Under the pieces are notes generated by a model. That model did not search any database. It was given only the letters and a program-made list of their open reading frames with translations, and was not told where the DNA came from. From NCBI GenBank assembly GCA_028293745.1, contig JAQGOF010000191.1, positions 1 through 64,000 on the forward strand: a DNA stretch of 64,000 nt. Direction: 5' to 3'. How positions within the stretch are numbered: position 1 is the first letter of the stretch; every line of letters begins with the position of its first letter. This document shows, one piece after another, positions 1-64,000 of this stretch. The position numbers and the translations under genes are program-made. The stretch is from Gammaproteobacteria bacterium. Lineage in GTDB: Bacteria > Pseudomonadota > Gammaproteobacteria > Steroidobacterales > Steroidobacteraceae.

Positions 1-55
1 CCCGCAAAGGAGCCGCGTTACTTCGCTCGACGCTTGCGCGCAGTGAACAGCAGCA

Positions 56-2476
56 TCAGCCGCGCAGCCTCTCGTTTCTGGGATCCCAGATGGGCTGAGC
101 AATGATCCGTGCGCCGCGCCGCTCGCCTCGCAACAGGATCTCGAACGCGGCGTCCTCCTGCACCAGATTCGGTTCCAGATAGGCAAATGCCAACGACTTC
201 TTGACCGCAAAACCGTAGCCCCCGCCCGTCGTGAGGCCTACGAGTGCATTGCCGCGGTAGACTGGCTCGTTGCCGAGGCAGTCTTCATCTTCGGTTTCGA
301 CTTGCAAGTAAGCGAGCAGAATGCGCGGGCCCTCTCGCAGGGCCTCGAGAGTCGCTGATTTGCCAATAAATTCCTTGTTCAGATCCACAAAGCGCTCCAT
401 CCCCGCATCGATCAGTGTCACCTCGTTGGTCAACTCGCTTCCCCACGCACGGTAAGCTTTCTCCATTCGCAGCGAGTTCATCGCGTAGGTCCCAAAGAGC
501 TTCATACCGTGCGGCTTACCTGCTGACATCAGGGCGCGGTAGATCACCGCCATCTGCGCCATAGGAATATGCAGCTCCCATCCGAGCTCTCCCACATAGT
601 TCACGCGCAACAGACGCACGGCACGTAAGCCGGCCACTTCGGCTTCCTTACCCGTCAGCCAACGAAACGACGCATTCGACAAATCCTGCGCGGTGACGGC
701 CGCAAGCACATCGCGAGCTTTCGGGCCTGCTAACACCAGTACGCCATAGTCATCCGTGACGTCCATGATCGACACTTGCTCACCCGGTCGTTTACGCCAC
801 TCCAGCTGATCCCGGTCATGCAGCTGCGCTACGGCGGCCGACAACACATAAAAATGGTCAGATGTAAGCCGCGTAATGGTGATTTCGCTCTCGATATATC
901 CTGCGGGCGTTAGCAGGTGAGAGAGGGAAATCCCGCCGTCCTTCGAGGGCACCTTGTTAGCGCAGATGCGCTGCAGGAATTCGAAGGCACCGGGTCCCCG
1001 GATGTCAAACTTGGAGAACGTCGACAGATCCATGAGTCCCACACGTTCCCGGACGGCGAGAGCCTCCTCCTTCACCGGCAGCCACCAGTTGGAACGATTG
1101 AAGGAAAACTGTTCGCTCACGCCGGTTGGGCTGTACCAACGCGGACGTTCCCAGCCAAACACCTGGGCAAATTGCGCACCCTCGCCAGCCAACTGCTCGA
1201 ACAACGTAGACTTGCGAAGCCCCCTGCCGACCTCGTGCTGCTCGCCGGGAGGATAGCAGTAGTACATGTGATGATAGTCTTCAATCGCGGCAGCCGTAGT
1301 GAACTCCTTGGTGGCCCAGCTGCCGAAACGCCGTGGATCGAACTCGCGCATGTTGATTTCGGCCTGACCATGGACCATCCATTGAGCCAGGTATTTTCCT
1401 GCCCCCGCACCCTGCGCGACGCCGATCGCCGCTCCGCAATGCATCCAGTAGTTACGGGCTCCGGGTGCCGGGCCGGACAGATACACTCCGTCTGGCGTGT
1501 GCGTGATAGCGCCGGAGATCACCGACTTCAACCCCCCCTTTCCAAAGAGCGGCAATCGCTCAGTCGCCTTCTCCAGCCAGGGCATCAGACGTTCGAGCTC
1601 TGCGGCCACTAGCTCGCTCTCAAAGTCCCACGCAGGTGGCGCCCCGCCCCAGCACACATGGGCGCTTGAAGTCTCATACGGTCCGACGAGCACACCGTGC
1701 GTCTCTTCCCGAAGGTAGGAATTGGAGTACGGATCACGGACGACGGGTAGTTCGGTCTCCAAATCCTTGAGTTCTTGCAGCGGTTCCGTGATCACATAGT
1801 GGTGCAGCATGTTGACGATCGGCACATTCAAACCGGTCCATGACCCCACGACGTCACAGTAGCTTCCGGCACTGTTAACGACATGTTCGCAGCGGATGGA
1901 CCCGTGTTCCGTGTTGACCTCCCACTCTCCCGAGGGCAGCTGTGTAATGCCGGTCACCAACGTGCGTCGATAGATCTCCGCGCCAAGTTGGCGCGCCCCA
2001 GCGGCCATCGCGTTCGTGATGTCTGCGGCCGCTACATGGCCGTCGGTAATGGTTAGAAAGGCAGCCTTGACGCCGAAAGTTTCCAGGTACGGGTGGTAGC
2101 GCGGAATCTCTGCCGGACCGATGATGTGCCCCTCGTAGCCGGCCAGTTTTGAAATGCCGTAGACATGCTTGAGCCAGCGAACCTCCTCCTCGGTCGTGGC
2201 CAAGCGCAGGCCACCGCACCCATGCCAGCTCACCTGGTAGCCGGTCAAGGCTGCCAGCTTGGGATACAGCTCGGTGCCGTATTGGTGCACCTTGGTGATG
2301 TTCAACGAGCCATTGAAGTGCGGGCATTGACCCGCCGCGTGCCACGTCGAGCCGGAGGTGAGCTCGCCCTTCTCAACCAGCACGATGTCCTGCCAACCTT
2401 CCAGCGCCAGGTGATACAGGAGCCCTACGCCCATCACGCCGCCGCCGATGATCACGACTCGCGCGTGCGATTTCAT
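56..2476 (-). CDS. FAD-dependent dimethylglycine/sarcosine dehydrogenase-like protein (DAO + GcvT domains)
   Basis: The 806-residue product begins with a Rossmann FAD motif (GGGVMGVGLLYHLA, residues 11-24) and has the sequence STWHAAG around His46, the position used for covalent FAD attachment in dimethylglycine and sarcosine dehydrogenases. A DAO oxidoreductase domain fills about 1-390, a short linker follows, and an aminomethyltransferase (GcvT-like, folate-binding) domain with its C-terminal barrel covers about 440-800. The family oxidatively demethylates N-methyl amino acids and passes the one-carbon unit to tetrahydrofolate; the exact substrate is not readable. CGGAGCG lies 9 bp upstream of the ATG. 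It follows a similar gene by 52 bp on the same strand, so the two are probably co-transcribed. No signal peptide, so cytoplasmic. Confidence 0.85.
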   Translation of the reverse strand: MKSHARVVIIGGGVMGVGLLYHLALEGWQDIVLVEKGELTSGSTWHAAGQCPHFNGSLNITKVHQYGTELYPKLAALTGYQVSWHGCGGLRLATTEEEVRWLKHVYGISKLAGYEGHIIGPAEIPRYHPYLETFGVKAAFLTITDGHVAAADITNAMAAGARQLGAEIYRRTLVTGITQLPSGEWEVNTEHGSIRCEHVVNSAGSYCDVVGSWTGLNVPIVNMLHHYVITEPLQELKDLETELPVVRDPYSNSYLREETHGVLVGPYETSSAHVCWGGAPPAWDFESELVAAELERLMPWLEKATERLPLFGKGGLKSVISGAITHTPDGVYLSGPAPGARNYWMHCGAAIGVAQGAGAGKYLAQWMVHGQAEINMREFDPRRFGSWATKEFTTAAAIEDYHHMYYCYPPGEQHEVGRGLRKSTLFEQLAGEGAQFAQVFGWERPRWYSPTGVSEQFSFNRSNWWLPVKEEALAVRERVGLMDLSTFSKFDIRGPGAFEFLQRICANKVPSKDGGISLSHLLTPAGYIESEITITRLTSDHFYVLSAAVAQLHDRDQLEWRKRPGEQVSIMDVTDDYGVLVLAGPKARDVLAAVTAQDLSNASFRWLTGKEAEVAGLRAVRLLRVNYVGELGWELHIPMAQMAVIYRALMSAGKPHGMKLFGTYAMNSLRMEKAYRAWGSELTNEVTLIDAGMERFVDLNKEFIGKSATLEALREGPRILLAYLQVETEDEDCLGNEPVYRGNALVGLTTGGGYGFAVKKSLAFAYLEPNLVQEDAAFEILLRGERRGARIIAQPIWDPRNERLRG

Positions 2477-2528
2477 GAATGCGCTCCGAGGGCACCCGCG
2501 CCCGCGTCAGAAGAACAGCAGGAGATCG

Positions 2529-4976
2529 TTAGCATTTGATCTTCTGCATGCCGGGGTCATACAGAGGACGCAGGCTGGCTCGCGTCTCGTAGCGCACACC
2601 GGCCACTTCGATTTCGTAGGACCCTTCGCTTATCCACTCTTCGGTAACCGCCTGGTCTCGACCGACGTATCCCATCGCGACATTTCCTCCAACGGTATGC
2701 CCATACATTCCGGAAGTCGTACGACCCACAATGACCCCGTTGCGATAGATCGGCTCCTCGTGATAGCTGGTCGCCGCTGGATTTGTGAATCTGAAGAGCA
2801 CCATTCGACGCAGCACCCCAAGCTCCTTTTGTCGCAGGACCGCTTCACGGCCGATGAAACCTCCAACCTTGTTGAAGTCGCAGCAGAAACCCAGCCCCGC
2901 CTCCAGCGACGTGTCGTGATCTGTGACGTCGTGACCGAAATGTCGATACCCTTTTTCGATGCGCAGCGAATTGAGCGCGTGATAGCCACAGAGGCGCAGT
3001 CCGAAGCCCTTCCCCGCCTCCACAACCCGGTCAAATACGTCCGGTGCAAACTCGGTAGGCACATAGAGCTCCCACCCAAGCTCGCCTACATAGGTGATTC
3101 GGGAGGCCCGCACGAGTGCGTAGCCGATCTCGATCTCGCGCGAGGTCGCAAAGGGAAACTGCTCGTGGCTCAAATCGTCGTTGGTGAGTGATTCCAGAAG
3201 CGCGCGCGCCTGCGGCCCCATGACACTGATCACGGCCAGTGACGAGGTCACATCCGTGATCGCAACGCGTGCCTCCGCGGGCGTATTGCGTTTGAGCCAA
3301 TGCAAGTCTCGTGTTTGGGTGGTAGGACCTGTGACCACCATGTAGGAATCCGTGTCGAGACGCGTTACCGTGAGGTCCGCTTCGATGCCGCCCCGCTCGT
3401 TCAGCCACTGTGTGTACACCACGCGTCCAATGGCCACATCGATATTATTGTTGCAAATCCGATTGAGCACGGACATCGCATCACGCCCCTGCACCAGTAT
3501 CTTCACAAAAGAGCTCTGGTCGAACACGCCCACCGCTTCGCGCACGGCTCGGTGCTCCGCCCCCGACCAGGGGAACCAGTTCTGTTTGCCCCAGCTGTAT
3601 TCGTATTTGGGCTCGGCCCCCTCGGGGGCAAAGAAATTCGCCCGCTCCCAACCGGCCACTTCCCCGAAACACGCATTGGCCCGGGTGAGTCGTTCGTGAA
3701 GAATGCTCTGACGCGCATTGCGCGCCGTCTCGAACTGCCGGAACGGCCAATGCATGGCGTACAGCAGCCCCAAGCCCTCCTGCGTTCGGTCGTAGAGGTA
3801 CCGGGACGTGCCTTGGAAACGCATGTTGCGGCGGATATCGACATCCCACAATTCAAGTGGCGCATGACCGTTGGCGATCCATTTAGCGAGGGCCATGCCG
3901 GCACCGCCTGCAGACTGGATACCGATCGAGTTGAATCCCGCGGCAACGAAGTAATTGCCGACTTCGGGCGCCTCGCCCAAGTGATACCGATCATCGGGCG
4001 TGAAACTCTCCGGTCCGTTGAAGATCAGCTTCAGGCCGGTATCGCGCAGTGCCGGGACGCGACGCATCGCAGCCTCCAGGTACGGCTCGAGGTGGCTCAA
4101 ATCAGGCGGCAACTGATCAAAGCTGAAGGTCTCTGGAATGCCCTCGTGGCCCCAGGGTTTGGCATTGGGCTCGAAGGTCCCGATCAGGAGCTTGCCGGCA
4201 TCGGTCTTGAAATAGTTGTAGCTGTCCAGGTCGCGCAGCGTCGGCAATAACTCCGGCAGCGCCGGCATCGGTTCCGTGACAACGTAGTAATGCTCCGCCG
4301 CATGCAGTGGCAGGTTGACACCTGACCGACGCGCCAGATGACGCGCCCACATTCCAGCGCAGTTGACCACGTACTCTGCATCAACATCCCCGCGATCAGT
4401 CACCACGCCACAGGCTTTTCCGTTTCTCACTTTGACGTCGAGGACGCGAACGTTTTCGAGAATTCGCGCACCGCTCTTGCGCGCACCCTTGGCCAGAGCC
4501 TGGGTGACATCCACAGGGTTCACGATTCCATCACGAGGCAGATAAACGCCCCCGACGACATCCTCGACGTTCAAGAGCGGCCACAGCTCTCTTATTCGCT
4601 CGGCATCGACCACCTCGCACGGGAAGCCACACAGCTTGGCCATCGAGGCCCCGCGCTTCAGTTCGGTGAAACGCTCCTGATGCGTAGCGATGCTCAAGGA
4701 ACCGTTGCGCACGAAGCCGGTCGCTTGACCGGTCTCGGCTTCGAGGGTCTCGTACAAATCTGCGCTGTACTTCGCCAACATGCTCATGTTGTAAGTCGCG
4801 CGCAGCGTCGGGACGAGACCCGCCGCGTGCCATGTCGTCCCGCAGGTGAGAGTCTTTCGCTCCAGCAGCAAGACTTCTCGGATGCCCAACTTGGTCAAAT
4901 GATAGGCGACACTGCAGCCGATCACGCCACCGCCAACGATGACAACGCGCGCCGAGCGCGGCGCAGAATTCTCCAT
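2529..4976 (-). CDS. FAD-dependent dimethylglycine dehydrogenase-like protein (DAO + GcvT domains), paralogue of the downstream gene
   Basis: The 815-residue protein has the same plan as its neighbour: FAD-binding GGGVIGCSVAYHL near residues 15-27, the covalent-flavin-type motif TTWHAAG with His50, a DAO domain to about 400 and a GcvT-like folate domain to the C terminus. I chose the ATG at 4976 because GGAGAG stands at the right distance before it; an in-frame ATG 51 bp further upstream (5027) has no Shine-Dalgarno sequence. Probably first gene of a two-gene unit. The family demethylates dimethylglycine, sarcosine or related N-methyl compounds; which one cannot be told from sequence. Sequence divergence between the two copies suggests different substrates rather than a recent duplication. 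Confidence 0.85.
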   Translation of the reverse strand: MENSAPRSARVVIVGGGVIGCSVAYHLTKLGIREVLLLERKTLTCGTTWHAAGLVPTLRATYNMSMLAKYSADLYETLEAETGQATGFVRNGSLSIATHQERFTELKRGASMAKLCGFPCEVVDAERIRELWPLLNVEDVVGGVYLPRDGIVNPVDVTQALAKGARKSGARILENVRVLDVKVRNGKACGVVTDRGDVDAEYVVNCAGMWARHLARRSGVNLPLHAAEHYYVVTEPMPALPELLPTLRDLDSYNYFKTDAGKLLIGTFEPNAKPWGHEGIPETFSFDQLPPDLSHLEPYLEAAMRRVPALRDTGLKLIFNGPESFTPDDRYHLGEAPEVGNYFVAAGFNSIGIQSAGGAGMALAKWIANGHAPLELWDVDIRRNMRFQGTSRYLYDRTQEGLGLLYAMHWPFRQFETARNARQSILHERLTRANACFGEVAGWERANFFAPEGAEPKYEYSWGKQNWFPWSGAEHRAVREAVGVFDQSSFVKILVQGRDAMSVLNRICNNNIDVAIGRVVYTQWLNERGGIEADLTVTRLDTDSYMVVTGPTTQTRDLHWLKRNTPAEARVAITDVTSSLAVISVMGPQARALLESLTNDDLSHEQFPFATSREIEIGYALVRASRITYVGELGWELYVPTEFAPDVFDRVVEAGKGFGLRLCGYHALNSLRIEKGYRHFGHDVTDHDTSLEAGLGFCCDFNKVGGFIGREAVLRQKELGVLRRMVLFRFTNPAATSYHEEPIYRNGVIVGRTTSGMYGHTVGGNVAMGYVGRDQAVTEEWISEGSYEIEVAGVRYETRASLRPLYDPGMQKIKC

Positions 4977-5344
4977 CAGGTCTCTCCACTCATCGCGAGA
5001 ATCGGAAACATTCCGTCGGGAATCCATAGTTTAGTTGCACAACAGCCACAACGCGATCCTTGCGGCCATCAGGCTGACCCGGCGTCCAACAGCCCGGGAA
5101 CCGGGTTTGATACCCTACACGGGGCACCAATTCGCGTCGTTAGACGGGGACGAACTGCCGGCCAGGCTGTAGCAGAGCTGGGGGGCCGGGCTGTCGATGT
5201 TCAGCGAGAGCGCGAGGTTGGCCGCTTTCCCGGTAGTCAGCCGTTGGTGAAGGGACTATGCTGAAATCAATCCTCTCGGGCGCTGCCATTAGAGCGTGCA
5301 GTTCCAGCCATGGCGCGAGGGAGACGCAGGCGAGGACGCACCCG
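4977..5344. other. Divergent intergenic region between the dehydrogenase pair and the monooxygenase operon
   Basis: About 370 bp separate the two divergent start codons, so promoters for both units should lie here. I could not pick out a convincing sigma-70 or sigma-54 promoter. The only local structure I see is a small hairpin, CCCGG-GAA-CCGGG at 5093-5105, followed by TTTGATA. In-frame codons upstream of the monooxygenase start (from 5258) show no family similarity and are treated as non-coding. Confidence 0.4.
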
Positions 5345-6838
5345 ATGAGGCTGCTGAACCGCGACGATTGGTACGAAATTTCGCACGACCTCGACTGGAC
5401 GCTCTCCTATGTCGAGGAGAGAGATGCTTTTCCCGCAGAATGGACGGGAAGCGGCGGCGTTCCAAAAGCGGCGTGGCAGGCGTGGGAAGAGCCCTTTCGC
5501 ATATCCTACCGCGACTACGTCGGGGTCCAGCGTGAGAAGGAAGCCGGTGTTGCCGGTGTGCGCGACGCGCTCAAGCGCGCGCATATCTACGAGCATCTCG
5601 ACCCAGCCGTCGCAGCCATATCGCACTTCCACATGGGTGCGCTGTGCATGGTCGAGCAAATGGCAGTTACAATGCTCGGTCATTTCGCGCGCTTCGCGCC
5701 GAGCCCTCGGTGGCGCAACATCTCCGTGTTCGGCATGCTCGACGAGATCCGACACGCGCAGCTGCAACTGTTGTTCTCGCATGATCTGCTGAAGCACGAT
5801 CCGCGCTTCGATTGGTGCCAAAAGGCCTTTCACACGAACGAGTGGGGTATTGTCGCCATTCGCAGCTTTTGCGACGACTGGCTGCTGAACGCCAACTGCG
5901 TCGATGCCGCGCTTGCCGTGCACCTCACCGTGGAGCACGGATTCACGAACATGCAGTTCGTCGCGCTCGCCGCCGACGCAATGGAGTCCGGCGACATCGG
6001 TTTCTCGAATCTGCTTTCCAGCATTCAGACGGACGAAGCGCGACATGCGCAACAAGGTTTCCCAACGCTGGAAATTCTGATGAAGCACGATCCACAGCGC
6101 GCCCAGCGCGTCATCGATGTGAGCTTCTGGCGCGCTTTCCGACTGTTTCAGGCGATAACCGGAACGGCGATGGACTATTACACGCCGGTCGGAAAACGGA
6201 AGATGTCGTTCAAGGAATTCATGCTGGAGTGGGTGGTCGATCAGCACGAGCGCACGTTGCGCGATTACGGCCTCGAGCGGCCGTGGTATTGGGAGACCTT
6301 CCTCAAATGCCTCGACCACGGCCATCATGCGCTGCATCTGGGCATGTGGTTCTGGCGCCCGACACTGTTCTGGAAGCCGAATGCCGGCGTGTCCCGCGCT
6401 GAGCGGCAATGGCTCAATGGCAAATATCCGGACTGGGAAGAAAGCTGGGGCGTGCTCTGGGACGAGATCATCAAGAACATCAACACCGGGGACATCGCGA
6501 AGACACTGCCGGAAACATTGCCGGCGCTCTGCAACCTGACGCAGCTTCCGATCGGCACACACTGGGACCGTCATCATCTCGAATGTTTCGAGAGCCGATA
6601 CGATGGACGGACCTACCATTTCGATTCCGACGTGTCCAAATGGTGCTTCGATCTCGAGCCGACGCGCTATGCCGGACATCTCAACGTGGTCGATCGCTTC
6701 GTCGCAGGCCTCATCCAGCCGCCAAACCTCGCCGGCGCCTTGGCGTGGATGGGCCTCACACCAGAGGTGATGGGAGATGACGTTTACGATTATCGCTGGG
6801 CAGCGGAATTCAACCGCGACCGGCCGGCCGCCGCATAA
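5345..6838 (+). CDS. tmoA: Soluble diiron monooxygenase hydroxylase alpha subunit (TmoA-like)
   Basis: The 497-residue product matches toluene 4-monooxygenase TmoA almost without gaps. All six iron ligands are present at the same numbers as in TmoA: Glu104, Glu134 and His137 (DEIRHAQ), Glu197, Glu231 and His234 (DEARHAQ), and the catalytic Thr201 in GFTNMQF. The start at 5345 (MRLLNRDDWYEI) matches the TmoA N terminus; the longer in-frame extension to 5258 looks non-coding. The enzyme family hydroxylates aromatic rings or epoxidises alkenes with O2, within an alpha2-beta2-gamma2 hydroxylase. Residue 103, which controls regiospecificity in TmoA (Gly) and TouA (Glu), is Val here, so substrate or regiochemistry may differ. 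First gene of a five-gene monooxygenase operon. Confidence 0.93.
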   Translation: MRLLNRDDWYEISHDLDWTLSYVEERDAFPAEWTGSGGVPKAAWQAWEEPFRISYRDYVGVQREKEAGVAGVRDALKRAHIYEHLDPAVAAISHFHMGALCMVEQMAVTMLGHFARFAPSPRWRNISVFGMLDEIRHAQLQLLFSHDLLKHDPRFDWCQKAFHTNEWGIVAIRSFCDDWLLNANCVDAALAVHLTVEHGFTNMQFVALAADAMESGDIGFSNLLSSIQTDEARHAQQGFPTLEILMKHDPQRAQRVIDVSFWRAFRLFQAITGTAMDYYTPVGKRKMSFKEFMLEWVVDQHERTLRDYGLERPWYWETFLKCLDHGHHALHLGMWFWRPTLFWKPNAGVSRAERQWLNGKYPDWEESWGVLWDEIIKNINTGDIAKTLPETLPALCNLTQLPIGTHWDRHHLECFESRYDGRTYHFDSDVSKWCFDLEPTRYAGHLNVVDRFVAGLIQPPNLAGALAWMGLTPEVMGDDVYDYRWAAEFNRDRPAAA

Positions 6839-6863
6839 CACGTAATAGGCTGGAGACATGGTG

Positions 6864-7109
6864 ATGCTCCCGATCTATGGCCGCTTCCTCGGCGACTTCA
6901 CCGCCCACCTCGTGGCGGTAGACAACGAAGACACGATCGGCGAAGTGGCGGCGAAAATCGCCGTTCATTCCATCCGCCGACGCTTGCCCGCCGAACCGGC
7001 GGGCAGTTACGAGGTGTCGATCGATGGACGCGTCATTCCGGCTGAGGTACGCGTGAGCCACCTCTCGTTACGGCCGCTGCATTGGATCGACGTGCGATGG
7101 AAACGGTAA
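6864..7109 (+). CDS. tmoB: Monooxygenase hydroxylase gamma subunit (TmoB-like)
   Basis: This 81-residue protein has the size, ubiquitin-like-fold pattern and position of TmoB, the small gamma subunit of the toluene monooxygenase hydroxylase: a conserved start (LPIYGRFLGDF), a central helix and a C-terminal strand ending IDVRWKR. It lies directly after the alpha subunit. Three candidate starts are stacked (ATG 6858, GTG 6861, ATG 6864); GGAG at 6852-6855 is best spaced for 6864, which also fits the family N terminus. The stop codon overlaps the next gene by 13 bp, implying translational coupling. Confidence 0.85.
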   Translation: MLPIYGRFLGDFTAHLVAVDNEDTIGEVAAKIAVHSIRRRLPAEPAGSYEVSIDGRVIPAEVRVSHLSLRPLHWIDVRWKR

Positions 7110-7438
7110 CGGGCCCATCGCACCGACCGCCACTTGTCGAGGTGTGCCGCGTCGAGGACATCTGGGACGGCGAGATGGCGTCGTTTCGCGTCCACGATTT
7201 CGCGATACTGCTTGTCAGGCTCGGCGGGCAGTTCCACGCTTATGACGGGCGCTGCCCTCATCAGGGTGCCGCGCTTGTCGAGGGTGAGTTGTCGGGCGCC
7301 GTTTTGACGTGCCACGCGCATCATTGGCAATTCGATGCGGTCACGGGCGCCGGGATCAATCCGCGGAAGTCTTGTCTCAAGCGCCTGCACCTGGAGATCG
7401 TCGAGGGGAAAATTCGCATCGAAGGTCTCGGCGGATGA
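7097..7438 (+). CDS. tmoC: Rieske [2Fe-2S] ferredoxin of the monooxygenase (TmoC-like)
   Basis: The 113-residue protein contains a Rieske cluster site: Cys53-Pro-His55 and Cys72-x2-His75 (CPHQ and CHAH). Its family carries electrons from an NADH reductase to the diiron hydroxylase. I start it at ATG 7097, inside the end of the gamma-subunit gene, rather than 7082, because this fits the family N terminus. Its TGA overlaps the ATG of the next gene (ATGA at 7435-7438). The reductase that should reduce it (TmoF) is not encoded in this operon. Confidence 0.9.
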   Translation: METVTGPSHRPPLVEVCRVEDIWDGEMASFRVHDFAILLVRLGGQFHAYDGRCPHQGAALVEGELSGAVLTCHAHHWQFDAVTGAGINPRKSCLKRLHLEIVEGKIRIEGLGG

Positions 7439-7752
7439 ACGTCGCGTCTCGCGACAACCACGGCGATGGAGCGGCCAATTGGGTCGGTCCCGTGCTCCGT
7501 GTTGGCGATCTGGCCGAAGCCGTTGCGCGCGCGATCGCCGAGGACAATCCCGGAAAGCGGATCAGCATCCTCGATCGCGGCGATTACGTCCGCCTCCACA
7601 CGGAACAGATATGCCGCCTCACCAGGCAGACCCTGGAGCGGCAGCTTGGACATCCTTACGAATTGCGGCTGCTCGAGATCGAAATGCCGTCCTTTTCGGG
7701 ACGCCTTGAGACACGCGCCGACGAATACGTCTGGTATTACCGGAATTCATAA
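7435..7752 (+). CDS. tmoD: Monooxygenase effector/coupling protein (TmoD-like)
   Basis: The 105-residue product matches the catalytic effector protein of four-component aromatic and alkene monooxygenases, which docks on the hydroxylase and speeds turnover without bound cofactor. The recognisable pattern is the WVGPVLRVGDLAEAVARAI start, a middle RGDYVRLHTE segment and an IEMPSFSGR motif near residue 84. The ATG is fused to the preceding stop (ATGA), typical of co-translated subunits. It is followed by 27 bp before the beta subunit. Confidence 0.9.
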   Translation: MNVASRDNHGDGAANWVGPVLRVGDLAEAVARAIAEDNPGKRISILDRGDYVRLHTEQICRLTRQTLERQLGHPYELRLLEIEMPSFSGRLETRADEYVWYYRNS

Positions 7753-7779
7753 AGCACTTCTCGCCGCGGGAGAGAACTC

Positions 7780-8793
7780 GTGCAACGCGCGCTTAAAACC
7801 TGGTCCGCTTTCGGGGAGCTTGGTCGCAAGCCTAGTGAATACGAAGTGGTCACGCACAAGCTGAACCACACCATGCGCGAGCCCCCGCTGGAGCTGCCCC
7901 CTGATGCCCATGGCAACCTCTGGCTGAAAAAACACCGCGACAGCATCCCTCTGAAGGTCGCCGATTGGGACCTGTTCCGCGACCCGGACCAGCTCACCTA
8001 TCGTGTCTATGTGAAGGGCCAGGACGAGAACGAGACCTTTGTCGACGGCATGTTGAGCGAATTCGCCGCCCTGCCCGAACAAAGTCTGTCGCGCACCGTC
8101 CTTGATCTTCTGCAGACCTGCCTCACACCGACCCGCTATCTGGCGCACGGCCTGCTGATGATGTCTGCCTATGTCCAGCAGCTCGCGCCCTCGAGCTACA
8201 TCGGCAATTGTGCGGCCTTCCAGACTGCCGATCACCTGCGCCGTATTCAGCGCGTCGCGTATCGCACCAAGCAACTCGATCTAGAGTATCCCGCGCGCGC
8301 CTTCGGCAAAACCGAGCGACAGACGTGGGAGGAGCATGCGGAATGGCAGGCGATGCGACGAGGGATCGAGCGTCTGCTGGTCGCTTTCGATTGGGACGAT
8401 GCCTTCGTCGGTTTGAATCTCGTGGTCAAGCCCCTCTGCGACGAGCTCACGCTGCGCCAATTTGCCATCGTGGCGCGCGAGCTCGGCACGAGCTTCGATG
8501 CGCTTCTGGCGGACAATCTGTTCCTCGATGCCCAACGCAGCCAGCGCTGGTCCGCGGCTCTGTGTCGGTTCCTCGCCGATGCCGACAGCGGGAATCGCGC
8601 GCATCTCGCCGCACTGCTGAGCAAATGGTATCCGTTCGGCGAGGAAGTCGTTAAAACAGGGAGCCGCCTGCTGGGTTCGTCTTCTCACTCTCGCGCGGCC
8701 GAGGAGATCGCGGCCGCGACAACAGCGGCCTGGTCCGGCTTTCTGTGCAAGGCGGGGCTTGCAAACACGGACACAGAAGAGGCGCGAGGGTGA
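7780..8793 (+). CDS. tmoE: Monooxygenase hydroxylase beta subunit (TmoE-like)
   Basis: The 337-residue helical protein has the length and motifs of TmoE, the non-metal-binding beta subunit of toluene-type hydroxylases (KTWSAFGELGRKPSEYE at the N terminus, then YVQQLAPSSYIGNCAAFQ around 127-144). It scaffolds the hydroxylase dimer. The start codon is GTG at 7780. Gene order alpha-gamma-ferredoxin-effector-beta is the canonical tmoABCDE order; the expected next gene, a ferredoxin reductase, is replaced by a sensor kinase that begins 2 bp after this stop codon. Confidence 0.9.
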   Translation: MQRALKTWSAFGELGRKPSEYEVVTHKLNHTMREPPLELPPDAHGNLWLKKHRDSIPLKVADWDLFRDPDQLTYRVYVKGQDENETFVDGMLSEFAALPEQSLSRTVLDLLQTCLTPTRYLAHGLLMMSAYVQQLAPSSYIGNCAAFQTADHLRRIQRVAYRTKQLDLEYPARAFGKTERQTWEEHAEWQAMRRGIERLLVAFDWDDAFVGLNLVVKPLCDELTLRQFAIVARELGTSFDALLADNLFLDAQRSQRWSAALCRFLADADSGNRAHLAALLSKWYPFGEEVVKTGSRLLGSSSHSRAAEEIAAATTAAWSGFLCKAGLANTDTEEARG

Positions 8794-8795
8794 GC

Positions 8796-11027
8796 ATGCA
8801 GCAGACAACGAGAGCAATGCGCAAAACCGGACTCGAGGTGCTCGGCGATCGGCCTTGGGGAAGTCATTTCTGCGTCTTCTATGAGACGGATGAGGATCTC
8901 ATCGAGATGCTGGTTCCCTATTTCAAGGCCGGCGTCGAGAACAACGAGTTGTGCTTTTGGGTGCTATCCGATTCCCTGACCGAAGAGGGCGCATGGCGCG
9001 CGCTGAACCGAGATATTCCCGATGCCGACCGCCCGCTGATTCGAAGGAGTATCGAATTCATGCGGAGCGAGGACTGCTACCTGAAACAAGGCATTTTCGA
9101 TCTCAATCGCGTTACGGAGGAATGGGGCGAGCGGCTGAAGCGGGCCCTCGACGCAGGTTTCGACGGCATCAGGGTCAGCGGCTATGCAGGCTGGCCCCAG
9201 ACGCGGGAATGGCCGAATTTCTGGAAATACGAAGGGAGCCTCAACGAATCGATCGTCGATCAGCGGATGATCGTGCTCTGCACTTATTCGCTGATCGGAA
9301 GCACCGGTTTCGACATTCTCGACGTGGCGCATACTCATCAATGCGCCGTATCACGACGCATCGGCAGCTGGCAGATCATCGAAACCGCCGCGCTAAAGGA
9401 AGCGAAAGAGGAGATCGAAAGACTGAACGAGGAGCTGGAGCAGCGCGTGATCGATCGCACGCGCGCCTTACGGCGCAGCGAGGCCTACTTGGCTGAAGCG
9501 CAGAGCTTGAGCCACACGGGTAGTTTCGGCTGGAATGCCGCGAGCGGAAAGATCTGGTTTTCGGCTGAGACCTTTCGGATCTTTGAATTTGATCGCGCCA
9601 ATCCACCTGACCTGGCGCGAATAGTTCAACAAACGCATCCGCAAGACAGAGCTTTCCTGGAGCAAACACTCGATCGCGCACGACACGAGAAGACGGATTT
9701 TGATCTGGAGTGTCGGTTGCTGATGCCCGATGGTTCAGTCAAGCATCTCCAGGTGGTGGCCCGTGCCATGGTGGACGACTCGGGCCACGTCGAGTTTGTC
9801 GGGGCGGTGATGGACATCACTCGGCGCAGACGCGCCGAGGAGGTGCAACGAGTGCAGGAGAGCGCGCGCGAAGAGATGCAGCGGCAGCTACAGCAGGCGG
9901 CCAAAATGGAGGCGATCGGGCGGCTTGCCGGTGGTATCGCCCACGACTTCAACAACATCCTGGGCGCGATCCTCGGTTACGGCGAGCTCGCGCAGGACAA
10001 CCTGAGTGAAGGCAGCGCCGCACGCCGCCAGGTCGATCAGGTCATGCACGCCGGCGCACGTGCAAAGGGACTCGTCGACAACATCCTCGCATTCAGCCGC
10101 AGCGGGGTAAGCGAGCGCGTGCCGCTACATCTGCAGTCGGTCGTCGAGGAGACCCTCGAGCTGCTCGCACCGTCGCTGCCTGTTGAGGTGCGCCTCGAGA
10201 GGCGACTCAATGCGGTCGACACGGCGGTGTTGGGCGACGCGACACAGTTCCACCAGGTCACAATGAACCTCTGTACGAATGCGGTGCAGGCGATGGACCA
10301 GGGCGGCCTGCTCACAGTAACGCTTGATCGTGTAACAGTGGGCGAGCGCCACTTACTTTCGCACGGGACGCTCTCTGCCGGCCACTATGTGCGCCTCACG
10401 GTCAGCGACACCGGCAGCGGCATCCGGCCCGCGGTGCTCGAGCGCATGTTCGATCCGTTCTTCACCACCAAGCGGGTCGGCGACGGTACAGGCCTTGGCC
10501 TTGCCCTGGTGCACGGCATCGTCGCCGACTTCGGTGGGACAATCGACGTGGAGACGCAGATAGATGCAGGCACCACCTTCACGATCTGGCTACCGGCCGC
10601 TGACGAGACGCCAAAGCTCTGGGCCGAGTCCCCGGGCGACGTGCCGCGAGGGCACGGTGAGACGGTGATGATCGTGGACGATGAGCGCCCGCTGGTTGCG
10701 CTCGCTGAAGAGACGCTCGCCAGGCTTGGGTACGAGCCGGTGGGGTTTGATTCGAGTGTCGCCGCGTTGCAGGCGTTTCGCGCGGAACCACAGCGCTTCG
10801 ACCTCGTGCTGACCGACGAGACGATGCCCGATCTCACGGGGACCGAGCTTGCGCGCGAGATCCGGCAGTTGCGACCAAACATTTCGATCATTCTCATGAG
10901 CGGTTACAGCGACACAGAGCTGAGCGAACGCGCACAGGCCGCAGGGATCATCGACGTGCTCCGCAAACCGCTCGCCCGCCGCGATATCGCTGAGCCGGTT
11001 GCGCGCGCGCTGCGTGCTGGTAGCTAA
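8796..11027 (+). CDS. Hybrid sensor histidine kinase with MEDS, PAS and receiver domains
   Basis: The 743-residue protein has, in order, an N-terminal MEDS (DcmR-type sensory) domain at about 17-195, a coiled coil at about 200-225, a PAS domain at about 230-345, a dimerisation/phospho-acceptor helix with His383 (IAHDFNNIL), a HATPase domain (G1 box VSDTGSGI, then GTGLGLALVHG) and a C-terminal receiver with phospho-acceptor Asp674 (LTDETMPD). MEDS domains occur in regulators of C1 and halomethane metabolism. No membrane segment is seen, so it is a cytoplasmic sensor. ATG 8796 follows the beta-subunit stop by 2 bp, with GAGGCGCGAGGG before it, so it is probably co-transcribed and may sense a monooxygenase substrate or product (inference). 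No DNA-binding partner is encoded nearby. Confidence 0.88.
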   Translation: MQQTTRAMRKTGLEVLGDRPWGSHFCVFYETDEDLIEMLVPYFKAGVENNELCFWVLSDSLTEEGAWRALNRDIPDADRPLIRRSIEFMRSEDCYLKQGIFDLNRVTEEWGERLKRALDAGFDGIRVSGYAGWPQTREWPNFWKYEGSLNESIVDQRMIVLCTYSLIGSTGFDILDVAHTHQCAVSRRIGSWQIIETAALKEAKEEIERLNEELEQRVIDRTRALRRSEAYLAEAQSLSHTGSFGWNAASGKIWFSAETFRIFEFDRANPPDLARIVQQTHPQDRAFLEQTLDRARHEKTDFDLECRLLMPDGSVKHLQVVARAMVDDSGHVEFVGAVMDITRRRRAEEVQRVQESAREEMQRQLQQAAKMEAIGRLAGGIAHDFNNILGAILGYGELAQDNLSEGSAARRQVDQVMHAGARAKGLVDNILAFSRSGVSERVPLHLQSVVEETLELLAPSLPVEVRLERRLNAVDTAVLGDATQFHQVTMNLCTNAVQAMDQGGLLTVTLDRVTVGERHLLSHGTLSAGHYVRLTVSDTGSGIRPAVLERMFDPFFTTKRVGDGTGLGLALVHGIVADFGGTIDVETQIDAGTTFTIWLPAADETPKLWAESPGDVPRGHGETVMIVDDERPLVALAEETLARLGYEPVGFDSSVAALQAFRAEPQRFDLVLTDETMPDLTGTELAREIRQLRPNISIILMSGYSDTELSERAQAAGIIDVLRKPLARRDIAEPVARALRAGS

Positions 11028-11060
11028 CGCTGGCCATCAAGCCTTCCTGTTATCTCGTCA

Positions 11061-11486
11061 TCACGGTTTGAGCTGCGCGCGAATCTCACCGGGCTTGTGC
11101 TCGGCGCTGTGGACATTCACATAGAGATTCCCGCCCTTGAAGCTTGCGTACTGCTCGTCGGTCAGTTTGGAGCCGGGCGGCACGGTCCACGTGCCATCAG
11201 CACCCTTGGTCAAGGTGATGATTGGTGGGCCGCTCTGACCTGGGGCTCCAACGTGGATATGCGCGGCAGTGCCATCGATCCCGGAGGTCTTGATGACGCC
11301 ACTGACGGACTTGTCCTTGGCGACCTTGAGAGTGCCGGTGGCCGATGCCGAGGTGGTCACCGGGGGCGTCTCCTCGGTCCCTGTCAAGCTCAACTTGACG
11401 TCCTTTGCCATAGCGGACTCGGCACCCAGGGCCAATGCAATCGTTGCGAGAAGTGCCGCGCGCGAGCGGGCGAAATCAGTGTTCAT
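11061..11486 (-). CDS. Exported CHRD-domain protein
   Basis: The 141-residue product has a signal peptide (about 1-27, ending SAMAKD) and one CHRD domain: LSLTGTEETPPV, a central AHIHVGAPGQSGPP with the HIH pair, and a terminal YVNVHSAEHKPGEIRAQL. CHRD domains are beta-sandwich modules named after chordin; their bacterial role is unknown. It is the last gene of a minus-strand run of cytochrome and DUF1501/DUF1549 genes, 25 bp after a c-type cytochrome, and likely periplasmic. It ends 33 bp from the convergent kinase gene; no clear terminator is visible between them. Confidence 0.85.
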   Translation of the reverse strand: MNTDFARSRAALLATIALALGAESAMAKDVKLSLTGTEETPPVTTSASATGTLKVAKDKSVSGVIKTSGIDGTAAHIHVGAPGQSGPPIITLTKGADGTWTVPPGSKLTDEQYASFKGGNLYVNVHSAEHKPGEIRAQLKP

Positions 11487-11511
11487 TGTCTGCGTCTCCG
11501 GTTGTTACAGG

Positions 11512-11955
11512 TCAATCCAGTGGTTTGTAATCCAAGTGACAGGCACGGCAGGCTCTGGCAATGCTGACAGCTGCCTTGGAAGCGGTCGCGAAGTCCTTGG
11601 CGGCGACGGACCTGACCACGGTGGCGGCCAATTCCCTGCCTTCCCTGGAGAGCTTCAGGGCGTTGTCGGCGCTACCTCTTCGAGAGAAGTAAGCCTCCAT
11701 CGAGCCATACAACTCGCCGATTTCCCGGGCGTCCGCACTTGCGGCATTGCCGTCGCCGGCTGCGAGGTTGCGTTGTACGCTCTGGCTCCTTCGATCGATT
11801 CTCTGCATCCACTCATCGAAATCCAGCACGCTCTGCCCGAAGGCTACCTCCGCCGCCCCGAATAGGGCAAGTGCCGCGAGAGTAACCGCGGTACACATGC
11901 CGAGCCGATCGCGCAATGCGCGACGGCGCTCATATGTCAGGAGGCTTATAGGCAT
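11512..11955 (-). CDS. Exported c'-like cytochrome, single C-terminal CRACH haem motif
   Basis: This 147-residue protein has a signal peptide (VTLAALALFGAAEVAFGQ), a helical body and one haem-binding CxxCH motif at the C terminus (CRACH, residues 136-140). The layout, helical bundle with haem attached near the end, is that of cytochrome c' / c556 proteins. The ATG at 11955 overlaps the preceding gene by 26 bp and supplies the basic n-region (ERRRALR); an internal ATG at 11898 is possible but would lack it. It resembles the gene just upstream, suggesting tandem duplication. Probably a periplasmic electron carrier for the neighbouring DUF1549/DUF1501 proteins (inference from context). Confidence 0.8.
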   Translation of the reverse strand: MPISLLTYERRRALRDRLGMCTAVTLAALALFGAAEVAFGQSVLDFDEWMQRIDRRSQSVQRNLAAGDGNAASADAREIGELYGSMEAYFSRRGSADNALKLSREGRELAATVVRSVAAKDFATASKAAVSIARACRACHLDYKPLD

Positions 11956-12343
11956 CGTGGCAAGCGCGGCAGGTCCTCACCAGGGAATCGTATGTAGTGA
12001 GCGATGTTTCAAAGTCGCTCGACTGTGCCGATCTGGCCACGGCATCCGCGAGGTCCTGCCCTTGCTTGGCCCATTTCACCGCGTCTTCGACATTGCCCTT
12101 CTTCGTAAAATAATCCTGCGCCCATTTGAGGCCATCGCGGATCGACTGGGCGTCGGCTGCCACGGACGTTGGGTCCCGCGTGGCAATGTTGGAGTCCAGT
12201 CTCTTCATCGTGTCATCCATTTCCCGCATGACATCATCGTTGAAGTCGGTCAGGTCGAGGCTGACGGTGGCGCGAACCAGCGGGCCCGTCAACCCCACCG
12301 CAATACCGAGTGCGCCCAGAACGGCAGTCCTCTTTCTGCGCAT
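11930..12343 (-). CDS. Exported c'-like cytochrome, single C-terminal CRACH haem motif
   Basis: The 137-residue product has a short signal peptide (RRKRTAVLGALGIAVGLTG), a helical region rich in charged residues and a CRACH haem site at 125-129 followed by DAYKPPDI. The end is nearly the same as that of the next gene (CRACHLDYKPLD), so the two are paralogues. It begins 3 bp after the DUF1501 gene and its 3' end overlaps the next cytochrome by 26 bp, so the genes are almost surely one transcript. Role inferred as periplasmic electron transfer. Confidence 0.82.
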   Translation of the reverse strand: MRRKRTAVLGALGIAVGLTGPLVRATVSLDLTDFNDDVMREMDDTMKRLDSNIATRDPTSVAADAQSIRDGLKWAQDYFTKKGNVEDAVKWAKQGQDLADAVARSAQSSDFETSLTTYDSLVRTCRACHDAYKPPDI

Positions 12344-12346
12344 GAT

Positions 12347-13789
12347 CTACGTAATGATTTCCTTCACGACCTGGCCATACACCGTGGTGGCGCGCTCCGA
12401 GCGGCCCTGGTACAGGTACGTCAGCTTGCGGTGGTCCAAGCCCAGCTGATTGAGAATGGTCGCCTGGATGTCATACGTATCGGTGACTCCGCTCACCGCG
12501 CGCAAGCCGATTTCGTCAGTCGCACCGTAGGTGCCGGGCTTGATGCCACCGCCTGCGATCCAGGTCGTATAGCCCCAGGGGTTGTGATCCCGCCCGTCAC
12601 CCGTCTGACCATAGGGCGTGCGTCCGAATTCGGCGGTCCATACGACGAGCGTCGTATCCAGCAAGCCCCGTGCTTTCAGGTCGGCAAGCAGACCGGCAAT
12701 TGGCCGGTCAACCTGCCTGCACATCACCGAGTGATTCTTTTCGATCTCGTGGTGGGCATCCCAGCTATCGACGCTGTTGTCCGGTGCACCAGAGATAACA
12801 TGGATGAAGCGCACGTTGCGCTCGACCAGGCGGCGAGCCCGTAACAGGGCTGTGGCATACTCGCGCGTTGCGACAGTTGAGGTGTCGACGATGCCGTAGA
12901 GTTCCTTGGTGGCAGCCGTCTCTTTCGACAAGTCCACTGCCTCCGGCGCAGTCTTCTGCATGCGGTAGGCCAGATCGTACGAGCGGCTGCGTGCCTCGAG
13001 CTCGCCGTCCCCGGCATGCAGCACCTGTTCCTGGTGATCGTTCAGCTGCTTCAACAAATCCAGCGTGCCGCGCTGCTCCGCAGCCGTGACCACTGCCGGC
13101 TTGTCCATATATAACATCGGCGAATCGCCGGGCCGGAACGTCGTGCCTTGATACGTTGCCGGCAGGAAGCCCGCGCTCCAGATCGTCGCTCCGCGACCGC
13201 CGCCGGCGCTGCCCGTCCCAGTAGGCAACACTACGAATGATGGCAAATCGGGGTTGGCCGAGCCTAGCCCGTAGGTCACCCAGGAGCCCAGCGCGGGACG
13301 GCCCGGGACGAGGCCGCTTGTGTGTAGTTTGAGCGAGGAGATGACGTGAGTGCTGCCCTCGGTCTTGCAACCTTTGAGGAAAGCGATCTGATCGACCTGG
13401 CCTGCGAGATTCGGCAGCAAGTCCGACACCCACGCGCCGGTCTGTCCATGTTGCTTCCACTCGCGCTTCGTGGCGTAGAGCGCGCCAACGCCACCATCAG
13501 TCGCGGTCTTGAGATTCGTGCGGAAGGAATCCGGCAGGGGCCGGCCGTGCAGGCGGACGAGCGCCGGTTTGTAGTCGAACAGATCGAGAGAGCTGGGCGC
13601 CCCCGCCATATGCAGCCAGATCACAGACTTGGCCTTCGGTGTGAAGTGCGGCGCCTTGGGCGCGAGTGGGTCTTCAGCGGCAGCCGTCGCCGGAGCGCTG
13701 GAGAGCAGTCCCCCTGCAACCGACAGCGCACCCAGGCCGTATCCGGTGTTGAGTAGAAATTCCCGTCGTGTTTTCACCCTGGTACCCAT
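12347..13789 (-). CDS. Tat-exported DUF1501 protein (alkaline-phosphatase/sulfatase-like fold)
   Basis: The 480-residue protein has a twin-arginine signal (TRREFLLNTGYG, residues 7-18) and a DUF1501 domain over most of its length. Motifs include SVIWLHMAGAPSSLDLFDYKP at the start of the domain and VVWTAEFGRTPYGQTGDGRDHNPWG near residues 393-417. DUF1501 is abundant in Planctomycetes, usually beside DUF1549/DUF1553 cytochrome proteins, and is related to the alkaline phosphatase superfamily; its reaction is unknown. Tat export suggests that it folds, perhaps with a metal, before export. It sits 39 bp after the DUF1549 gene and 3 bp before a c-type cytochrome. GAGGG precedes the start. Confidence 0.88.
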   Translation of the reverse strand: MGTRVKTRREFLLNTGYGLGALSVAGGLLSSAPATAAAEDPLAPKAPHFTPKAKSVIWLHMAGAPSSLDLFDYKPALVRLHGRPLPDSFRTNLKTATDGGVGALYATKREWKQHGQTGAWVSDLLPNLAGQVDQIAFLKGCKTEGSTHVISSLKLHTSGLVPGRPALGSWVTYGLGSANPDLPSFVVLPTGTGSAGGGRGATIWSAGFLPATYQGTTFRPGDSPMLYMDKPAVVTAAEQRGTLDLLKQLNDHQEQVLHAGDGELEARSRSYDLAYRMQKTAPEAVDLSKETAATKELYGIVDTSTVATREYATALLRARRLVERNVRFIHVISGAPDNSVDSWDAHHEIEKNHSVMCRQVDRPIAGLLADLKARGLLDTTLVVWTAEFGRTPYGQTGDGRDHNPWGYTTWIAGGGIKPGTYGATDEIGLRAVSGVTDTYDIQATILNQLGLDHRKLTYLYQGRSERATTVYGQVVKEIIT

Positions 13790-13828
13790 GTCATGCCCTC
13801 AATTCGAGTGTTTAGTCCGCAATGGAAA

Positions 13829-16360
13829 TCAGAACCGGTAGCTGAACTCGTTGGAATTGGCCACCGCGTGCACCAGGTCAACGAAGGCCGCCGCGCGCGC
13901 CGGATTGAGCTTCTGCTTCTGCGCCTTCGCGCCACCGACGGCTGCCGTTACTGAGGCATCGCCAGTATCCTCCTCCGGGGATTGGGCCTTCGCGAGCTTC
14001 TCCTGCCGCTTATCCAGATACTCCACGAGTGCAACCCGCTCGAACCGATCGGCGGACCGGCCGTACAGTGCTTTGTAGAGCTTGTCGGCCTGGGCATACA
14101 CCTCGACTGGCACCCCGTAGCCTTCGGGCGCGGCAACTTTCTTGCCCTGCGCCAACTGCTCCTGTGTCACCTTCTCCTGCTTGTCGAGAAACGCCTCCAG
14201 CGTCCGCCTCTCAGATGTATCGGGCGAACGGCCAAACAGGATCTGGTACAGCCGCTCGAGCTGCGCCGATTCGTCGTGGCCGGCCTCCTGCAGCACGCGC
14301 GCCGCCAGGGCTTCTGACCATTGATACACGAGGTCGCCGTTGATTAGCGCGAGTGCCTGCGACGGGGTCGTGGTCACATCGCGTCGGCTATGAACAGAGT
14401 TTGGATTAGCCATGTCGAATGCGTCCAGCAACGGATACGCGGTGTTGCGGCGTACGAAGACGTATACGCTGCGCCGATTCTGGTCGTGAGGATTCTCCGA
14501 CACGGGCCAGGCATTCGGATTGGCAGCATTCACGCCGAAATTGGCAGGTACCGGCGGGAACACCGCAGGTCCCCCGAGCTTGTCCTCCAGCAGACCCGAG
14601 GCAAGGAGCAACGAGTCCCGAATCTCCTCCGCATCCAGGCGCTGCCGTGGAAACGCCCACAGCAAGCGGTTGGTAGGATCAATGGCTTCGGCGTCCGGGC
14701 GCGCAGCCGACGATTGCCTATAGACGCTTGACAACAACAGGCGCCGCTGCAGGCTCTTGATGCTCCAATGGTCCTGGTGGACGAAAGTGTCTGCCAGGTA
14801 GTCCAACAGCTCGGGATTGACGGGTTTGTCGCCCATCTTGCCGAAGTCGCTCACGCTATCGACGATTCCGTGACCGAAATACTGCGCCCACACCCGATTC
14901 ACGAAGACCCGCGCGGTCAAGGGATTTCCCGGACTTGCAATCCAATTCGCGACTGCCGTGCGGCGCCCGGATGAGTTGGCTGTCGGCGTAATGTGCGGCT
15001 GCTCGCCATTTGCCAACGCCGCCGGGAATCCTGGCTGGACTTCCTCGAGCAACCGGTCATAGATACCTGTGGCAAGAACGTGCGTGGGCGGCGCTTCGGC
15101 ACCCAGCTCGAATATGGTCGACATGTAGCCAGGGTCCTTCGGCTTCAGGGCATCGAATGCCTTGAGTTGGCTCTTGAGCTCCTGGTACTTCGCGTACGCG
15201 TCCTTGTTCTTGGTCTTCAACTCCCTCTCGGCGTTGCGGGTCCGTCCTGACAAGGTCCACAGGTTGCGATGGTAGATCCAGCGGTCGTACGCACTGCGCT
15301 CCCCTTCCGGCTTCTCTATCGAGGCCCGGGTCTGCGGCACGAACCCCTGCAACCGGTCGGCTTCCAGCTTGTCAATCACCGGTTTCAGGAGCGCGTCCAT
15401 CTGCTCGCGGATTTCGTGCGTCGCCTCGTTGTAGTGGGCGAGGTGCTGCTGATAATCGGTCAACACGGTGGCGGTCGCCGCTGGCACATCATCTCGAGCG
15501 CTGGCATTCGCGAAGAACGCCTGGAACTGGAAGTACTCCTTCTGGGAAATCTTGTCGAACTTGTGGTTGTGGCAGTTGGCGCAGCCCACCGTGGTGGCCA
15601 GGAACACCGACCCTGTGGTGTTCGTCAGATCGACGGCGATCTCCTGTTTCTTCAGATTCAGATCGCGCGCGTTGATCTCATCAGGATAACTGCGCAGGAA
15701 CCCGGTGGCGATCAAAGCCTCCTGATCGTTCGGCCACAACTCATCGCCCGCCAGCTGCTCTTTGATGAAGCGGTCGTAGGGCTTGTCTTCGTTGAATGCG
15801 CGTATTACGTAGTCCCGATACCGCCACATGTTGGGGCGGGTGCCATCGGCGTTGTAACCGTCGCTGTCAGCATACCGGGCAAGGTCCAGCCAGCGGCGTC
15901 CCCAGCGTTCGCCATAGTGGGGAGATGCCAACAGCCGATCCACCAGCTTCTCGTACGCTTTCGACGAGCGGTCGTTGACGAAAGACTTTACGTCCTCGGG
16001 TGTGGGGATCAGGCCCCAGGTGTCCAATGTTGCGCGGCGTATGAACGTGGCGCGATCGGCGTCGCCGGAGGGCTCGAGCTTGCTCCCTTCCAGCCGCGCC
16101 AACACGAAGGCATCGATGGGCGTGCGAACCCATTTGTTACCCTGAACCTGCGGTATCGTTTGGCTCTTCACGGGCTGATAGGACCATAGCACTGGGGCCG
16201 AGCCGGGGGGCACTACACCCGTCGAGGCAGGAGCAGATGAGGCGGCCGGCGCCGCAGGCGCTGACTCCTCGCCGGCAGCCGCGGAGACGGTCGTCAATAC
16301 AGCGGTCGCCAGCGCGGCCGTGAAGCCCCACCACGCGCCAGGAAAACTACGTCTATTCAT
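13829..16360 (-). CDS. Exported DUF1549/DUF1553 (PSCyt2/PSD1) haem protein
   Basis: The 843-residue protein has a signal peptide (about 1-29), a Pro/Ala-rich linker (30-55), a DUF1549 domain (about 78-285) and a DUF1553 domain (about 465-800). A c-type haem site CANCH lies at 260-264, just where planctomycete PSCyt2 domains carry CxxCH before HDHK/HNHK. It lacks the extra N-terminal PSCyt1 cytochrome module of many planctomycete members. Function of the family is unknown; the haem and its pairing with DUF1501 suggest redox chemistry on an extracytoplasmic substrate. GGGAG stands 8 bp before the ATG. The C terminus (EFSYRF) is the usual family ending. Confidence 0.88.
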   Translation of the reverse strand: MNRRSFPGAWWGFTAALATAVLTTVSAAAGEESAPAAPAASSAPASTGVVPPGSAPVLWSYQPVKSQTIPQVQGNKWVRTPIDAFVLARLEGSKLEPSGDADRATFIRRATLDTWGLIPTPEDVKSFVNDRSSKAYEKLVDRLLASPHYGERWGRRWLDLARYADSDGYNADGTRPNMWRYRDYVIRAFNEDKPYDRFIKEQLAGDELWPNDQEALIATGFLRSYPDEINARDLNLKKQEIAVDLTNTTGSVFLATTVGCANCHNHKFDKISQKEYFQFQAFFANASARDDVPAATATVLTDYQQHLAHYNEATHEIREQMDALLKPVIDKLEADRLQGFVPQTRASIEKPEGERSAYDRWIYHRNLWTLSGRTRNAERELKTKNKDAYAKYQELKSQLKAFDALKPKDPGYMSTIFELGAEAPPTHVLATGIYDRLLEEVQPGFPAALANGEQPHITPTANSSGRRTAVANWIASPGNPLTARVFVNRVWAQYFGHGIVDSVSDFGKMGDKPVNPELLDYLADTFVHQDHWSIKSLQRRLLLSSVYRQSSAARPDAEAIDPTNRLLWAFPRQRLDAEEIRDSLLLASGLLEDKLGGPAVFPPVPANFGVNAANPNAWPVSENPHDQNRRSVYVFVRRNTAYPLLDAFDMANPNSVHSRRDVTTTPSQALALINGDLVYQWSEALAARVLQEAGHDESAQLERLYQILFGRSPDTSERRTLEAFLDKQEKVTQEQLAQGKKVAAPEGYGVPVEVYAQADKLYKALYGRSADRFERVALVEYLDKRQEKLAKAQSPEEDTGDASVTAAVGGAKAQKQKLNPARAAAFVDLVHAVANSNEFSYRF

Positions 16361-16451
16361 AGAGACACTCCCACGCCAGCCAGCTCGTGCTGGCCAGCTT
16401 TGCGGAACGAAGAATAGTCAAGCAGCAGGTAATAAAGTGGTTACAGCCTAT

Positions 16452-16475
16452 GGCATCTGCTCATGAGCTGATGCC
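16452..16475. repeat. 24-bp near-perfect palindrome in the cytochrome b / DUF1549 gap
   Basis: GGCATC at 16452 and GATGCC at 16470 flank a self-complementary GCTCATGAGC core, giving a 24-bp dyad broken by only one mismatched pair. It lies in the 159-bp gap between the cytochrome b gene and the DUF1549 gene, 45 bp after the former's stop. No T-run follows directly, so it may be an operator, a rho-independent-like pause or an mRNA-processing hairpin rather than a plain terminator. Confidence 0.45.
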
Positions 16476-16519
16476 AAACGACTGACTGCGCGTCCTGCGC
16501 CGCCGCAACCTGTTTCATC

Positions 16520-17209
16520 CTAGGCGACGTACCACACGAGCAGGGCGGCCAGAGCGATGCCGAGCACCGCGTGCCATCGCGGCGCAAACTCGATACGCGG
16601 CAGGGGCCCGTGGCTCCAGCCTTTCGACCCGGTAATCATCGGGCGGATGAGGTTGTCGCGCTTGAAGACCCAATAAAGCAGCACCGCTACGATGTGCAGG
16701 AGGATGAGCACTTTCAACACATCGAACCCGATCCGGTGCAGCCGTGCGCATGCGCGGCCGGTCTCGAAAGTCACCCAGTGCGACAGCGGTCCCGACTCCA
16801 ATCCATCCACATCCACGCAGAAGAGCCCGAGTGTCACCTGCCCCAGCAACAGGCCCAAGAGCGCTAACACGCTCAGGGCGCCCAACGGGTTGTGACCGGG
16901 CGCCGCTTTGAGTGCCCGCGACCGCAGATAACGCCAGATTGAGCGTGGTCCTTTGACGAAGTGCGCGAAACGCGCTGTTGTGCTGCCGAACACGCCCCAA
17001 TACAGTCGAAATGCCAGTACTCCCAACAGCGCATACCCGCTGTAACGGTGATAGTTCATGCGGTGATGGCTGGCGGTCCACCAGGACAGGCCCACCAGCG
17101 CAACCAACAGCCAATGCACCAGCCGGGTCGCGCCATCCCACACCCGCAATACCGGCCGGGTGCCGACTTGAAGCACCACGCGCGATTGAGTTCCCCACAC
17201 GGCGCTCAT
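16520..17209 (-). CDS. b-type cytochrome, Ni,Fe-hydrogenase b / cytochrome b561 type
   Basis: The 229-residue protein has four to five hydrophobic helices: about 28-46 (LVHWLLVALVGLSWWT), 56-74, 108-130, 158-180 and 208-227. Histidines suited to ligate haem b occur in the first (TRLVHWLL), second (NYHRYSGY) and fourth helices (LLHIVAVLLYW). This is the cytochrome_b_N domain of membrane subunits that pass electrons between quinol and periplasmic c-type cytochromes. It begins 3 bp after a c'-like cytochrome gene, so the two probably form an electron-transfer pair. Partner enzyme in the membrane unknown. Confidence 0.85.
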   Translation of the reverse strand: MSAVWGTQSRVVLQVGTRPVLRVWDGATRLVHWLLVALVGLSWWTASHHRMNYHRYSGYALLGVLAFRLYWGVFGSTTARFAHFVKGPRSIWRYLRSRALKAAPGHNPLGALSVLALLGLLLGQVTLGLFCVDVDGLESGPLSHWVTFETGRACARLHRIGFDVLKVLILLHIVAVLLYWVFKRDNLIRPMITGSKGWSHGPLPRIEFAPRWHAVLGIALAALLVWYVA

Positions 17210-17212
17210 GCA

Positions 17213-17707
17213 TCATTCCTTCTTCACACGGTATTTGTCGTGGCAACCCTTGCAGCTCTGACCCAGAGAGGCGGCAGCGTCCTTCCATGCGGACGCGTCG
17301 ATGCTGTCACCCAAATGAGTCCACTTGTCCGCTTCGCGGATAAACGTCTCCTGCTCGGCCGCGAATCCCGCTGCATCCGCCCACACTTCGGGCTTGGCAT
17401 CGGTCTTGACGCCGGACTCGGGGCCTGTGCCTGCAGGAAACCACGTGCCGATACCACCAGCCGCCCGCGTGATATCCGCGGCTGCGGCCTTGATCTTGGC
17501 GCTGTCGGGAGACGCGTTGCGCAGCTCGTCTCGAATAACCTTGAAAGCCGCACCCAGGCTCTTCAATCCCTGCTGACGGGCTTTAATGACTTCGGCAGCC
17601 GACTGGCTCTGTGCGTTCGTAACGGTCGCGAACGTGGCAGCCGCAACCGCGATCGCCACGGCCAGCCTCGCCGCCCGCGAACGAATTGTCCTGCCTTGGG
17701 ATTGCAT
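17213..17707 (-). CDS. Exported cytochrome c' family protein (CKGCH)
   Basis: The 164-residue protein has a signal peptide ending near TVTNAQS, a four-helix-bundle-like body and a single haem motif CKGCH at 152-156 followed by DKYRVKKE, the typical ending of cytochrome c'. An earlier in-frame start (17761) would overlap the upstream receptor gene; ATG 17707 has the strong Shine-Dalgarno GGGAGGAGGG just before it and begins 20 bp after the receptor stop. It lies between a TonB-dependent receptor and a b-type cytochrome. Likely periplasmic electron carrier. Confidence 0.88.
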   Translation of the reverse strand: MQSQGRTIRSRAARLAVAIAVAAATFATVTNAQSQSAAEVIKARQQGLKSLGAAFKVIRDELRNASPDSAKIKAAAADITRAAGGIGTWFPAGTGPESGVKTDAKPEVWADAAGFAAEQETFIREADKWTHLGDSIDASAWKDAAASLGQSCKGCHDKYRVKKE

Positions 17708-17727
17708 TGTGCGCCCTCCTCCCGTTC

Positions 17728-20493
17728 TCACAGCTTGCCGCTCGCCACGAAACCAATCCAACGCGATACCGCCGGTGTGTAGCTGTTCCAGGTCTGACTC
17801 AGATACGTGCGGTCGTTGAACGCATTCTTCACGAGAATTCCCGCGTCGAACTTGTTATCCATGCGGCCGAAGCCAATTTCGATATCGGTGATGCTGGAAG
17901 CGGGGACCCACCCGTAGGAAGACAGTGAGTTATCGGAATTGAAGCGGCTGTTGTAGGCAGTATTGAAACTCAGGCGGAGCGCCTTGTTGTCCCACACTGG
18001 ATAGCGGTAATCGACACCGATATTGGCCGTGAACTTCGACGCACCCGGAAGTGTCTGCCCGCTGAGGTCCCGGTAGGGCGGCGCGGCCGTATAGCCGTTT
18101 TCCACCGGCTGCGCGGAGTTTGGAAAGTCTTTGTAGAACGCGTCCGTGTACGCGCCCGAGAAGCGGATCGTGGCATTACGGATGCCTGCATAGATTGCAT
18201 CTACTTCCACTCCCCGTGATTCCACCTTGGGTACGTTTCCGGTGGCAGATGTGTACGCAGTGGCCGGCGTCACACCGTTCTGTATGTTGAGGTTGGTTGT
18301 GTACTGATCGAGGATGCGGACCGCTTGCTGATAGTTCTTGATTTTGGTCAGATAGAAGTCAACGTTCAGGATCAGCGTTCTGTCCAACAACGAAGATTTG
18401 AGTCCAATCTCGTAGGAAGTGTTCTTTTCCGGCGCGACGAGATAGGAAACTCCGTTGACGAGCTGCGAGATACCCGCCTTCTCGCCGTACTGGTATGACA
18501 CGTACGCCGTTTCGGAGTCGCTGAACTTGTAACGGGGACTCACGACGAACGCAGGCTGCGTTTTCTTGAACGGCTGAGCTACCGTTGGATAGAACAGAAC
18601 GCCGACCTGTGAGAGTCGGATCGCCTTCGCATCGGCGACCTGGCGCTGCTGCGCGGCCGTGAGGCTCCCATAGGCCGCACCCGGAACCGCGGCGATGGGT
18701 ACACCGAAGTACTTGTTGGCCGCAAGGTCGGCGAGACTCAGCTGGGTGGCCGAGTTGGCAGCGGCGGTCAGGGCGCCCGTGGTGGCGTTGGAGGCAAACC
18801 CTCCGAGCGCGACGCCGTTGATTGATACAGGATTGAGCTCGGCCCCGGCCCCATTGTCCGTGATCAGCGAATCGGCGGTGGTTTCGCGGTCCTCGCGGGT
18901 CACGCGCACACCCGTGGTGACCGTGAACTTGCGCGTCAGGTGCCAGTCAGCCTGGCCAAAGGCTGCATAGCTCTTGTTGCGGATCAACTGCAAGCCCGCC
19001 GGTGCGTTGAAGTCCATGGCCAGACCGTCGAGCGAGTTGCGCAACAGGTAGCGGCCACCGCTCACACTGCCGTCCGGATTCACCGCCACGTCGAGTCTTC
19101 CGTACTGCTGCGGGGTTGCAAACCACGCGCCCGCGTCACCGCCCCAGGCTCTGCGGTATTCGGAGTCATTGGTCATCTTGAAAAAATACAGGCCGGTCTG
19201 ATAGTCGACGAAGCCGCCGGTCTGCGAGCTCAAGCGCAGCTCCTGGCTGAGTTGCTTGTAGTGATTCAGGAAGCCGCCGGCGTTCTTGTAGATGTCGAAG
19301 GGCGTACCTTCATCGTTGATCGCGTTGAAGCGATATTCCTCGTAACCGGTGATCGAGGTCAGAATCTGATTGCCGAGAGTCCAATTCAGCTCGGCTGAGG
19401 CGCCGTCGCTGCCGGTGTAGAGCGGATGCTGGTAGTCGCTGTCGACATTGTTCAACCCTGCTCCATAGAGATAGGTCTTCGCGTAGCTGTAACTTGATTG
19501 CTGTGTGAACCAAGGCCGTGCCAGCCGGACGGCCGGGTCAGTTGAAAGCGTGTTCGTGGACCCGTTGGCATAAAGGGCAGGCGTCGGTGTATTGATCGCC
19601 CGTCCGTTCGTCGTTTCCCCTCCGACCGGAGTCAGGTTGTACGAAAAGCGCGCGGTGAAGTCCGGAGTAGGCGTCAGCAGAAACTGCACTCGGCCGGTCA
19701 CCCGGTCCTTGTTCTGGTAAGTGTCATCAGGGTTGTATAGATTGCCGACGTCACCCTTGCCTTTTTCCACGGATAGCGTGCCGCGCCAGGCCAGCAGATC
19801 ATCGATGACCGGACCGCCGCCTGCCGCATGACCGATGACGGTGCCCAGCTGACCGACCGTGACAGAGTACTCGGCGCCTGGCGTGAAGGACGGCCGTCGA
19901 GTATTGATGCTGAGTACTCCCAGTGTGGCGTTCTTGCCCTGGAGTGTCCCTTGGGGACCGCGGGCCAACTCTACGGTATCGATATCGGTAAAGTCGTAAC
20001 TGGAAATGAGGGCGTTATAGGCATAGTTGACGCCATCCACCACCACACCCACGCTGGGGTCTTGTGCCTCTGTCTGCCCTTGTTTGCCGATGCCGCGGAT
20101 GGAGAGGCTGAATGTTCGCTGATTGCCGAGGTTCCAGGACAGATTGCCGACGCGCTTGGTGATAGAGCTGATATCGAACGAATCGAGCCGATCGAGCTCC
20201 GTGCCGGTGACGACCGAAACAGATACCGGGACATCCTGCAGCGGCTCGAGTCGGTTGCGGGTATGGACCACGATCTTGCTCAGGTCGGTGACCGGAGGGG
20301 CTGACTGGCCGGCGCCGGCGTCCTCACTGGCACTGGCCGCGTTATCACTGGCAGCGGACGGTGCATTTGCCGCCTTGTTCGGGCTCTCGGCCTCGGACTG
20401 CACAGTGCCGAGCAGCAGGACGCTGCCCAGCAGGGCCGCCGAGCTCCCTCGCAGGAAGGAGCGACGACGGGACATGAGATTCGGAACGGACAT
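17728..20493 (-). CDS. TonB-dependent outer-membrane receptor
   Basis: The 921-residue protein has a plug domain after about residue 75 (KIVVHTRNRLEPLQDVPVSV as TonB-box-like region, then SIRGIGKQG and VELARGPQGTLQGKN) and a long beta-barrel ending WIGFVASGKL. I start at ATG 20493, preceded by GGGAG; the longer frame to 20565 lacks such a site. The N terminus (MSRRRSFLRG followed by a hydrophobic stretch and a Glu/Ala cleavage region) resembles a twin-arginine signal, unusual for a barrel protein. Genes for ExbD, ExbB and TonB lie immediately upstream, and cytochromes downstream. The ligand is not readable from sequence. Confidence 0.88.
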   Translation of the reverse strand: MSVPNLMSRRRSFLRGSSAALLGSVLLLGTVQSEAESPNKAANAPSAASDNAASASEDAGAGQSAPPVTDLSKIVVHTRNRLEPLQDVPVSVSVVTGTELDRLDSFDISSITKRVGNLSWNLGNQRTFSLSIRGIGKQGQTEAQDPSVGVVVDGVNYAYNALISSYDFTDIDTVELARGPQGTLQGKNATLGVLSINTRRPSFTPGAEYSVTVGQLGTVIGHAAGGGPVIDDLLAWRGTLSVEKGKGDVGNLYNPDDTYQNKDRVTGRVQFLLTPTPDFTARFSYNLTPVGGETTNGRAINTPTPALYANGSTNTLSTDPAVRLARPWFTQQSSYSYAKTYLYGAGLNNVDSDYQHPLYTGSDGASAELNWTLGNQILTSITGYEEYRFNAINDEGTPFDIYKNAGGFLNHYKQLSQELRLSSQTGGFVDYQTGLYFFKMTNDSEYRRAWGGDAGAWFATPQQYGRLDVAVNPDGSVSGGRYLLRNSLDGLAMDFNAPAGLQLIRNKSYAAFGQADWHLTRKFTVTTGVRVTREDRETTADSLITDNGAGAELNPVSINGVALGGFASNATTGALTAAANSATQLSLADLAANKYFGVPIAAVPGAAYGSLTAAQQRQVADAKAIRLSQVGVLFYPTVAQPFKKTQPAFVVSPRYKFSDSETAYVSYQYGEKAGISQLVNGVSYLVAPEKNTSYEIGLKSSLLDRTLILNVDFYLTKIKNYQQAVRILDQYTTNLNIQNGVTPATAYTSATGNVPKVESRGVEVDAIYAGIRNATIRFSGAYTDAFYKDFPNSAQPVENGYTAAPPYRDLSGQTLPGASKFTANIGVDYRYPVWDNKALRLSFNTAYNSRFNSDNSLSSYGWVPASSITDIEIGFGRMDNKFDAGILVKNAFNDRTYLSQTWNSYTPAVSRWIGFVASGKL

Positions 20494-20615
20494 CAAGACT
20501 CTCCCGGAGAAAATGGTGCAGCGTTTTAAGGGGCGCTCTCGCGAACGCCCGGATTTATTTCGCAAGGACTTCGCAGGTCGGATCGGGCCTGTCGATCGGA
20601 TCGGCCGGCTAACCG

Positions 20616-21020
20616 CTATTGCGTGTCGGTCAATATGGCCACGCGTGCAACACCTGCGTGCTCGATGGCGGCCATGACCTTCGCGACGGGCCCGTATGGA
20701 ACCCGCTCATCAGCGCGCAGGTGCAGCGACAGATCGGGGTTTGCGCTCTTGAGCCCCACCAACTGCCGTTCGAGGTCGGCCCTCGCGACCTCCGTGTTGT
20801 TCAAAAATACCTTGCCCTCGCCGTCCACCGTCACCGTGACGGCCTTTTGCTCATCCGGCGGCGTCGTCGTCACGGTCTTGGGCAAATTGACATGCACGGC
20901 GTTGGTCAGGACGGGAATGGTGATGACGAATGCGACGAGCAGCACGAGCATTACATCCACGAGGGGCGTAATGTTGATATCGCTCAACTCGCTGTCATCT
21001 TCCTGTGTTGCAAAGGCCAT
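20616..21020 (-). CDS. exbD: ExbD/TolR-family proton-channel subunit
   Basis: The 134-residue protein has one membrane helix (about 16-38) preceded by the family signature SDINITPLVDVMLVLLVAF with the essential membrane Asp, and a periplasmic domain after it. It energises TonB together with ExbB. The ATG at 21020 (MAFATQEDD) is chosen because upstream codons to 21119 lack family similarity and overlap the exbB gene. It begins 25 bp after exbB. Confidence 0.92.
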   Translation of the reverse strand: MAFATQEDDSELSDINITPLVDVMLVLLVAFVITIPVLTNAVHVNLPKTVTTTPPDEQKAVTVTVDGEGKVFLNNTEVARADLERQLVGLKSANPDLSLHLRADERVPYGPVAKVMAAIEHAGVARVAILTDTQ

Positions 21021-21045
21021 GAAATCTGCTCCGCTTTGGTACCGA

Positions 21046-21822
21046 TCAGGCCGACTTGCCGCCGAGCAGGACGGAGGGCACGGACTCCCGGTCCCTGCCT
21101 CGTTCGGCGCGTCCTTCACGAATCTGCGTGCGCGGGTCTTCCACTGAGCGCACGCCGCGCTCGATGCGGAAGGTGGCGCGCTGCGCCAGATTCAGGAAAT
21201 CGTGCGCAAAGTCCTCGTATCCGCCCAGCGCGGACTTCAGCCGGCGTAGATAGAAGTTGTAGGCAAGTACGGCGGGGATGGCCACCGCTATACCGATTCC
21301 AGTGGCAATGAGCGCCTCGCCGATAGGCCCCGCTACGACATCGATCGAGGCGTTGCCGTTCTTGCTGATGTCGTGCATCGCACTCATGATTCCCCACACC
21401 GTGCCGAACAAGCCGACGAACGGCGCAGTGCTACCAATGCTCGCGAGCACTGCCAGGCCGGCATCCAGCGTGCGCCTCTCGCGCTTGAGCTGTTGGGCGA
21501 GATTGCGCTGCAACTGCTCGTGGCGGTCCCAACTATGCTGCAGGTCGTGCTCTTCGTGGTGAGAGGCCGCGCTGAGCGCGCTGAACCCGGCGATCGCGAT
21601 GCGCCCGAGCGCGCTCGAGCCAACTGCCTTGTCCATGGAGAGATCCGCAGCAGCCTGAAGATTGGGCGCGCTCCAGAACTGTTTTCCGAACCGCCGGTTG
21701 CCGCGCGCGTTGCGCAGCAATTGCACTCCCTTCACGAGAATCAGTGCCCAGGTGGCAATAGAGAATGCTCCGAGCGTCCACAACGTGACGGCGACAGCGG
21801 GAACGGCGGTAGTGTTGATCAT
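21046..21822 (-). CDS. exbB: ExbB/TolQ/MotA-family proton-channel protein
   Basis: The 258-residue protein has a first membrane helix at about 10-30, a cytoplasmic loop, and two long helices containing LASIGSTAPFVGLFGTVWGIM and GEALIATGIGIAVAIPAVLAYN, the hallmark ExbB segments. ATG 21822 (MINTTAVPAV) is the family-like start. It follows the tonB gene by 46 bp and precedes exbD, completing a private Ton motor for the adjacent receptor. Confidence 0.92.
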   Translation of the reverse strand: MINTTAVPAVAVTLWTLGAFSIATWALILVKGVQLLRNARGNRRFGKQFWSAPNLQAAADLSMDKAVGSSALGRIAIAGFSALSAASHHEEHDLQHSWDRHEQLQRNLAQQLKRERRTLDAGLAVLASIGSTAPFVGLFGTVWGIMSAMHDISKNGNASIDVVAGPIGEALIATGIGIAVAIPAVLAYNFYLRRLKSALGGYEDFAHDFLNLAQRATFRIERGVRSVEDPRTQIREGRAERGRDRESVPSVLLGGKSA

Positions 21823-21868
21823 GATGTGAAGCTCGTGAGCCTTGACTAGCGATGAATGATGATTGAGA

Positions 21869-22621
21869 TCAGGTGTCGAGCTTGAACTCGATGGGCACCG
21901 TGGCCCAGCCGTCGATGGGCGTGGCGCCGCGCTTCGACGGAGTGAACTGCCAGGTACGCACGGTAGCCTTGGCCTCTTCGTCCAACAGCTTGAAGCCGCT
22001 GGACTTCTGTACTTCCACCGCATCGACCTGGCCGGTGCTCAACACGCGCACCCGCAGCATCACCGTGCCCTGCCAACCATTGCGCGCGGCCGTGCTGGGG
22101 TATTGCGGCGGTGGATTGTTGAGATACCCGGCACGGCCGAAGGGTGCCGTTACCGTTTCCGGCTCGGGAGGCGGAGCGGGCGCGGCGACCGACGCTACGG
22201 CGACAGGCGCTTGCGCTGGCGCACTCTCGACACTCGGGGTATCAGGCACCGCTGTTTGAATCTGCGGCAGTACCTGTCTCTTCGCCAGCGGCTTCGGAGG
22301 CGGCGGTTTCGGCGGCTCGATCTTCGGCGGTAGGGGCTTTGGCGGCCTCACCAGCTGCACTTCAACCTCATGCTTTCGCGGCGGCACTGTCGAAACAGAC
22401 ACATGGTGCGTGGCATACCAGACGATCCCGCCGTGTATCGAGATGGCCAGTGCTGCAAGTAAACCGGGCAATACCCACCGGGACAAGCCGTCCCGCGTGG
22501 GTGGCACCGTGAAGCGGGCAACTGCCACTTCCCTCCAGGGCACCGTGACGGTCGTCAGCTTGCGACGAGGTGCTCCAACCCAGTGGCTATTGAAATTGTA
22601 TGCGAGCGCAAAGTTACTCAT
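21869..22621 (-). CDS. tonB: TonB energy transducer
   Basis: The 250-residue product has a single N-terminal membrane anchor (about 49-68, LPGLLAALAISIHGGIVWY), a proline-rich periplasmic spacer (RPPKPLPPKIEPPKPPPPKP) and a C-terminal TonB domain (YLNNPPPQYPSTAARNGWQG ... PIEFKLDT). It couples the proton-motive force via ExbB/ExbD to outer-membrane receptors. I use ATG 22621; a GTG at 22693 in the same frame is an alternative. First gene of the tonB-exbB-exbD-receptor-cytochrome run. Confidence 0.9.
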   Translation of the reverse strand: MSNFALAYNFNSHWVGAPRRKLTTVTVPWREVAVARFTVPPTRDGLSRWVLPGLLAALAISIHGGIVWYATHHVSVSTVPPRKHEVEVQLVRPPKPLPPKIEPPKPPPPKPLAKRQVLPQIQTAVPDTPSVESAPAQAPVAVASVAAPAPPPEPETVTAPFGRAGYLNNPPPQYPSTAARNGWQGTVMLRVRVLSTGQVDAVEVQKSSGFKLLDEEAKATVRTWQFTPSKRGATPIDGWATVPIEFKLDT

Positions 22622-22727
22622 GAATGTCGCAAATACCGACAGGCCGGTGACGCCGTCGCAGACTAATGAGTCGTTCGGTAACAATGCAGTCACAGCTGAT
22701 GGCTTTTATTCATGAGAGCATGCCGAT

Positions 22728-22743
22728 ACGCGCCCCGGCGCGT
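22728..22743. promoter_or_regulatory. 16-bp palindrome in the tonB/rhodanese intergenic region
   Basis: ACGCGCC and GGCGCGT flank a CC centre, giving perfect 7-bp arms. It lies in the 239-bp divergent gap between tonB and the rhodanese-like gene, a likely place for an operator. No regulator can be matched to it, and GC-rich palindromes can occur by chance. Confidence 0.25.
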
Positions 22744-22860
22744 GTCGTGTTTGTCCAGATTCCCGGACGTACTGACACCATACTAATTATTCATTGGCCC
22801 GCGCATACCTCGACTACCTAGCATGCGGCGGTATCCATCATCTATCGAGTTGAGGGCGTT

Positions 22861-23334
22861 ATGAGAAAAACGGTGATCGCTGCGCTGCTGACGCTATCCG
22901 TGGTGAGCGCGTTTGCTCAAGAGGGCGGCCGCACACCGCAAGCTGCCTCCGTCAAGACGCCAGACTCGCGAGCTCACGTGCTCACGCGGGAGGAGTTGGA
23001 CAAACTGCTCGCTCGACCGCAGGATCTGCTGGTGATCGACGTACGCCGTCCAGACGAGGTGAGCAAGATCGGGGGTCTGCCGGTTTATCTGAGCATCCAG
23101 CTCAATGACCTGGAAAAGAGCCTTGCGTGGATTCCAAGGGGACGCACCATCATCACCGTCTCGAATCATGCCAAGCGGGCTGGCACAGCCGCGGACCTGC
23201 TGGCGAGCAAGGGATTCAAAGTGGCTGGCGCGGCAGGCGTGCAGACCTACGAGCAGGAAGGCGGAAAGCTGACCAAGATCGTGCCGCCCCCAACGCCGAG
23301 CACCGCGAACGCTGCGCCCGCGCCTGGCCCGTAG
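22861..23334 (+). CDS. Exported rhodanese-fold protein lacking the catalytic cysteine
   Basis: The 157-residue protein has a signal peptide (about 1-19, VVSAFAQE) and a rhodanese domain (LTREELDKLL ... LLVIDVRRPDEV ... GFKVAGAAGVQTYEQEGG). The active-site loop, normally CxxGxR, reads SNHAKR, so the sulfur-accepting Cys is absent and thiosulfate sulfurtransferase activity is not expected. A binding or regulatory role is more likely. The tail is Pro/Ala-rich. GAGGGCG precedes the ATG. It converges on a LysR-type gene 63 bp downstream. Confidence 0.82.
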   Translation: MRKTVIAALLTLSVVSAFAQEGGRTPQAASVKTPDSRAHVLTREELDKLLARPQDLLVIDVRRPDEVSKIGGLPVYLSIQLNDLEKSLAWIPRGRTIITVSNHAKRAGTAADLLASKGFKVAGAAGVQTYEQEGGKLTKIVPPPTPSTANAAPAPGP

Positions 23335-23397
23335 AAGTACCGTCAGTGGCTCACAGGTCACTTCCGAGAGTGCGCGGTCAAGCGCCGACTTGCCTGC

Positions 23398-24372
23398 TCA
23401 TCGAATCGGCAGCTGTAAATTCGCGAACATCGCGTTTACTTCTTCCTGCGTCTCGCACGCGGCGGCGCGGTCGACCAGACGACGGGTGAGATGCGGTGCC
23501 ATGAAGTGCAGAAAATCGTACATATAGCGGCGTAGCAATCCGCCGCGCGCGAATCCGATCCACGTCGTGTGAACCGGGAACAGGTGCGCCGCCTCAATGG
23601 ATACCAGGTCAGCGTCGTCTTTTGGGTCCAACGCAATTTCCGCGACGATGCCCACCCCGAGACCCAGGCGAACGTACGTCTTGATGACGTCGGAGTCCCG
23701 GGCCGTCAGCGCAACCTTTGGCCGCAAGCCGGCCATCGCGAATGTTTCGTGCAATGAAGAAGGCCCCGTAAAGCTGAATACATAGGTGACGAGCGGATAG
23801 GCAGCCAACTCCTCTACTCCGGGTCTGGTCACGCGCGCCAATGGGTGATTCGCCGGCACGATGATGCGTCGATGCCATTGGTAGCATGGCAACAGCACGT
23901 GCTTGCGAAACAAATCCTGCGAGCCGGTTGCAATGGCGAAATCGATGCGATCCAGCTCGGCCATCTCCGCAAGATGCTCGGAGGTGCCCTGATGCAGATG
24001 AAACTCCACGTTCGGATACTTCTCGCGAAATTGCCGGATCACCGCAGGCAACACGTACCGTGCCTGGGTGTGGGTCGTACCGATGGAAAGCGCGCCTTGA
24101 CCCTCGTCCTTGAATTCCTCGGACACACCCTTGATGTTTTGAGCCTCGCGCAACAGCCTCAGCGCATACATGACCACGCGTTCCCCGGCAGGCGTGATTT
24201 TGGTGAACGCACGTCCATTGCGCACGAAAATGCTTACGCCCAGCTCCTCCTCCAGCAGCTTGAGTTGCTTGCTGACGGCGGGCTGCGTCGTATGCAGCTT
24301 TGCAGCGGCGGCGGTGAGGTTCAGATCGTTCTGGGCAACCGCCGCCAGAAAGCGCAATTGCTGAAGTTTCAT
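23398..24372 (-). CDS. LysR-type regulator of the CysB/Cbl group
   Basis: The 324-residue protein has an N-terminal winged helix-turn-helix (1-60; MKLQQLRFLAAVAQNDLNLT and TTQPAVSKQLKLLEEELG) and a periplasmic-binding-protein-like effector domain. The CysB-group sequence TTHTQARYVLP appears near residue 99, and GTSEHLAEM and TYVFSFTGPSS also fit that group. CysB proteins sense acetylserine or sulfate-type ligands and control sulfur acquisition. The neighbours here (rhodanese-fold protein, giant surface protein) give no direct sulfur-operon link. It is divergent from the giant gene across 545 bp. Confidence 0.87.
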   Translation of the reverse strand: MKLQQLRFLAAVAQNDLNLTAAAAKLHTTQPAVSKQLKLLEEELGVSIFVRNGRAFTKITPAGERVVMYALRLLREAQNIKGVSEEFKDEGQGALSIGTTHTQARYVLPAVIRQFREKYPNVEFHLHQGTSEHLAEMAELDRIDFAIATGSQDLFRKHVLLPCYQWHRRIIVPANHPLARVTRPGVEELAAYPLVTYVFSFTGPSSLHETFAMAGLRPKVALTARDSDVIKTYVRLGLGVGIVAEIALDPKDDADLVSIEAAHLFPVHTTWIGFARGGLLRRYMYDFLHFMAPHLTRRLVDRAAACETQEEVNAMFANLQLPIR

Positions 24373-24765
24373 GCGGGGATCGCGGAGAACCCAGACAGAC
24401 GGGCCGAACGGACCGGCCGCCGCGGCTCAGCCCGCTGAGAGTGTCGTCTTGCGCAAAGGGCTATGCGGAACGGTGTTGGACGCCCACGATGGGCAAAGCA
24501 TCACCTGTGGCCGACGCGAAATCCTGACATTCATCCTGCCTCCCAATCTCATCCTGCTTATTGAGCCCGATGTTAGCCGCTGCCAAGCTGCGGAAAGATA
24601 CCTTTTACGCATGTCGTCATGACACGGACGCGTGTTACGGGACGGCACGGGGACGCGCACAGTGACAAACCGGTAACAACGGACGGGCAACGTTCTGGCT
24701 GGAATCACAATCCTCGCAGCGATGCCTGCACAACCGCTGTCGCGGACCGACTTCACACTTCGTGA

Positions 24766-24789
24766 ATTGCGCGCCTCGCGCAGCGCAAT
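24766..24789. repeat. Inverted repeat ATTGCGC-N10-GCGCAAT
   Basis: Seven-base arms ATTGCGC (24766-24772) and GCGCAAT (24783-24789) surround a 10-base spacer. It lies about 130 bp upstream of the giant gene and may be a regulator site or a DNA hairpin. No function can be assigned from sequence. Confidence 0.35.
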
Positions 24790-24847
24790 CTCCGCGGCGT
24801 GGCGTTCAAGCCATATTGCGGCGCGTCACAGTTCGTAAGTTCCTGTT

Positions 24848-24896
24848 CCGTTGCCTCTAACGAAAGACCTTGGTCTACCGATAAAGACCCAAACGG
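24848..24896 (+). promoter_or_regulatory. Possible structured 5' leader (nested hairpin) upstream of the giant surface-protein gene
   Basis: CCGTT (24848-24852) can pair with AACGG (24892-24896), enclosing an inner stem GGTCT (24872-24876)/AGACC (24885-24889) with loop ACCGATAA. It ends 21 bp before the start codon, so it would sit in the mRNA leader. It does not match a riboswitch that I can name; the cyclic-di-GMP GEMM consensus is only faintly echoed. Confidence 0.25.
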
Positions 24897-24917
24897 ACTT
24901 TAGGCCATGCAGATCCA

Positions 24918-27900
24918 ATGTCATTGCTGCGTCGATTCGTTCTCATTATTGGATTGCTGGGCACGGCCGCCATCGCGCAAGCCGATCCCATCATCAAGCT
25001 ACTGACCTTTCAGGACTCACCCGATCCCGTCTCCTCGACCACAGCGCTGACCTATCAACTTCAGGTCAGCAACACAAACTTCGCAGCTTCCGCCGCTAAC
25101 GTTCAACTCACGGTACCCATTCCGGCGGGGGTTAATTTCATCTCGGCGTCAGACAGCGCGTGTTCGTACGCCGCGCCAAACGTGGTGTGCAGCTTCGGCA
25201 CGCTTCCGGCGAATACCAATAAGCTCATCACAATTACCATGACGGTGACTGCCGCTGGCGGCAGCACGCTGACCAGCATAGCCGTCGCGAGCTCGACTAC
25301 AGCCGGGGAGACCGATAGCAGCCTCACGCAAACGACCTCAATCATTTCAGGTGCGGATCTGGCTCTCACCATGAGCGGAACGCCGTCTACGGTCACGGCA
25401 GGCGGACAGGTCACCTACACACTTGGCGTCACCAACAACGGTCCAGATACTTCGACCGGCCTGACCATCACTGACACGCTTCCACCGAATGTGGCTTACG
25501 TGTCGGCCTCCGGATCAGGCTGGAGCTGCTCGAATTCCAGCGGCACAGTTACGTGCAATTTCTTCGGCTCTCTCGCCAACGGCGCCAATTCCGCCCTGAC
25601 CCTGATCGGCACCGTACAGAATTCCACCAGCGGCACGATCACCAATTCCGCGACCCTGTCCGCAACGACACCCGACGGAAACCCAAACAACAATACCGCT
25701 GCGGCCTCAGTCAGCGTCTCTCCAGGTGCCGACCTCAGCCTCACCAAGACGGCCTCACCGAATGCCATGATCGCGGCCACCGGGGTCAGCTTCACGCTGT
25801 CTCCACGAAGCGCCGGACCCGATGCGGCCAGCACGGTGACGGTCTCCGACACACTGCCCGCTGGCTTTACCAGCATCTCGGCGAGCGGCACGAACTGGTC
25901 CTGCTCCGTCGTTCAAGCAACGCGCGTGGTGACGTGCACACGCGCCGCGATGCCCTCTGGCTCGACGGACGACATCACCGTGACTGCCACGGCACCAGAT
26001 GACACATTCGTTCCCGCCGGAGGCATGTCCAGCAGCAACACAGCCTCAATTTCGAGCAGCGTCACCAGCGACCCTGTCAGCGGAAATAACAGCGGCAGCG
26101 TCAGTTTCACGATTCAACGTGACGGTACCGACCTGTCAATTGCCAAGACAAAATCGCCAAATCCGGTCGCCCAGGGATCACCGCTGACCTCTGTTCTGCG
26201 TGCGACCAACAATGGCCCACGCGCAATGGGCGCCGGCGATATTGTCACCATAACCGACACGCTCTCCGCGGGCGAGAGTTACACCGGCGCCGCCAGTTTT
26301 ACGAACAATGGTTGGACATGCTCGTATGCCGCGCCCACCTTCACTTGCACCCAGCCGGGACCACTGGCTGTTGGAGCCACGACGCCCGCGGTATCGCTGG
26401 TTACGACAGCGACCTCGACTTCGTCGCTGACGAACCAGGGCTGCGTAGCCACCACAGGCACCTACGCCGATCCAAACGCTGCAAATAATTGCACCTCCGC
26501 CAGCTCGACGTCGACGCCGCAGCGGGCTGACCTCGTCATCGTCAAGACGCAGGATGCAAATCCGCTGACGACGGCCTCTACGACTCTGACTTACACGCTG
26601 ACGATCAGCAACAACGGTCCGGATGACTCACAGAACGTAGTCGTACGTGACACCATCCCGATGTACACGACACTCGCGGGCGGAACGATTGTCTCGGCTA
26701 CGGCGAACACCGGCAGCAAGAATTCCACAGGCAGCTGCTCGGTAACTGGGGCGAGTATTCAGTGCAGCTATGGCACGCTGCTCTACGCGACTGGTACTGC
26801 GGCCAACACACCGGAAACGGCCACTATCACTGTAACCGTGCACCGGCCCGTGGCGGACGGCTCGTTCACGAATACGGCAACGATCGACTCCACTTCAATC
26901 GGAGATCCGGACCGTACTAACAACAGTTCCTCGATCAACGTCACTATCGATCCCGTCGCCGACGTTCGAGTTCTGAGCAAAACCGCCACACCCAACCCGG
27001 TGCTCGCCGGGGCCGATACGACCTACATCATCACCTTCGACAACAACGGACCCTCGACGGCCCAGAACGTCACACTGACAGATCAGTTCAACCCAACTCC
27101 GGGCGACGCTGGCTACGCGATCCGGTCAATGAGCCCGAGCAAGGGTACGTGCAGCTTCACGGCCGCCAGCGATCTCATCTCCTGCTCCATTGGCACACTG
27201 AGCGCCGGGGAAGTCGAGACGCTTACGGTCGTTCTCAGACCCAATTGGATGGCTTCACCACCGGCAGGCCGCAACCTGCAGAACACGGCAACGGTAAGTA
27301 CCACGACGGTGCAATCCGATACCACGAACGACAGCAAGAGCGCGACACTCGGCATTTCACCGGCCAGGGTGGACCTGATCGCGAACATCTCGGACGTGCC
27401 GAGCTTCGCAGGTGTGCCGGCGGATCCTCTGGGCTTCGACGGCACCAGCCCCTCCAGCAACCTGATCACCTACCTGGTGAGGGTCACCAACGCCGGACCC
27501 TCGCAGGCGACCTCGGAAGCCTTCCAAAACACCTACGTTCCTCCCGCCGGGCGCTCGGTCACCTTCCTGTGTGACTCGGACAGCCAGTACACCTGCTCCG
27601 GCACGCCCGTTTGTAGCGCGACCAGTCCCGCCACGGTGACCGGTCCGACCAACCAAGTGGTGACCTGCAGCGCGCCCGACCTCGAGGCAAATGGCTCGTA
27701 CGCACGCTACCTGCGCTACCAAGTCAACACGGCGCCCGCCGCCAACGGTGATAACTACTCGAACACGGTCTCAGTGACCGCGAACGAGACAGATGCAAAC
27801 ACGGCAAACAACAGTGCGACCGAACCGACGGCCGTGCGCGCGAAAGCCGACTTGCAGTTGACGAGCAAGACCGCAGTCGTGTCTTCGCCGCCTCTGCAGT

Positions 27901-30900
27901 ATGGCCAGACGTTCCAGTGGCAGATCAAGGTAGACAACCTCGGACCCGGTACTGCCTACAGCTCGATCCTCAACGATACCCTGCCTGCGGGCGTGCAGCT
28001 CGTCAGTCCGTTCACCTACACCGCGACGGCGGGAAGCTGCACAAATACCGGCATTACCCAATTCTCCTGCAGCCTTGGAGACGTCCCGGTCGGTACACAG
28101 GTGACCGTCACGGTAGCCACCGTCATCCCGGCCCCGACCACCCCACCCTACCCCACGAGCTACACGAACACTGCCTCCGTAAGCAGTTTCAGCGTCGATC
28201 TGGTCTCGGCAAACAACTCGAATTCGGGAAATGTCAGCTTCGTCAAGTCGAGCATCTCCGGCCGCATCTACAGTGACCGCAACAACAACGGCAGTATCGA
28301 TGGTGGCGAAGGCGGAATCTCCGGGGTGACGCTCACCCTCGCCGGTACGGACGCGTTCGGTAACTCCGTTTCCCGCAGCGCGATCAGCGACGCCAGCGGT
28401 AATTACCTCCTTGATAACCTGGAACAGGCGGGGGCCGGGGGTTACACCATCACGGAAACGCAGCCATCCGGCTATTCCGACGGACTCGAGACTGTTGGCA
28501 CGGCGGCGTCCGGGACGCCACCGGGCGGCACCGTGTCACCGATCGTCGGCTCGAATACCACCTCCGGCATCCTCCTGGATCGGGACCAGGTCGCCACCGG
28601 GTACAACTTCGGCGAGCTCAAAAATAACTCACTCGGTGGAACGGTCTTTACCGATTCGAACAACAACGGCATCAAGGATGCGGGAGACTCCGGCATCGCC
28701 AACGTGACTATCACGTTGACGGGAACCGACGTACGCGGCGCTGCGGTCAATCGCAGCACGACCACTAACGCGAGTGGAGTTTACAGCTTCACGAACGTTC
28801 TCCCCGGCACGTATCAGGTCAACGAAATCCAGCCAGCCACCTACCTCGACGGCATCGATACAGTCGGCAATCAGGGCGGGACCAATAGTGTCAATGATGA
28901 ATTCAGCGCCATCGCGCTCACGGACAGCAACGCTACGGGTTACAACTTCGCCGAGCGCCCAGGCTCGGTCATCGGCAAAGTCTGGCGTGACGCCAATCGC
29001 AACGGGACGCTGGATGGCGGCGAGGTCGGCATCAGCGGGGTCACGATCTCGCTCACTGGCACGGATACCCTGGGTGCAGCGATTACCCACCCGACCACCA
29101 CGACGGACAGCAGCGGCAATTACAGCTTCACGGATCTTCCATCTGGAACGTTCACCGTTACCGAGACCCGACCCGCTGGCTACGGTGCAGCATCCACCAA
29201 TCCACTCACCGGTATCACGATCCCCGCCGCCGGGACCAGCACAGGCAACAACTTCGGCAATCCGACCGCGAAGCTCTCCGGTTCGGTGTTCTTCGATCGC
29301 AACGCGAATGGGGTATCCGATGGCACCGACTCGCCCATCTCCGGGGTCACCCTCGCACTGACCGGCACCAATGCCGCAGGCACGGCGGTCAACCTCACCA
29401 CAACGACCGACGCCGCCGGGAATTTCAGCTTCGATGACTTTCTGTCCCCAAATGCCACCGGCTACACCCTGACTGAAACCCAGCCCACGGCTTATGCGAA
29501 CGGTGCGGTCACGGCGGGCACGGCAGGAGGCACTGTCACCCAATCAGCCAACCGCATCAGCACGATTTCGTTTACGGGGGGCACGGTATCGACCGGCTAT
29601 GTGTTCGCCGAGTTGGGCACGGTAATCAACGGCAGCGTCTACCGGGACACCAATCGAAACGGTGTCAAGGACACGGGCGACATTGGGCTGGGAAATGTCA
29701 CGGTCACATTGAAAGACGCCGGCAACAACGTCGTAGCTGTGACCACCACCGCGGCCGACGGCACATACAGCTTCCCAGTGCAGCCCGGCGGTAGTTACAC
29801 GGTCGTAGAGACGCAGCCCCCCGGCTACCAGAGCGGACCCGAGCATTCGAGTAACAGTGTGGCGATAGCGCTCGTTGCCGGCACGCCTGCAGCCGCCGAC
29901 TTCGGAGAGAGCGCAGGCTCACTGGCTGGCGTCGTCTTCCTCGATTCCAACAACAACGGCATTCAGAACGCCGGCGAGATCGGCCTTCCTGGCGTAACAG
30001 TCACTCTGAGCGGCACCGACGTCAATGGTACTTCGGTAAACACGACAGCGACCACTACTGCATCCGGTGCGTACTCGTTCGGCAACCTGCTCGGGGGAAC
30101 CTATACGATCACTGAAACGCAACCGCCGGCGTTCGGTGATGGTCAGGAAGTCCTCGGCGCGGGCAATGTCGGCGGCACTGTCGGCAATGATGTCTACAGC
30201 GCCATCTCGCTGCCGGCTGGCAGCCAGGCAACCGGCTACAACTTCGCCGAAACGGGCTCCGCCGTCACGGGGGTCGTGTTCGTGGACGAGAACCGGGATG
30301 GAACCCAGCAATCGGGCGATCAGGGCATCCCCGGCATCACGATCACACTGAAGGACTCCGGCAACAACACGGTAGCGACGACGACCACCGCGGCCGATGG
30401 AAGTTATCTATTCGGCGGCATTGCGGCCGGCAACTATTCGGTGGTTGAGACGCAGCCTGCAGGATACGGCTCCTCCGCGACTTCGCCCGACAGCGTCGCC
30501 ATCGTGGTGCCCGTGGCCGGGGCCGCCACGGCGAAATTTGCCGACACAGTCTCGACATTGGCGGGTTCCGTTTATATCGATCTCAACAACAACGGCAGCC
30601 GGGACTCGGGAGAGCCGGGAATAGCCGGTATTTCCGTTCACCTCGCCGGCACGGACGCGGCCTCAAATGCCGTCAGCCGCAATGCAAGCACGGACGCAAA
30701 CGGCAACTTCCTGTTCATTGACCTTCTGACGCCCAATGCTGCCGGCTACACCGTCAGCGAGCCGACACAGCCGGCCGGCTATGCGGACGGACCCGACGCT
30801 GCAGGCACCTCCGGCGGCACTGTCTCAAACGATCTCATCGCGGCCATCCACCTAACGGCCAACACCGATACGACGGGTTATCTCTTCGGAGAGCACGGAA

Positions 30901-33900
30901 CCACGATCAGCGGAGCCGTCTATAAGGATGCAAATGCGAACGGGACGCGGGAAGGTACCGAGCCGGGCCTACCTAATGTCATCATAACGTTGAAGAACGG
31001 GCTGGGAGCGACGGTCTCCACGACGACGACCGCAGCGGATGGCTCCTACAGCTTCTTCGGACTCCCCTCGGGAAATTACACGGTTGTCGAGACGCAGCCA
31101 CCTGGATACGGCAGCAGCACTCCTGACTCAGTCTCTGCAACGATTGCCGCGGGAGGCTCGACTACCGCTAATTTCGGCGATACCACCTCCAGTATCGCCG
31201 GCTCGGTCTGGTCAGACACCAACAGCAATGCGGTGCGGGATGCGGGCGAACCGGGCATTGCCGGTGTGACGGTCACTTTGATCGGCACAGATGCCGGCGG
31301 CTCGGCTGTCAACCGTACGACTACGACATCGGTGACAGGTGATTTCAGCTTCTCCGACGTTCTGAGTGGCACTTACACGATCACGGAGACGCAGCCAGTC
31401 GCCTATGCGCAGGGCGTTTCCATCGCGGGTACCGTCGGCGGCGTCCCAGTCAACAGCGATGTCATCGGCACGATCGGGTTACCCGCCGGAGCCAACGCCA
31501 CCGGATATCTCTTCTCCGAGAAGGGACAATCCATTACCGGCCACGTATGGCTGGATACAAATCGCAACGGCTCACTGGAGAACAATGAGCCGGGAATCGC
31601 GGTCGTTACACTGACTCTACGCGACAGTACCCATGCCATCGTTGCCACCGCGCAGACCGCGGCCGACGGCAGCTACTTCTTCACAAACATCCCGGCGGGG
31701 CACTACGCCGTCGAGGAAGCTCAGCCGGCCGGCTATGGCAGCTCCACACCTGATGTCGTCACTATCGAGTTGGTCACCGGCGCGCCCGGCTCGATCCTCA
31801 ATTTCGGTGATACCGCCGGTAGCGTCGCGGGTCTCGTCTACAATGATACGAATAACAACGCCCTGCACGACCCCGCAGAGCCGCCGATCCCGGGTGTAGC
31901 TGTACAGCTGACAGGAACGGATGCCCGCGGTAACGCGGTCACCCTGACAATAACGACCGGAAGCGATGGCACGTATCGTTTCGCAAATATCGTCGGGGGT
32001 ACATATTCACTGGCGGAAACTCAGCCCTCCGGGTACGCGGACGGACTTGATACCGTGGGTACCGCCGGCGGTACCTTGGGCAATGACGTTGTCACTGCAA
32101 TTCACCTCGGCCCGGCGACCGACGCAACCGGCTATCTGTTCGGTGAGCAGGGTGCAGCTGCGAGCATTACAGGTACTGTCTGGCGCGATGCCAACCACGA
32201 CCGCGCCCGAGGCACCGATGAGACAGCGCTGTCCGGCTGGCTGGTTGAGCTCTACCAGTCCTTGGTATTGGTGCAAACCGCGGCCACTGACGCGAATGGC
32301 GCCTATCAGTTCAGTGCTGTGCCACCCGGAAGCGGATATGAGATCAAGTTCCGCGAGCCCTCCCACAGCATTCTCTACAGCGCGCCCGTCACGAATGAGC
32401 GTGGGCTGACGGGCACGCCAGGAGTCGTTGGTCCCAACAATCCTGGCGGCGCGGATCGGCGCGGCGGAACACTGGCCGGACTGTGGCTCACGCCCAGCGA
32501 ACGTATTACCGAGCAGAGCCTGCCCGTGGATCCCACTGGCGTCATCTATGACTCTGTCGCCCGTCAAGTGATCGCGGGCGCCACTGTCACCGTGAGCGGT
32601 CCGGCGGGGTTCGATCCGGCGACGCATCTGTTAGGAGGCGCTGCGAGTGCACAGCAGGTCACCGGTCCGCTCGGCATCTACAACTTCTTCCTGCTGTCTA
32701 GTGCGCCGCCCGGCACCTACACCATACAGGTGACACCGCCGCCAGGACGGTTTACCCCCGGCGCATCGGTACTGATTCCCGCTTGTGCCGTCTCGCTCCA
32801 CGTCGGGTCGCTGCCCGCACCGGCTGTGGTCCAGGCCATCACCGCCCCGCCACCTGCGAACGCCGCCAACGAGGAACTTGCGAATTGCCCGGTGACCTCG
32901 ATGCAATTGGCTGCGGGCGAGGCCACAACCCAATACTTCCATAGCTTCGCGTTCACCCCAGGCTCATCGGCGAGCGTTGTCGGCAACAACATTCCGGTCG
33001 ACCCGATTCTCGGCGGCGCCCTGGCAGTGACCAAGACCACCCCGATGGTCAACGTCTACGTCGGTGACCTGGTCCCTTACACGATCACGGTCACCAATAC
33101 GCTGGATGCCCAGATCACGAACGTCGACCTTCGTGATCTGCTGCCACCGGGCTTTGCATATCGCTCGGGCTCCGCCTCACTGAATGGCCTGACAGCGGAG
33201 CCCCAGCGGCTCGGCCGCCAGCTCACGTGGCTCAACCAGAGCTTTGCACCACGTGAACGCAAGACTTTCAAGCTGATGCTCGTCGTCGGCGCCGGTGTCA
33301 GCGAAGGCGAGTACGTCAATCAGGCGTGGGCGCTCAACAACCTGGTGAACATGGCGATCTCGAACGTGGCTACCGCCGCCGTTCGAGTGGTACCGGACCC
33401 GGTCTTTGATTGCTCCGAAATCATCGGCAAGGTCTTCGATGATCGCAACGCCAACGGCTACCAGGACCAGGGTGAGCCCGGAATTGCGCGTGCGCGGATT
33501 GCGACTGTGACTGGAGTCGTCGTGACGACGGACTCCGAGGGCAGGTTCCACATTGCCTGTGCGGCAATACCTGATGAGTACCGCGGATCCAACTTCGTAA
33601 TGAAGCTGGACGTGCGCAGCCTGCCATCGGGATATCGACTCACGACCGAGAACCCTCGCGATGTGCGCGTCACGCGGGGCAAGATGACCAAGCTCAACTT
33701 CGGCGCAACCATTCACCGCGTCATCCGCGTCGAGGTGAATGACTCTGCCTACGAACCCGGATCCATCGGGCTCAAGGCCGAATGGCGCGCGCGTATTGCG
33801 CAACTGCCTCAGTCCCTGGACGACAAACCTTCGGTCGTACGCGTGGCCTATGTGCTGCATGGCGAGGACCACAGGCTGGCGGTCCGCAGGCAGGCCGCGC

Positions 33901-33986
33901 TCATCAAGGAGATCAAGGCCCAGTGGGAGGGGATGCACCATAAATATCCTCTGCAGGTCGAAGCGGAAGATGAGGTGCAGCCATGA
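24918..33986 (+). CDS. Giant secreted DUF11 / SdrD-B repeat protein (3022 residues)
   Basis: A signal peptide (1-22, IAQADP) is followed by about eight DUF11 beta-sandwich repeats (about 25-1105; recurring TNNGPD and DTLP), then 13 consecutive SdrD-B/Cna-B-like modules (about 1111-2490), each starting G.V..D.N.NG..D.GE, a calcium-loop-like motif. A carboxypeptidase-regulatory-like segment (about 2535-2640), one more DUF11 (about 2700-2790) and one more SdrD-B module with FDDRNANGYQDQGE (about 2835) end the protein. There is no LPXTG or PEP-CTERM anchor. It overlaps the downstream outer-membrane barrel gene by 4 bp, so the two are likely partners on the cell surface, as adhesin, stalk or matrix protein (inference). 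Confidence 0.88.
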   Translation: MSLLRRFVLIIGLLGTAAIAQADPIIKLLTFQDSPDPVSSTTALTYQLQVSNTNFAASAANVQLTVPIPAGVNFISASDSACSYAAPNVVCSFGTLPANTNKLITITMTVTAAGGSTLTSIAVASSTTAGETDSSLTQTTSIISGADLALTMSGTPSTVTAGGQVTYTLGVTNNGPDTSTGLTITDTLPPNVAYVSASGSGWSCSNSSGTVTCNFFGSLANGANSALTLIGTVQNSTSGTITNSATLSATTPDGNPNNNTAAASVSVSPGADLSLTKTASPNAMIAATGVSFTLSPRSAGPDAASTVTVSDTLPAGFTSISASGTNWSCSVVQATRVVTCTRAAMPSGSTDDITVTATAPDDTFVPAGGMSSSNTASISSSVTSDPVSGNNSGSVSFTIQRDGTDLSIAKTKSPNPVAQGSPLTSVLRATNNGPRAMGAGDIVTITDTLSAGESYTGAASFTNNGWTCSYAAPTFTCTQPGPLAVGATTPAVSLVTTATSTSSLTNQGCVATTGTYADPNAANNCTSASSTSTPQRADLVIVKTQDANPLTTASTTLTYTLTISNNGPDDSQNVVVRDTIPMYTTLAGGTIVSATANTGSKNSTGSCSVTGASIQCSYGTLLYATGTAANTPETATITVTVHRPVADGSFTNTATIDSTSIGDPDRTNNSSSINVTIDPVADVRVLSKTATPNPVLAGADTTYIITFDNNGPSTAQNVTLTDQFNPTPGDAGYAIRSMSPSKGTCSFTAASDLISCSIGTLSAGEVETLTVVLRPNWMASPPAGRNLQNTATVSTTTVQSDTTNDSKSATLGISPARVDLIANISDVPSFAGVPADPLGFDGTSPSSNLITYLVRVTNAGPSQATSEAFQNTYVPPAGRSVTFLCDSDSQYTCSGTPVCSATSPATVTGPTNQVVTCSAPDLEANGSYARYLRYQVNTAPAANGDNYSNTVSVTANETDANTANNSATEPTAVRAKADLQLTSKTAVVSSPPLQYGQTFQWQIKVDNLGPGTAYSSILNDTLPAGVQLVSPFTYTATAGSCTNTGITQFSCSLGDVPVGTQVTVTVATVIPAPTTPPYPTSYTNTASVSSFSVDLVSANNSNSGNVSFVKSSISGRIYSDRNNNGSIDGGEGGISGVTLTLAGTDAFGNSVSRSAISDASGNYLLDNLEQAGAGGYTITETQPSGYSDGLETVGTAASGTPPGGTVSPIVGSNTTSGILLDRDQVATGYNFGELKNNSLGGTVFTDSNNNGIKDAGDSGIANVTITLTGTDVRGAAVNRSTTTNASGVYSFTNVLPGTYQVNEIQPATYLDGIDTVGNQGGTNSVNDEFSAIALTDSNATGYNFAERPGSVIGKVWRDANRNGTLDGGEVGISGVTISLTGTDTLGAAITHPTTTTDSSGNYSFTDLPSGTFTVTETRPAGYGAASTNPLTGITIPAAGTSTGNNFGNPTAKLSGSVFFDRNANGVSDGTDSPISGVTLALTGTNAAGTAVNLTTTTDAAGNFSFDDFLSPNATGYTLTETQPTAYANGAVTAGTAGGTVTQSANRISTISFTGGTVSTGYVFAELGTVINGSVYRDTNRNGVKDTGDIGLGNVTVTLKDAGNNVVAVTTTAADGTYSFPVQPGGSYTVVETQPPGYQSGPEHSSNSVAIALVAGTPAAADFGESAGSLAGVVFLDSNNNGIQNAGEIGLPGVTVTLSGTDVNGTSVNTTATTTASGAYSFGNLLGGTYTITETQPPAFGDGQEVLGAGNVGGTVGNDVYSAISLPAGSQATGYNFAETGSAVTGVVFVDENRDGTQQSGDQGIPGITITLKDSGNNTVATTTTAADGSYLFGGIAAGNYSVVETQPAGYGSSATSPDSVAIVVPVAGAATAKFADTVSTLAGSVYIDLNNNGSRDSGEPGIAGISVHLAGTDAASNAVSRNASTDANGNFLFIDLLTPNAAGYTVSEPTQPAGYADGPDAAGTSGGTVSNDLIAAIHLTANTDTTGYLFGEHGTTISGAVYKDANANGTREGTEPGLPNVIITLKNGLGATVSTTTTAADGSYSFFGLPSGNYTVVETQPPGYGSSTPDSVSATIAAGGSTTANFGDTTSSIAGSVWSDTNSNAVRDAGEPGIAGVTVTLIGTDAGGSAVNRTTTTSVTGDFSFSDVLSGTYTITETQPVAYAQGVSIAGTVGGVPVNSDVIGTIGLPAGANATGYLFSEKGQSITGHVWLDTNRNGSLENNEPGIAVVTLTLRDSTHAIVATAQTAADGSYFFTNIPAGHYAVEEAQPAGYGSSTPDVVTIELVTGAPGSILNFGDTAGSVAGLVYNDTNNNALHDPAEPPIPGVAVQLTGTDARGNAVTLTITTGSDGTYRFANIVGGTYSLAETQPSGYADGLDTVGTAGGTLGNDVVTAIHLGPATDATGYLFGEQGAAASITGTVWRDANHDRARGTDETALSGWLVELYQSLVLVQTAATDANGAYQFSAVPPGSGYEIKFREPSHSILYSAPVTNERGLTGTPGVVGPNNPGGADRRGGTLAGLWLTPSERITEQSLPVDPTGVIYDSVARQVIAGATVTVSGPAGFDPATHLLGGAASAQQVTGPLGIYNFFLLSSAPPGTYTIQVTPPPGRFTPGASVLIPACAVSLHVGSLPAPAVVQAITAPPPANAANEELANCPVTSMQLAAGEATTQYFHSFAFTPGSSASVVGNNIPVDPILGGALAVTKTTPMVNVYVGDLVPYTITVTNTLDAQITNVDLRDLLPPGFAYRSGSASLNGLTAEPQRLGRQLTWLNQSFAPRERKTFKLMLVVGAGVSEGEYVNQAWALNNLVNMAISNVATAAVRVVPDPVFDCSEIIGKVFDDRNANGYQDQGEPGIARARIATVTGVVVTTDSEGRFHIACAAIPDEYRGSNFVMKLDVRSLPSGYRLTTENPRDVRVTRGKMTKLNFGATIHRVIRVEVNDSAYEPGSIGLKAEWRARIAQLPQSLDDKPSVVRVAYVLHGEDHRLAVRRQAALIKEIKAQWEGMHHKYPLQVEAEDEVQP
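24987..28240 (+). repeat. Eight tandem DUF11 modules (protein-level repeat)
   Basis: Modules begin at each [AT]DL.[IL] segment (for example ADLALTMSGTPSTV, ADLSLTKTASPNAM, TDLSIAKTKSPNPV, ADLVIVKTQDANPL, ADVRVLSKTATPNP). Most carry a Cys pair in the SWSCS..TVTCN style. Divergence at DNA level is high, so this is an old array, not a recent expansion. Confidence 0.8.
28248..32400 (+). repeat. Thirteen tandem SdrD-B/Cna-B modules with long/short alternation
   Basis: Module starts fall near 28248, 28623, 28962, 29268, 29619, 29916, 30257, 30552, 30900, 31188, 31527, 31818 and 32160. From the second on, spacing alternates: about 113, 102, 117, 99, 114, 98, 116, 96, 113, 97 and 114 residues. Long modules carry TLTGTD and ETQP..YADG plus GGT..ND; short modules carry TLKD, TTAADGSY and ETQPPGYGSS..PDSV. 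The repeat unit is therefore a two-module pair. Confidence 0.85.
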
Positions 33987-36900
33987 GACCGCGCCTCCAC
34001 ATCAGGCTCGCACGGGCGCTGGCCTGCGTCGTCGGCGGCGCGCTCCTCGCGAGCACTGCGCTGGCGGCCGGCAAAGACATTCGCGGTCAAACGGTGGATA
34101 ACAGCAGCACCCTGACCACCCCCGCCGGAGACAACACCGAGCTCAACACTCCATTGGAAGGCCTGTCCGGACCTTCGAACATCTGGACGCGCGAGCTGGA
34201 AACCATGAAAGCCTCGGCGGCCACCCTGCCGAAGGCTCAGGCCCGCAGAACCGTGACTTTGTCGGATGCGGACCAGGGTGCGCTGTTCGACTCAGGAAAA
34301 GATGATCTGTTGCCGAATTCGCAAGCGAAGTTGGACACTATCGCCGCCAACCTGCGCGGCAAGCACGGACTTCGATTGCTCGTCATCGGACACGCCGACT
34401 CGCAGCGGCCGAGCGCGGCCGCGCGGCAACGATTCCGCGATAACCAGGGACTCTCTGAAGCTCGCGCTTTTCAGGTTGCTCAGTATCTGCGCGCCCGCCT
34501 GGATCTACCGCTCCAAGCGTTCACCGTACGGGGCGAAGGCGATCAGAAACCGGTAGCTGACAACGCTACTCCGGCGGGGATGGCCAAGAACAGGCGTGTC
34601 GAGCTACAGCTATGGTACGACGAGGAAGAGCTGACGGCGGCTCCGGCGCAGGAGCCCGTCTTTGCCGACCGCCCTCGCTGCGGCGACGATCAGGCATCTT
34701 CCTCCGCCCTGCCCCTGCGTATCACCATTGATGGTCAACCGCTGAGCGCGGCGGACAACATCACCGAAGCAGATCATCAGCGGTGCGTCGACGTAGTCGC
34801 CAATCGTCACGACGTTCAGATCGTATTCGATCCACTCAGGACCGAGCCGGCTCTGAACGTGAGCGCCTGGCCAAACGGCGTCGTCGCGGGCCAGCCAGTT
34901 GCGTTTACAACCTACAGCAACTACCGCCATTGGATACGCAAGGCGGAGCTGCGCTTCTTCGTCGGCGGTCAGGACACCCGGGAGCCGCCGATCAGGGTTC
35001 TTTCCATCGAAGCCGGTGGCTCTCTCGAATGGATACCCGCGGGGCTGCCCACGGACAGCTTCTACACGCTGCGCGTCTATGACGATCACGGACGTTTTGA
35101 CGAAACGGCCCTCAAGCCCCTGAAGATCCTCGACCGCGCGCGCCCCATTGTGGATGCGACGTCTGCCAACCGTGAGAGACTCACCGGCTATGGGCAGAAC
35201 AGCCTGAGAGTCCGCAACATCGCCGTGCTCGGCGGTACCGTCACTGTCAGCGGCAGGAATGTGTCTAAAGATGAGACGGTCACCGTGTTCGGTACCGCGG
35301 TGCCTGTTGACGAGCATGGCCGCTTCGTCACGGAGCAGCTGCTGCCGGCCGGCACTCACACCATCGAAATCGAGACCCGCACCGCAAGCGACCAGAAAGG
35401 GGCGCAGTACGAGAAGTATTCGCGCAACCTGACTATTCCGAGAAACAGTCTTTTCTACGTCGCCCTCGGTGAGCTCACCGTCTCCACCAACCACACCGAA
35501 GGCCCCGCCCTGCTCGTGACGCAGGATGAGGATCACTTTGGCAAGAGCACCGAGGTCAGTGGCCGGGGCGCGTTCTACCTGAAGGACAAGATCGACAATG
35601 ACTATCTCGTTACGCTGAGCGCCGACACACGCGAGCGCCCAATCGAGCATCTGTTCAGCAATTTCACCTCCAAGGACCCCCGCTTCCTGCTGGAGCGGAT
35701 CGACTCGGAGCGCGCCTATCCGGTCTATGGAGACGACAGCACCAGCGAATGGGACGCGCCCACGGATGGCCGCTTCTATGCGCGGCTGGAGCACCACGAC
35801 TCGCGCCTCATCTGGGGTAATTTCCAGACCGCCTGGACCGGGTTGGAATTCAACCAGTTCAGCCGCGGCCTGTATGGGGCGGACCTGCTGTGGAAAACGG
35901 ATGTGGCTACCAGCTTAGGCGAGCGCCGCTCGACAAACGACATCTTCGCCGCCGAGCCCGGCACGCTGAGCTCGCGCGAGGAATTCCGGGGTACGGGTGG
36001 CTCTCTTTACTACCTCCATCGCCAGGACATTACGCGGGGCTCGGAGCGGGTCTGGGTCGAGATACGCGACCAGACTTCCGGCATTACATTGCAGCGCACC
36101 CAGCTCGTACCCGACCTGGACTATGAAGTCAGCTATTTGCAGGGTCGCATCCTGTTGCGCGCGCCGCTGCCCTCCATTGCCGATGCCAGCACACTGGTAC
36201 AACAGGGAAGCTCGAGCGGCAATCCGGTCTATCTCGTGAGCACCTACGAGTACTCGCCTGGACTGAACCAAGCCAACAGCAACGTGTATGGCATTCGCAG
36301 CAGCAGCTGGGTAAACGATCACGTGCGCCTGGGGTTCAGTGGTTACCGCCAGGGTGACTCGACCGACCGGCAGGCGCTGGGCGGACTGGACATGACTCTG
36401 CGCTACAAGCCCTCCACCTACCTGGATGTGGAAGCGGCCAGGTCGGACGGCGCCAACACTCAGCTCAGCTCCATCGATGGCGGTTTCGGATTCAATCAGA
36501 GCAGCACTCCCGATGGACGCGCCAACGCGAAACGCATCCAGGGCGTGTTTGACCTCTCGGACCTGGATGCGGCTCTACGCGGCCGTGGCAGCCTGTATTG
36601 GCAGGACCGTGACGCCGGATTCTCCGCGCCCGGTGCGTTGGCTGGCGGGGATGCGATCCAACAGAAAGGCGCCGCCATCAGCGTGCCTCTCAGCGCCCGT
36701 ACGTCAGTGGACATGAAGGCAGATGCACGAGATCAGACTACGCAACGCATCGATGCACAGGAAGCTGCGATGCACTACCAGGTTGACGACCACTGGGGCG
36801 TAAGTGCCGGCGCCCGACACGACAAACGCGATAACGCGCTCCCGAACGCCAGCACGCTTCTGTCCCAGAATGGGGAGCGCACGGACGCGATCGCCAGATT

Positions 36901-38308
36901 GGATTACAAGCCAGATACCGGCAAGGGTAAACCGCTGCCACAACACCCCGGAGCGGCGGGCAGCACATCCGGAGCCTCTTTGCCGCCGGGGGCGGCTCTG
37001 ACAAGTGGCGCCTCTCAGGCGGGAGGTCCAACGAGCGGCGTTCCCTCCAACGCTGCCAACTTCGACGTCACCCGCTCAGCGGTCCCTGCAGAACTTGCTG
37101 GGCAGACGAGCGCCCGTCCGGCTCCTTGGGACGCTTACACCTATGCGCAGGGCACCGTCGGCCGCACTGGGGAGCGTGATTTAAATAACCGTGTCGGCGT
37201 CGGCGCAGACAGGCAGATCTCAGATAGCTTCCGGATTGGAGGCGAACTCTCCGAGGGCACTGGCGGATTGGGCGGCAAGGTTAGTGGTGACTACCAGATC
37301 GATGATCGCTCCAGTATCTACCTGGCCCATACGACGGCCACCGAGCAGGAGGATTCCAACTATCGTGGTCGCTTCGGCAACACCTTGCTCGGGGGCCGTT
37401 CCAAGCTCAGCGACCAGGTCAGCGTCTACGATGAAGCGCGCCGCACCACGGGCGCCGGACCTCAGAGTCTGATTGATGCATTTGGAGTCGATCTCGCTCC
37501 GAACGACCGCTGGACCTATGGCGGCAAGCTGGAAGCGGGCACCGTCAGCGATCCTCTGGCCGGCGACCTGACACGCCGGGCGGCGGCCCTGTCGATGGCC
37601 TACAAGCTGCAACAAACCCGGCTCGCCTCGAGCCTCGAGTTCCGTCGCGAGAACGGCACTGCCGGCGGGCGCGATACCTGGCTGTCGCGCACGGCCACGG
37701 GCTGGCAGCTCACTCCGGACTGGCGGCTGCAGAGCAAGCTCAACTTCTCGTTCAGCAGCGCCAGCCAGGGAAACTTCTACGACGGCAACTTTGTGGATGC
37801 CACCCTGGGCACCGCCTATCGGCCCATCGATAATGATCGCTGCAACGTGCTGCTCCAGTATCGTTACTACTACAGCCTGCCCTCCCCTGGTCAGGTCAGC
37901 CTGAATGACACCTCGCTCAATTACGCACAGCGCAGCAATGTAGTGTCAGTCGACACTCTCTACGACGTGGTGCCCTGGCTATCGCTGGGCGGCAAGCTCG
38001 CAGAACGACTGGGAGAGCTGCGGGACACGCGCACTGGCGGCGATTGGTATTCGAGCCGCGTCGACCTGATCATCGTCAGGACCGATCTGCACCTCATCCG
38101 TGAATGGGACGCGATGCTCGAAGGCCGCAGGCTCACCGTGCATGAGGCGCATGACGCCCGCGCCGGCCTGCTCGCCGCCCTCTACCGTCATCTCACCAAA
38201 CACGTCAAGCTGGGCGCTGGCTACAACTTCACCGACTTCTCGGATGATCTGACCGACCTGTCGTATCGCAGCCGCGGGCCATTCATCAATATCATGAGTA
38301 CTTTCTAG
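33983..38308 (+). CDS. OmpA-domain outer-membrane beta-barrel partner of the giant protein
   Basis: The 1441-residue protein has a signal peptide (1-28, STALAAG), an OmpA-type peptidoglycan-binding domain (about 85-215; FDSGKDDLLPNSQAKL, VIGHADSQRPS, KNRRVELQLW), an Ig-like stretch, and then a long beta-barrel that starts about residue 490 (LFYVALGELTVS; RGAFYLKDKIDNDYLVTLSA; YPVYGDDSTSEWDAPTDGRF; EEFRGTGGSLYYLHRQDI). It ends in ...NIMSTF with the C-terminal Phe of outer-membrane proteins. A Pro/Gly/Ser-rich insert (about 980-1050) looks disordered. The start ATG is inside the TGA of the giant gene (ATGA). Similar barrels in proteobacteria often follow or are fused with DUF11 proteins; their role is unknown. 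It may anchor or export the giant partner. Confidence 0.85.
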   Translation: MRPRLHIRLARALACVVGGALLASTALAAGKDIRGQTVDNSSTLTTPAGDNTELNTPLEGLSGPSNIWTRELETMKASAATLPKAQARRTVTLSDADQGALFDSGKDDLLPNSQAKLDTIAANLRGKHGLRLLVIGHADSQRPSAAARQRFRDNQGLSEARAFQVAQYLRARLDLPLQAFTVRGEGDQKPVADNATPAGMAKNRRVELQLWYDEEELTAAPAQEPVFADRPRCGDDQASSSALPLRITIDGQPLSAADNITEADHQRCVDVVANRHDVQIVFDPLRTEPALNVSAWPNGVVAGQPVAFTTYSNYRHWIRKAELRFFVGGQDTREPPIRVLSIEAGGSLEWIPAGLPTDSFYTLRVYDDHGRFDETALKPLKILDRARPIVDATSANRERLTGYGQNSLRVRNIAVLGGTVTVSGRNVSKDETVTVFGTAVPVDEHGRFVTEQLLPAGTHTIEIETRTASDQKGAQYEKYSRNLTIPRNSLFYVALGELTVSTNHTEGPALLVTQDEDHFGKSTEVSGRGAFYLKDKIDNDYLVTLSADTRERPIEHLFSNFTSKDPRFLLERIDSERAYPVYGDDSTSEWDAPTDGRFYARLEHHDSRLIWGNFQTAWTGLEFNQFSRGLYGADLLWKTDVATSLGERRSTNDIFAAEPGTLSSREEFRGTGGSLYYLHRQDITRGSERVWVEIRDQTSGITLQRTQLVPDLDYEVSYLQGRILLRAPLPSIADASTLVQQGSSSGNPVYLVSTYEYSPGLNQANSNVYGIRSSSWVNDHVRLGFSGYRQGDSTDRQALGGLDMTLRYKPSTYLDVEAARSDGANTQLSSIDGGFGFNQSSTPDGRANAKRIQGVFDLSDLDAALRGRGSLYWQDRDAGFSAPGALAGGDAIQQKGAAISVPLSARTSVDMKADARDQTTQRIDAQEAAMHYQVDDHWGVSAGARHDKRDNALPNASTLLSQNGERTDAIARLDYKPDTGKGKPLPQHPGAAGSTSGASLPPGAALTSGASQAGGPTSGVPSNAANFDVTRSAVPAELAGQTSARPAPWDAYTYAQGTVGRTGERDLNNRVGVGADRQISDSFRIGGELSEGTGGLGGKVSGDYQIDDRSSIYLAHTTATEQEDSNYRGRFGNTLLGGRSKLSDQVSVYDEARRTTGAGPQSLIDAFGVDLAPNDRWTYGGKLEAGTVSDPLAGDLTRRAAALSMAYKLQQTRLASSLEFRRENGTAGGRDTWLSRTATGWQLTPDWRLQSKLNFSFSSASQGNFYDGNFVDATLGTAYRPIDNDRCNVLLQYRYYYSLPSPGQVSLNDTSLNYAQRSNVVSVDTLYDVVPWLSLGGKLAERLGELRDTRTGGDWYSSRVDLIIVRTDLHLIREWDAMLEGRRLTVHEAHDARAGLLAALYRHLTKHVKLGAGYNFTDFSDDLTDLSYRSRGPFINIMSTF

Positions 38309-38354
38309 CTGAAGAGTTGCCACAGGTCGTGAGGCAGCATGGCCAATCCGATGA

Positions 38355-41300
38355 CTACCTGGCGCTCGGGGCTTCACTCGCGAACCACTGAGTCTCGAAT
38401 AACTTTCTGCGCGGCCAGATCTCATCCAGCGTGTTCGCATCATAAAGTCTGCCATTTTCCATGACTTGCGAGATCGCCCGAGTGTTGCGAATATCCGTGC
38501 GCGGATCGGCATTCAAGATGATCAGGTCGGCGAATTTTCCAGCTTCGATGCTGCCAAACTCGGTGGCGCGACCGATTGCCTCAGCCGATCCCAGGGTACC
38601 CGCTCGAAGAGCCTCCATCGGTGTCATCCCGCCTTGAACGTGCGCCTCCATCTCCCAATGAAATCCTGGGCCGGGAATCTCGCCATGCGCCCCCATCGCA
38701 ACCACGCCGCCGGCCCGCTGGATCCTTGCGATATCGCCGCCGATCTCGGGATATAGGAACGTCGAGGGTTCCGTCCAAGGGCGCGTGAGAGCTGTGCTAG
38801 CGGCGACGGGGTACGGCCGAAAGCGCATGAACTTCGGATCGGTCATCGGTCGATCGCGAATGACAAAGTCATCCTGCGCCGGACTGCCTCCGTTTTTGAT
38901 CTGCAACGTGCCGTCGTAGCTGGTCCGGCTGCGAGCGATGAGCTGCACGACGTCGCCATAGATAGGCGTGGCGAGCGAATGCTCGTTTCCGGCATATCCG
39001 TCCAGGATCTGACTCAAATCCAACTTCAACGAGAGCGATCCTTCGGTGGTGGGCATCATCCCCATTTGCGCGGCCTCCTGGACCAACCACTGACGCTGGC
39101 GGCGATTCCCAATCAGATACTGCTTCACATTGCGAGTGCGGTAGTGATCGCGGTAGCGCGTGAGCAGCGCGCGAGCGTCACTCAGCGACGCCACTCGGTT
39201 GAAAGAGAACATCGCCATTCCGGTGCTGGGGATGCGCGACCCCGTGACCAGGCCCGCATCGACCAGATCCTGGTAGGCGAACATGTCGATACTCAGTGTG
39301 GACGGATCAAATGAGGTCGTGATCCCATTGGCCAGCCGTGCAGCTAAGCCCCAAGGCTGCAGGCTCAGCACATCGCGCCGGATGTCGGCGACATGGTCGT
39401 GCACGTCAATGAATCCAGGCAGAATGACTTTCCCGCTGACGTCACGAATTGACGCATCGGTCGGCACTGCGGCCGTTCCAGACGGCCCAATCGAAGCAAT
39501 TCGACCGTCGCGAATCACTACCTCGCCGTTTTCGATCACTTCATCGCCGCGCATGGTAATGACGCGCGCACCGCGCAATACGACACTCCCATGCGGATTG
39601 TCGCGGGGCACTTCCACTACAGCTTGGAACGCCTCTGTGTCCTGTCCAACGGTCGGAGCGTCGGCTGACCAACTCGGTGAGTCCGGGCGGTTGAGCTTGA
39701 TGTTGGCAAGCGAACGGCGGTAGAAGGTCGAGCCGACCGCCCAGCTAATTGTTTTGCCTGCGTCGGCCCATTCGAAGAAATCAGCTCCGACATCCGTGAT
39801 TCTGCGATGCGCGACGCCCGGGTGTGATAGATCGACCGTCTCGCCTGGCGCCGGGGCAGCCAGGAGATGCAATTGTTGCGCGACGAGCGCCAATACCCAG
39901 TGTCCGTCCGGGCTGATCCGGCTGTCGTCAACGGCTGCGGTGCCATCCATGAAGTACCAGCCGGGTCCTCGAACCTCCACGGCTGACTTCATGGCTCCGC
40001 TGGATGGGTCTACGGCGGACAAACCGTTTGCGGTTCTCAGGTATACGGTTGCATTGTCTGGTCCAAAGTGCGGCTTGCCGCCGATCTCGCCGGACGTGAT
40101 GAGGCGTGCGCTGCCTCCCCGGCTGGGAAATGCCACCAGCTCGGCTTGCCGTACCTGTCCGTATTCCATGGCGACGTTCAAACGTCCCGAGTTGCTGGAG
40201 CGCACAGCCAACACGTTGTTCCCATCGGGTGTAAAGACAGGACGAGTGTAGTAGGCCGATACGTCGCTTATTCGGCGCGCTGCGCCGCCCTTGGACGACA
40301 CAATCCACACCTGGCCTGCGTTCCTGGCCGTCCAGGTTATGAACGAAATGCTGCGCCCATCAGGTGACCAGCTGGGATGAAACTCTGGATCCCCTTGATG
40401 CGTGAGCCTGTGCGGGACCGCTCGTCCGTGCAATGACATGACATAGATTCGGCCGAGTGCAGAGAATGCGAGTTGCTTGCCGTCCGGCGATTGTTCTGGG
40501 GTCTGGATCAGGCGAGCACGTACGGGACCCGTTTCCTGGGCCACGGCGACCCGCGTTTGGGGTCCCAACTGGGCATCCACTGAGGCTTTGAAAGGGATGG
40601 GCGCCGGGGGACCCTCCTCGACGGGCAGTTTCTCGAACTTGCCATTGCGACTGAGGATAACCGCTCGGCCGTCGCGAGTGAACGTGTAGCGCGGCTCGAG
40701 ATCCTGCCAGCTCTGGGCCTGAATCTGGTCGTGTTGGATCGGAAATGCGAGCCAGCGATCGGTGCCCGCCGCGAGATTGCGCAGGCGCAGTCCGGTCTGC
40801 CCGCCGAAGCGGGTCGCGTAAGCCAGCCAGCGGCCGTCGGGCGAAAGGGCTGGACGAAAATACGGAATTGGAAACGATCGCCGGCCGGGTGCTCCCGGAT
40901 CCGGCAATACAGTTTGCTCGACACCCGTTGCGATATTGCGGCGGACTATTGACCAGGAATCGACGCCCCCGCCGAGATCTGACGGCCCGATACGCCGCGC
41001 GAAATACAAGTCGCGGCCGTCCGGTGAGACTACCGCACCGAGACTGCTGATTCCGTTGGCTCGCGGCTCTCCAGCTGCCTTCACGGGCACCACGAGCGCT
41101 TCTGAACCTTCGAGCCCGTAGCGCCACAACTCGTAGTTGTCAATGCTCCAGGAATATCGGCTGACATACAGCGATTGACCGTCGGGACTCCAAGCTGGCG
41201 AGACAAGCACGGAATCGTCGTCGCCGAAACTGATCTGCCGCGCATCGGTCCCGTCTGGCCGTACCAGCCACAAGTTCTCAGCGCCGGAGCGATCGCTTAT

Positions 41301-41693
41301 GAATGCGATCCACTGACCGTCGGGCGAATAGGTCGGCTGTGAGTCGAAGGGCAAGCCGTCTGTGATCGATCTGGCCTGCCCCCCCGTGACATCCATCGAG
41401 TAGAGATCGCCGAGCAGATCGAACACCAGCCGCTTTCCGTCGGGCGAGAGGTCGACGGACATCCACGTCCCCTCGTCGGTCTCGAACGCAATGTGCCGTG
41501 TGGCCTGCAGCGGCAGTATCTGACCGGGCGCCTGCCGAGGCCTCGACGCCGCAGAGCTGGATTCAGTCGAGGCATTTGCCTGGGCGAGAAAAGGCAGGAG
41601 ATCATCAGGCTCCTGCGCCAACACGTCACCTGCGGCCGCGGTGCACAGCCCGATCACGAGCAGGCGGCAAAAAGCTCGCGCGCCCAGACTCAT
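38355..41693 (-). CDS. Exported amidohydrolase with N-terminal TolB-like (PD40) propeller
   Basis: The 1112-residue protein has a signal peptide (about 1-26, GDVLAQEP), a beta-propeller of PD40 repeats (SPDGKRLVFDLLGDLY, SPDGQWIAFISDRSG, further copies to about 640) and a C-terminal amidohydrolase domain with metal motif His765-Asp-His767 (PGFIDVHDH). The late motifs GNEHSL, AMGAHGEI and FADLIILNADP are standard for the family. It hydrolyses an amide, peptide or cyclic C-N bond in the periplasm; substrate unknown. It is the last gene of an operon of four amidohydrolases, overlapping the previous one by 4 bp. It converges on the barrel gene across 46 bp. Confidence 0.87.
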   Translation of the reverse strand: MSLGARAFCRLLVIGLCTAAAGDVLAQEPDDLLPFLAQANASTESSSAASRPRQAPGQILPLQATRHIAFETDEGTWMSVDLSPDGKRLVFDLLGDLYSMDVTGGQARSITDGLPFDSQPTYSPDGQWIAFISDRSGAENLWLVRPDGTDARQISFGDDDSVLVSPAWSPDGQSLYVSRYSWSIDNYELWRYGLEGSEALVVPVKAAGEPRANGISSLGAVVSPDGRDLYFARRIGPSDLGGGVDSWSIVRRNIATGVEQTVLPDPGAPGRRSFPIPYFRPALSPDGRWLAYATRFGGQTGLRLRNLAAGTDRWLAFPIQHDQIQAQSWQDLEPRYTFTRDGRAVILSRNGKFEKLPVEEGPPAPIPFKASVDAQLGPQTRVAVAQETGPVRARLIQTPEQSPDGKQLAFSALGRIYVMSLHGRAVPHRLTHQGDPEFHPSWSPDGRSISFITWTARNAGQVWIVSSKGGAARRISDVSAYYTRPVFTPDGNNVLAVRSSNSGRLNVAMEYGQVRQAELVAFPSRGGSARLITSGEIGGKPHFGPDNATVYLRTANGLSAVDPSSGAMKSAVEVRGPGWYFMDGTAAVDDSRISPDGHWVLALVAQQLHLLAAPAPGETVDLSHPGVAHRRITDVGADFFEWADAGKTISWAVGSTFYRRSLANIKLNRPDSPSWSADAPTVGQDTEAFQAVVEVPRDNPHGSVVLRGARVITMRGDEVIENGEVVIRDGRIASIGPSGTAAVPTDASIRDVSGKVILPGFIDVHDHVADIRRDVLSLQPWGLAARLANGITTSFDPSTLSIDMFAYQDLVDAGLVTGSRIPSTGMAMFSFNRVASLSDARALLTRYRDHYRTRNVKQYLIGNRRQRQWLVQEAAQMGMMPTTEGSLSLKLDLSQILDGYAGNEHSLATPIYGDVVQLIARSRTSYDGTLQIKNGGSPAQDDFVIRDRPMTDPKFMRFRPYPVAASTALTRPWTEPSTFLYPEIGGDIARIQRAGGVVAMGAHGEIPGPGFHWEMEAHVQGGMTPMEALRAGTLGSAEAIGRATEFGSIEAGKFADLIILNADPRTDIRNTRAISQVMENGRLYDANTLDEIWPRRKLFETQWFASEAPSAR

Positions 41694-42967
41694 GGGCGGT
41701 GGGCTCCCCCCTCGAGTCCCGCTTTCGGCAGATACCGGTCACGCAACTCGGTCTGATGCGTAGACAATGACATCTCCTTGCCCGATATCAACACCGTCAC
41801 CGGTAGTGTTGACGGCTCCAGCGGATCGCCGTCCCAGATCACCAGGTCGCCATCGCGGCCGTTCGCAATCGTACCGCAACGATCCGCTACGCCCCAGATT
41901 TGCGCAGGGACGGAGGTTATCGATCTGAGACCGTCAATGTAGGGAAGTCCGTTGGCGACTGCGAGACCTGCGCCCTCTCGCATGGACAGTCCAGCGTTGT
42001 AGCTCTGATGGATGCCGCCCGCAATAACTATGGTCGCGATAGTAACGCCGGCCTCGTGCAGCAACGCGGCATTGTCGAGCCGCGCTCCCAGTTCGTCGAA
42101 ATTGCCTGGCAGGTTCGCCTGGGGATCGAGGATCACCGGGATTTTAGCCGCCGCGAGGGCATTTGCTGCCATCCACGCTTCGACGCCGCCGATGATAACG
42201 ACTTTGAGTGCGTAATCTGACGCCAACTTGATTGCCTGCCGGATATCCGACTCACGGTTGACCGAAATCGCCAAGGGCTCTTTCCCCGCCAACACAGGTT
42301 CCAGCGCGAGGAATTCAGGGGTGCGGGTGGCGGGACTCGCCGCAGACGCGAGACCCGTCTTCGCAGAATCCAACGCGGTACGCAGGAGCTTCCACTGCGC
42401 CGCCCTCGAGCCGCCAGCATCGCTACTGCTTCGCCCGCCAATTACGGCGAAAACGCCAATGTGGGTACGCTCGATGAGATCGCTCGAATCAGCCAATCGC
42501 AGCAGCGCTCCAGTGCCTGAGAACGGCGCTACGCCGCCATTGACGGGATAGGTGATCGCGCGACTCACTCCGTCTGCGCGGGCCAACTGCACGAGTGTGG
42601 AATTCGGGTTAATGGCGTATTGCACGTCAAACGCGGCACCGAGGGATGATCCCGATTTGACACCCGAATCCACGGTGTCGGTTGAGCTTGATACCTCGAG
42701 CAGACCGAGGTGCGTTGCGGCGTGGATGAGTCCTGGAGTGACAGGTTGGCCTTTCGCATCAATCAGCCGCGCTGCTGACGGTACCGTCCCACCAGAGCTC
42801 ACCGAGGTTATCTTCCCGTCAGTGATGACGATCGTCGCATTCTCCAGGGAATCCGCTGTAGTCATCGTCCACGCCTTGGCGTGAGTGATCGCGATCGTCT
42901 CGGCTATCGCAAGATGACCGGCTAGGGCGAGGTGCGATCCGGCAAGCAACTGGAACCAGCCTCTCAT
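41690..42967 (-). CDS. Exported amidohydrolase-family protein with degenerate metal motif
   Basis: The 425-residue protein has a signal peptide (about 1-22) and the TIM-barrel amidohydrolase plan, but the usual PG(L/F)IDxHxH reads PGLIHAATH: the first metal His of HxH is Ala84, while His86 remains and His82 replaces the Asp. Other family marks (GRDGDLVIWDGDP near the end) are kept. It may be a weakly active or non-catalytic partner. It overlaps the genes on both sides by 4 bp, so it is translated together with two intact amidohydrolases, which supports a heteromeric or regulatory role (inference). Confidence 0.82.
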   Translation of the reverse strand: MRGWFQLLAGSHLALAGHLAIAETIAITHAKAWTMTTADSLENATIVITDGKITSVSSGGTVPSAARLIDAKGQPVTPGLIHAATHLGLLEVSSSTDTVDSGVKSGSSLGAAFDVQYAINPNSTLVQLARADGVSRAITYPVNGGVAPFSGTGALLRLADSSDLIERTHIGVFAVIGGRSSSDAGGSRAAQWKLLRTALDSAKTGLASAASPATRTPEFLALEPVLAGKEPLAISVNRESDIRQAIKLASDYALKVVIIGGVEAWMAANALAAAKIPVILDPQANLPGNFDELGARLDNAALLHEAGVTIATIVIAGGIHQSYNAGLSMREGAGLAVANGLPYIDGLRSITSVPAQIWGVADRCGTIANGRDGDLVIWDGDPLEPSTLPVTVLISGKEMSLSTHQTELRDRYLPKAGLEGGAHRP

Positions 42968-44403
42968 GTCCGCCGCCGGGACTCGGGTCGGCCCAACAGG
43001 AGGTCAGGCTCCTGGGAGCTGCGTGGATTTGCCCGGTCATAGGCCAGCGCGCCGTCAATGAACACCTGGTCTGCGTGGGTATAGATAGAGAAGGGATCTC
43101 CCGACCAGATGACAATATCAGCGTTCCGGCCGGGCCCGACTGTGCCAATACGATCGTCGAGCCCGAGTGCCTTCGCGGGAGTGCTGGTCACCCAACGGAT
43201 GATGTGCTCAGGTGGCAGCTTCAGCCCCATACGCCGGCCAACGGCCGCCGCCTTGGCCGCTTCGATGGTCAGTCTCTGCCCTACTGTGGCCGAGTCCGAG
43301 TGCATCATCACACAGCCACCGGCGGCATCGACCATAGCCGCGTTTTCGCGAATCGCATCCTCGAGCTCCATCTTGAATCCCCACCAGTCCGACCAGACGG
43401 CGACGCAGGTACCCGCTTTCTTGAGCTGCGAAACGATCTTGTAGGCTTCCGTGGCGTGATGAAAGGCGCGGATCTGAAAACCAAACTCGGCGGCAACACC
43501 CAACATGGTGCTCATGTCGCCCGAGCGGTAGCAATGCATGTGAACCGCGATGTCACCGGTCAACACCGCGGCCAGGGTGTCGAGCTTCAGATCGCGGGCC
43601 GGCGGGGCCGCTCGGATACCGCTTTCGTAGTCACGCCAGCCCTGTAGATACTCCTGCGCTTTCAGGAACGCTTCGCGCACCAGGGCGACCTCACCCTGTC
43701 GGCTGCTCGGACCGCGACCCTTCTCCCCAAAATAACTCTTGGGATTCTCCCCGCAGGCCATCTTGAGCCCCTGCCCAGCGCCGGGGAATTTCATGGAGCG
43801 CACATCGGCCGCAGGAATGGGCTTGACGATGACTGACCGGCCGGAGAACAACGGAGTCGAGCCCGGAAGTATCTGCAGCGTGGTGACGCCGCTGCGCAGC
43901 GCCGCCGAAAACGCGGGGTCCTGCGTGTTGACCGCGTGCTCGATCCAAGTGTCGGCGGCGTTCGGGTCGCTCAATTCTGAGACGTCGGAGGAGTCCATGT
44001 CGCCCGAGGTAGATGGGATCGAGAAGACACCGTCGTGACTGTGCACGTCGATGATGCCCGGCGTCACCCAACGGCCATGAGCGTTGATGACCGTCGCTCC
44101 ACCGGCGCTCAATCCATGACCGACAGCGACGATCTTGCCTCCCCGGATCAACACGTCTCCATTGTCGATGCGGTGCCCAGCACCATCCAGGATGGTCGCT
44201 CCCTCGATCAGCGTGTCAGTACGGGGGAGCGGCTGATATGTGCTGGGATACGGGTCGGCCGCAAACGGCAGCGGTATGCGCGCCTTGGCATCGGCTGCAC
44301 CCGCTTCCAGGGTTGCAATGGACAAACAGGTCACTGCCGCGATGAGAACGAGTGGCCGCAAATACCCGGCTCTCTGCGCCCTCATCTGTTTCGCCGGCCT
44401 CAA
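42964..44403 (-). CDS. Exported amidohydrolase, imidazolonepropionase-like
   Basis: The 479-residue protein starts with a basic n-region and a hydrophobic signal/anchor (about 17-37, EAGAADA). The metal motif is intact: His121-Ser-His123 in PGIIDVHSH. Further family sites are HMHCYRSGDM, IRAFHHATEAYK and VMMHSDSATVGQR, which supplies the metal Asp, and the closing GPGRNADIVIWSGDP. A periplasmic metal-dependent hydrolase of amide or dipeptide bonds is likely; substrate unknown. It overlaps both neighbouring genes by 4 bp. Confidence 0.87.
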   Translation of the reverse strand: MRPAKQMRAQRAGYLRPLVLIAAVTCLSIATLEAGAADAKARIPLPFAADPYPSTYQPLPRTDTLIEGATILDGAGHRIDNGDVLIRGGKIVAVGHGLSAGGATVINAHGRWVTPGIIDVHSHDGVFSIPSTSGDMDSSDVSELSDPNAADTWIEHAVNTQDPAFSAALRSGVTTLQILPGSTPLFSGRSVIVKPIPAADVRSMKFPGAGQGLKMACGENPKSYFGEKGRGPSSRQGEVALVREAFLKAQEYLQGWRDYESGIRAAPPARDLKLDTLAAVLTGDIAVHMHCYRSGDMSTMLGVAAEFGFQIRAFHHATEAYKIVSQLKKAGTCVAVWSDWWGFKMELEDAIRENAAMVDAAGGCVMMHSDSATVGQRLTIEAAKAAAVGRRMGLKLPPEHIIRWVTSTPAKALGLDDRIGTVGPGRNADIVIWSGDPFSIYTHADQVFIDGALAYDRANPRSSQEPDLLLGRPESRRRT

Positions 44404-46085
44404 GCGGCCCCTGCCGCGATGAATCGCTCCCGGCCTGCCACGATGGTACGCAGCACCCGGGTGTCCGTGATCCTCTGTGGATCGACCTTCAGCAGATCCT
44501 GGTCCAGAACCACCAGGTCGGCCAGGTATCCGGGCGCCAGCCGACCCAACCGGTTCTCCTGAAAACCCGCGTAGGCATTGTTAACAGTGTAGGCGATCAA
44601 CGACTGCTCGACGGTGACGCGCTGTTCCGGCATCCACCCACCCGGATTGGCGCCATCGATCGTTTGTCGCAGCACTGCTGCGGCAATGCCGGTCAACGGC
44701 GCAAACGGCGCTACCGGCCAGTCGGAGCCGAAACACACGCGGGCATTCGCATCAAACAGCGACTTGAACGCATACGTTCCTTTGAGGCGCTCCGCGCCGA
44801 CCCGTTGAATTGCCCATCGGCCATCATCAATCGCGTGATACGGTTGAACGGACGGAAGCACTTGCTGGCGCCCGAATCGCGCAATCGCCCCGGGGCTGAG
44901 GTGTTGAGCGTGCTCGATTCTGAAGCGGCGGTCGCGTGGGCCATTGGCTTTGACTACTTCCTCGAAAATGTCGAGAACATTGTCGTTGGCCTCATCGCCG
45001 ATCGCATGTATCGAGACAGGCAGGTTGTTTCGATCGGCCTGGCCGATCCACTCCCGTAGATGCTCGAGCGTATTCACGCGGATTCCGCGCGTGCCGGGAG
45101 AGTCATCGTAGGGTTTGTAGAACAAGGCTGTCCGCGACCCCAGCGATCCGTCGGCCAAGGCCTTCAATCCGCCCCATCGAACCCAATCATCCCCGGTGCC
45201 TTCGCGCCGGGCGGCTGTAGCGACTCTCTCCCAGTCCGCCAGCGGTACATAGGAGATGAACCGCATGTCAGTTTCGCCCTTCGCGCGCAGCCGCAACAGG
45301 GCCTCATGAGTATCCCAATCCAGGCCCATCGAATGGGCTTGTGTGACACCGTTGCTCAACCCGTGTTGAATCCCCACCTGCAGCATCTTCTCGAGCGCCG
45401 CATGCGTTGGCGGAGGAATGACTTTCTGCACCAGGTCCTTGGCGGTATCGATGACGATGCCGGTGGGCTCGCCGTCAGAATCCCGCAGGATTCGTCCGCC
45501 CTTGGGTTCCGGGGTATTGCGATCGATCCCTGCCGAACGCAGTCCCACCGAATTGACCAGCCACATGTGCTGATCGAGCCGGGCCAGGGCGACGGGAGTC
45601 TGAGGCGTCACGGCATCGATCCACTTGCGCGTCGGCAGCTCTCCTCCCCACAGTTCCGCATCCCAACTTCCGCCCTGCAACCACTGCCCGGGCGGTTGTT
45701 GCTGGGCCGCTTCCGCGATCCGCCGCGTAAACTCCTCGCGTGTCCGGGCATGGCGCAGATCAGGAGGCACCAACGTCGCGGCCGCCAATAGAAAGTGGGT
45801 GTGCGCGTCAATGAAGCCGGGCACGACAAAGGCCTGCTTCAGATCAACGATCCGTGTCTTCTTCCCCGTCCTGGATCCGACGAGGCTGCGAACCGGGCCC
45901 TCGCCTACTGCAGCGATTCTTGCACCGGAAATTCCGATTGCGGTTGCGAGCGGCGCACCGGGTATCCCGGTCCAGATCCGGGCATTCACGTACGCCGTAT
46001 CCAGCTCGGAAACGGCAAACAGCACTTTGGGCGCGAGCAGAAGCGAGCTGCCCGCAGCGAGGAACTGGCGACGATCGGTTTTCAT
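44400..46085 (-). CDS. Tat-exported YtcJ-like amidohydrolase (Amidohydro_3)
   Basis: The 561-residue protein has a twin-arginine signal (DRRQFLAAGSSLLL, residues 4-17) and the Amidohydro_3 plan: metal pair His95-Thr-His97 (PGFIDAHTHFLL), QGGSWDAELWGGELPTRKW, VSIHAIGDEANDNVLD, EHAQHLSP and CFGSDWPVAPFAPL with the catalytic Asp. Family members hydrolyse N-formyl or amide substrates. Second gene after the FMN-binding protein gene, 4-bp overlap on both sides. Export by Tat fits a metal loaded in the cytoplasm. Confidence 0.88.
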   Translation of the reverse strand: MKTDRRQFLAAGSSLLLAPKVLFAVSELDTAYVNARIWTGIPGAPLATAIGISGARIAAVGEGPVRSLVGSRTGKKTRIVDLKQAFVVPGFIDAHTHFLLAAATLVPPDLRHARTREEFTRRIAEAAQQQPPGQWLQGGSWDAELWGGELPTRKWIDAVTPQTPVALARLDQHMWLVNSVGLRSAGIDRNTPEPKGGRILRDSDGEPTGIVIDTAKDLVQKVIPPPTHAALEKMLQVGIQHGLSNGVTQAHSMGLDWDTHEALLRLRAKGETDMRFISYVPLADWERVATAARREGTGDDWVRWGGLKALADGSLGSRTALFYKPYDDSPGTRGIRVNTLEHLREWIGQADRNNLPVSIHAIGDEANDNVLDIFEEVVKANGPRDRRFRIEHAQHLSPGAIARFGRQQVLPSVQPYHAIDDGRWAIQRVGAERLKGTYAFKSLFDANARVCFGSDWPVAPFAPLTGIAAAVLRQTIDGANPGGWMPEQRVTVEQSLIAYTVNNAYAGFQENRLGRLAPGYLADLVVLDQDLLKVDPQRITDTRVLRTIVAGRERFIAAGAA

Positions 46086-46699
46086 TGCTTTCCCGGCGAT
46101 TCGCCCGCGGGGTCCGGATTGAAGTCGGCCATCCAGCGAACGAGATCCGCGTTACCCAGCTTGGTCAGAATCTCTCCCCGTGACTGTGGCGTTTCATCCT
46201 GTCCCAACTTGAAGCGACTCCTGACGCGGCGCACGTGAGCGCGAAATGCAACGATTTTCTGGACCATCAGATGATACCGCTCGCCCATCTCGGCAATGGT
46301 CCAAGGCACTGGCCGGTTGCGCTCCATCCAATAGACCAATTTCTCGAGAGCCCGGCCATTCTCCTGGGGCAGCAGCTCGATCTCCACATCGAATTGGGCC
46401 GAGGCGTAGTTCCAAGTAGGTGCCCAACCCGGCTTGGACACCAGTTCCGGGGAGATGTAGCCCTGCGGTCCCATGAAAAGAATGGTCGCCCGCGGGGCCG
46501 AGCGCAGCAGGGCCACGTGCGGATTTGAAAGGGCGAAGTGTCCCAGGAGCGAGGCAATTTTTCCATCGGGCTGCGGCTCGGCGAGCATCGGCAAGGGCGT
46601 GGCTCCATAGCCCGAATCGTCCACCGAGACGATCCAGGCTAAGGGATACTCCTCGATCAACTGCAGCAAATCCGCTTGCGTACGGGGCTCGAAGCTCAT
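46082..46699 (-). CDS. PaiB-like FMN-binding (split-barrel) protein
   Basis: The 205-residue protein matches the PaiB/FMN-binding negative transcriptional regulator family: TQADLLQLIEEYPLAWIVS, LLGHFALSNPHVALL, ILFMGPQGYISPELV and PTWNYASAQF. These proteins have a flavin-reductase-like split barrel; PaiB is linked to protease and sporulation gene repression in Bacillus, but most members are uncharacterised. ATG 46699 begins 14 bp after the receptor stop; upstream codons to 47002 lie inside the receptor gene and are not used. The next gene overlaps by 4 bp. Confidence 0.85.
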   Translation of the reverse strand: MSFEPRTQADLLQLIEEYPLAWIVSVDDSGYGATPLPMLAEPQPDGKIASLLGHFALSNPHVALLRSAPRATILFMGPQGYISPELVSKPGWAPTWNYASAQFDVEIELLPQENGRALEKLVYWMERNRPVPWTIAEMGERYHLMVQKIVAFRAHVRRVRSRFKLGQDETPQSRGEILTKLGNADLVRWMADFNPDPAGESPGKQ

Positions 46700-46713
46700 G
46701 CGGTGCGACCAAG

Positions 46714-48957
46714 CTACAGATCGGCGGACACGGACACGATGAATGTCCGCGGCGCACCCAACACGAGATAGTTTGCCCCCGGCGCACCGCCGACCGAGGC
46801 CCAATAGGCCTTGTCGGTGACATTGTCGATGTTCGCCCGCACAGTCAGCAAACGGTCCCAGACGCTCATCGCGTACCGCGCGCCGAGGTCGAGCCGCGTC
46901 CACGCAGGGATGCTCTGCGTATTGCCCGCGTCGGTCGGCTGAGAGCCCGTGTAAACCACGCGACCGTCGAAAGTCAGACCGTGCAGTTGCGCAACGTCCC
47001 ATTCCAGGCCCAGGTTGGCCTGCGTGTCGGGTACCCCGATGACCTTTTTACCGTCAAGCAGACCGCTCTGAGTCCTGGTCGTCTTGGCGTCGAGCTCGGT
47101 GACACCACCCAAAACGCGCACACCGGGGGCAAGCTCGCCGTACCAGCTCAACTCCGCCCCCTGATTGCGCTGCTGCCCGTCCACCCCATACACATTGCCT
47201 GCCAGGATGGCCTGCGGCTCGGTGATACGGAAAATGGCCAGTGTGCCACCGACGCGACCTCTGTCGTATTTGACGCCCACCTCTTCCTGCTTGGACTTGA
47301 AGGGACTGAAGACTTCGCCGGCATTCGCAACCGGGGTCGCACCGACGACGTTGGGTGCCACGGCTCCCTGAATCAGCCCTTCGATGTAGTTTGCATACAC
47401 TGATATCTGCTTCGTGGGTTTGACAACCAGGCCGGCGACCGGCGTGACGGCGCTCTTGTCGTAACCGGAGTTCTGAATGCCTGTGTTGTAGTCGTAGCTG
47501 TACTGCTGCATCTTCTGTTCACGCGCGCCCAGCGTCAGCAGCACCCTGTCGTGGGCAAAGGACAACATGTCGGCGATCGCGGCACTCGCCGTCTTCACAC
47601 GGTTGGTGGTCAGGGGTGAGAGCAAAACGCCGCCAACGAAGAAATCCGCGGTCGGCGGCGGCACGTCGATGGGGTTGTAGAGGCTGCTCACGAATCCTGG
47701 AAAGAAGCTCGAAAATGCATAGGCATTCTTCGAGTTGAGCTGAAAGATGGAGCCGGACAGGCTGACCCGGTGGCCGACCCCGCCCGTGTGAAACGCGCCG
47801 CGAACACCGATCTCGCTGGTGGTGATCAAGTCCTTGCGGTAGTTGTCGAAGCGATACGAGCTCGTATTGCCCAACGCATCGGCTGTCGGGTTGGACAAAA
47901 TGTTGTGCTCGGTCCCCTTTCGTACGCCGGTCGCGGCCCACACCTTGGCGTCTTCGTTGAAATCGTATTCGCCGCGGGCCACGCCGAAGAAATCGTGCTC
48001 CTCGGTAAAGCTCCAGGGCTGCGCGAAATTCTTCGAGGGATCCGGCGGCTGCGGGATCGCACCCGAGGGCGTTACGCTCGGCCGCGGTGAATCGATGTGA
48101 TGATCCTGCCAACCCAGATCGACGGACACGCGGGCGTGCTCCCCGCGAAAGTCGGCGCCGAGCGAGGCCATGCTGAGCTTGCGATTTTCGTGGTCAACGG
48201 AATCGTCGCCGTCGCGACGCACTCCATTGACGCGCACTCCGAACTCGTGATCCGCGCCGAAGCGGCGGGAGAAGTCGGCCGCGCCGTAACCCTGCGATTG
48301 ATTCTCGAAGCCCACCGTCAACCGGTTGATATCCTGGTCGGGTGCGCGCTTGGGGACCAGGTTGAAGGAACCGCCGATGCCACTGCCCCCGGGGGCCGCG
48401 CCGTTCAGAAACGTATTGGCGCCGCGAAACACTTCGACACGTTCGAGAAACTCCGCGGCCACATATTGGCGCGGCAACAGGCCGTACAGGCCGTTGTAGC
48501 TCATGTCATCGGAGTAGACCGGAAATCCCCGGACGACGTACAACTCCTGAAAGTTTCCGAAGCCGCGCGCGACTCGTACGCCCGGGTCTGATTGAACGAC
48601 GTCGGCGAGACTGCTGGCCTGGCTGTCGCGGATGAACTCCGCAGTGAAATTGGTGGCGTTGAACGGCGTATCCATCAAATCCAGGTTGCCGAACATGCCG
48701 ATGCGCCCGCCCCTGGCGATCTGTCCTCCCGCGTAATCGGCTGGCAGCTCCACCTGCGATCCATTCGCAGTGACCACGATCGTCTCGACTGAACTACCGC
48801 CTGGCTCCGCCGCTGAATGTTGTGTCGGCGGCGACTTGGATGACTCGGACTGCGCGAATGCACCCTGTCCTACCAGGGTCGCGACGAGACTTCCGCTGAT
48901 GAGCCAGGTAGACCGGGCCCGCAGCCAGGCGGGCGGATGAGTGGATGAGACCGTCAT
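46714..48957 (-). CDS. TonB-dependent siderophore-type receptor
   Basis: The 747-residue protein has a signal peptide (about 9-35, VATLVGQGAFAQSE), a plug domain (VETIVVTANG; DTPFNATNFTAEFI; VVQSDPGVRVARGFGNFQ; VEVFRGANTFLNGAAPGG) and a barrel ending RTFIVSVSADL. These plug motifs are those of the TonB-siderophor family. ATG 48957 is preceded by AGAGGAG. It is the first gene of a run with a PaiB-like protein and four exported hydrolases, so the imported compound may be an amide- or peptide-containing molecule rather than only an iron chelate (inference). Confidence 0.88.
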   Translation of the reverse strand: MTVSSTHPPAWLRARSTWLISGSLVATLVGQGAFAQSESSKSPPTQHSAAEPGGSSVETIVVTANGSQVELPADYAGGQIARGGRIGMFGNLDLMDTPFNATNFTAEFIRDSQASSLADVVQSDPGVRVARGFGNFQELYVVRGFPVYSDDMSYNGLYGLLPRQYVAAEFLERVEVFRGANTFLNGAAPGGSGIGGSFNLVPKRAPDQDINRLTVGFENQSQGYGAADFSRRFGADHEFGVRVNGVRRDGDDSVDHENRKLSMASLGADFRGEHARVSVDLGWQDHHIDSPRPSVTPSGAIPQPPDPSKNFAQPWSFTEEHDFFGVARGEYDFNEDAKVWAATGVRKGTEHNILSNPTADALGNTSSYRFDNYRKDLITTSEIGVRGAFHTGGVGHRVSLSGSIFQLNSKNAYAFSSFFPGFVSSLYNPIDVPPPTADFFVGGVLLSPLTTNRVKTASAAIADMLSFAHDRVLLTLGAREQKMQQYSYDYNTGIQNSGYDKSAVTPVAGLVVKPTKQISVYANYIEGLIQGAVAPNVVGATPVANAGEVFSPFKSKQEEVGVKYDRGRVGGTLAIFRITEPQAILAGNVYGVDGQQRNQGAELSWYGELAPGVRVLGGVTELDAKTTRTQSGLLDGKKVIGVPDTQANLGLEWDVAQLHGLTFDGRVVYTGSQPTDAGNTQSIPAWTRLDLGARYAMSVWDRLLTVRANIDNVTDKAYWASVGGAPGANYLVLGAPRTFIVSVSADL

Positions 48958-49126
48958 GTTCGGCTCCTCTTTATTCGATGCCAAAGACCCCCGGACCGCG
49001 CTCATGGTGAGCCGGGCCCGTTTCGTTCTGAGGCCACTCTTCCGCAGACTTGGCTGCCTGGAAACATCCAATTTCCGCACCCGGAGGGGTCCAAGCAGGA
49101 CCCTGGGCTTGCGGGTCGGCAGCGCG

Positions 49127-50590
49127 TCAGGCGGCCGAGGCCGTGCGCAGCCGCCGGATTCCTTCCCGCGCTTCCTGTTCTGTAAGACTCGCAAATCCGA
49201 GCCGCAATCCGCGCTGTGCATCCTTTCGAGCCAGGAAGGATTTCGAGGGCGCGACCCACACCCCAAGCCCAGCCGCGCGCGCTTCGATTCGCTCGAGTGC
49301 CCGTACGTTGCTGAATCGCACCCAGAAGGCCAACCCGCCATCCGGTATGTCGAAGTCGGCCAAGCCGGCCAACTCGCGCAGCGTTACCGCAAATGCCGTT
49401 CTGCGCGCGGAGTAGATTTGTGTGACCTTGCGGACGTGGCGGCGAACTTCCCCGGAGTCGATCAGGTCCGCTGCCGCATCCTCAGTCAACGTGTTACCCA
49501 TGCTGTCGAGCAGCATCACCTGCTGCGCCAAGGCATTGACCACCTTGGGAGGGGCGACGATGTACCCGATACGCAGCGCCGGCAGCAGCAGCTTTGACAG
49601 CGACCCAACATAGATGACCCGCTCAGGTGCGTAGCTGGCCATCGGCAGCAGCGGCTGCGAGTCAAAATGGAATTCGTGGTCATAGTCGTCCTCGATCACG
49701 GCGAACCCGAACTGGCGCGCCAGATTGAGCAGACGCAGCCGGCGGTCCGGTTGCAGAGCGACGGTCGTGGGAAATTGATGGTGCGGAGTCAGAAAGATCG
49801 CGCGCACCTTGTGCGCCCGGCACATCCGCTCGACCTCTTCCACGTTGACACCCTGCTTGTCCAGGTTAACGGCGACGATCTTCGCGCCACATTCCTCGAG
49901 CACGCGGACCGCAGCCTGGTAGGTAAGCGCCTCAACCAATACGACGTCCCGTGGACGAATCAGCACGCGGGCAGCCAGGCACACCCCCATCTGACTTCCG
50001 CGCGTAATGCACACGTTGTCCGCTGTTGCCATGACACCTCGCTGTGTCCTGAGCATCGTCGCAATGGCTTCTCGAAGCATCGACGAGCCGCGTGGGTCTC
50101 CGTACAGCAGACGGTTTTCGCGTGCGGCGCGGTGAACGGCGGTCCGATAGGCACGCGCAAGCAACTCCGAGGGAAAGAGGCGACCGTCCGGCGAGCCTTC
50201 ATCCAACTTCAACGTCCAGTCGCGAGGCGGCAACGGCGCCGCGTCCCTGAAAGAGTACTCGGCACTCATTGGGCTCGGTGCATCTTGCATGGACCGATTC
50301 TGAGCCCGGCGCTCGCCCATTTCGGGCAGCGACTTGGCAACCATTGTTCCGCGAGTACCCGCCGAGGTGAGCCAGCCTTGCGCGATCAGGTCCTCGAACG
50401 CCAGAACGATGGTCTTGCGATTGACGCCGAGGGCGGTAGCCAATTCGCGGCTGCTCGGCAGGAACTCCCCCGGCAGCAGCCGTCCGCGCTGAATCTCATG
50501 GATCAGGGCATGAATGATCTGCATGTACAGGGGGGCTTCCCGGTGCGCACCGATTCGCTCCGCCAGCAGCATTTTCCACGGTCGCAGCAT
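49127..50590 (-). CDS. MocR-type (GntR/aminotransferase) regulator
   Basis: The 487-residue protein has an N-terminal GntR winged helix-turn-helix (about 12-85; LPSSRELATALGVNRKTIVLAFEDL) and a fold-type-I aminotransferase domain with the PLP lysine at Lys333 (GSLSKLLLPALRIGY) and the cofactor-binding EDDYDHEFH. Such regulators sense PLP or amino compounds; PdxR, GabR and TauR are examples. I chose ATG 50590 because GGAGG stands 7 bp before it; the upstream TTG at 50611 has no such site. It lies 169 bp upstream of the receptor/amidohydrolase operon, same strand, and probably controls it. Confidence 0.88.
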   Translation of the reverse strand: MLRPWKMLLAERIGAHREAPLYMQIIHALIHEIQRGRLLPGEFLPSSRELATALGVNRKTIVLAFEDLIAQGWLTSAGTRGTMVAKSLPEMGERRAQNRSMQDAPSPMSAEYSFRDAAPLPPRDWTLKLDEGSPDGRLFPSELLARAYRTAVHRAARENRLLYGDPRGSSMLREAIATMLRTQRGVMATADNVCITRGSQMGVCLAARVLIRPRDVVLVEALTYQAAVRVLEECGAKIVAVNLDKQGVNVEEVERMCRAHKVRAIFLTPHHQFPTTVALQPDRRLRLLNLARQFGFAVIEDDYDHEFHFDSQPLLPMASYAPERVIYVGSLSKLLLPALRIGYIVAPPKVVNALAQQVMLLDSMGNTLTEDAAADLIDSGEVRRHVRKVTQIYSARRTAFAVTLRELAGLADFDIPDGGLAFWVRFSNVRALERIEARAAGLGVWVAPSKSFLARKDAQRGLRLGFASLTEQEAREGIRRLRTASAA

Positions 50591-50754
50591 TTCGCGCCTC
50601 CAGGGCAGCAATATAACCGCTCGCTCCCGGGGTTGGACCCCTCTGTTTGAAGAAACTGGGGGTGGCAGGGGAACCAGCTACCCGGAAGATGGCAAGATGT
50701 CCGCTGGTGCGACGAACCAACGACCTACCCCTCAACCGCTGTCTGGAGCTCCCG

Positions 50755-51180
50755 ATGAAGCGAATCGTTCTTGCCGCAGTTCTGTTCGGACTGAGCCAAA
50801 CAGGTGGTTTCGCCGCGGAGCCCGCCGCCCTGCCGGAGAGCTCCGTTGAGATCTTCCGGATAGCCCCAGGGCAACATGAGAGCTTCCTGAAGATGCTGGC
50901 GGAAACAGACGCCGTGATGACCGAGGTGGGTCTGCCGCCATCGCAGCTCTACATCCACGAGGACGGCGCGAGTTGGGACTTCATCCTGGTGAAGCCACAC
51001 GGGCTGGATGAAAAGAAATGGAAGCTCGCCGCGGAGAAGCTACGCCAAAGCGGGCATCCGACCGGGCCGGACTATTTCTTTACAATCCGCAAGATGATCG
51101 CCGAGCATACTGACACCACGGCCATCGGCCCGACGACGGCGGCGGCCTATCTGGCGACCCGAACGCCAACCTCTCATTGA
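50755..51180 (+). CDS. Small exported protein, possible dimeric alpha/beta-barrel fold
   Basis: The 141-residue product has a signal peptide (about 1-22, GGFAAEP) followed by a domain starting SSVEIFRIAPGQHESFLKML and containing YIHEDGASWDFILVK. The VEIFRI..G....FL..L pattern resembles ABM/NIPSNAP-like ferredoxin-fold domains, but I cannot name a family with confidence. GGAG stands 7 bp before ATG 50755. A membrane PepSY gene follows after 70 bp. Confidence 0.65.
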   Translation: MKRIVLAAVLFGLSQTGGFAAEPAALPESSVEIFRIAPGQHESFLKMLAETDAVMTEVGLPPSQLYIHEDGASWDFILVKPHGLDEKKWKLAAEKLRQSGHPTGPDYFFTIRKMIAEHTDTTAIGPTTAAAYLATRTPTSH

Positions 51181-51250
51181 GAGTTGCGGCGGGGTTTGGG
51201 GTTCGGATCCGCACTTCGATGCGCCCCCACGGCAGGCGATCGATTCCTCG

Positions 51251-52345
51251 ATGAAACGTGCGCTGCGGCGGGTCCACAAGTACCTGAGCCTCACGATGGC
51301 AGCGATGTGGTTGCTTCAGGCAGCTACCGGTGTGTTGCTGGTGTTTCATTGGGAGCTAGATGACTGGACCGTTTCCGGCCCCCGCAAATCACTGAATCCG
51401 GAAAAGCTCGGCGCATCGCTCGAGCTGCTGCAGAACGCGCGCTCCGGACAGCGAGTGACTGCGCTCTACACGAGCGGAGGCCTGCCTGGGCGATTTGATG
51501 TCGTCATTACCAATCCAACCGGCGGCCGCGACGTACTGAGGGTAGATGGCGAGGGGGCGGTACTTCGCGAGCGGCCGTGGGACCACGACTATGCACACAT
51601 AGGAGCGTTCCAGATCGCGACTTACCTGCACCAGACATTATTCCTCCACACTGCAGGTAATTGGATAGTCGGACTCAGCGGCATCCTGCTCTTCAGCAAC
51701 ATCTGCCTCGGAATGTATCAGGCGTGGCCGCGCGCGGGTCAGTGGCTACGCACTCTCTCGCCCTTCACTGTAGGACACCCGGCCGCCCAGCTCTACCATT
51801 GGCACCGTGCGCTCGGTTTGGCGCTGGCGCTGCCCGCGCTCGTGCTGGTGTCCGCCGGGATCGTGCGGGCTTTCGACGATCCCCTGGCCGCACATTTCGA
51901 GGCAGCGCGACCACCTCCGACGGGGACCTCGGCGCAGGCCCACTCGCGGCTCCAACCGCCTACTCTCGCGAATGTGATTTCCACCGCACTCGCTTTATAT
52001 CCGGGTTCGAGCCTGGCAGGAGTCGAGCTCCCGGATTCGGACGCACCTTGGTTCGCGGTACGAATAACTCAATCGCATGATGTGCGCCGTTTCTTTGGCA
52101 CGACCATCGTGTACATCGCTATTCAAGATGGCGGTGTGCTCGAGAACTACGATGCGAGATTGATGCCGCCGAGCGTTCAAATATGGGACACCGTTTACGC
52201 GTTGCACACGGGAGAGATTGCCCGAATTCCCGGCCGGTGCCTGGTTGTGCTGGTCGGCGTCGCGTTGCTCGTTCTGATTGCGCTCGGTCTGACCTTGTAC
52301 TTCCTGCGACGTGGACGTGCCCGGGCACCGCTGCCGCACCCCTGA
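51251..52345 (+). CDS. PepSY-associated transmembrane protein (iron-regulated membrane protein type)
   Basis: The 364-residue protein has four membrane segments: about 14-33 (YLSLTMAAMWLLQAATGVLL), 138-160 (NWIVGLSGILLFSNICLGMY), 190-208 (LALALPALVLVSAGIV) and 331-352 (LVVLVGVALLVLIALGLTLYF), with periplasmic loops between them. The order HxxHKYL.. near the start and LYHWHRALGL before helix 3 match PepSY_TM proteins, which are often found with siderophore receptors and reduce or process ferric chelates. The siderophore-type receptor gene 2.3 kb away gives a possible link (inference). Confidence 0.8.
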   Translation: MKRALRRVHKYLSLTMAAMWLLQAATGVLLVFHWELDDWTVSGPRKSLNPEKLGASLELLQNARSGQRVTALYTSGGLPGRFDVVITNPTGGRDVLRVDGEGAVLRERPWDHDYAHIGAFQIATYLHQTLFLHTAGNWIVGLSGILLFSNICLGMYQAWPRAGQWLRTLSPFTVGHPAAQLYHWHRALGLALALPALVLVSAGIVRAFDDPLAAHFEAARPPPTGTSAQAHSRLQPPTLANVISTALALYPGSSLAGVELPDSDAPWFAVRITQSHDVRRFFGTTIVYIAIQDGGVLENYDARLMPPSVQIWDTVYALHTGEIARIPGRCLVVLVGVALLVLIALGLTLYFLRRGRARAPLPHP

Positions 52346-52606
52346 TCAGACACCTATTTCTCGACCGCCGAACTACGGAGCGATAACCGCCCGTTTCCTT
52401 GCGTCCTTAAGCTTAAACTGCGCACAGGCTCGGTTAGGGTACGAGCGGATGACGCGCCACAGTCTGCAGTTTGCCGGGCGCTTTTCGTGAAACCGTTCAC
52501 AGCGGCCTCACGGTCATGGTTCGCATCATCGGCTGAGGAAATGGGCTCAAAATTGAGCAAGGGCATCCATTCGATCGCCGCCCCGTCCACCTTCGAGGTT
52601 TACACC

Positions 52607-52873
52607 GTGAAACCCACACTCGCTGAGAACAGTCATTCATCGGCTGAGACGGCTCAAGACAGAACAACCGCTTCGCCAACTCACGTAACAGTCTATACGT
52701 TCGTGGTTTGGGACCACGATCAGGGAGCCACAGCCATTTATCCCCGAATGGCAACGCGCGAATCCATTGCGAAGATGCGGGGTAAGGTCAACGAGGAGAC
52801 GGCCTGGGTGGTTGATGCGTCGGCAATCGATATTGAAGGCTTCTATTCCGGCGGTCGTCCGAACGACCGCTAG
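52607..52873 (+). CDS. Small hypothetical protein, 88 residues
   Basis: The frame reads a conserved-looking core, THVTVYTFVVWDHDQGATAI, then ATRESIAKMRGKV and VVDASAIDIEGFYSGG. This resembles short hypothetical proteins of unknown function in other proteobacteria that share the xVYTF...D...G pattern and a final xxxIDxxGxY. I start at GTG 52607, with GAGG 8 bp upstream; the longer frame to 52487 is possible but has no good ribosome site. Cytoplasmic; function unknown. Confidence 0.5.
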   Translation: MKPTLAENSHSSAETAQDRTTASPTHVTVYTFVVWDHDQGATAIYPRMATRESIAKMRGKVNEETAWVVDASAIDIEGFYSGGRPNDR

Positions 52874-53202
52874 TCCCGCGTATATCGCCAGGCACAACTC
52901 CGTAGGCGCGTTGCGGATTCGCCCGCGCGCCACTATCCCTTTGGTCCACGAGGTGGGCGCACGCGCCGTACCACGCGAATAGTCGTAGTGACGCGCCCAG
53001 TGTGCGCCTCTTGGGAAACAAACTGGTTGGCGGGCGCCCGATCTTTCTGTGACTTGGTCGGCGACCGCTCGGGGATAGAGGACTGTTCCGGTCGTATCAT
53101 TTCGAGTGCTCCCATCTTTTGCGCAATGGGTTCAGAGGTCCCGCATTCGCGCTATTGTCACACTGTGAAACGTACCGGTGGACAGGGCAAGCGTGGGCGA
53201 CA
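52874..53202. other. Intergenic stretch without a supported gene
   Basis: I see no gene with family similarity or clear start and ribosome site on either strand. Short frames on the minus strand here (such as 52933-53115) are charged and low in conserved pattern. The stretch separates convergent transcription units. Confidence 0.4.
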
Positions 53203-53355
53203 TCATGACCGGATACGCACCGCGCGCGTTCCGTGGTCCATAACATCGCATGTGCCACCATTGTGATTGCCGTAGGTCAGCTCCGCGGCGAGGCCGCTCC
53301 CGACGAACCCCACAACCGAGACCGCAAGTAGAAGCCAATTCGTTGGTATCCTCAG
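53203..53355 (-). CDS. Possible small exported peptide, CTG-start candidate
   Basis: Directly at the stop of the symporter-GH65 gene (CTGA, positions 53355-53352) a 50-codon frame begins that reads like a signal peptide plus short tail: PTNWLLLAVSVVGFVGSG, then LAAELTYGNHNGGTC, ending RIRS. No ATG, GTG or TTG start exists in frame; CTG would be the start. Its hydrophobic core and AxA-like cleavage site make it worth noting, but it may be chance or a degraded remnant. Confidence 0.2.
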   Translation of the reverse strand: MRIPTNWLLLAVSVVGFVGSGLAAELTYGNHNGGTCDVMDHGTRAVRIRS

Positions 53356-56300
53356 CGGTCATGCCTGGTCGCCCGAACCTGGCCGCTTGCATGTCGTTGC
53401 AGGACAGTGTCAAACCGTTTCCCTTGGAACACGATGTTGCGCAGAAGCAGCGTGTTCCACGCTGCCGGCATGACTGGCGGATATTGAGTGGTCAGCCCCT
53501 GCTCCGTGATCCGCAATCCCGAGAACCCGTAGAGGAAATTCTGCAGAAAGCCCGCAGAGGTCGCCAGAATGTAGGTTGTATTGTTCAGGATGGTCTCGCT
53601 GCGCACGTTGAAGGGCGGCTTGAGAAACCCTGTTTGCTGTCGTTGCAGCCACTTGTTTGCCGCATCCTGATCGCCCAGCTGCGCCGCTTGAACCGAGATC
53701 ATGGCCAGCAGCATGGCATTGCTGTCCGGAGACAACTCTTTCAGTGAGCGCAGCGCAAAATTGAAGTCGTTGCGCCGTACGTCCGGGGTCATCGGCAAAT
53801 CGAGCTGCGGATACGCCAGGAAGGCGAGCGCGCTGCCCATCCAGGTCTGCTTGTCATGAGGCACGGACGGATCGAAATCCAGGTGCCGCTGCTCAGCGTC
53901 CGAGAACGGGATGTAGATCTTTTTCGCGATCCTGGCCCAGGCGGGATCTGGTGTCGCGCCCACGGCCCTTGCAGCCAGGGTGGCAATCTGCAGGTTTCTC
54001 CGGGCAATTGAATTCGTGAAGGAGTCATTGTTGACATCGTTATAGGCCTCGTCCGGCGAGGTCACGTGCAGGATCTCGAACCGATCGGCAGTCTTCTGGT
54101 AGACGACCCGGCTCACCCAGAAATCGGCCGTTGCGCGAATGACGGGGTAGCCGTATTTGCGCAACCACTTCCGATCCAGGGTGGCGAGGTAGTATTGCCA
54201 CTGAGCAATGGCTACATCGCCATTGACATGGATCTCACGCTGCGCATTCTCATGTGCAAAAAAAGGGGTTTGATCAGTCCCATCGAACGGATCCGACTCC
54301 CAGGGATACATGGCTCCCTTGTATCCCTGTTGACGGGCTCTCTCCTGCGCGGCCGGCAAAGTCAGGTACCGGAAGGTGACCTGCGACTTGGCCCGCTCCG
54401 GATGTGTCAGGAGCAAGACTGGAAAATCCCAGGCATCGTTGTCCCAGAAAACGTGGTGAAAGTAGTTGGGACTGAATCCGCACGCGGTCATGGGTGATCC
54501 GCCATCGTCTGCCGAGTTCTCCAGCAGATAGAACAAGTCCGAATGCACCGCGCGCTGCAGCTCGCTGTCCTCGACGACGATGTCCGACTTCCACAGGTCG
54601 AGCCATCTCGCCTGGTGTTCCTCGAGGCGTGCCGTCAGACCCTGGCTGCGGGACTGTCTGGCGAGATCGATATTCTGCTCGACCGAGCCGCCCCACTTGT
54701 CACGGGCAACAGCCACGAACTTGGTGAAGGAATAGGTTTTGCCCTCCTGTACGGTGCCAGAGACATTCAACACGACCAATTCGCGTGAGCTCTCGACAGT
54801 GACGTGCGGATTTTCCAGATTCGCTGGCACGGCGATGGCCGCAGCCTGGGAGAATTCAGCGCCATTCACCGCGCGCCCCCGGATCCACAGGGTTCGTTCG
54901 GTATCCGACGCCCCAGTTCCTAGAATCTGTACCGCGCCGGGATACCAGATTGGCGCACGATTGGCGGCTGTCGCAGATGAAGGCTTCAACATCTGGCTCA
55001 GCAGCGCAGTGTCACCCGGCGGTGGCAGGTGGTAAGTGCTCGCGATCGCCTGCTTGATCTCGGGCAAGGTCAGTTTGGCCATCGAAAGGCGATTCGGGAA
55101 CAGCGGCCACGGACGCAGGGTAAAGCGAAGCCGCACTTCCCCGCTGAAGCTGGGAGTAACCTCCAGGTTCGTTACTCCCTCGTGAGTGTGCTCCTCGCTC
55201 ACGAATGTCCTGATCGAGATCTGCGTAGATCTGTTGCCATTCAGCCAGGTGTAGTGGGTGGACAGCGTGCCCACGCGCATGTCCAGGGTTTGTCGGTATT
55301 GCTGGAACAGCTCGGGCGTGACGGCACTCTGATTCAGCCAGGACTTGCCATCTGAATAGTCTATTTCGGTCCAACTCGCAATGGCGGCAGGGCGCGAGAC
55401 GTCATCTGCCGTATAGTCCATGAGCCCCGCCATGTACGCCGGTGTCGGGTCAGTACCTCGAAGCGACGTCTGCGTTGAGAAATGACCGTTGGCAAGATAG
55501 GTCGGGAAATAAAGCTTGAAGTCCTTGTGCGTGGCAGTCAGCTGAAAGCTGTCGTTGGTGCCATTGCCAGCCCAGGACGCCCTCGGCAACAGCAGGCAGA
55601 AAACCAGGATGCAGATGAAGACGATCAACATCACAACGCTTTCGCGAAGTGGAAATGCGCGTGCGGCCGCCCGATCCGATGCATCCGCCGGGGCTTGAGT
55701 TTGTCGCGACCCCGACAAGAGCAGGCCCAGCACCACGCCCACGCTGATCGTGACAACGGCCCCGATTGCGTTCCACCAGAACCAGAACACGTTGGGAAAG
55801 AATAACCAGAGGACCAGATTGACGCACACACCCGCGGCCACTGCCACATTGGCTGCCAGTGGCGTCACCCTCGGTAATGTCGTGAGCAGAAAGATGCCGA
55901 GGATCGGTCCATAGCTCACGGAGCCGATCTTGTTGATAGCCTCAATGGCCGTGGCAGCGAGCTTGCCGGCGAAGAATCCAAGAACCATTGTCGCAGCTCC
56001 CCATGCAAGCAGCACGTACTTGCTGATACTGACGTACCGTTCCGCGGGAATGGCCACCAGGGGACTGACAAAATCCTCCATCGTCACCGCGGTTAGCGAA
56101 TTCAACGTCGAGCTGTACGCGGACATCCAGGCCGCAATCAGCGCCACGACAATGATCCCGACGATGCCGTGCGGGAGGTAGTTGGCAATGAACACAGGGA
56201 TCATCAGGTCCGGCTTGTCGAGCGGAATCGCCGCGCGAAATTCAGGCGTTGCCAGAGCAAATGCACCCAGGATCAGGCCACCGAAACAGTACGCCAGCGT

Positions 56301-57143
56301 GATCGGAAATCGCAGCAGTCCGTTGAACAGCAGCAGCTGCCTGACCGTACGCTCATCGCGCGCCGCCAGAAGGCGTTGCGCCTGCGTCTGATCGGTTCCG
56401 TAGTAAGCAGTGTAGAGAAAGAAGCCGCCGAACAACATGGGCCAGAATCCGTACTCGCGGCCATCGAAGCCAAAGTTATGGAAGTCGAGAACCTGCAGGC
56501 GGCGATGATCCAGATGCTGGACGAACGAGCTCCACCCACCCATGTAGTGCAACGCTGTGAACATGATCATGAAGATGCCGAGCACCTTGATGATCATCTG
56601 CGCCACCTCGCTGTAGACAATGGCCTTCAGGCCGCCCTTGAGGGAATACACAATCGTGACACCGCCCAGGGCGATGATCGTCTCCCAGAACGGCAGCATC
56701 AGGATGGAAGCGAGCACGAGGGCAATGACGTAGATCTGCACACCGGTACCGAACGCCCGGCTGAAAATGAAGAGCGCGCTCAGCAGCAGCCGCGAGCCTC
56801 TGCCGAAGCGGCGCTCCAGGAATGAGTAGACGCTCACGACGCCAGACCGGCGCAGCATGGGTCCGATGAGCGCCATCAGGGGAATCATGGCCAGCGGCAC
56901 GCCGATCTCGTATGTCAGCCATTGCATGCCGCCGCCATTGCGCAAGCCGACGAAGGCAGGGGCCGAGACGAAACTGACTGCGGACAGTTGCGTCGCCATG
57001 GTGGACATACCCAACGGGAACCAGCCGAGCGCCCGGCTGCCGAGGAAGTAGTCAGTGCCGGCCGCGTTGCGCTTGAAGCGCAGACCGAGCCAGATCATGG
57101 CGCCGAAATACAGCGCCACGATCCCGTAGTCGAGGGCGTTCAA
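53352..57143 (-). CDS. Fusion: sodium:solute symporter (SSS) plus GH65-like glycoside hydrolase
   Basis: The 1263-residue protein starts with a complete SSS/SGLT-type transporter (about 1-480; first helix 5-22, DYFLGSRALGWFPLGMS, GGLKAIVYSEVAQMIIK, YYGTDQTQAQRLLAA). An extra hydrophobic helix (about 500-520, ESVVMLIVFICILVFCLLLP) leads to a GH65-type domain (about 540-1250) with HHVFWDNDAWDFP (896-908), MYPWES, HVNGDVAIAQWQYY and SPDEAYNDVNND (1029-1040), in which Glu1032 is the likely general acid. The last helix would place the hydrolase outside, so glycoside cleavage and Na+-driven uptake may be physically joined. GH65 acts on alpha-glucosides; exact substrate unknown. It starts 3 bp after the receptor gene. 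Confidence 0.85.
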   Translation of the reverse strand: MNALDYGIVALYFGAMIWLGLRFKRNAAGTDYFLGSRALGWFPLGMSTMATQLSAVSFVSAPAFVGLRNGGGMQWLTYEIGVPLAMIPLMALIGPMLRRSGVVSVYSFLERRFGRGSRLLLSALFIFSRAFGTGVQIYVIALVLASILMLPFWETIIALGGVTIVYSLKGGLKAIVYSEVAQMIIKVLGIFMIMFTALHYMGGWSSFVQHLDHRRLQVLDFHNFGFDGREYGFWPMLFGGFFLYTAYYGTDQTQAQRLLAARDERTVRQLLLFNGLLRFPITLAYCFGGLILGAFALATPEFRAAIPLDKPDLMIPVFIANYLPHGIVGIIVVALIAAWMSAYSSTLNSLTAVTMEDFVSPLVAIPAERYVSISKYVLLAWGAATMVLGFFAGKLAATAIEAINKIGSVSYGPILGIFLLTTLPRVTPLAANVAVAAGVCVNLVLWLFFPNVFWFWWNAIGAVVTISVGVVLGLLLSGSRQTQAPADASDRAAARAFPLRESVVMLIVFICILVFCLLLPRASWAGNGTNDSFQLTATHKDFKLYFPTYLANGHFSTQTSLRGTDPTPAYMAGLMDYTADDVSRPAAIASWTEIDYSDGKSWLNQSAVTPELFQQYRQTLDMRVGTLSTHYTWLNGNRSTQISIRTFVSEEHTHEGVTNLEVTPSFSGEVRLRFTLRPWPLFPNRLSMAKLTLPEIKQAIASTYHLPPPGDTALLSQMLKPSSATAANRAPIWYPGAVQILGTGASDTERTLWIRGRAVNGAEFSQAAAIAVPANLENPHVTVESSRELVVLNVSGTVQEGKTYSFTKFVAVARDKWGGSVEQNIDLARQSRSQGLTARLEEHQARWLDLWKSDIVVEDSELQRAVHSDLFYLLENSADDGGSPMTACGFSPNYFHHVFWDNDAWDFPVLLLTHPERAKSQVTFRYLTLPAAQERARQQGYKGAMYPWESDPFDGTDQTPFFAHENAQREIHVNGDVAIAQWQYYLATLDRKWLRKYGYPVIRATADFWVSRVVYQKTADRFEILHVTSPDEAYNDVNNDSFTNSIARRNLQIATLAARAVGATPDPAWARIAKKIYIPFSDAEQRHLDFDPSVPHDKQTWMGSALAFLAYPQLDLPMTPDVRRNDFNFALRSLKELSPDSNAMLLAMISVQAAQLGDQDAANKWLQRQQTGFLKPPFNVRSETILNNTTYILATSAGFLQNFLYGFSGLRITEQGLTTQYPPVMPAAWNTLLLRNIVFQGKRFDTVLQRHASGQVRATRHDR

Positions 57144-57146
57144 CTG

Positions 57147-59636
57147 CTAGAATTCATAGGACAATCGAGCCATGATACGCCGCGGAAGCACCTGCCGGCC
57201 GATGAAGTAGGCCTGGCCCGCGTTCTGCAGCGTGCCCTGGCGGGGCGAACCCTCCGAAACGGCCGTGCTGTCGAACAGATTGTAGACGCTGATTCCGATC
57301 CGCGCCCGGTCGCCACCGGCAAACGTACGTGTATAACCGGCATCCAGCCTCACTACGTGGTAGCTCGGCAGCTCGATGTTGTTCAGGTCCGAGGCGAAGG
57401 TGCGGCCGGTGAAGGAATCAAACAGCGCTGCGTCGAACCTGCTGTCCTTGTAGTACAGGCCGAGGTTTCCGAGGATATTCGGCTGACGTTGCATGAAGTT
57501 CCCAACGCAGTTTGTACAGGCAGCGACCGGTGTGTACTTCGTGTAGATGTCGTGTTCGTAGGTGGCATTACCCTCGAACGAGAGGCCACCGAACAGCCGC
57601 ACATCGAGCGTGGCTTCCGTTCCATACGAGCGTGTGGAAATCAGGTTGACGACCTCGACGGGTGCGCTGCCCGGAGTCGGGCCATTGATGAAGTTGATAT
57701 TGCGGCGATTCGCCAGGGTCGAGTAGAAGCCGGCAACGGTGCCTGAAATGAAGCTGCTCGCGTACTTGTACCCGGCTTCCGCCTGCTTGATGATCTCTGC
57801 CTGGAAGGACTGAGTTTCATTGCTCGAGTTGATCTGCACGGTGTTCAGCTGCGGCATGAAGAAGCCACGCGAGCCGTTCACAAACAGGCTGCTGTGATTG
57901 TCGATCTTGTAGAGCACACCGCCGGCGACCGCGTAGGCGTTCGGTTGCACCTTGCCCGCCAGGTATTTCCCGTTTCCCCACGCGACATTTGCAAGCAACG
58001 GAGAAATGCCGGGAGTGGTGTCGGTGGTGAAATTCGCCGATTGCTCCTTCCTGACATCGCCCGTCATGGACTCGAAGCGCCCCCCGAAGTCCAGCACCCA
58101 GTTGCCGACCTCGATCTGGTCTGCAAGGTAGCCCGCGCTGCGCCGGGCTTCATAGTAGTTATTGGTATACCCGAGACCTGCGTCCACGATACCGTTGCGC
58201 GCTACGATCGTGGTCGCGTTCGTAGCCGTATTCGTCACCGTTACGTTGACCAGCTGCGGCTTGTCATTGAAATCACCGATGTACGAATACGTGATGTCGA
58301 AGTCCCTGGCCTTGGTATGGCTGAAGAAGCCGCCCAGGGTGAAGTGGTGAGTCCAATCGCTCAGGACGAGCTCCTTCGTGATATTGAGCTCGCCGGTCTG
58401 GGACGTCAGAGGCCGCTCGCGATCCGTGACACGGTCTCCCCACAGCAGGTAGTTGGCAGGCACCGGTTTCCCACTGGCAGCGAAGGTGAACGCGCTGGTG
58501 TAAATCGTCGGGTCGTATTTGTATGACTGCAGGAATGCGTTCTGCGTAGTCGGCAGGTTCGTGATGTTGTCACCGCCTGAGAACAGCGCAAATGTGTGGT
58601 GATAGTCCGCGATGTTGGCACGCCCGTTGAAACCCCAGCCGTCGCCGAGATCCTGCTTGAAATCCGCGCCGAAAGAGTAGCCGCGGGTCGCGGCCCCCTC
58701 ATCCACCTTCGAGTTGAACAGTCCGTTCGGAGTCGCGAACGTCGAGTTGTCCAGGGCGGAGGTTTCCGTCGTGGAGACCACGTGCCCGTTGTTTCCACGC
58801 GCCAGATGATAGCCCTGGCTGGTCAGCGGAATATCGCCGTAGAACTGGTCCTTGTCATCGATTCCCTGGAAGTAGAGCTTGACCTCGCCGGTCTCGAAAA
58901 CCTTCTTGATGTTACCGCGCACCTGGTAACCCTGGGTCGGGAAGCCGGAATCCAGCGGACCGTTGTCGTAACGATAAAACCCCGACAACGCGTAATACAG
59001 GCTGTTCGTGATCGGACCACTGGTGGCGAAGTCGGTGCGTATGCGGTTGTGGTCGGAAAGTTCGAGCTGGGCGATGCCCCTCGGTGTGTCAGTTCCGGTC
59101 CGGTCGATGAAATTGATCACGCCGCCGATGCCACCCACGCCGAACAGATTCGACACACCGCCGCGGACGAACTCGAGGTGATCGATTCCGAGGTCGGTCC
59201 GGTAATACACGTCGGGCGCCGAGGAATTCAGGCCCATGCTGCCGACGACCGGCATTCCGTTGTACTCGAGCGGTGTGAACTGGTACTGGCCACCGCTGGG
59301 CAGTCCCGCCACGAAGATATTGGAGGCTACCTCACCGCCGCCGCCTTCGGCCTTCAGGGCCGGCACCGTGGTCAGAATGTCGGCGGTGCTGTTGGCCGCG
59401 AGAGTTTGAAGTTTATCCGCGGAGATGCTGGTTGCGACCATCGGAGTTTTCAACTCCGTACGTGCCTTGCTGGTGCCCGTCACGATGACCATCTCCAGCT
59501 GGCTTTCGCTGCCGCCGGATGGCTCGGTGGCATCAGCGGTGGCTGCAGTCTGGGCTCGAATGGGACCTGCAATGAGGCAGCTTGCGGCCACGACAGCCAT
59601 GGAGACGCCGCTCGAATAGACCTTTGAGTGTTCCAC
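57147..59636 (-). CDS. TonB-dependent receptor of the glycoside locus
   Basis: The 829-residue protein has a signal peptide (about 13-29, LIAGPIRAQT), a plug domain (LEMVIVTGTSKARTELKTPM; STADILTTVPALKAEGG; DHLEFVRGGVSNLFGVGG) and a barrel ending RIMARLSYEF with terminal Phe. The start codon is GTG 59636, preceded by GGGGGA; ATG 59600 is a less likely start. It is first in a unit with the symporter-GH65 fusion and lies 86 bp downstream of a LacI-type operator, so it likely imports an oligosaccharide or glucoside under LacI control. Confidence 0.87.
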   Translation of the reverse strand: MEHSKVYSSGVSMAVVAASCLIAGPIRAQTAATADATEPSGGSESQLEMVIVTGTSKARTELKTPMVATSISADKLQTLAANSTADILTTVPALKAEGGGGEVASNIFVAGLPSGGQYQFTPLEYNGMPVVGSMGLNSSAPDVYYRTDLGIDHLEFVRGGVSNLFGVGGIGGVINFIDRTGTDTPRGIAQLELSDHNRIRTDFATSGPITNSLYYALSGFYRYDNGPLDSGFPTQGYQVRGNIKKVFETGEVKLYFQGIDDKDQFYGDIPLTSQGYHLARGNNGHVVSTTETSALDNSTFATPNGLFNSKVDEGAATRGYSFGADFKQDLGDGWGFNGRANIADYHHTFALFSGGDNITNLPTTQNAFLQSYKYDPTIYTSAFTFAASGKPVPANYLLWGDRVTDRERPLTSQTGELNITKELVLSDWTHHFTLGGFFSHTKARDFDITYSYIGDFNDKPQLVNVTVTNTATNATTIVARNGIVDAGLGYTNNYYEARRSAGYLADQIEVGNWVLDFGGRFESMTGDVRKEQSANFTTDTTPGISPLLANVAWGNGKYLAGKVQPNAYAVAGGVLYKIDNHSSLFVNGSRGFFMPQLNTVQINSSNETQSFQAEIIKQAEAGYKYASSFISGTVAGFYSTLANRRNINFINGPTPGSAPVEVVNLISTRSYGTEATLDVRLFGGLSFEGNATYEHDIYTKYTPVAACTNCVGNFMQRQPNILGNLGLYYKDSRFDAALFDSFTGRTFASDLNNIELPSYHVVRLDAGYTRTFAGGDRARIGISVYNLFDSTAVSEGSPRQGTLQNAGQAYFIGRQVLPRRIMARLSYEF

Positions 59637-59710
59637 GTCTTTTCCCCCTTACGGTGCGCAGCGCGGATTTGGAGGGCCCTTTAGCGCCTGTGCGATGCTC
59701 ACTTGGCGAA

Positions 59711-59741
59711 ATACTAGGGCTACAAAAACGTTTTTGTCAAT
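59711..59741 (-). promoter_or_regulatory. Promoter with overlapping LacI-type operator for the receptor/symporter-GH65 unit
   Basis: On the minus strand, ATTGACAAAAACGTTTTTG (59741-59723) holds the perfect palindrome ACAAAAACGTTTTTGT (59722-59737). The TTGACA in it matches the -35 consensus exactly, and TAGTAT (59716-59711) follows at 18 bp as a fair -10 box. Repressor bound here would cover the -35 and spacer. The same 19 bases occur upstream of the divergent hydrolase operon. Confidence 0.75.
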
Positions 59742-59810
59742 TGAGCGCGGGGGATCACCCCCGCAGCCTGCGGCCAGTTGCGCAGGCGGCCCGAGGGTCA
59801 GGTCGGCAAA

Positions 59811-60836
59811 TTACTGCCGCGGGCAGTCGGATTTGCGGGGCACCAGCACGACCGGCTCGAGATAGTGGATGTCCGCCGGTTTGGCCTCGCCGCGCAGCAG
59901 GCGAAGCAGGCTCTGGCCGATGTGGCGGCCATTGTCGAATACCGCGTGATCGATGGTTGTCAGTGGAGGGTTGGTGAACGCGGAGGCGCTCGAGTTTCCA
60001 TAACCGGTAATCGATATCTGCCCGCCAACTTCAATGTTGCGCTCGCGGCAGGCCGCGATGGCACCAATGGCCATGGCGTCCGTGGCGCAGACAATGGCCG
60101 TTGGCGGCTGGGCCGAGACGAGCAGAGACCGGCACAGGGCGTAGCCGCTGACCTCGTTCAGATCGCCGTTCAGCATCAGCAGGCGATCGAGTTGGATGCG
60201 ATTTTTCGCCAGCGCGCGCATGTAGCCCTTTTCGCGCAGCCGGGCGAAGGTGTATTCGAGTGGTCCGTTGAGGAGCGCAATACGCCGGTGGCCGAAGTCG
60301 ATCTGCCGCAAAGTGGCTAGATAGAAGGCTTTCTCGTTGTCCGTGTCGACCCAGGCGTAGGGTTCTGCCGTTTCGGTCCTGCCATAGGTGACGAACGGCA
60401 GTTTTGCTGCGCGTGCGAGCTCGACTCGCGAATCCGACACCCGTGTGCGCACCAGCAACAGGGCATCGACCCACCCCCCCTTGATGAAGTTCTCATAGAG
60501 CGCCGTCTCCCGGACCAGGTCGTTGCGCGTCTGCATGCTGGCGATCAGCGAATAGCCACCGCTCTCGAGCTCGAGTTCCACTCCGCCGAGCAGACTCGAT
60601 GCGACAGAATCAACGAACCTGACTCCGTCAGTCGCCGCAGGCAGGATCACTCCAACCATGGACGTCTTGCCCGACTTCAGGCGTCGCGCGCCGGGATTGG
60701 GACGATAGCCGATCTCGCGCGCGCGCTTGAGCACACGCGCTTTGGTCGCTGGTGCTACGTCGTCGTAGTCATTGAGCGCCCGCGAGACGGTGGAGATTGA
60801 AAGCCCCAGGTCCTGGGCCAGTTGCACTATGGACAT
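59811..60836 (-). CDS. LacI-family transcriptional regulator
   Basis: The 341-residue protein has an N-terminal LacI helix-turn-helix (MSIVQLAQDLGLSISTVSRALND) with hinge PNPGARRLKSGKTSMVGV, and a periplasmic-binding-type ligand domain (SISTVSRALN; ICATDAMAIGA; ISITGYGNSSAS). It probably represses the two adjacent units from the 19-base operators at 59723-59741 and 60869-60887, releasing them on binding an imported sugar. It lies between the two operators, and divergent from the GH operon, whose operator may also control its own promoter. Ligand unknown. Confidence 0.9.
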   Translation of the reverse strand: MSIVQLAQDLGLSISTVSRALNDYDDVAPATKARVLKRAREIGYRPNPGARRLKSGKTSMVGVILPAATDGVRFVDSVASSLLGGVELELESGGYSLIASMQTRNDLVRETALYENFIKGGWVDALLLVRTRVSDSRVELARAAKLPFVTYGRTETAEPYAWVDTDNEKAFYLATLRQIDFGHRRIALLNGPLEYTFARLREKGYMRALAKNRIQLDRLLMLNGDLNEVSGYALCRSLLVSAQPPTAIVCATDAMAIGAIAACRERNIEVGGQISITGYGNSSASAFTNPPLTTIDHAVFDNGRHIGQSLLRLLRGEAKPADIHYLEPVVLVPRKSDCPRQ

Positions 60837-60868
60837 AGGGTTTCGGGCTGGCGGTGCCGTGATCCTTC

Positions 60869-60899
60869 ATTGACAAAAACGTTTTTGGGCCTCTACTCT
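60869..60899 (+). promoter_or_regulatory. Promoter with overlapping LacI-type operator for the GH/MFS/dehydrogenase unit
   Basis: ATTGACAAAAACGTTTTTG (60869-60887) is the same 19-mer found at 59723-59741 in opposite orientation. It contains TTGACA as a -35 box (60870-60875), with TACTCT (60894-60899) a weak -10 at 18 bp. The start codon of the hydrolase is at 60935. It lies in the short divergent gap to the LacI gene, so autoregulation is possible. Confidence 0.75.
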
Positions 60900-60934
60900 T
60901 GCCCTCCACCGGCGCCGCACGCGCGAGGGGACGG

Positions 60935-62215
60935 ATGAAACAAGACAGGCTCGATGAGCGAGCCCGTGAGATTCTAATTCGGAACGACCGGGGCGGATAC
61001 ACGGTGCCCAATGGACGGGTGTATCCGTTTCAATGGAACTGGGATTCTGCGTTTGTCTCGCTGGGTTTTGCGACCCTGGATCTCGATCGCGCCTGGCGTG
61101 AGATCGAGACCCTGTTCGCGGGACAGTGGCAAGAGGGCTTCCTGCCCCACATCATCTTCTGGCATGACGATGCCGGTTACTTCCCGGGGCCCGCCATCTG
61201 GGCCACCGGCCGAAATCCGCCTACCTCCGGGATTACACAGCCGCCCTTCGCCGCCAGCGCCGTGCATGCGCTGTGGAAAGCCGGTGACCCACAGCGATAT
61301 CGGACGAACCTCGAGAAGTTGTTCCCCAAGATACTGGCCTGGCACCGGTGGTTTGCGCAAATCCGCGATCCTTCCGGCGAGGGCCTGGCGGTCATCGTCC
61401 ATCCGTGGGAATCCGGCCGGGACAACTCTCCGGAATGGGATGCGCCGGCACAGAAGATCGACACTTCCGCTGTTGGACCCTACGAGCGGCGCGACACGCA
61501 CCATCTCGATGCCAGCATGCGGCCAACGCAACTGGACTACGACCGTTACTACGCGCTGGTGCAGTTCGGGCGGTCTTTGGGTTGGAACCAGCGCCGGATC
61601 GGCCAGGAGAACCCGTTCCGGGTGGTCGATGTCGGGACGACCATGATCCTGCAGCGTGCCAATCGTGATCTGCTGCAGCTCGCAGAAGCTCTCGGTGAGA
61701 CCGGGGCAGCGAATGAGCTGCGGCAGCGGATCGCGAAGGCTGAAAGGGGCATTTCCTGGCTGTGGAATGAGCAGGTCGGTGCCTATTGCTCGCGCGATGT
61801 CATAACAGGCGAGTCCTCCGCCACCGTCACCAGCGCATCGTTCCTATCCTTCTACGCGGGCATTCGTGACGAGGCTCGCGATCGACGCCTGCTGCAGCAC
61901 CTCGAGCGTATCGCAGGCCGCGTGAAGTACCTCCTGCCCAGTCTCGACCCGGACGATCCCGGATTCGACCCGGTGCGCTACTGGCGCGGTCCCGTGTGGG
62001 CCGTGGTCAACTTCCTGGTGGGCAGCGGGCTCAGCGCCGCAGGCCATCACAGTTGGGGTGAGCGGATACGCGGCGACACGCGCGAGCTCATCGGGCAAGG
62101 CGGAATGTACGAGTATTTCTGTCCAGTAACGGGCCGTGGAGTTGGGGGGGACGACTTCTCGTGGACAGCGGCGATGTGGCTGCACTGGGCGCGGGGCGAC
62201 AGCCCGACACCGTGA
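60935..62215 (+). CDS. Mannosylglycerate-hydrolase-like glycoside hydrolase (GH63-related)
   Basis: The 426-residue protein is an (alpha/alpha)6-barrel hydrolase with WNWDSAFVSLG (34-44), HPWESGRDNSPEWD (156-169; Asp163 the candidate general acid), RYWRGPVWAVVNF and MYEYFCPVTGRGVG (Glu393 the candidate base), followed by FSWTAAM. This pattern is that of the MGH1/GH63-type family, which splits mannosylglycerate, glucosylglycerate or short glucosides. No signal peptide, so it acts in the cytoplasm after import. I start at ATG 60935 rather than 60899, which would sit on the -10 region. Its TGA overlaps the GTG of the next gene. Confidence 0.8.
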   Translation: MKQDRLDERAREILIRNDRGGYTVPNGRVYPFQWNWDSAFVSLGFATLDLDRAWREIETLFAGQWQEGFLPHIIFWHDDAGYFPGPAIWATGRNPPTSGITQPPFAASAVHALWKAGDPQRYRTNLEKLFPKILAWHRWFAQIRDPSGEGLAVIVHPWESGRDNSPEWDAPAQKIDTSAVGPYERRDTHHLDASMRPTQLDYDRYYALVQFGRSLGWNQRRIGQENPFRVVDVGTTMILQRANRDLLQLAEALGETGAANELRQRIAKAERGISWLWNEQVGAYCSRDVITGESSATVTSASFLSFYAGIRDEARDRRLLQHLERIAGRVKYLLPSLDPDDPGFDPVRYWRGPVWAVVNFLVGSGLSAAGHHSWGERIRGDTRELIGQGGMYEYFCPVTGRGVGGDDFSWTAAMWLHWARGDSPTP

Positions 62216-63492
62216 CTTCCGCCAACGCAAGCGTCTCGATCCCAACAGCCGCTGCGCCATCGCGTTACCCCTGGCAGCTCGTTGGGTTGCTGTGGATGGT
62301 TGCATTCCTGAACAATGCCGACCGTGCCGTCATCGTTGCGGTGATGCCGCAGCTGCGAACGGAATTCCAGCTCACCGCGACCCAGCTTGCATTGATCAGC
62401 TCAGTGTTTTTCTGGATCTATGCGATTGCTGCATTCCTGTCCGGGCGCCTGGGTGATACCGGCCGCCGCTCACGGATCGTCATTGCCGGGCTCGCCTTCT
62501 GGAGCATTGCCACCGGCGTTGCATCCTTGTCCACCGGCTTCGTCATGTTTATCGCCTTGCGCGCAATGGTCGCGCTGGGTGAATCAACTTACTACCCCGC
62601 GGCCACGGCCCTCATCAGCGATTGGCATTCCCGCAAATTGCGCAGCCGGGCGTTGTCACTACACCAGACAGGCGTATTCGCGGGCGCGGGCCTGGGTGCT
62701 TTCGCTGCAGGACTGATGGCGGACCGGTTCGGCTGGCGGATTCCATTCGTAGTCTTCGGGCTGGCCGGGCTCGCCCTGGGTCTCGTTCTGATCAAACTGC
62801 TGCGCGACGCGCCGCAAAGCCGTGCGGCCACCGCCTCACCGGCCAAAGCGAGCGACAAGAGCTCGCTGCGCCTGGTGCTCGGGCAGCGCGCGGCCTTGTA
62901 TCTGTGCGTCGTATTCTTTCTCAGCAATGGCGCAGCAGTCGGTTTGACCGTGTGGGCACCAACCTACGTGCACGATGTCATAGGCCTCAATCTGGGAGCT
63001 TCTGCATTGTACGGCTCGGCGAGCATCAATTTAGCCGGTTTCCTCTCGGTCCCGTTTGGAGGGCTGCTCGCCGACTGGCTGGCGGAGCGTTCCGCGATTG
63101 GCAGGTTCTACGCCCTCATCGTCGGCTTGAGCATCGCGGCCCTGTTCCTGCTGCCGTTCGCATTGGCGAGGACGGCTATGATGGTTGGCGCCGTGCTGCT
63201 TTGCTCCACCCTCGGTAAGGGTGTGTTTGATGGATGTATCTATGCGGCGATGCACGACATAGTACCGCCACGCGCGCGCGCCACAGCCGTCGGCCTGATG
63301 ACCATGCTTGGATTCTTTGGCGCCGGACTCATGCCATTGGTCATTGCTCGATCGGCCGTTTACTTCGGCATGGCCGCGGGACTGGCATCACTTGCCGTGC
63401 TGTATTTCATGGCTGTGGGTATTTTGCTGGCGACCCGTGGCATAACACACGCCGCCGTTCTCGAGACACGCCAGATCGAGGCAGGAACCTGA
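62212..63492 (+). CDS. MFS transporter, ACS-like
   Basis: The 426-residue protein has 12 predicted membrane helices with MFS motifs: FLNNADRAVIVAVMP in helix 1, SGRLGDTGRRSRIV in the loop 2-3, and GESTYYPAATALI in helix 4. This resembles the anion:cation symporter group that moves sugar acids and organic anions. The GTG at 62212 overlaps the hydrolase stop (GTGA), so I prefer it to ATG 62161, which lies inside the hydrolase gene. With the hydrolase it suggests uptake of a glycoside or sugar-acid product. Confidence 0.85.
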   Translation: MTSANASVSIPTAAAPSRYPWQLVGLLWMVAFLNNADRAVIVAVMPQLRTEFQLTATQLALISSVFFWIYAIAAFLSGRLGDTGRRSRIVIAGLAFWSIATGVASLSTGFVMFIALRAMVALGESTYYPAATALISDWHSRKLRSRALSLHQTGVFAGAGLGAFAAGLMADRFGWRIPFVVFGLAGLALGLVLIKLLRDAPQSRAATASPAKASDKSSLRLVLGQRAALYLCVVFFLSNGAAVGLTVWAPTYVHDVIGLNLGASALYGSASINLAGFLSVPFGGLLADWLAERSAIGRFYALIVGLSIAALFLLPFALARTAMMVGAVLLCSTLGKGVFDGCIYAAMHDIVPPRARATAVGLMTMLGFFGAGLMPLVIARSAVYFGMAAGLASLAVLYFMAVGILLATRGITHAAVLETRQIEAGT

Positions 63493-63494
63493 CA

Positions 63495-64000
63495 ATGACA
63501 TCCCCGGCTCCCTCGGCACTCGTGCTCAAAGCTCCTCGAACGCTCGCATTCGAGCCGTTGGAACACAGACCCCTGGGCCCGGACGAGGTGCGGATTCGCA
63601 CCCTGTACTCCGGCGTGAGTGCGGGCACTGAGCTGTCGCAATATCGCGGTACGAATCCCTTCATGCACGTCCAATGGGACGCGCAAACGAGGCTCTTCAA
63701 GGCCGGCGCAGGGCCGAGCTGGCCCTATCCGGTCCGCAATCTCGGCTACGAGGAAGTTGGCGAGATCGTCGAGTTGGGTTCTGCGGTGAGCTCTGTTGGG
63801 CTGGGTCAGCGGGTATTCGGGACGTGGGGACACCGGACGCATCATGTTGCGAACCAGGAATATGCCCGGGATCGAGCGCTGCCCGACGGAGCTGATCCTC
63901 GCATTGGCATCTTCTCCCATATCGGGGCCGTGGCCTTGAATGGCGTGCACGACGCGGGAATTCGGATGGGCGATCTCGTCGTGGTGTTTGGTCTGGGAGT
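63495..64000 (+). CDS. Zinc-type alcohol dehydrogenase-like protein, 5' part only
   Basis: An open frame starts at ATG 63495, 2 bp after the transporter stop, and runs off the window end with 168 codons and no stop. It reads a medium-chain dehydrogenase N terminus: VRIRTLYSGVSAGTELSQYRG, NLGYEEVGEIVELG, GQRVFGTWGHRTHH, and the beginning of the nucleotide-binding domain (GDLVVVFGLG). The usual catalytic-zinc Cys after SG(I/V) is replaced by Ser-Ala-Gly-Thr-Glu, as in a subset of the family (BchC-like and sugar-alcohol types). Probably oxidises a product of the imported glycoside. Confidence 0.8.
   Translation, partial: MTSPAPSALVLKAPRTLAFEPLEHRPLGPDEVRIRTLYSGVSAGTELSQYRGTNPFMHVQWDAQTRLFKAGAGPSWPYPVRNLGYEEVGEIVELGSAVSSVGLGQRVFGTWGHRTHHVANQEYARDRALPDGADPRIGIFSHIGAVALNGVHDAGIRMGDLVVVFGLG

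Follow-up and report, generated by a model that had tools for sequence, protein, structure and literature searches.

To our knowledge, no reaction has been assigned to PSCyt/PSD proteins and their partner genes. In the passages that treat this family, accounts of Planctomycetes and Verrucomicrobia describe PSCyt2-PSD1 genes as paired with a neighbour of an uncharacterised family (PMC2754498, PMC5615132). For Verrucomicrobia, the relevant part of the latter account adds that some PSCyt genes carry carbohydrate-binding modules, that the functions of their products seem to mirror those of glycoside hydrolases, and that sulfatase genes often adjoin them (PMC5615132). A second point of comparison is the response to sulfate starvation, under which the tonB2-exbB-exbD locus of P. 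aeruginosa (PA0197-99) is reported, in the section concerned, to be strongly upregulated (PMC3377617); SfnR is likewise presented, in titles cited by a further source, as a CysB-regulated sigma-54 activator (PMC8234197). Here we compare these systems with a gene cluster located in a 64,000-nucleotide stretch of a Steroidobacteraceae genome, the whole of which is referred to as the window.

The cluster comprises eleven minus-strand open reading frames at positions 11061-22621, arranged as tonB, exbB, exbD, TonB-dependent receptor, cytochrome c', b561, a 159-bp gap, DUF1549, DUF1501, two c'-like cytochromes and CHRD. The domains claimed for them in a first-pass annotation were confirmed by Pfam, with one c'-like protein scoring under the cut-off. 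That annotation ended at tonB and missed the adjoining genes for a rhodanese-like protein (22861-23334, plus strand) and CysB (23398-24372, minus strand). Among the Ton genes, tonB (21869-22621, open to 22693 with a likely ATG at 22621; TonB_C 82.5 bits) and exbD (20616-21020, open to 21119; ExbD 99.1 bits) are 52% and 74% identical to their counterparts in sister locus L046, respectively, while the type of exbB found here (21046-21822; MotA_ExbB 112.4 bits) was detected at E<=1e-45 in two of 150 family genomes, in this locus both times. The receptor (17728-20493, open to 20565; Plug 50.8 bits, TonB barrel 70.3 bits) has relatives at 42-58% adjoining DUF1549/DUF1501 in sister loci; two more (38% and 44%, in L102 and L103) lie beside a rhodanese-like gene, together with a sigma-54 activator and CysB.

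The DUF1549 (PSCyt2)-DUF1553 (PSD1) protein (13829-16360, minus strand) possesses a signal-like start and both Pfam domains above their curated cut-offs (PSCyt2 288.9 bits, PSD1 299.7 bits). Its single CxxCH haem site (C260, C263, H264) is preserved in 69 of 71 aligned DUF1549 rows, the other two being gapped. Pfam yielded no match in the window protein to PF07635, the PSCyt1-type N-terminal haem domain that is found in many PSCyt2-PSD1 members yet does not define them, unlike the other-type family loci L052-L056, which carry a second, N-terminal CxxCH. Phylogenetic reconstruction placed the window protein in a clade of eight distinct DUF1549 genes (support 100), with Acidobacteriota as sister rows. 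The label "Planctomycete-type" given in the first-pass annotation therefore needs refinement, since the clade lacks PSCyt1 and its sisters are acidobacterial. Within its own genome PF07587 occurs once; it is found in none of 13 same-genus genomes and, counting this genome, exceeds the cut-off in 14 of the 150 genomes of the family. A search of 369 genomes of the whole class with the DUF1549 protein (E<=1e-30) returned one relative besides the own genome, in a sample that was drawn evenly, lists at least two other family genomes, neither of them a clade genome, and thus sets no bound on the distribution of the protein. PDB matches to the DUF1549 model (12-row alignment, all-helical, pLDDT 59.9) went no lower than E 1.8, and a PDB sequence search with its profile returned nothing significant (best E 0.018).

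Located 39 bp downstream, the DUF1501 gene (12347-13789, minus strand) encodes a protein with a twin-arginine start (TRREFL) and a PF07394 match over cut-off (437.1 bits). Foldseek searches with its structural model (pLDDT 67.5) produced 53 matches at E<=0.001 with low query-normalised TM-scores (0.18-0.34); the best 50 of the 53 all belong to the alkaline-phosphatase/sulfatase superfamily, and choline sulfatase is among the matches listed. From these models, the DUF1501 protein is predicted to take a sulfatase/alkaline-phosphatase fold. A PDB sequence search with the DUF1501 profile also gave weak sulfatase matches (best E 0.026), and hhalign against a sulfatase aligned 34 columns only (probability 1.4), setting E387-F388 opposite Asp-Asn. 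Near-invariant residues comprise H148, D344, H346, E387, D401 and H402; neither the residue table nor hhalign placed a nucleophile (formylglycine, Ser or Thr).

The remaining members of the cluster, all on the minus strand, are largely cytochromes. A class II cytochrome c' (CKGCH; 17213-17707, open to 17761; Cytochrom_C_2 87.2 bits) is followed by a b561-type membrane protein (16520-17209; PF01292 71.6 bits), homologues of which were found in L042 and also in the PSCyt1-type loci L053-L056. The first c'-like cytochrome (CRACH; 11930-12343; 27.8 bits against a cut-off of 26.5) was found again after DUF1501 in L042, L043, L046 and the acidobacterial locus L033. Its paralogue (11512-11955, start possibly at 11898; 20.3 bits, under cut-off) has CRACH near the C-terminus and shares 45% identity across 108 residues with an L033 protein. 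The CHRD-domain protein (11061-11486; 93.4 bits) has a signal-like start, and a 61% homologue lies near the cluster in L042 on the other strand.

Examination of related genomes revealed overlapping cluster content in four other members of the family, as well as DUF1549-DUF1501-c' with a different receptor type in one Acidobacteriota metagenome-assembled genome. Across the DUF1549 clade, a TonB-dependent receptor adjoins the DUF1549-DUF1501 pair in 7/8 family loci, its position varying between upstream, downstream and convergent. In five of eight assessable loci the gene immediately after DUF1501 encodes a c'-like cytochrome; Ton genes were seen again in one sister locus only. The linkage of DUF1549/DUF1501 to a receptor, a dedicated Ton motor and cytochromes, as originally claimed, is thus borne out by the reappearance of the same parts in sister loci. 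The fixed order DUF1549-DUF1501-cytochrome-Ton did not survive comparison with other genomes, where only the DUF1549-DUF1501 pair and often the c'-like gene retain their order. The linkage is real, with content conserved and order shuffled, and is consistent with the earlier suggestion of an extracytoplasmic redox enzyme working on an imported compound. No class of substrate had been given with that suggestion.

The gene neighbourhood points to sulfur acquisition. The CysB protein exceeds the equivalog cut-off of NCBIfam NF009326, the sulfur assimilation regulator (438.5 bits; cut-off 436), and its best PDB match is CysB (E 8.4e-104); at E<=1e-40 the genome has three copies in all, and this one is the only local sulfur regulator. 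The rhodanese-like protein (PF00581 25.5 bits) has a signal-like start and bears Ser in place of the catalytic Cys (VSNHAKR), in a stretch that we take to occupy the position of the catalytic Cys loop. This VSNH motif (VSNH(A/S/T)xR) is found in 11/11 such sequences, and because the Cys of active rhodaneses is absent, the protein serves here as a marker and is no evidence of sulfur transfer. The gene is present in all five clade genomes and in 6 of 145 others (p 8e-7, the loci being related). Where it lacks an adjacent clade gene, it is accompanied by varying combinations of a sulfate-binding protein, TauE, a PF03601 transporter, a sigma-54 activator, CysB and the same receptor family. Within 8.8 kb, L050 combines DUF1501-DUF1549, a redoxin, a sigma-54 activator, the rhodanese-like gene, YghX, CysB (431.3 bits, slightly under the cut-off) and a sulfate-binding protein; L042 and L046 possess sigma-54 activator(s) and the rhodanese-like gene, and L043 a sigma-54 activator. 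Sulfur-regulon markers, chosen after the pattern had been noticed and compared among related loci, thus occur in 5/8 clade loci against 0/15 family loci with other types of DUF1549 (p 0.0017), the latter comprising ten loci and five added ones (L162-L166), all devoid of markers. On the stretches examined, none was found in the other three clade loci (L044, L048 and L049), nor in L167, which covers the opposite end of the L048 gene. The markers used were likewise absent from L033 and from 18 other Acidobacteriota loci. Pfam detected no known desulfurising enzyme family in the window cluster. A metallo-beta-lactamase protein of L046, considered as a candidate SDS-type alkylsulfatase, matched PSdsA at E 2.4e-4 over 61 residues only, and beta-lactamases score better.

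Promoter-like features were also surveyed. Sites of the -24/-12 type precede 11 of 28 target genes compared to 5 of 149 others (p 6e-7). In the window, no such site reached threshold upstream of the cluster genes, and the sigma-54 activator of related loci lacks a close counterpart in the same genome (best match 43% over residues 45-372). Separate sigma-54 promoter-like sites lie ahead of the receptor and ahead of DUF1549 in L042, suggesting that the halves of the cluster can be transcribed separately. The 159-bp gap in the window contains a 26-bp dyad (16451-16476), symmetric at 24/26 positions, which has no T-run behind it on the minus strand and is absent from the terminator list. As a shared operator this dyad was rejected, given that a second site at 22700 has 8/26 mismatches, which we estimate to be near chance. 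A further motif considered as an enhancer, CTGCTGC-N4-GCAGCAG, was found 33 times where about 8 were expected from a crude two-base-block shuffle; some copies lie 49-176 bp upstream of -24/-12 sites and many lie within genes.

Our preferred reading, to which we assign about an even chance, is that the cluster is a sulfur-scavenging locus, in which, when sulfur runs short, a periplasmic redox system supplied through TonB releases the element from an organic compound. Sulfur limitation would induce expression via CysB in the window and, in relatives, also through a sigma-54 activator that lacks a sensor domain. With a dedicated TonB-ExbB-ExbD supplying the energy, the receptor would then draw an organosulfur compound into the periplasm, where the mono-haem DUF1549/DUF1553 protein and the DUF1501 protein may form one enzyme unit. 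In such a unit the haem protein might carry out a one-electron redox step, and DUF1501 might contribute a domain of sulfatase/alkaline-phosphatase fold that works as a hydrolase or lyase at a metal site; the c', c'-like and b561 membrane cytochromes could carry electrons to or from the quinone pool. Released sulfite or sulfate would presumably be taken up by the ordinary route. More tentatively, and with distinctly less confidence, we suggest that DUF1501 and PSCyt2-PSD1 might constitute an unrecognised haem-assisted periplasmic desulfurising enzyme, with a sulfatase-fold metal site, a c-type haem and c'/b561 carriers, acting on the imported organosulfur compound.

Other explanations account for parts of these observations. 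A role in oxidising imported carbon sources, such as sugars or oligosaccharides, in the periplasm, with the sulfur neighbours reflecting a sulfated or incidental substrate, appears rather unlikely, although the carbohydrate role suggested for verrucomicrobial PSCyt proteins in the part of PMC5615132 noted above would favour it. So would a sulfatase gene directly before DUF1549 in L036 (PF00884 170.7 bits), with a homologue likewise placed in L038 and one 7 kb away in L037, an SGL (gluconolactonase-like) gene within the L042 cluster, and the Acidobacteriota genomes, which often have multiple copies and in which 7 of 18 loci carry an Oar-type receptor. However, Pfam detected neither carbohydrate-binding nor glycoside hydrolase domains in the eleven window proteins, and we know of no usual role in sugar regulation for sigma-54 activators or CysB. 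TonB, ExbB and ExbD with a receptor are typical of iron uptake, and b561 could reduce a ferric complex; nevertheless, uptake of iron, haem or another redox-active metal, with cytochromes reducing or releasing it, seems very unlikely given that no siderophore receptor model reached cut-off, that no iron permease or Fur-type domain occurs among the proteins scanned, and that relatives are flanked by CysB and a sulfate-binding protein.

That two or three unrelated operons are neighbours by chance we regard as highly improbable: the dyad-bearing gap, the shuffled order in relatives and the paired promoter-like sites of L042 would fit such an arrangement, but the content is shared with the four family genomes and the Acidobacteriota genome, and the rare ExbB type was confined to this locus. 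Most improbable of all is that the locus oxidises an aromatic compound or a xenobiotic in concert with the phenol/toluene-type monooxygenase genes at 5258-8793. These PF02332 genes are 2-6 kb away and quinone-type electron transfer would fit, yet they lie on the opposite strand, past a sensor kinase gene, and tblastn searches of 11 sister and related stretches detected neither one.

A search of open-access literature found no paper tying DUF1501/DUF1549 to sulfur assimilation. Were sulfur scavenging correct, organosulfur assimilation, known to proceed by oxygenase routes, would gain a haem-based, TonB-fed one. Were DUF1501 and PSCyt2-PSD1 indeed a desulfurising enzyme, the large families of Planctomycetes, Verrucomicrobia and Acidobacteriota would be relatives of it that act on different substrates, which might be sulfated. 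PSD1 matches number 48, 35 and 45 in three planctomycete and related genomes and 4 in a fourth; a family member in a small sulfur-labelled neighbourhood turns the open question of function into a growth test on sulfur sources.

Compared with the PSCyt2-PSD1 pairs of Planctomycetes and Verrucomicrobia, as far as the cited passages describe them, the window locus has the same two domains, the conserved CxxCH and a paired neighbour gene. It differs in lacking PSCyt1, in belonging to a separate clade with Acidobacteriota as sister, and in adjoining a Ton motor, c', b561 and CysB, joined by sigma-54 activators in relatives. With the pseudomonad sulfate-starvation stimulon it shares CysB and dedicated Ton genes adjoining sulfur genes, and its relatives alone share sensor-less sigma-54 activators and -24/-12-like sites; unlike that stimulon, the open reading frames scanned include no Sfn-, Msu-, Ssu- or Tau-type oxygenase, and DUF1549/DUF1501 haem proteins are found in their place. 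Finally, DUF1501 resembles members of the alkaline-phosphatase superfamily such as choline sulfatase, arylsulfatase and LtaS in its predicted fold and in its near-invariant acidic and His residues.

The eleven same-strand genes reported by the first-pass annotation were borne out at 11061-22621, all on the minus strand. In transcription order these encode TonB, ExbB, ExbD, a TonB-dependent receptor, cytochrome c' and a b561-type cytochrome, followed after 159 bp by DUF1549/DUF1553, DUF1501, two c'-like cytochromes and a CHRD protein. The second c'-like protein scored 20.3 bits, under the Pfam cut-off of 26.5, and is a clear paralogue of the first. Adjoining tonB is a plus-strand rhodanese-like gene (22861-23334) with a signal-like start, beyond which lies a minus-strand CysB gene, whose product scored 438.5 bits against an NCBIfam equivalog cut-off of 436 and has CysB proteins as its nearest solved structures. 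A 26-bp dyad (16451-16476; symmetric at 24/26) was found in the gap preceding DUF1549, and a weaker site resembling it at 22700, before tonB. Also identified was a plus-strand gene for a 3022-aa protein (24918-33986), the start of which adjoins CysB; the part scanned, its first 694 residues, contains five DUF11 repeats.

PF07587 (DUF1553) occurs once in the host genome, in none of 13 same-genus genomes, and above cut-off in 14 of 150 Steroidobacteraceae genomes, host included. Several DUF1549 types are present in this family, comprising the window's type and long types with a second N-terminal haem motif, some loci of the latter lying near PSCyt1 cytochromes and b561 (L052-L056). In a 71-row tree that includes two duplicates (L075 = L033; L157 = L079), the window protein formed a clade, with support of 100, with proteins of four other genomes of the family (two genes each in G129 and G121, one each in G106 and G085) and of a Bryobacterales MAG (L033); the sister rows are Acidobacteriota, with support of 99 for the joint group. 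Relatives at E<=1e-100 were identified in 129 of 200 genomes of an Acidobacteriota order, and transfer between the family clade and Acidobacteriota is likely. The host genome (6.9 Mb in 259 contigs; completeness 91.01, contamination 2.52) is larger than any of the 13 genomes sampled from its genus (2.8-4.7 Mb), and the closest DUF1549 to the window protein belongs to another genus (G129). It is possible that the window contig is mis-binned and the host genome composite; this would alter the host assignment and leave the locus itself unaffected.

Within the family, clade loci number eight in five genomes (window, L042, L043, L044, L045+L046, L048+L167, L049 and L050), two of which are split by contig ends with both sides counted as one, joined by matching gene parts (L045/L046) or a 507-bp overlap at 99% (L048/L167). 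L048 encodes a 404-aa fragment, kept outside the tree and assigned to the clade by identity; L167, its other end, shows 77% identity to the L042 protein over 494 residues. Each of the eight loci has DUF1549 next to DUF1501, and a receptor of the window's family adjoins the pair in seven, the eighth (L050) not being scorable because its contig stops inside DUF1501. A c'-like gene directly follows DUF1501 in five of eight assessable clade loci (window, L042, L043, L046 and, from outside the family, L033) and is missing from that position in L044, L048 and L049. Furthermore, b561 and true c' recur in L042, as does CHRD on the opposite strand, and tonB-exbB-exbD recur in L046; the window's ExbB type was detected at E<=1e-45 in two of 150 family genomes, both times in this locus. 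A DUF1549-DUF1501-cytochrome-Ton order not conserved in other genomes had been named as a finding against the proposed set; since content is kept and order is not, this check is answered in part, in that the linkage of the parts stands and the fixed order fails. Across 18 Acidobacteriota loci, one of them (L157) from the same genome as L033, 17 show the DUF1549-DUF1501 pair, the stretch of L146 stopping after DUF1549; seven have an Oar-type receptor close by, and no c'-like gene was found in any. In two sister loci, a metallo-beta-lactamase-fold protein directly follows the receptor (L046, 6379-7815; L049, 10683-12182).

Examination of gene neighbourhoods revealed an association of the clade with sulfur-related genes. 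L042 is flanked by a sigma-54 activator lacking a sensor domain, a DsbD-like protein, an AhpC/TSA redoxin and a rhodanese-like gene; L043 by an activator 75% identical to that of L042; L046, in addition to its Ton genes, by two activators (one called in part) and a rhodanese-like gene; and L050 by a redoxin, a sigma-54 activator, a rhodanese-like gene, YghX, a sulfate-binding protein and CysB (431.3 bits, just below the cut-off of 436). The window possesses CysB and the rhodanese-like gene, and none of the sulfur markers were found in L044, L048+L167 or L049. A marker is thus present in 5/8 clade loci versus 0/15 loci of other DUF1549 types in the family (p = 0.0017), a comparison in which the markers were picked after the pattern was first seen, many control contigs (L047, L051-L059, L162-L166) are short (down to 3.2 kb), and a single genome, G137, accounts for several of them. 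The rhodanese-like gene was identified in 11 of 150 family genomes, host included, corresponding to 5/5 clade genomes versus 6/145 others (p = 8e-7); G106 carries it away from the clade locus, there too accompanied by a sigma-54 activator and a sulfate-binding protein (L108). In the neighbourhoods that lack an adjoining clade DUF1549 (L102-L108), the marker combinations vary: sulfate-binding protein in L102, L105, L107 and L108, TauE in L105, a PF03601 transporter in L102 and L104, sigma-54 activator in L102, L103 and L108, CysB in L102 and L103, and YghX as the sole marker in L106. A receptor of the window's family is also found in L102 and L103, and the receptor family itself therefore extends into sulfur neighbourhoods. 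All 11 rhodanese-like sequences (window, L042, L046, L050, L102-L108) have Ser in place of the catalytic Cys, VSNH(A/S/T)xR replacing the Cys loop; the family, mostly near sulfur or sigma-54 genes, is perhaps a sensor or binding protein. A DUF6152 protein was observed in sulfur loci without DUF1549 (L102, L103, L104) and, in Acidobacteriota, just behind DUF1501 or its c'-like neighbour (L033, L153, L154), accompanied in some loci by SGIW-type and DUF6644-like proteins, assignments resting in part on sequence likeness rather than Pfam.

Sites were scored against YTGGCACG-N4-TTGCW (GG and GC required, >=11/13) within -250 to +120 of called starts. In this range, such -24/-12-like sites occur at 11 of the 28 genes for DUF1549, receptor, rhodanese-like and sulfate-binding proteins versus 5/149 other ORFs of the same 16 loci (p = 6e-7, which is optimistic because the sequences are related), and the five control matches either adjoin target genes or precede neighbours of the DUF6152 type. 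The count covers six DUF1549 genes, of which three have a site. A fourth, that of L042 (12046, 12/13), went uncounted since its start was called too far upstream; L167, outside the count, has a site at 5728 (12/13). The L042 receptor has a separate site (14980), and the two L042 genes may therefore use their own promoters under a common control. Among 12 stretches with other DUF1549 types, judged by eye, no threshold site was found on the right strand within ~250 bp before DUF1549; such sites do occur elsewhere in these stretches. Inverted repeats resembling CTGCTGC-N4-GCAGCAG, located 49-176 bp upstream of the sites in relatives (L046 9442, L103 6703, L102 13683, L050 3452, L104 2249), represent a possible enhancer of the sigma-54 activator. 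The window has no threshold site before its cluster genes and the host genome no close relative of that activator; for the window, the argument for sulfur is therefore built on CysB, the adjoining rhodanese-like gene and kinship.

At lower coordinates in the window are two plus-strand PF02332 genes of the methane/phenol/alkene hydroxylase type (5258-6838, with a YHS domain, and 7780-8793), followed by a MEDS-PAS-histidine kinase-receiver gene (8745-11027). Their presence would accommodate oxidation of an aromatic compound by the cluster together with these enzymes; however, neither PF02332 gene was found in 11 sister and related stretches, and we regard this explanation as very improbable.

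We also examined predicted structures. The DUF1501 AlphaFold model (11 rows; pLDDT 67.5, pTM 0.77) yielded 53 PDB matches in Foldseek at E<=0.001, the best 50 of which comprise LtaS/LtaP, choline, aryl and carrageenan sulfatases, sulfamidase, alkaline phosphatase, YejM and kin, at query-normalised TM-scores of 0.18-0.34. Over 68 aligned rows, H148 is kept in 68, D344 and H346 each in 65/65 ungapped, E387 in 64/64, D401 in 61/63 and H402 in 63/63, a pattern to be expected of a metal site; no nucleophile was located. The DUF1549/DUF1553 model is all-helical (pLDDT 59.9) with no structure match, and its haem motif is conserved in sequence. Four further models made alongside that of DUF1501 reached mean pLDDT values of 43.5-49.4.

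For a role in sulfur acquisition, we infer a substrate and chemistry in which the receptor and private Ton motor would bring a compound in, DUF1549 and DUF1501 would work jointly on it in the periplasm with c', c'-like and b561 proteins as electron carriers, and released sulfite or sulfate would enter by the usual uptake route. The available portion of one report describes Pseudomonas aeruginosa tonB2-exbB-exbD (PA0197-99) as strongly up under sulfate starvation (PMC3377617), providing a precedent for a sulfur regulon with a Ton motor of its own. SfnR is presented, in titles referenced by another, as a CysB-controlled sigma-54 activator of organosulfur genes (PMC8234197); the activators of the relatives are likened to it by analogy. 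Sulfatases near PSCyt genes, with a proposed carbohydrate role, already appear in the accessible part of a third report (PMC5615132), and the sulfur reading therefore refines an existing indication, to which it adds a regulator, and is not the earliest one.
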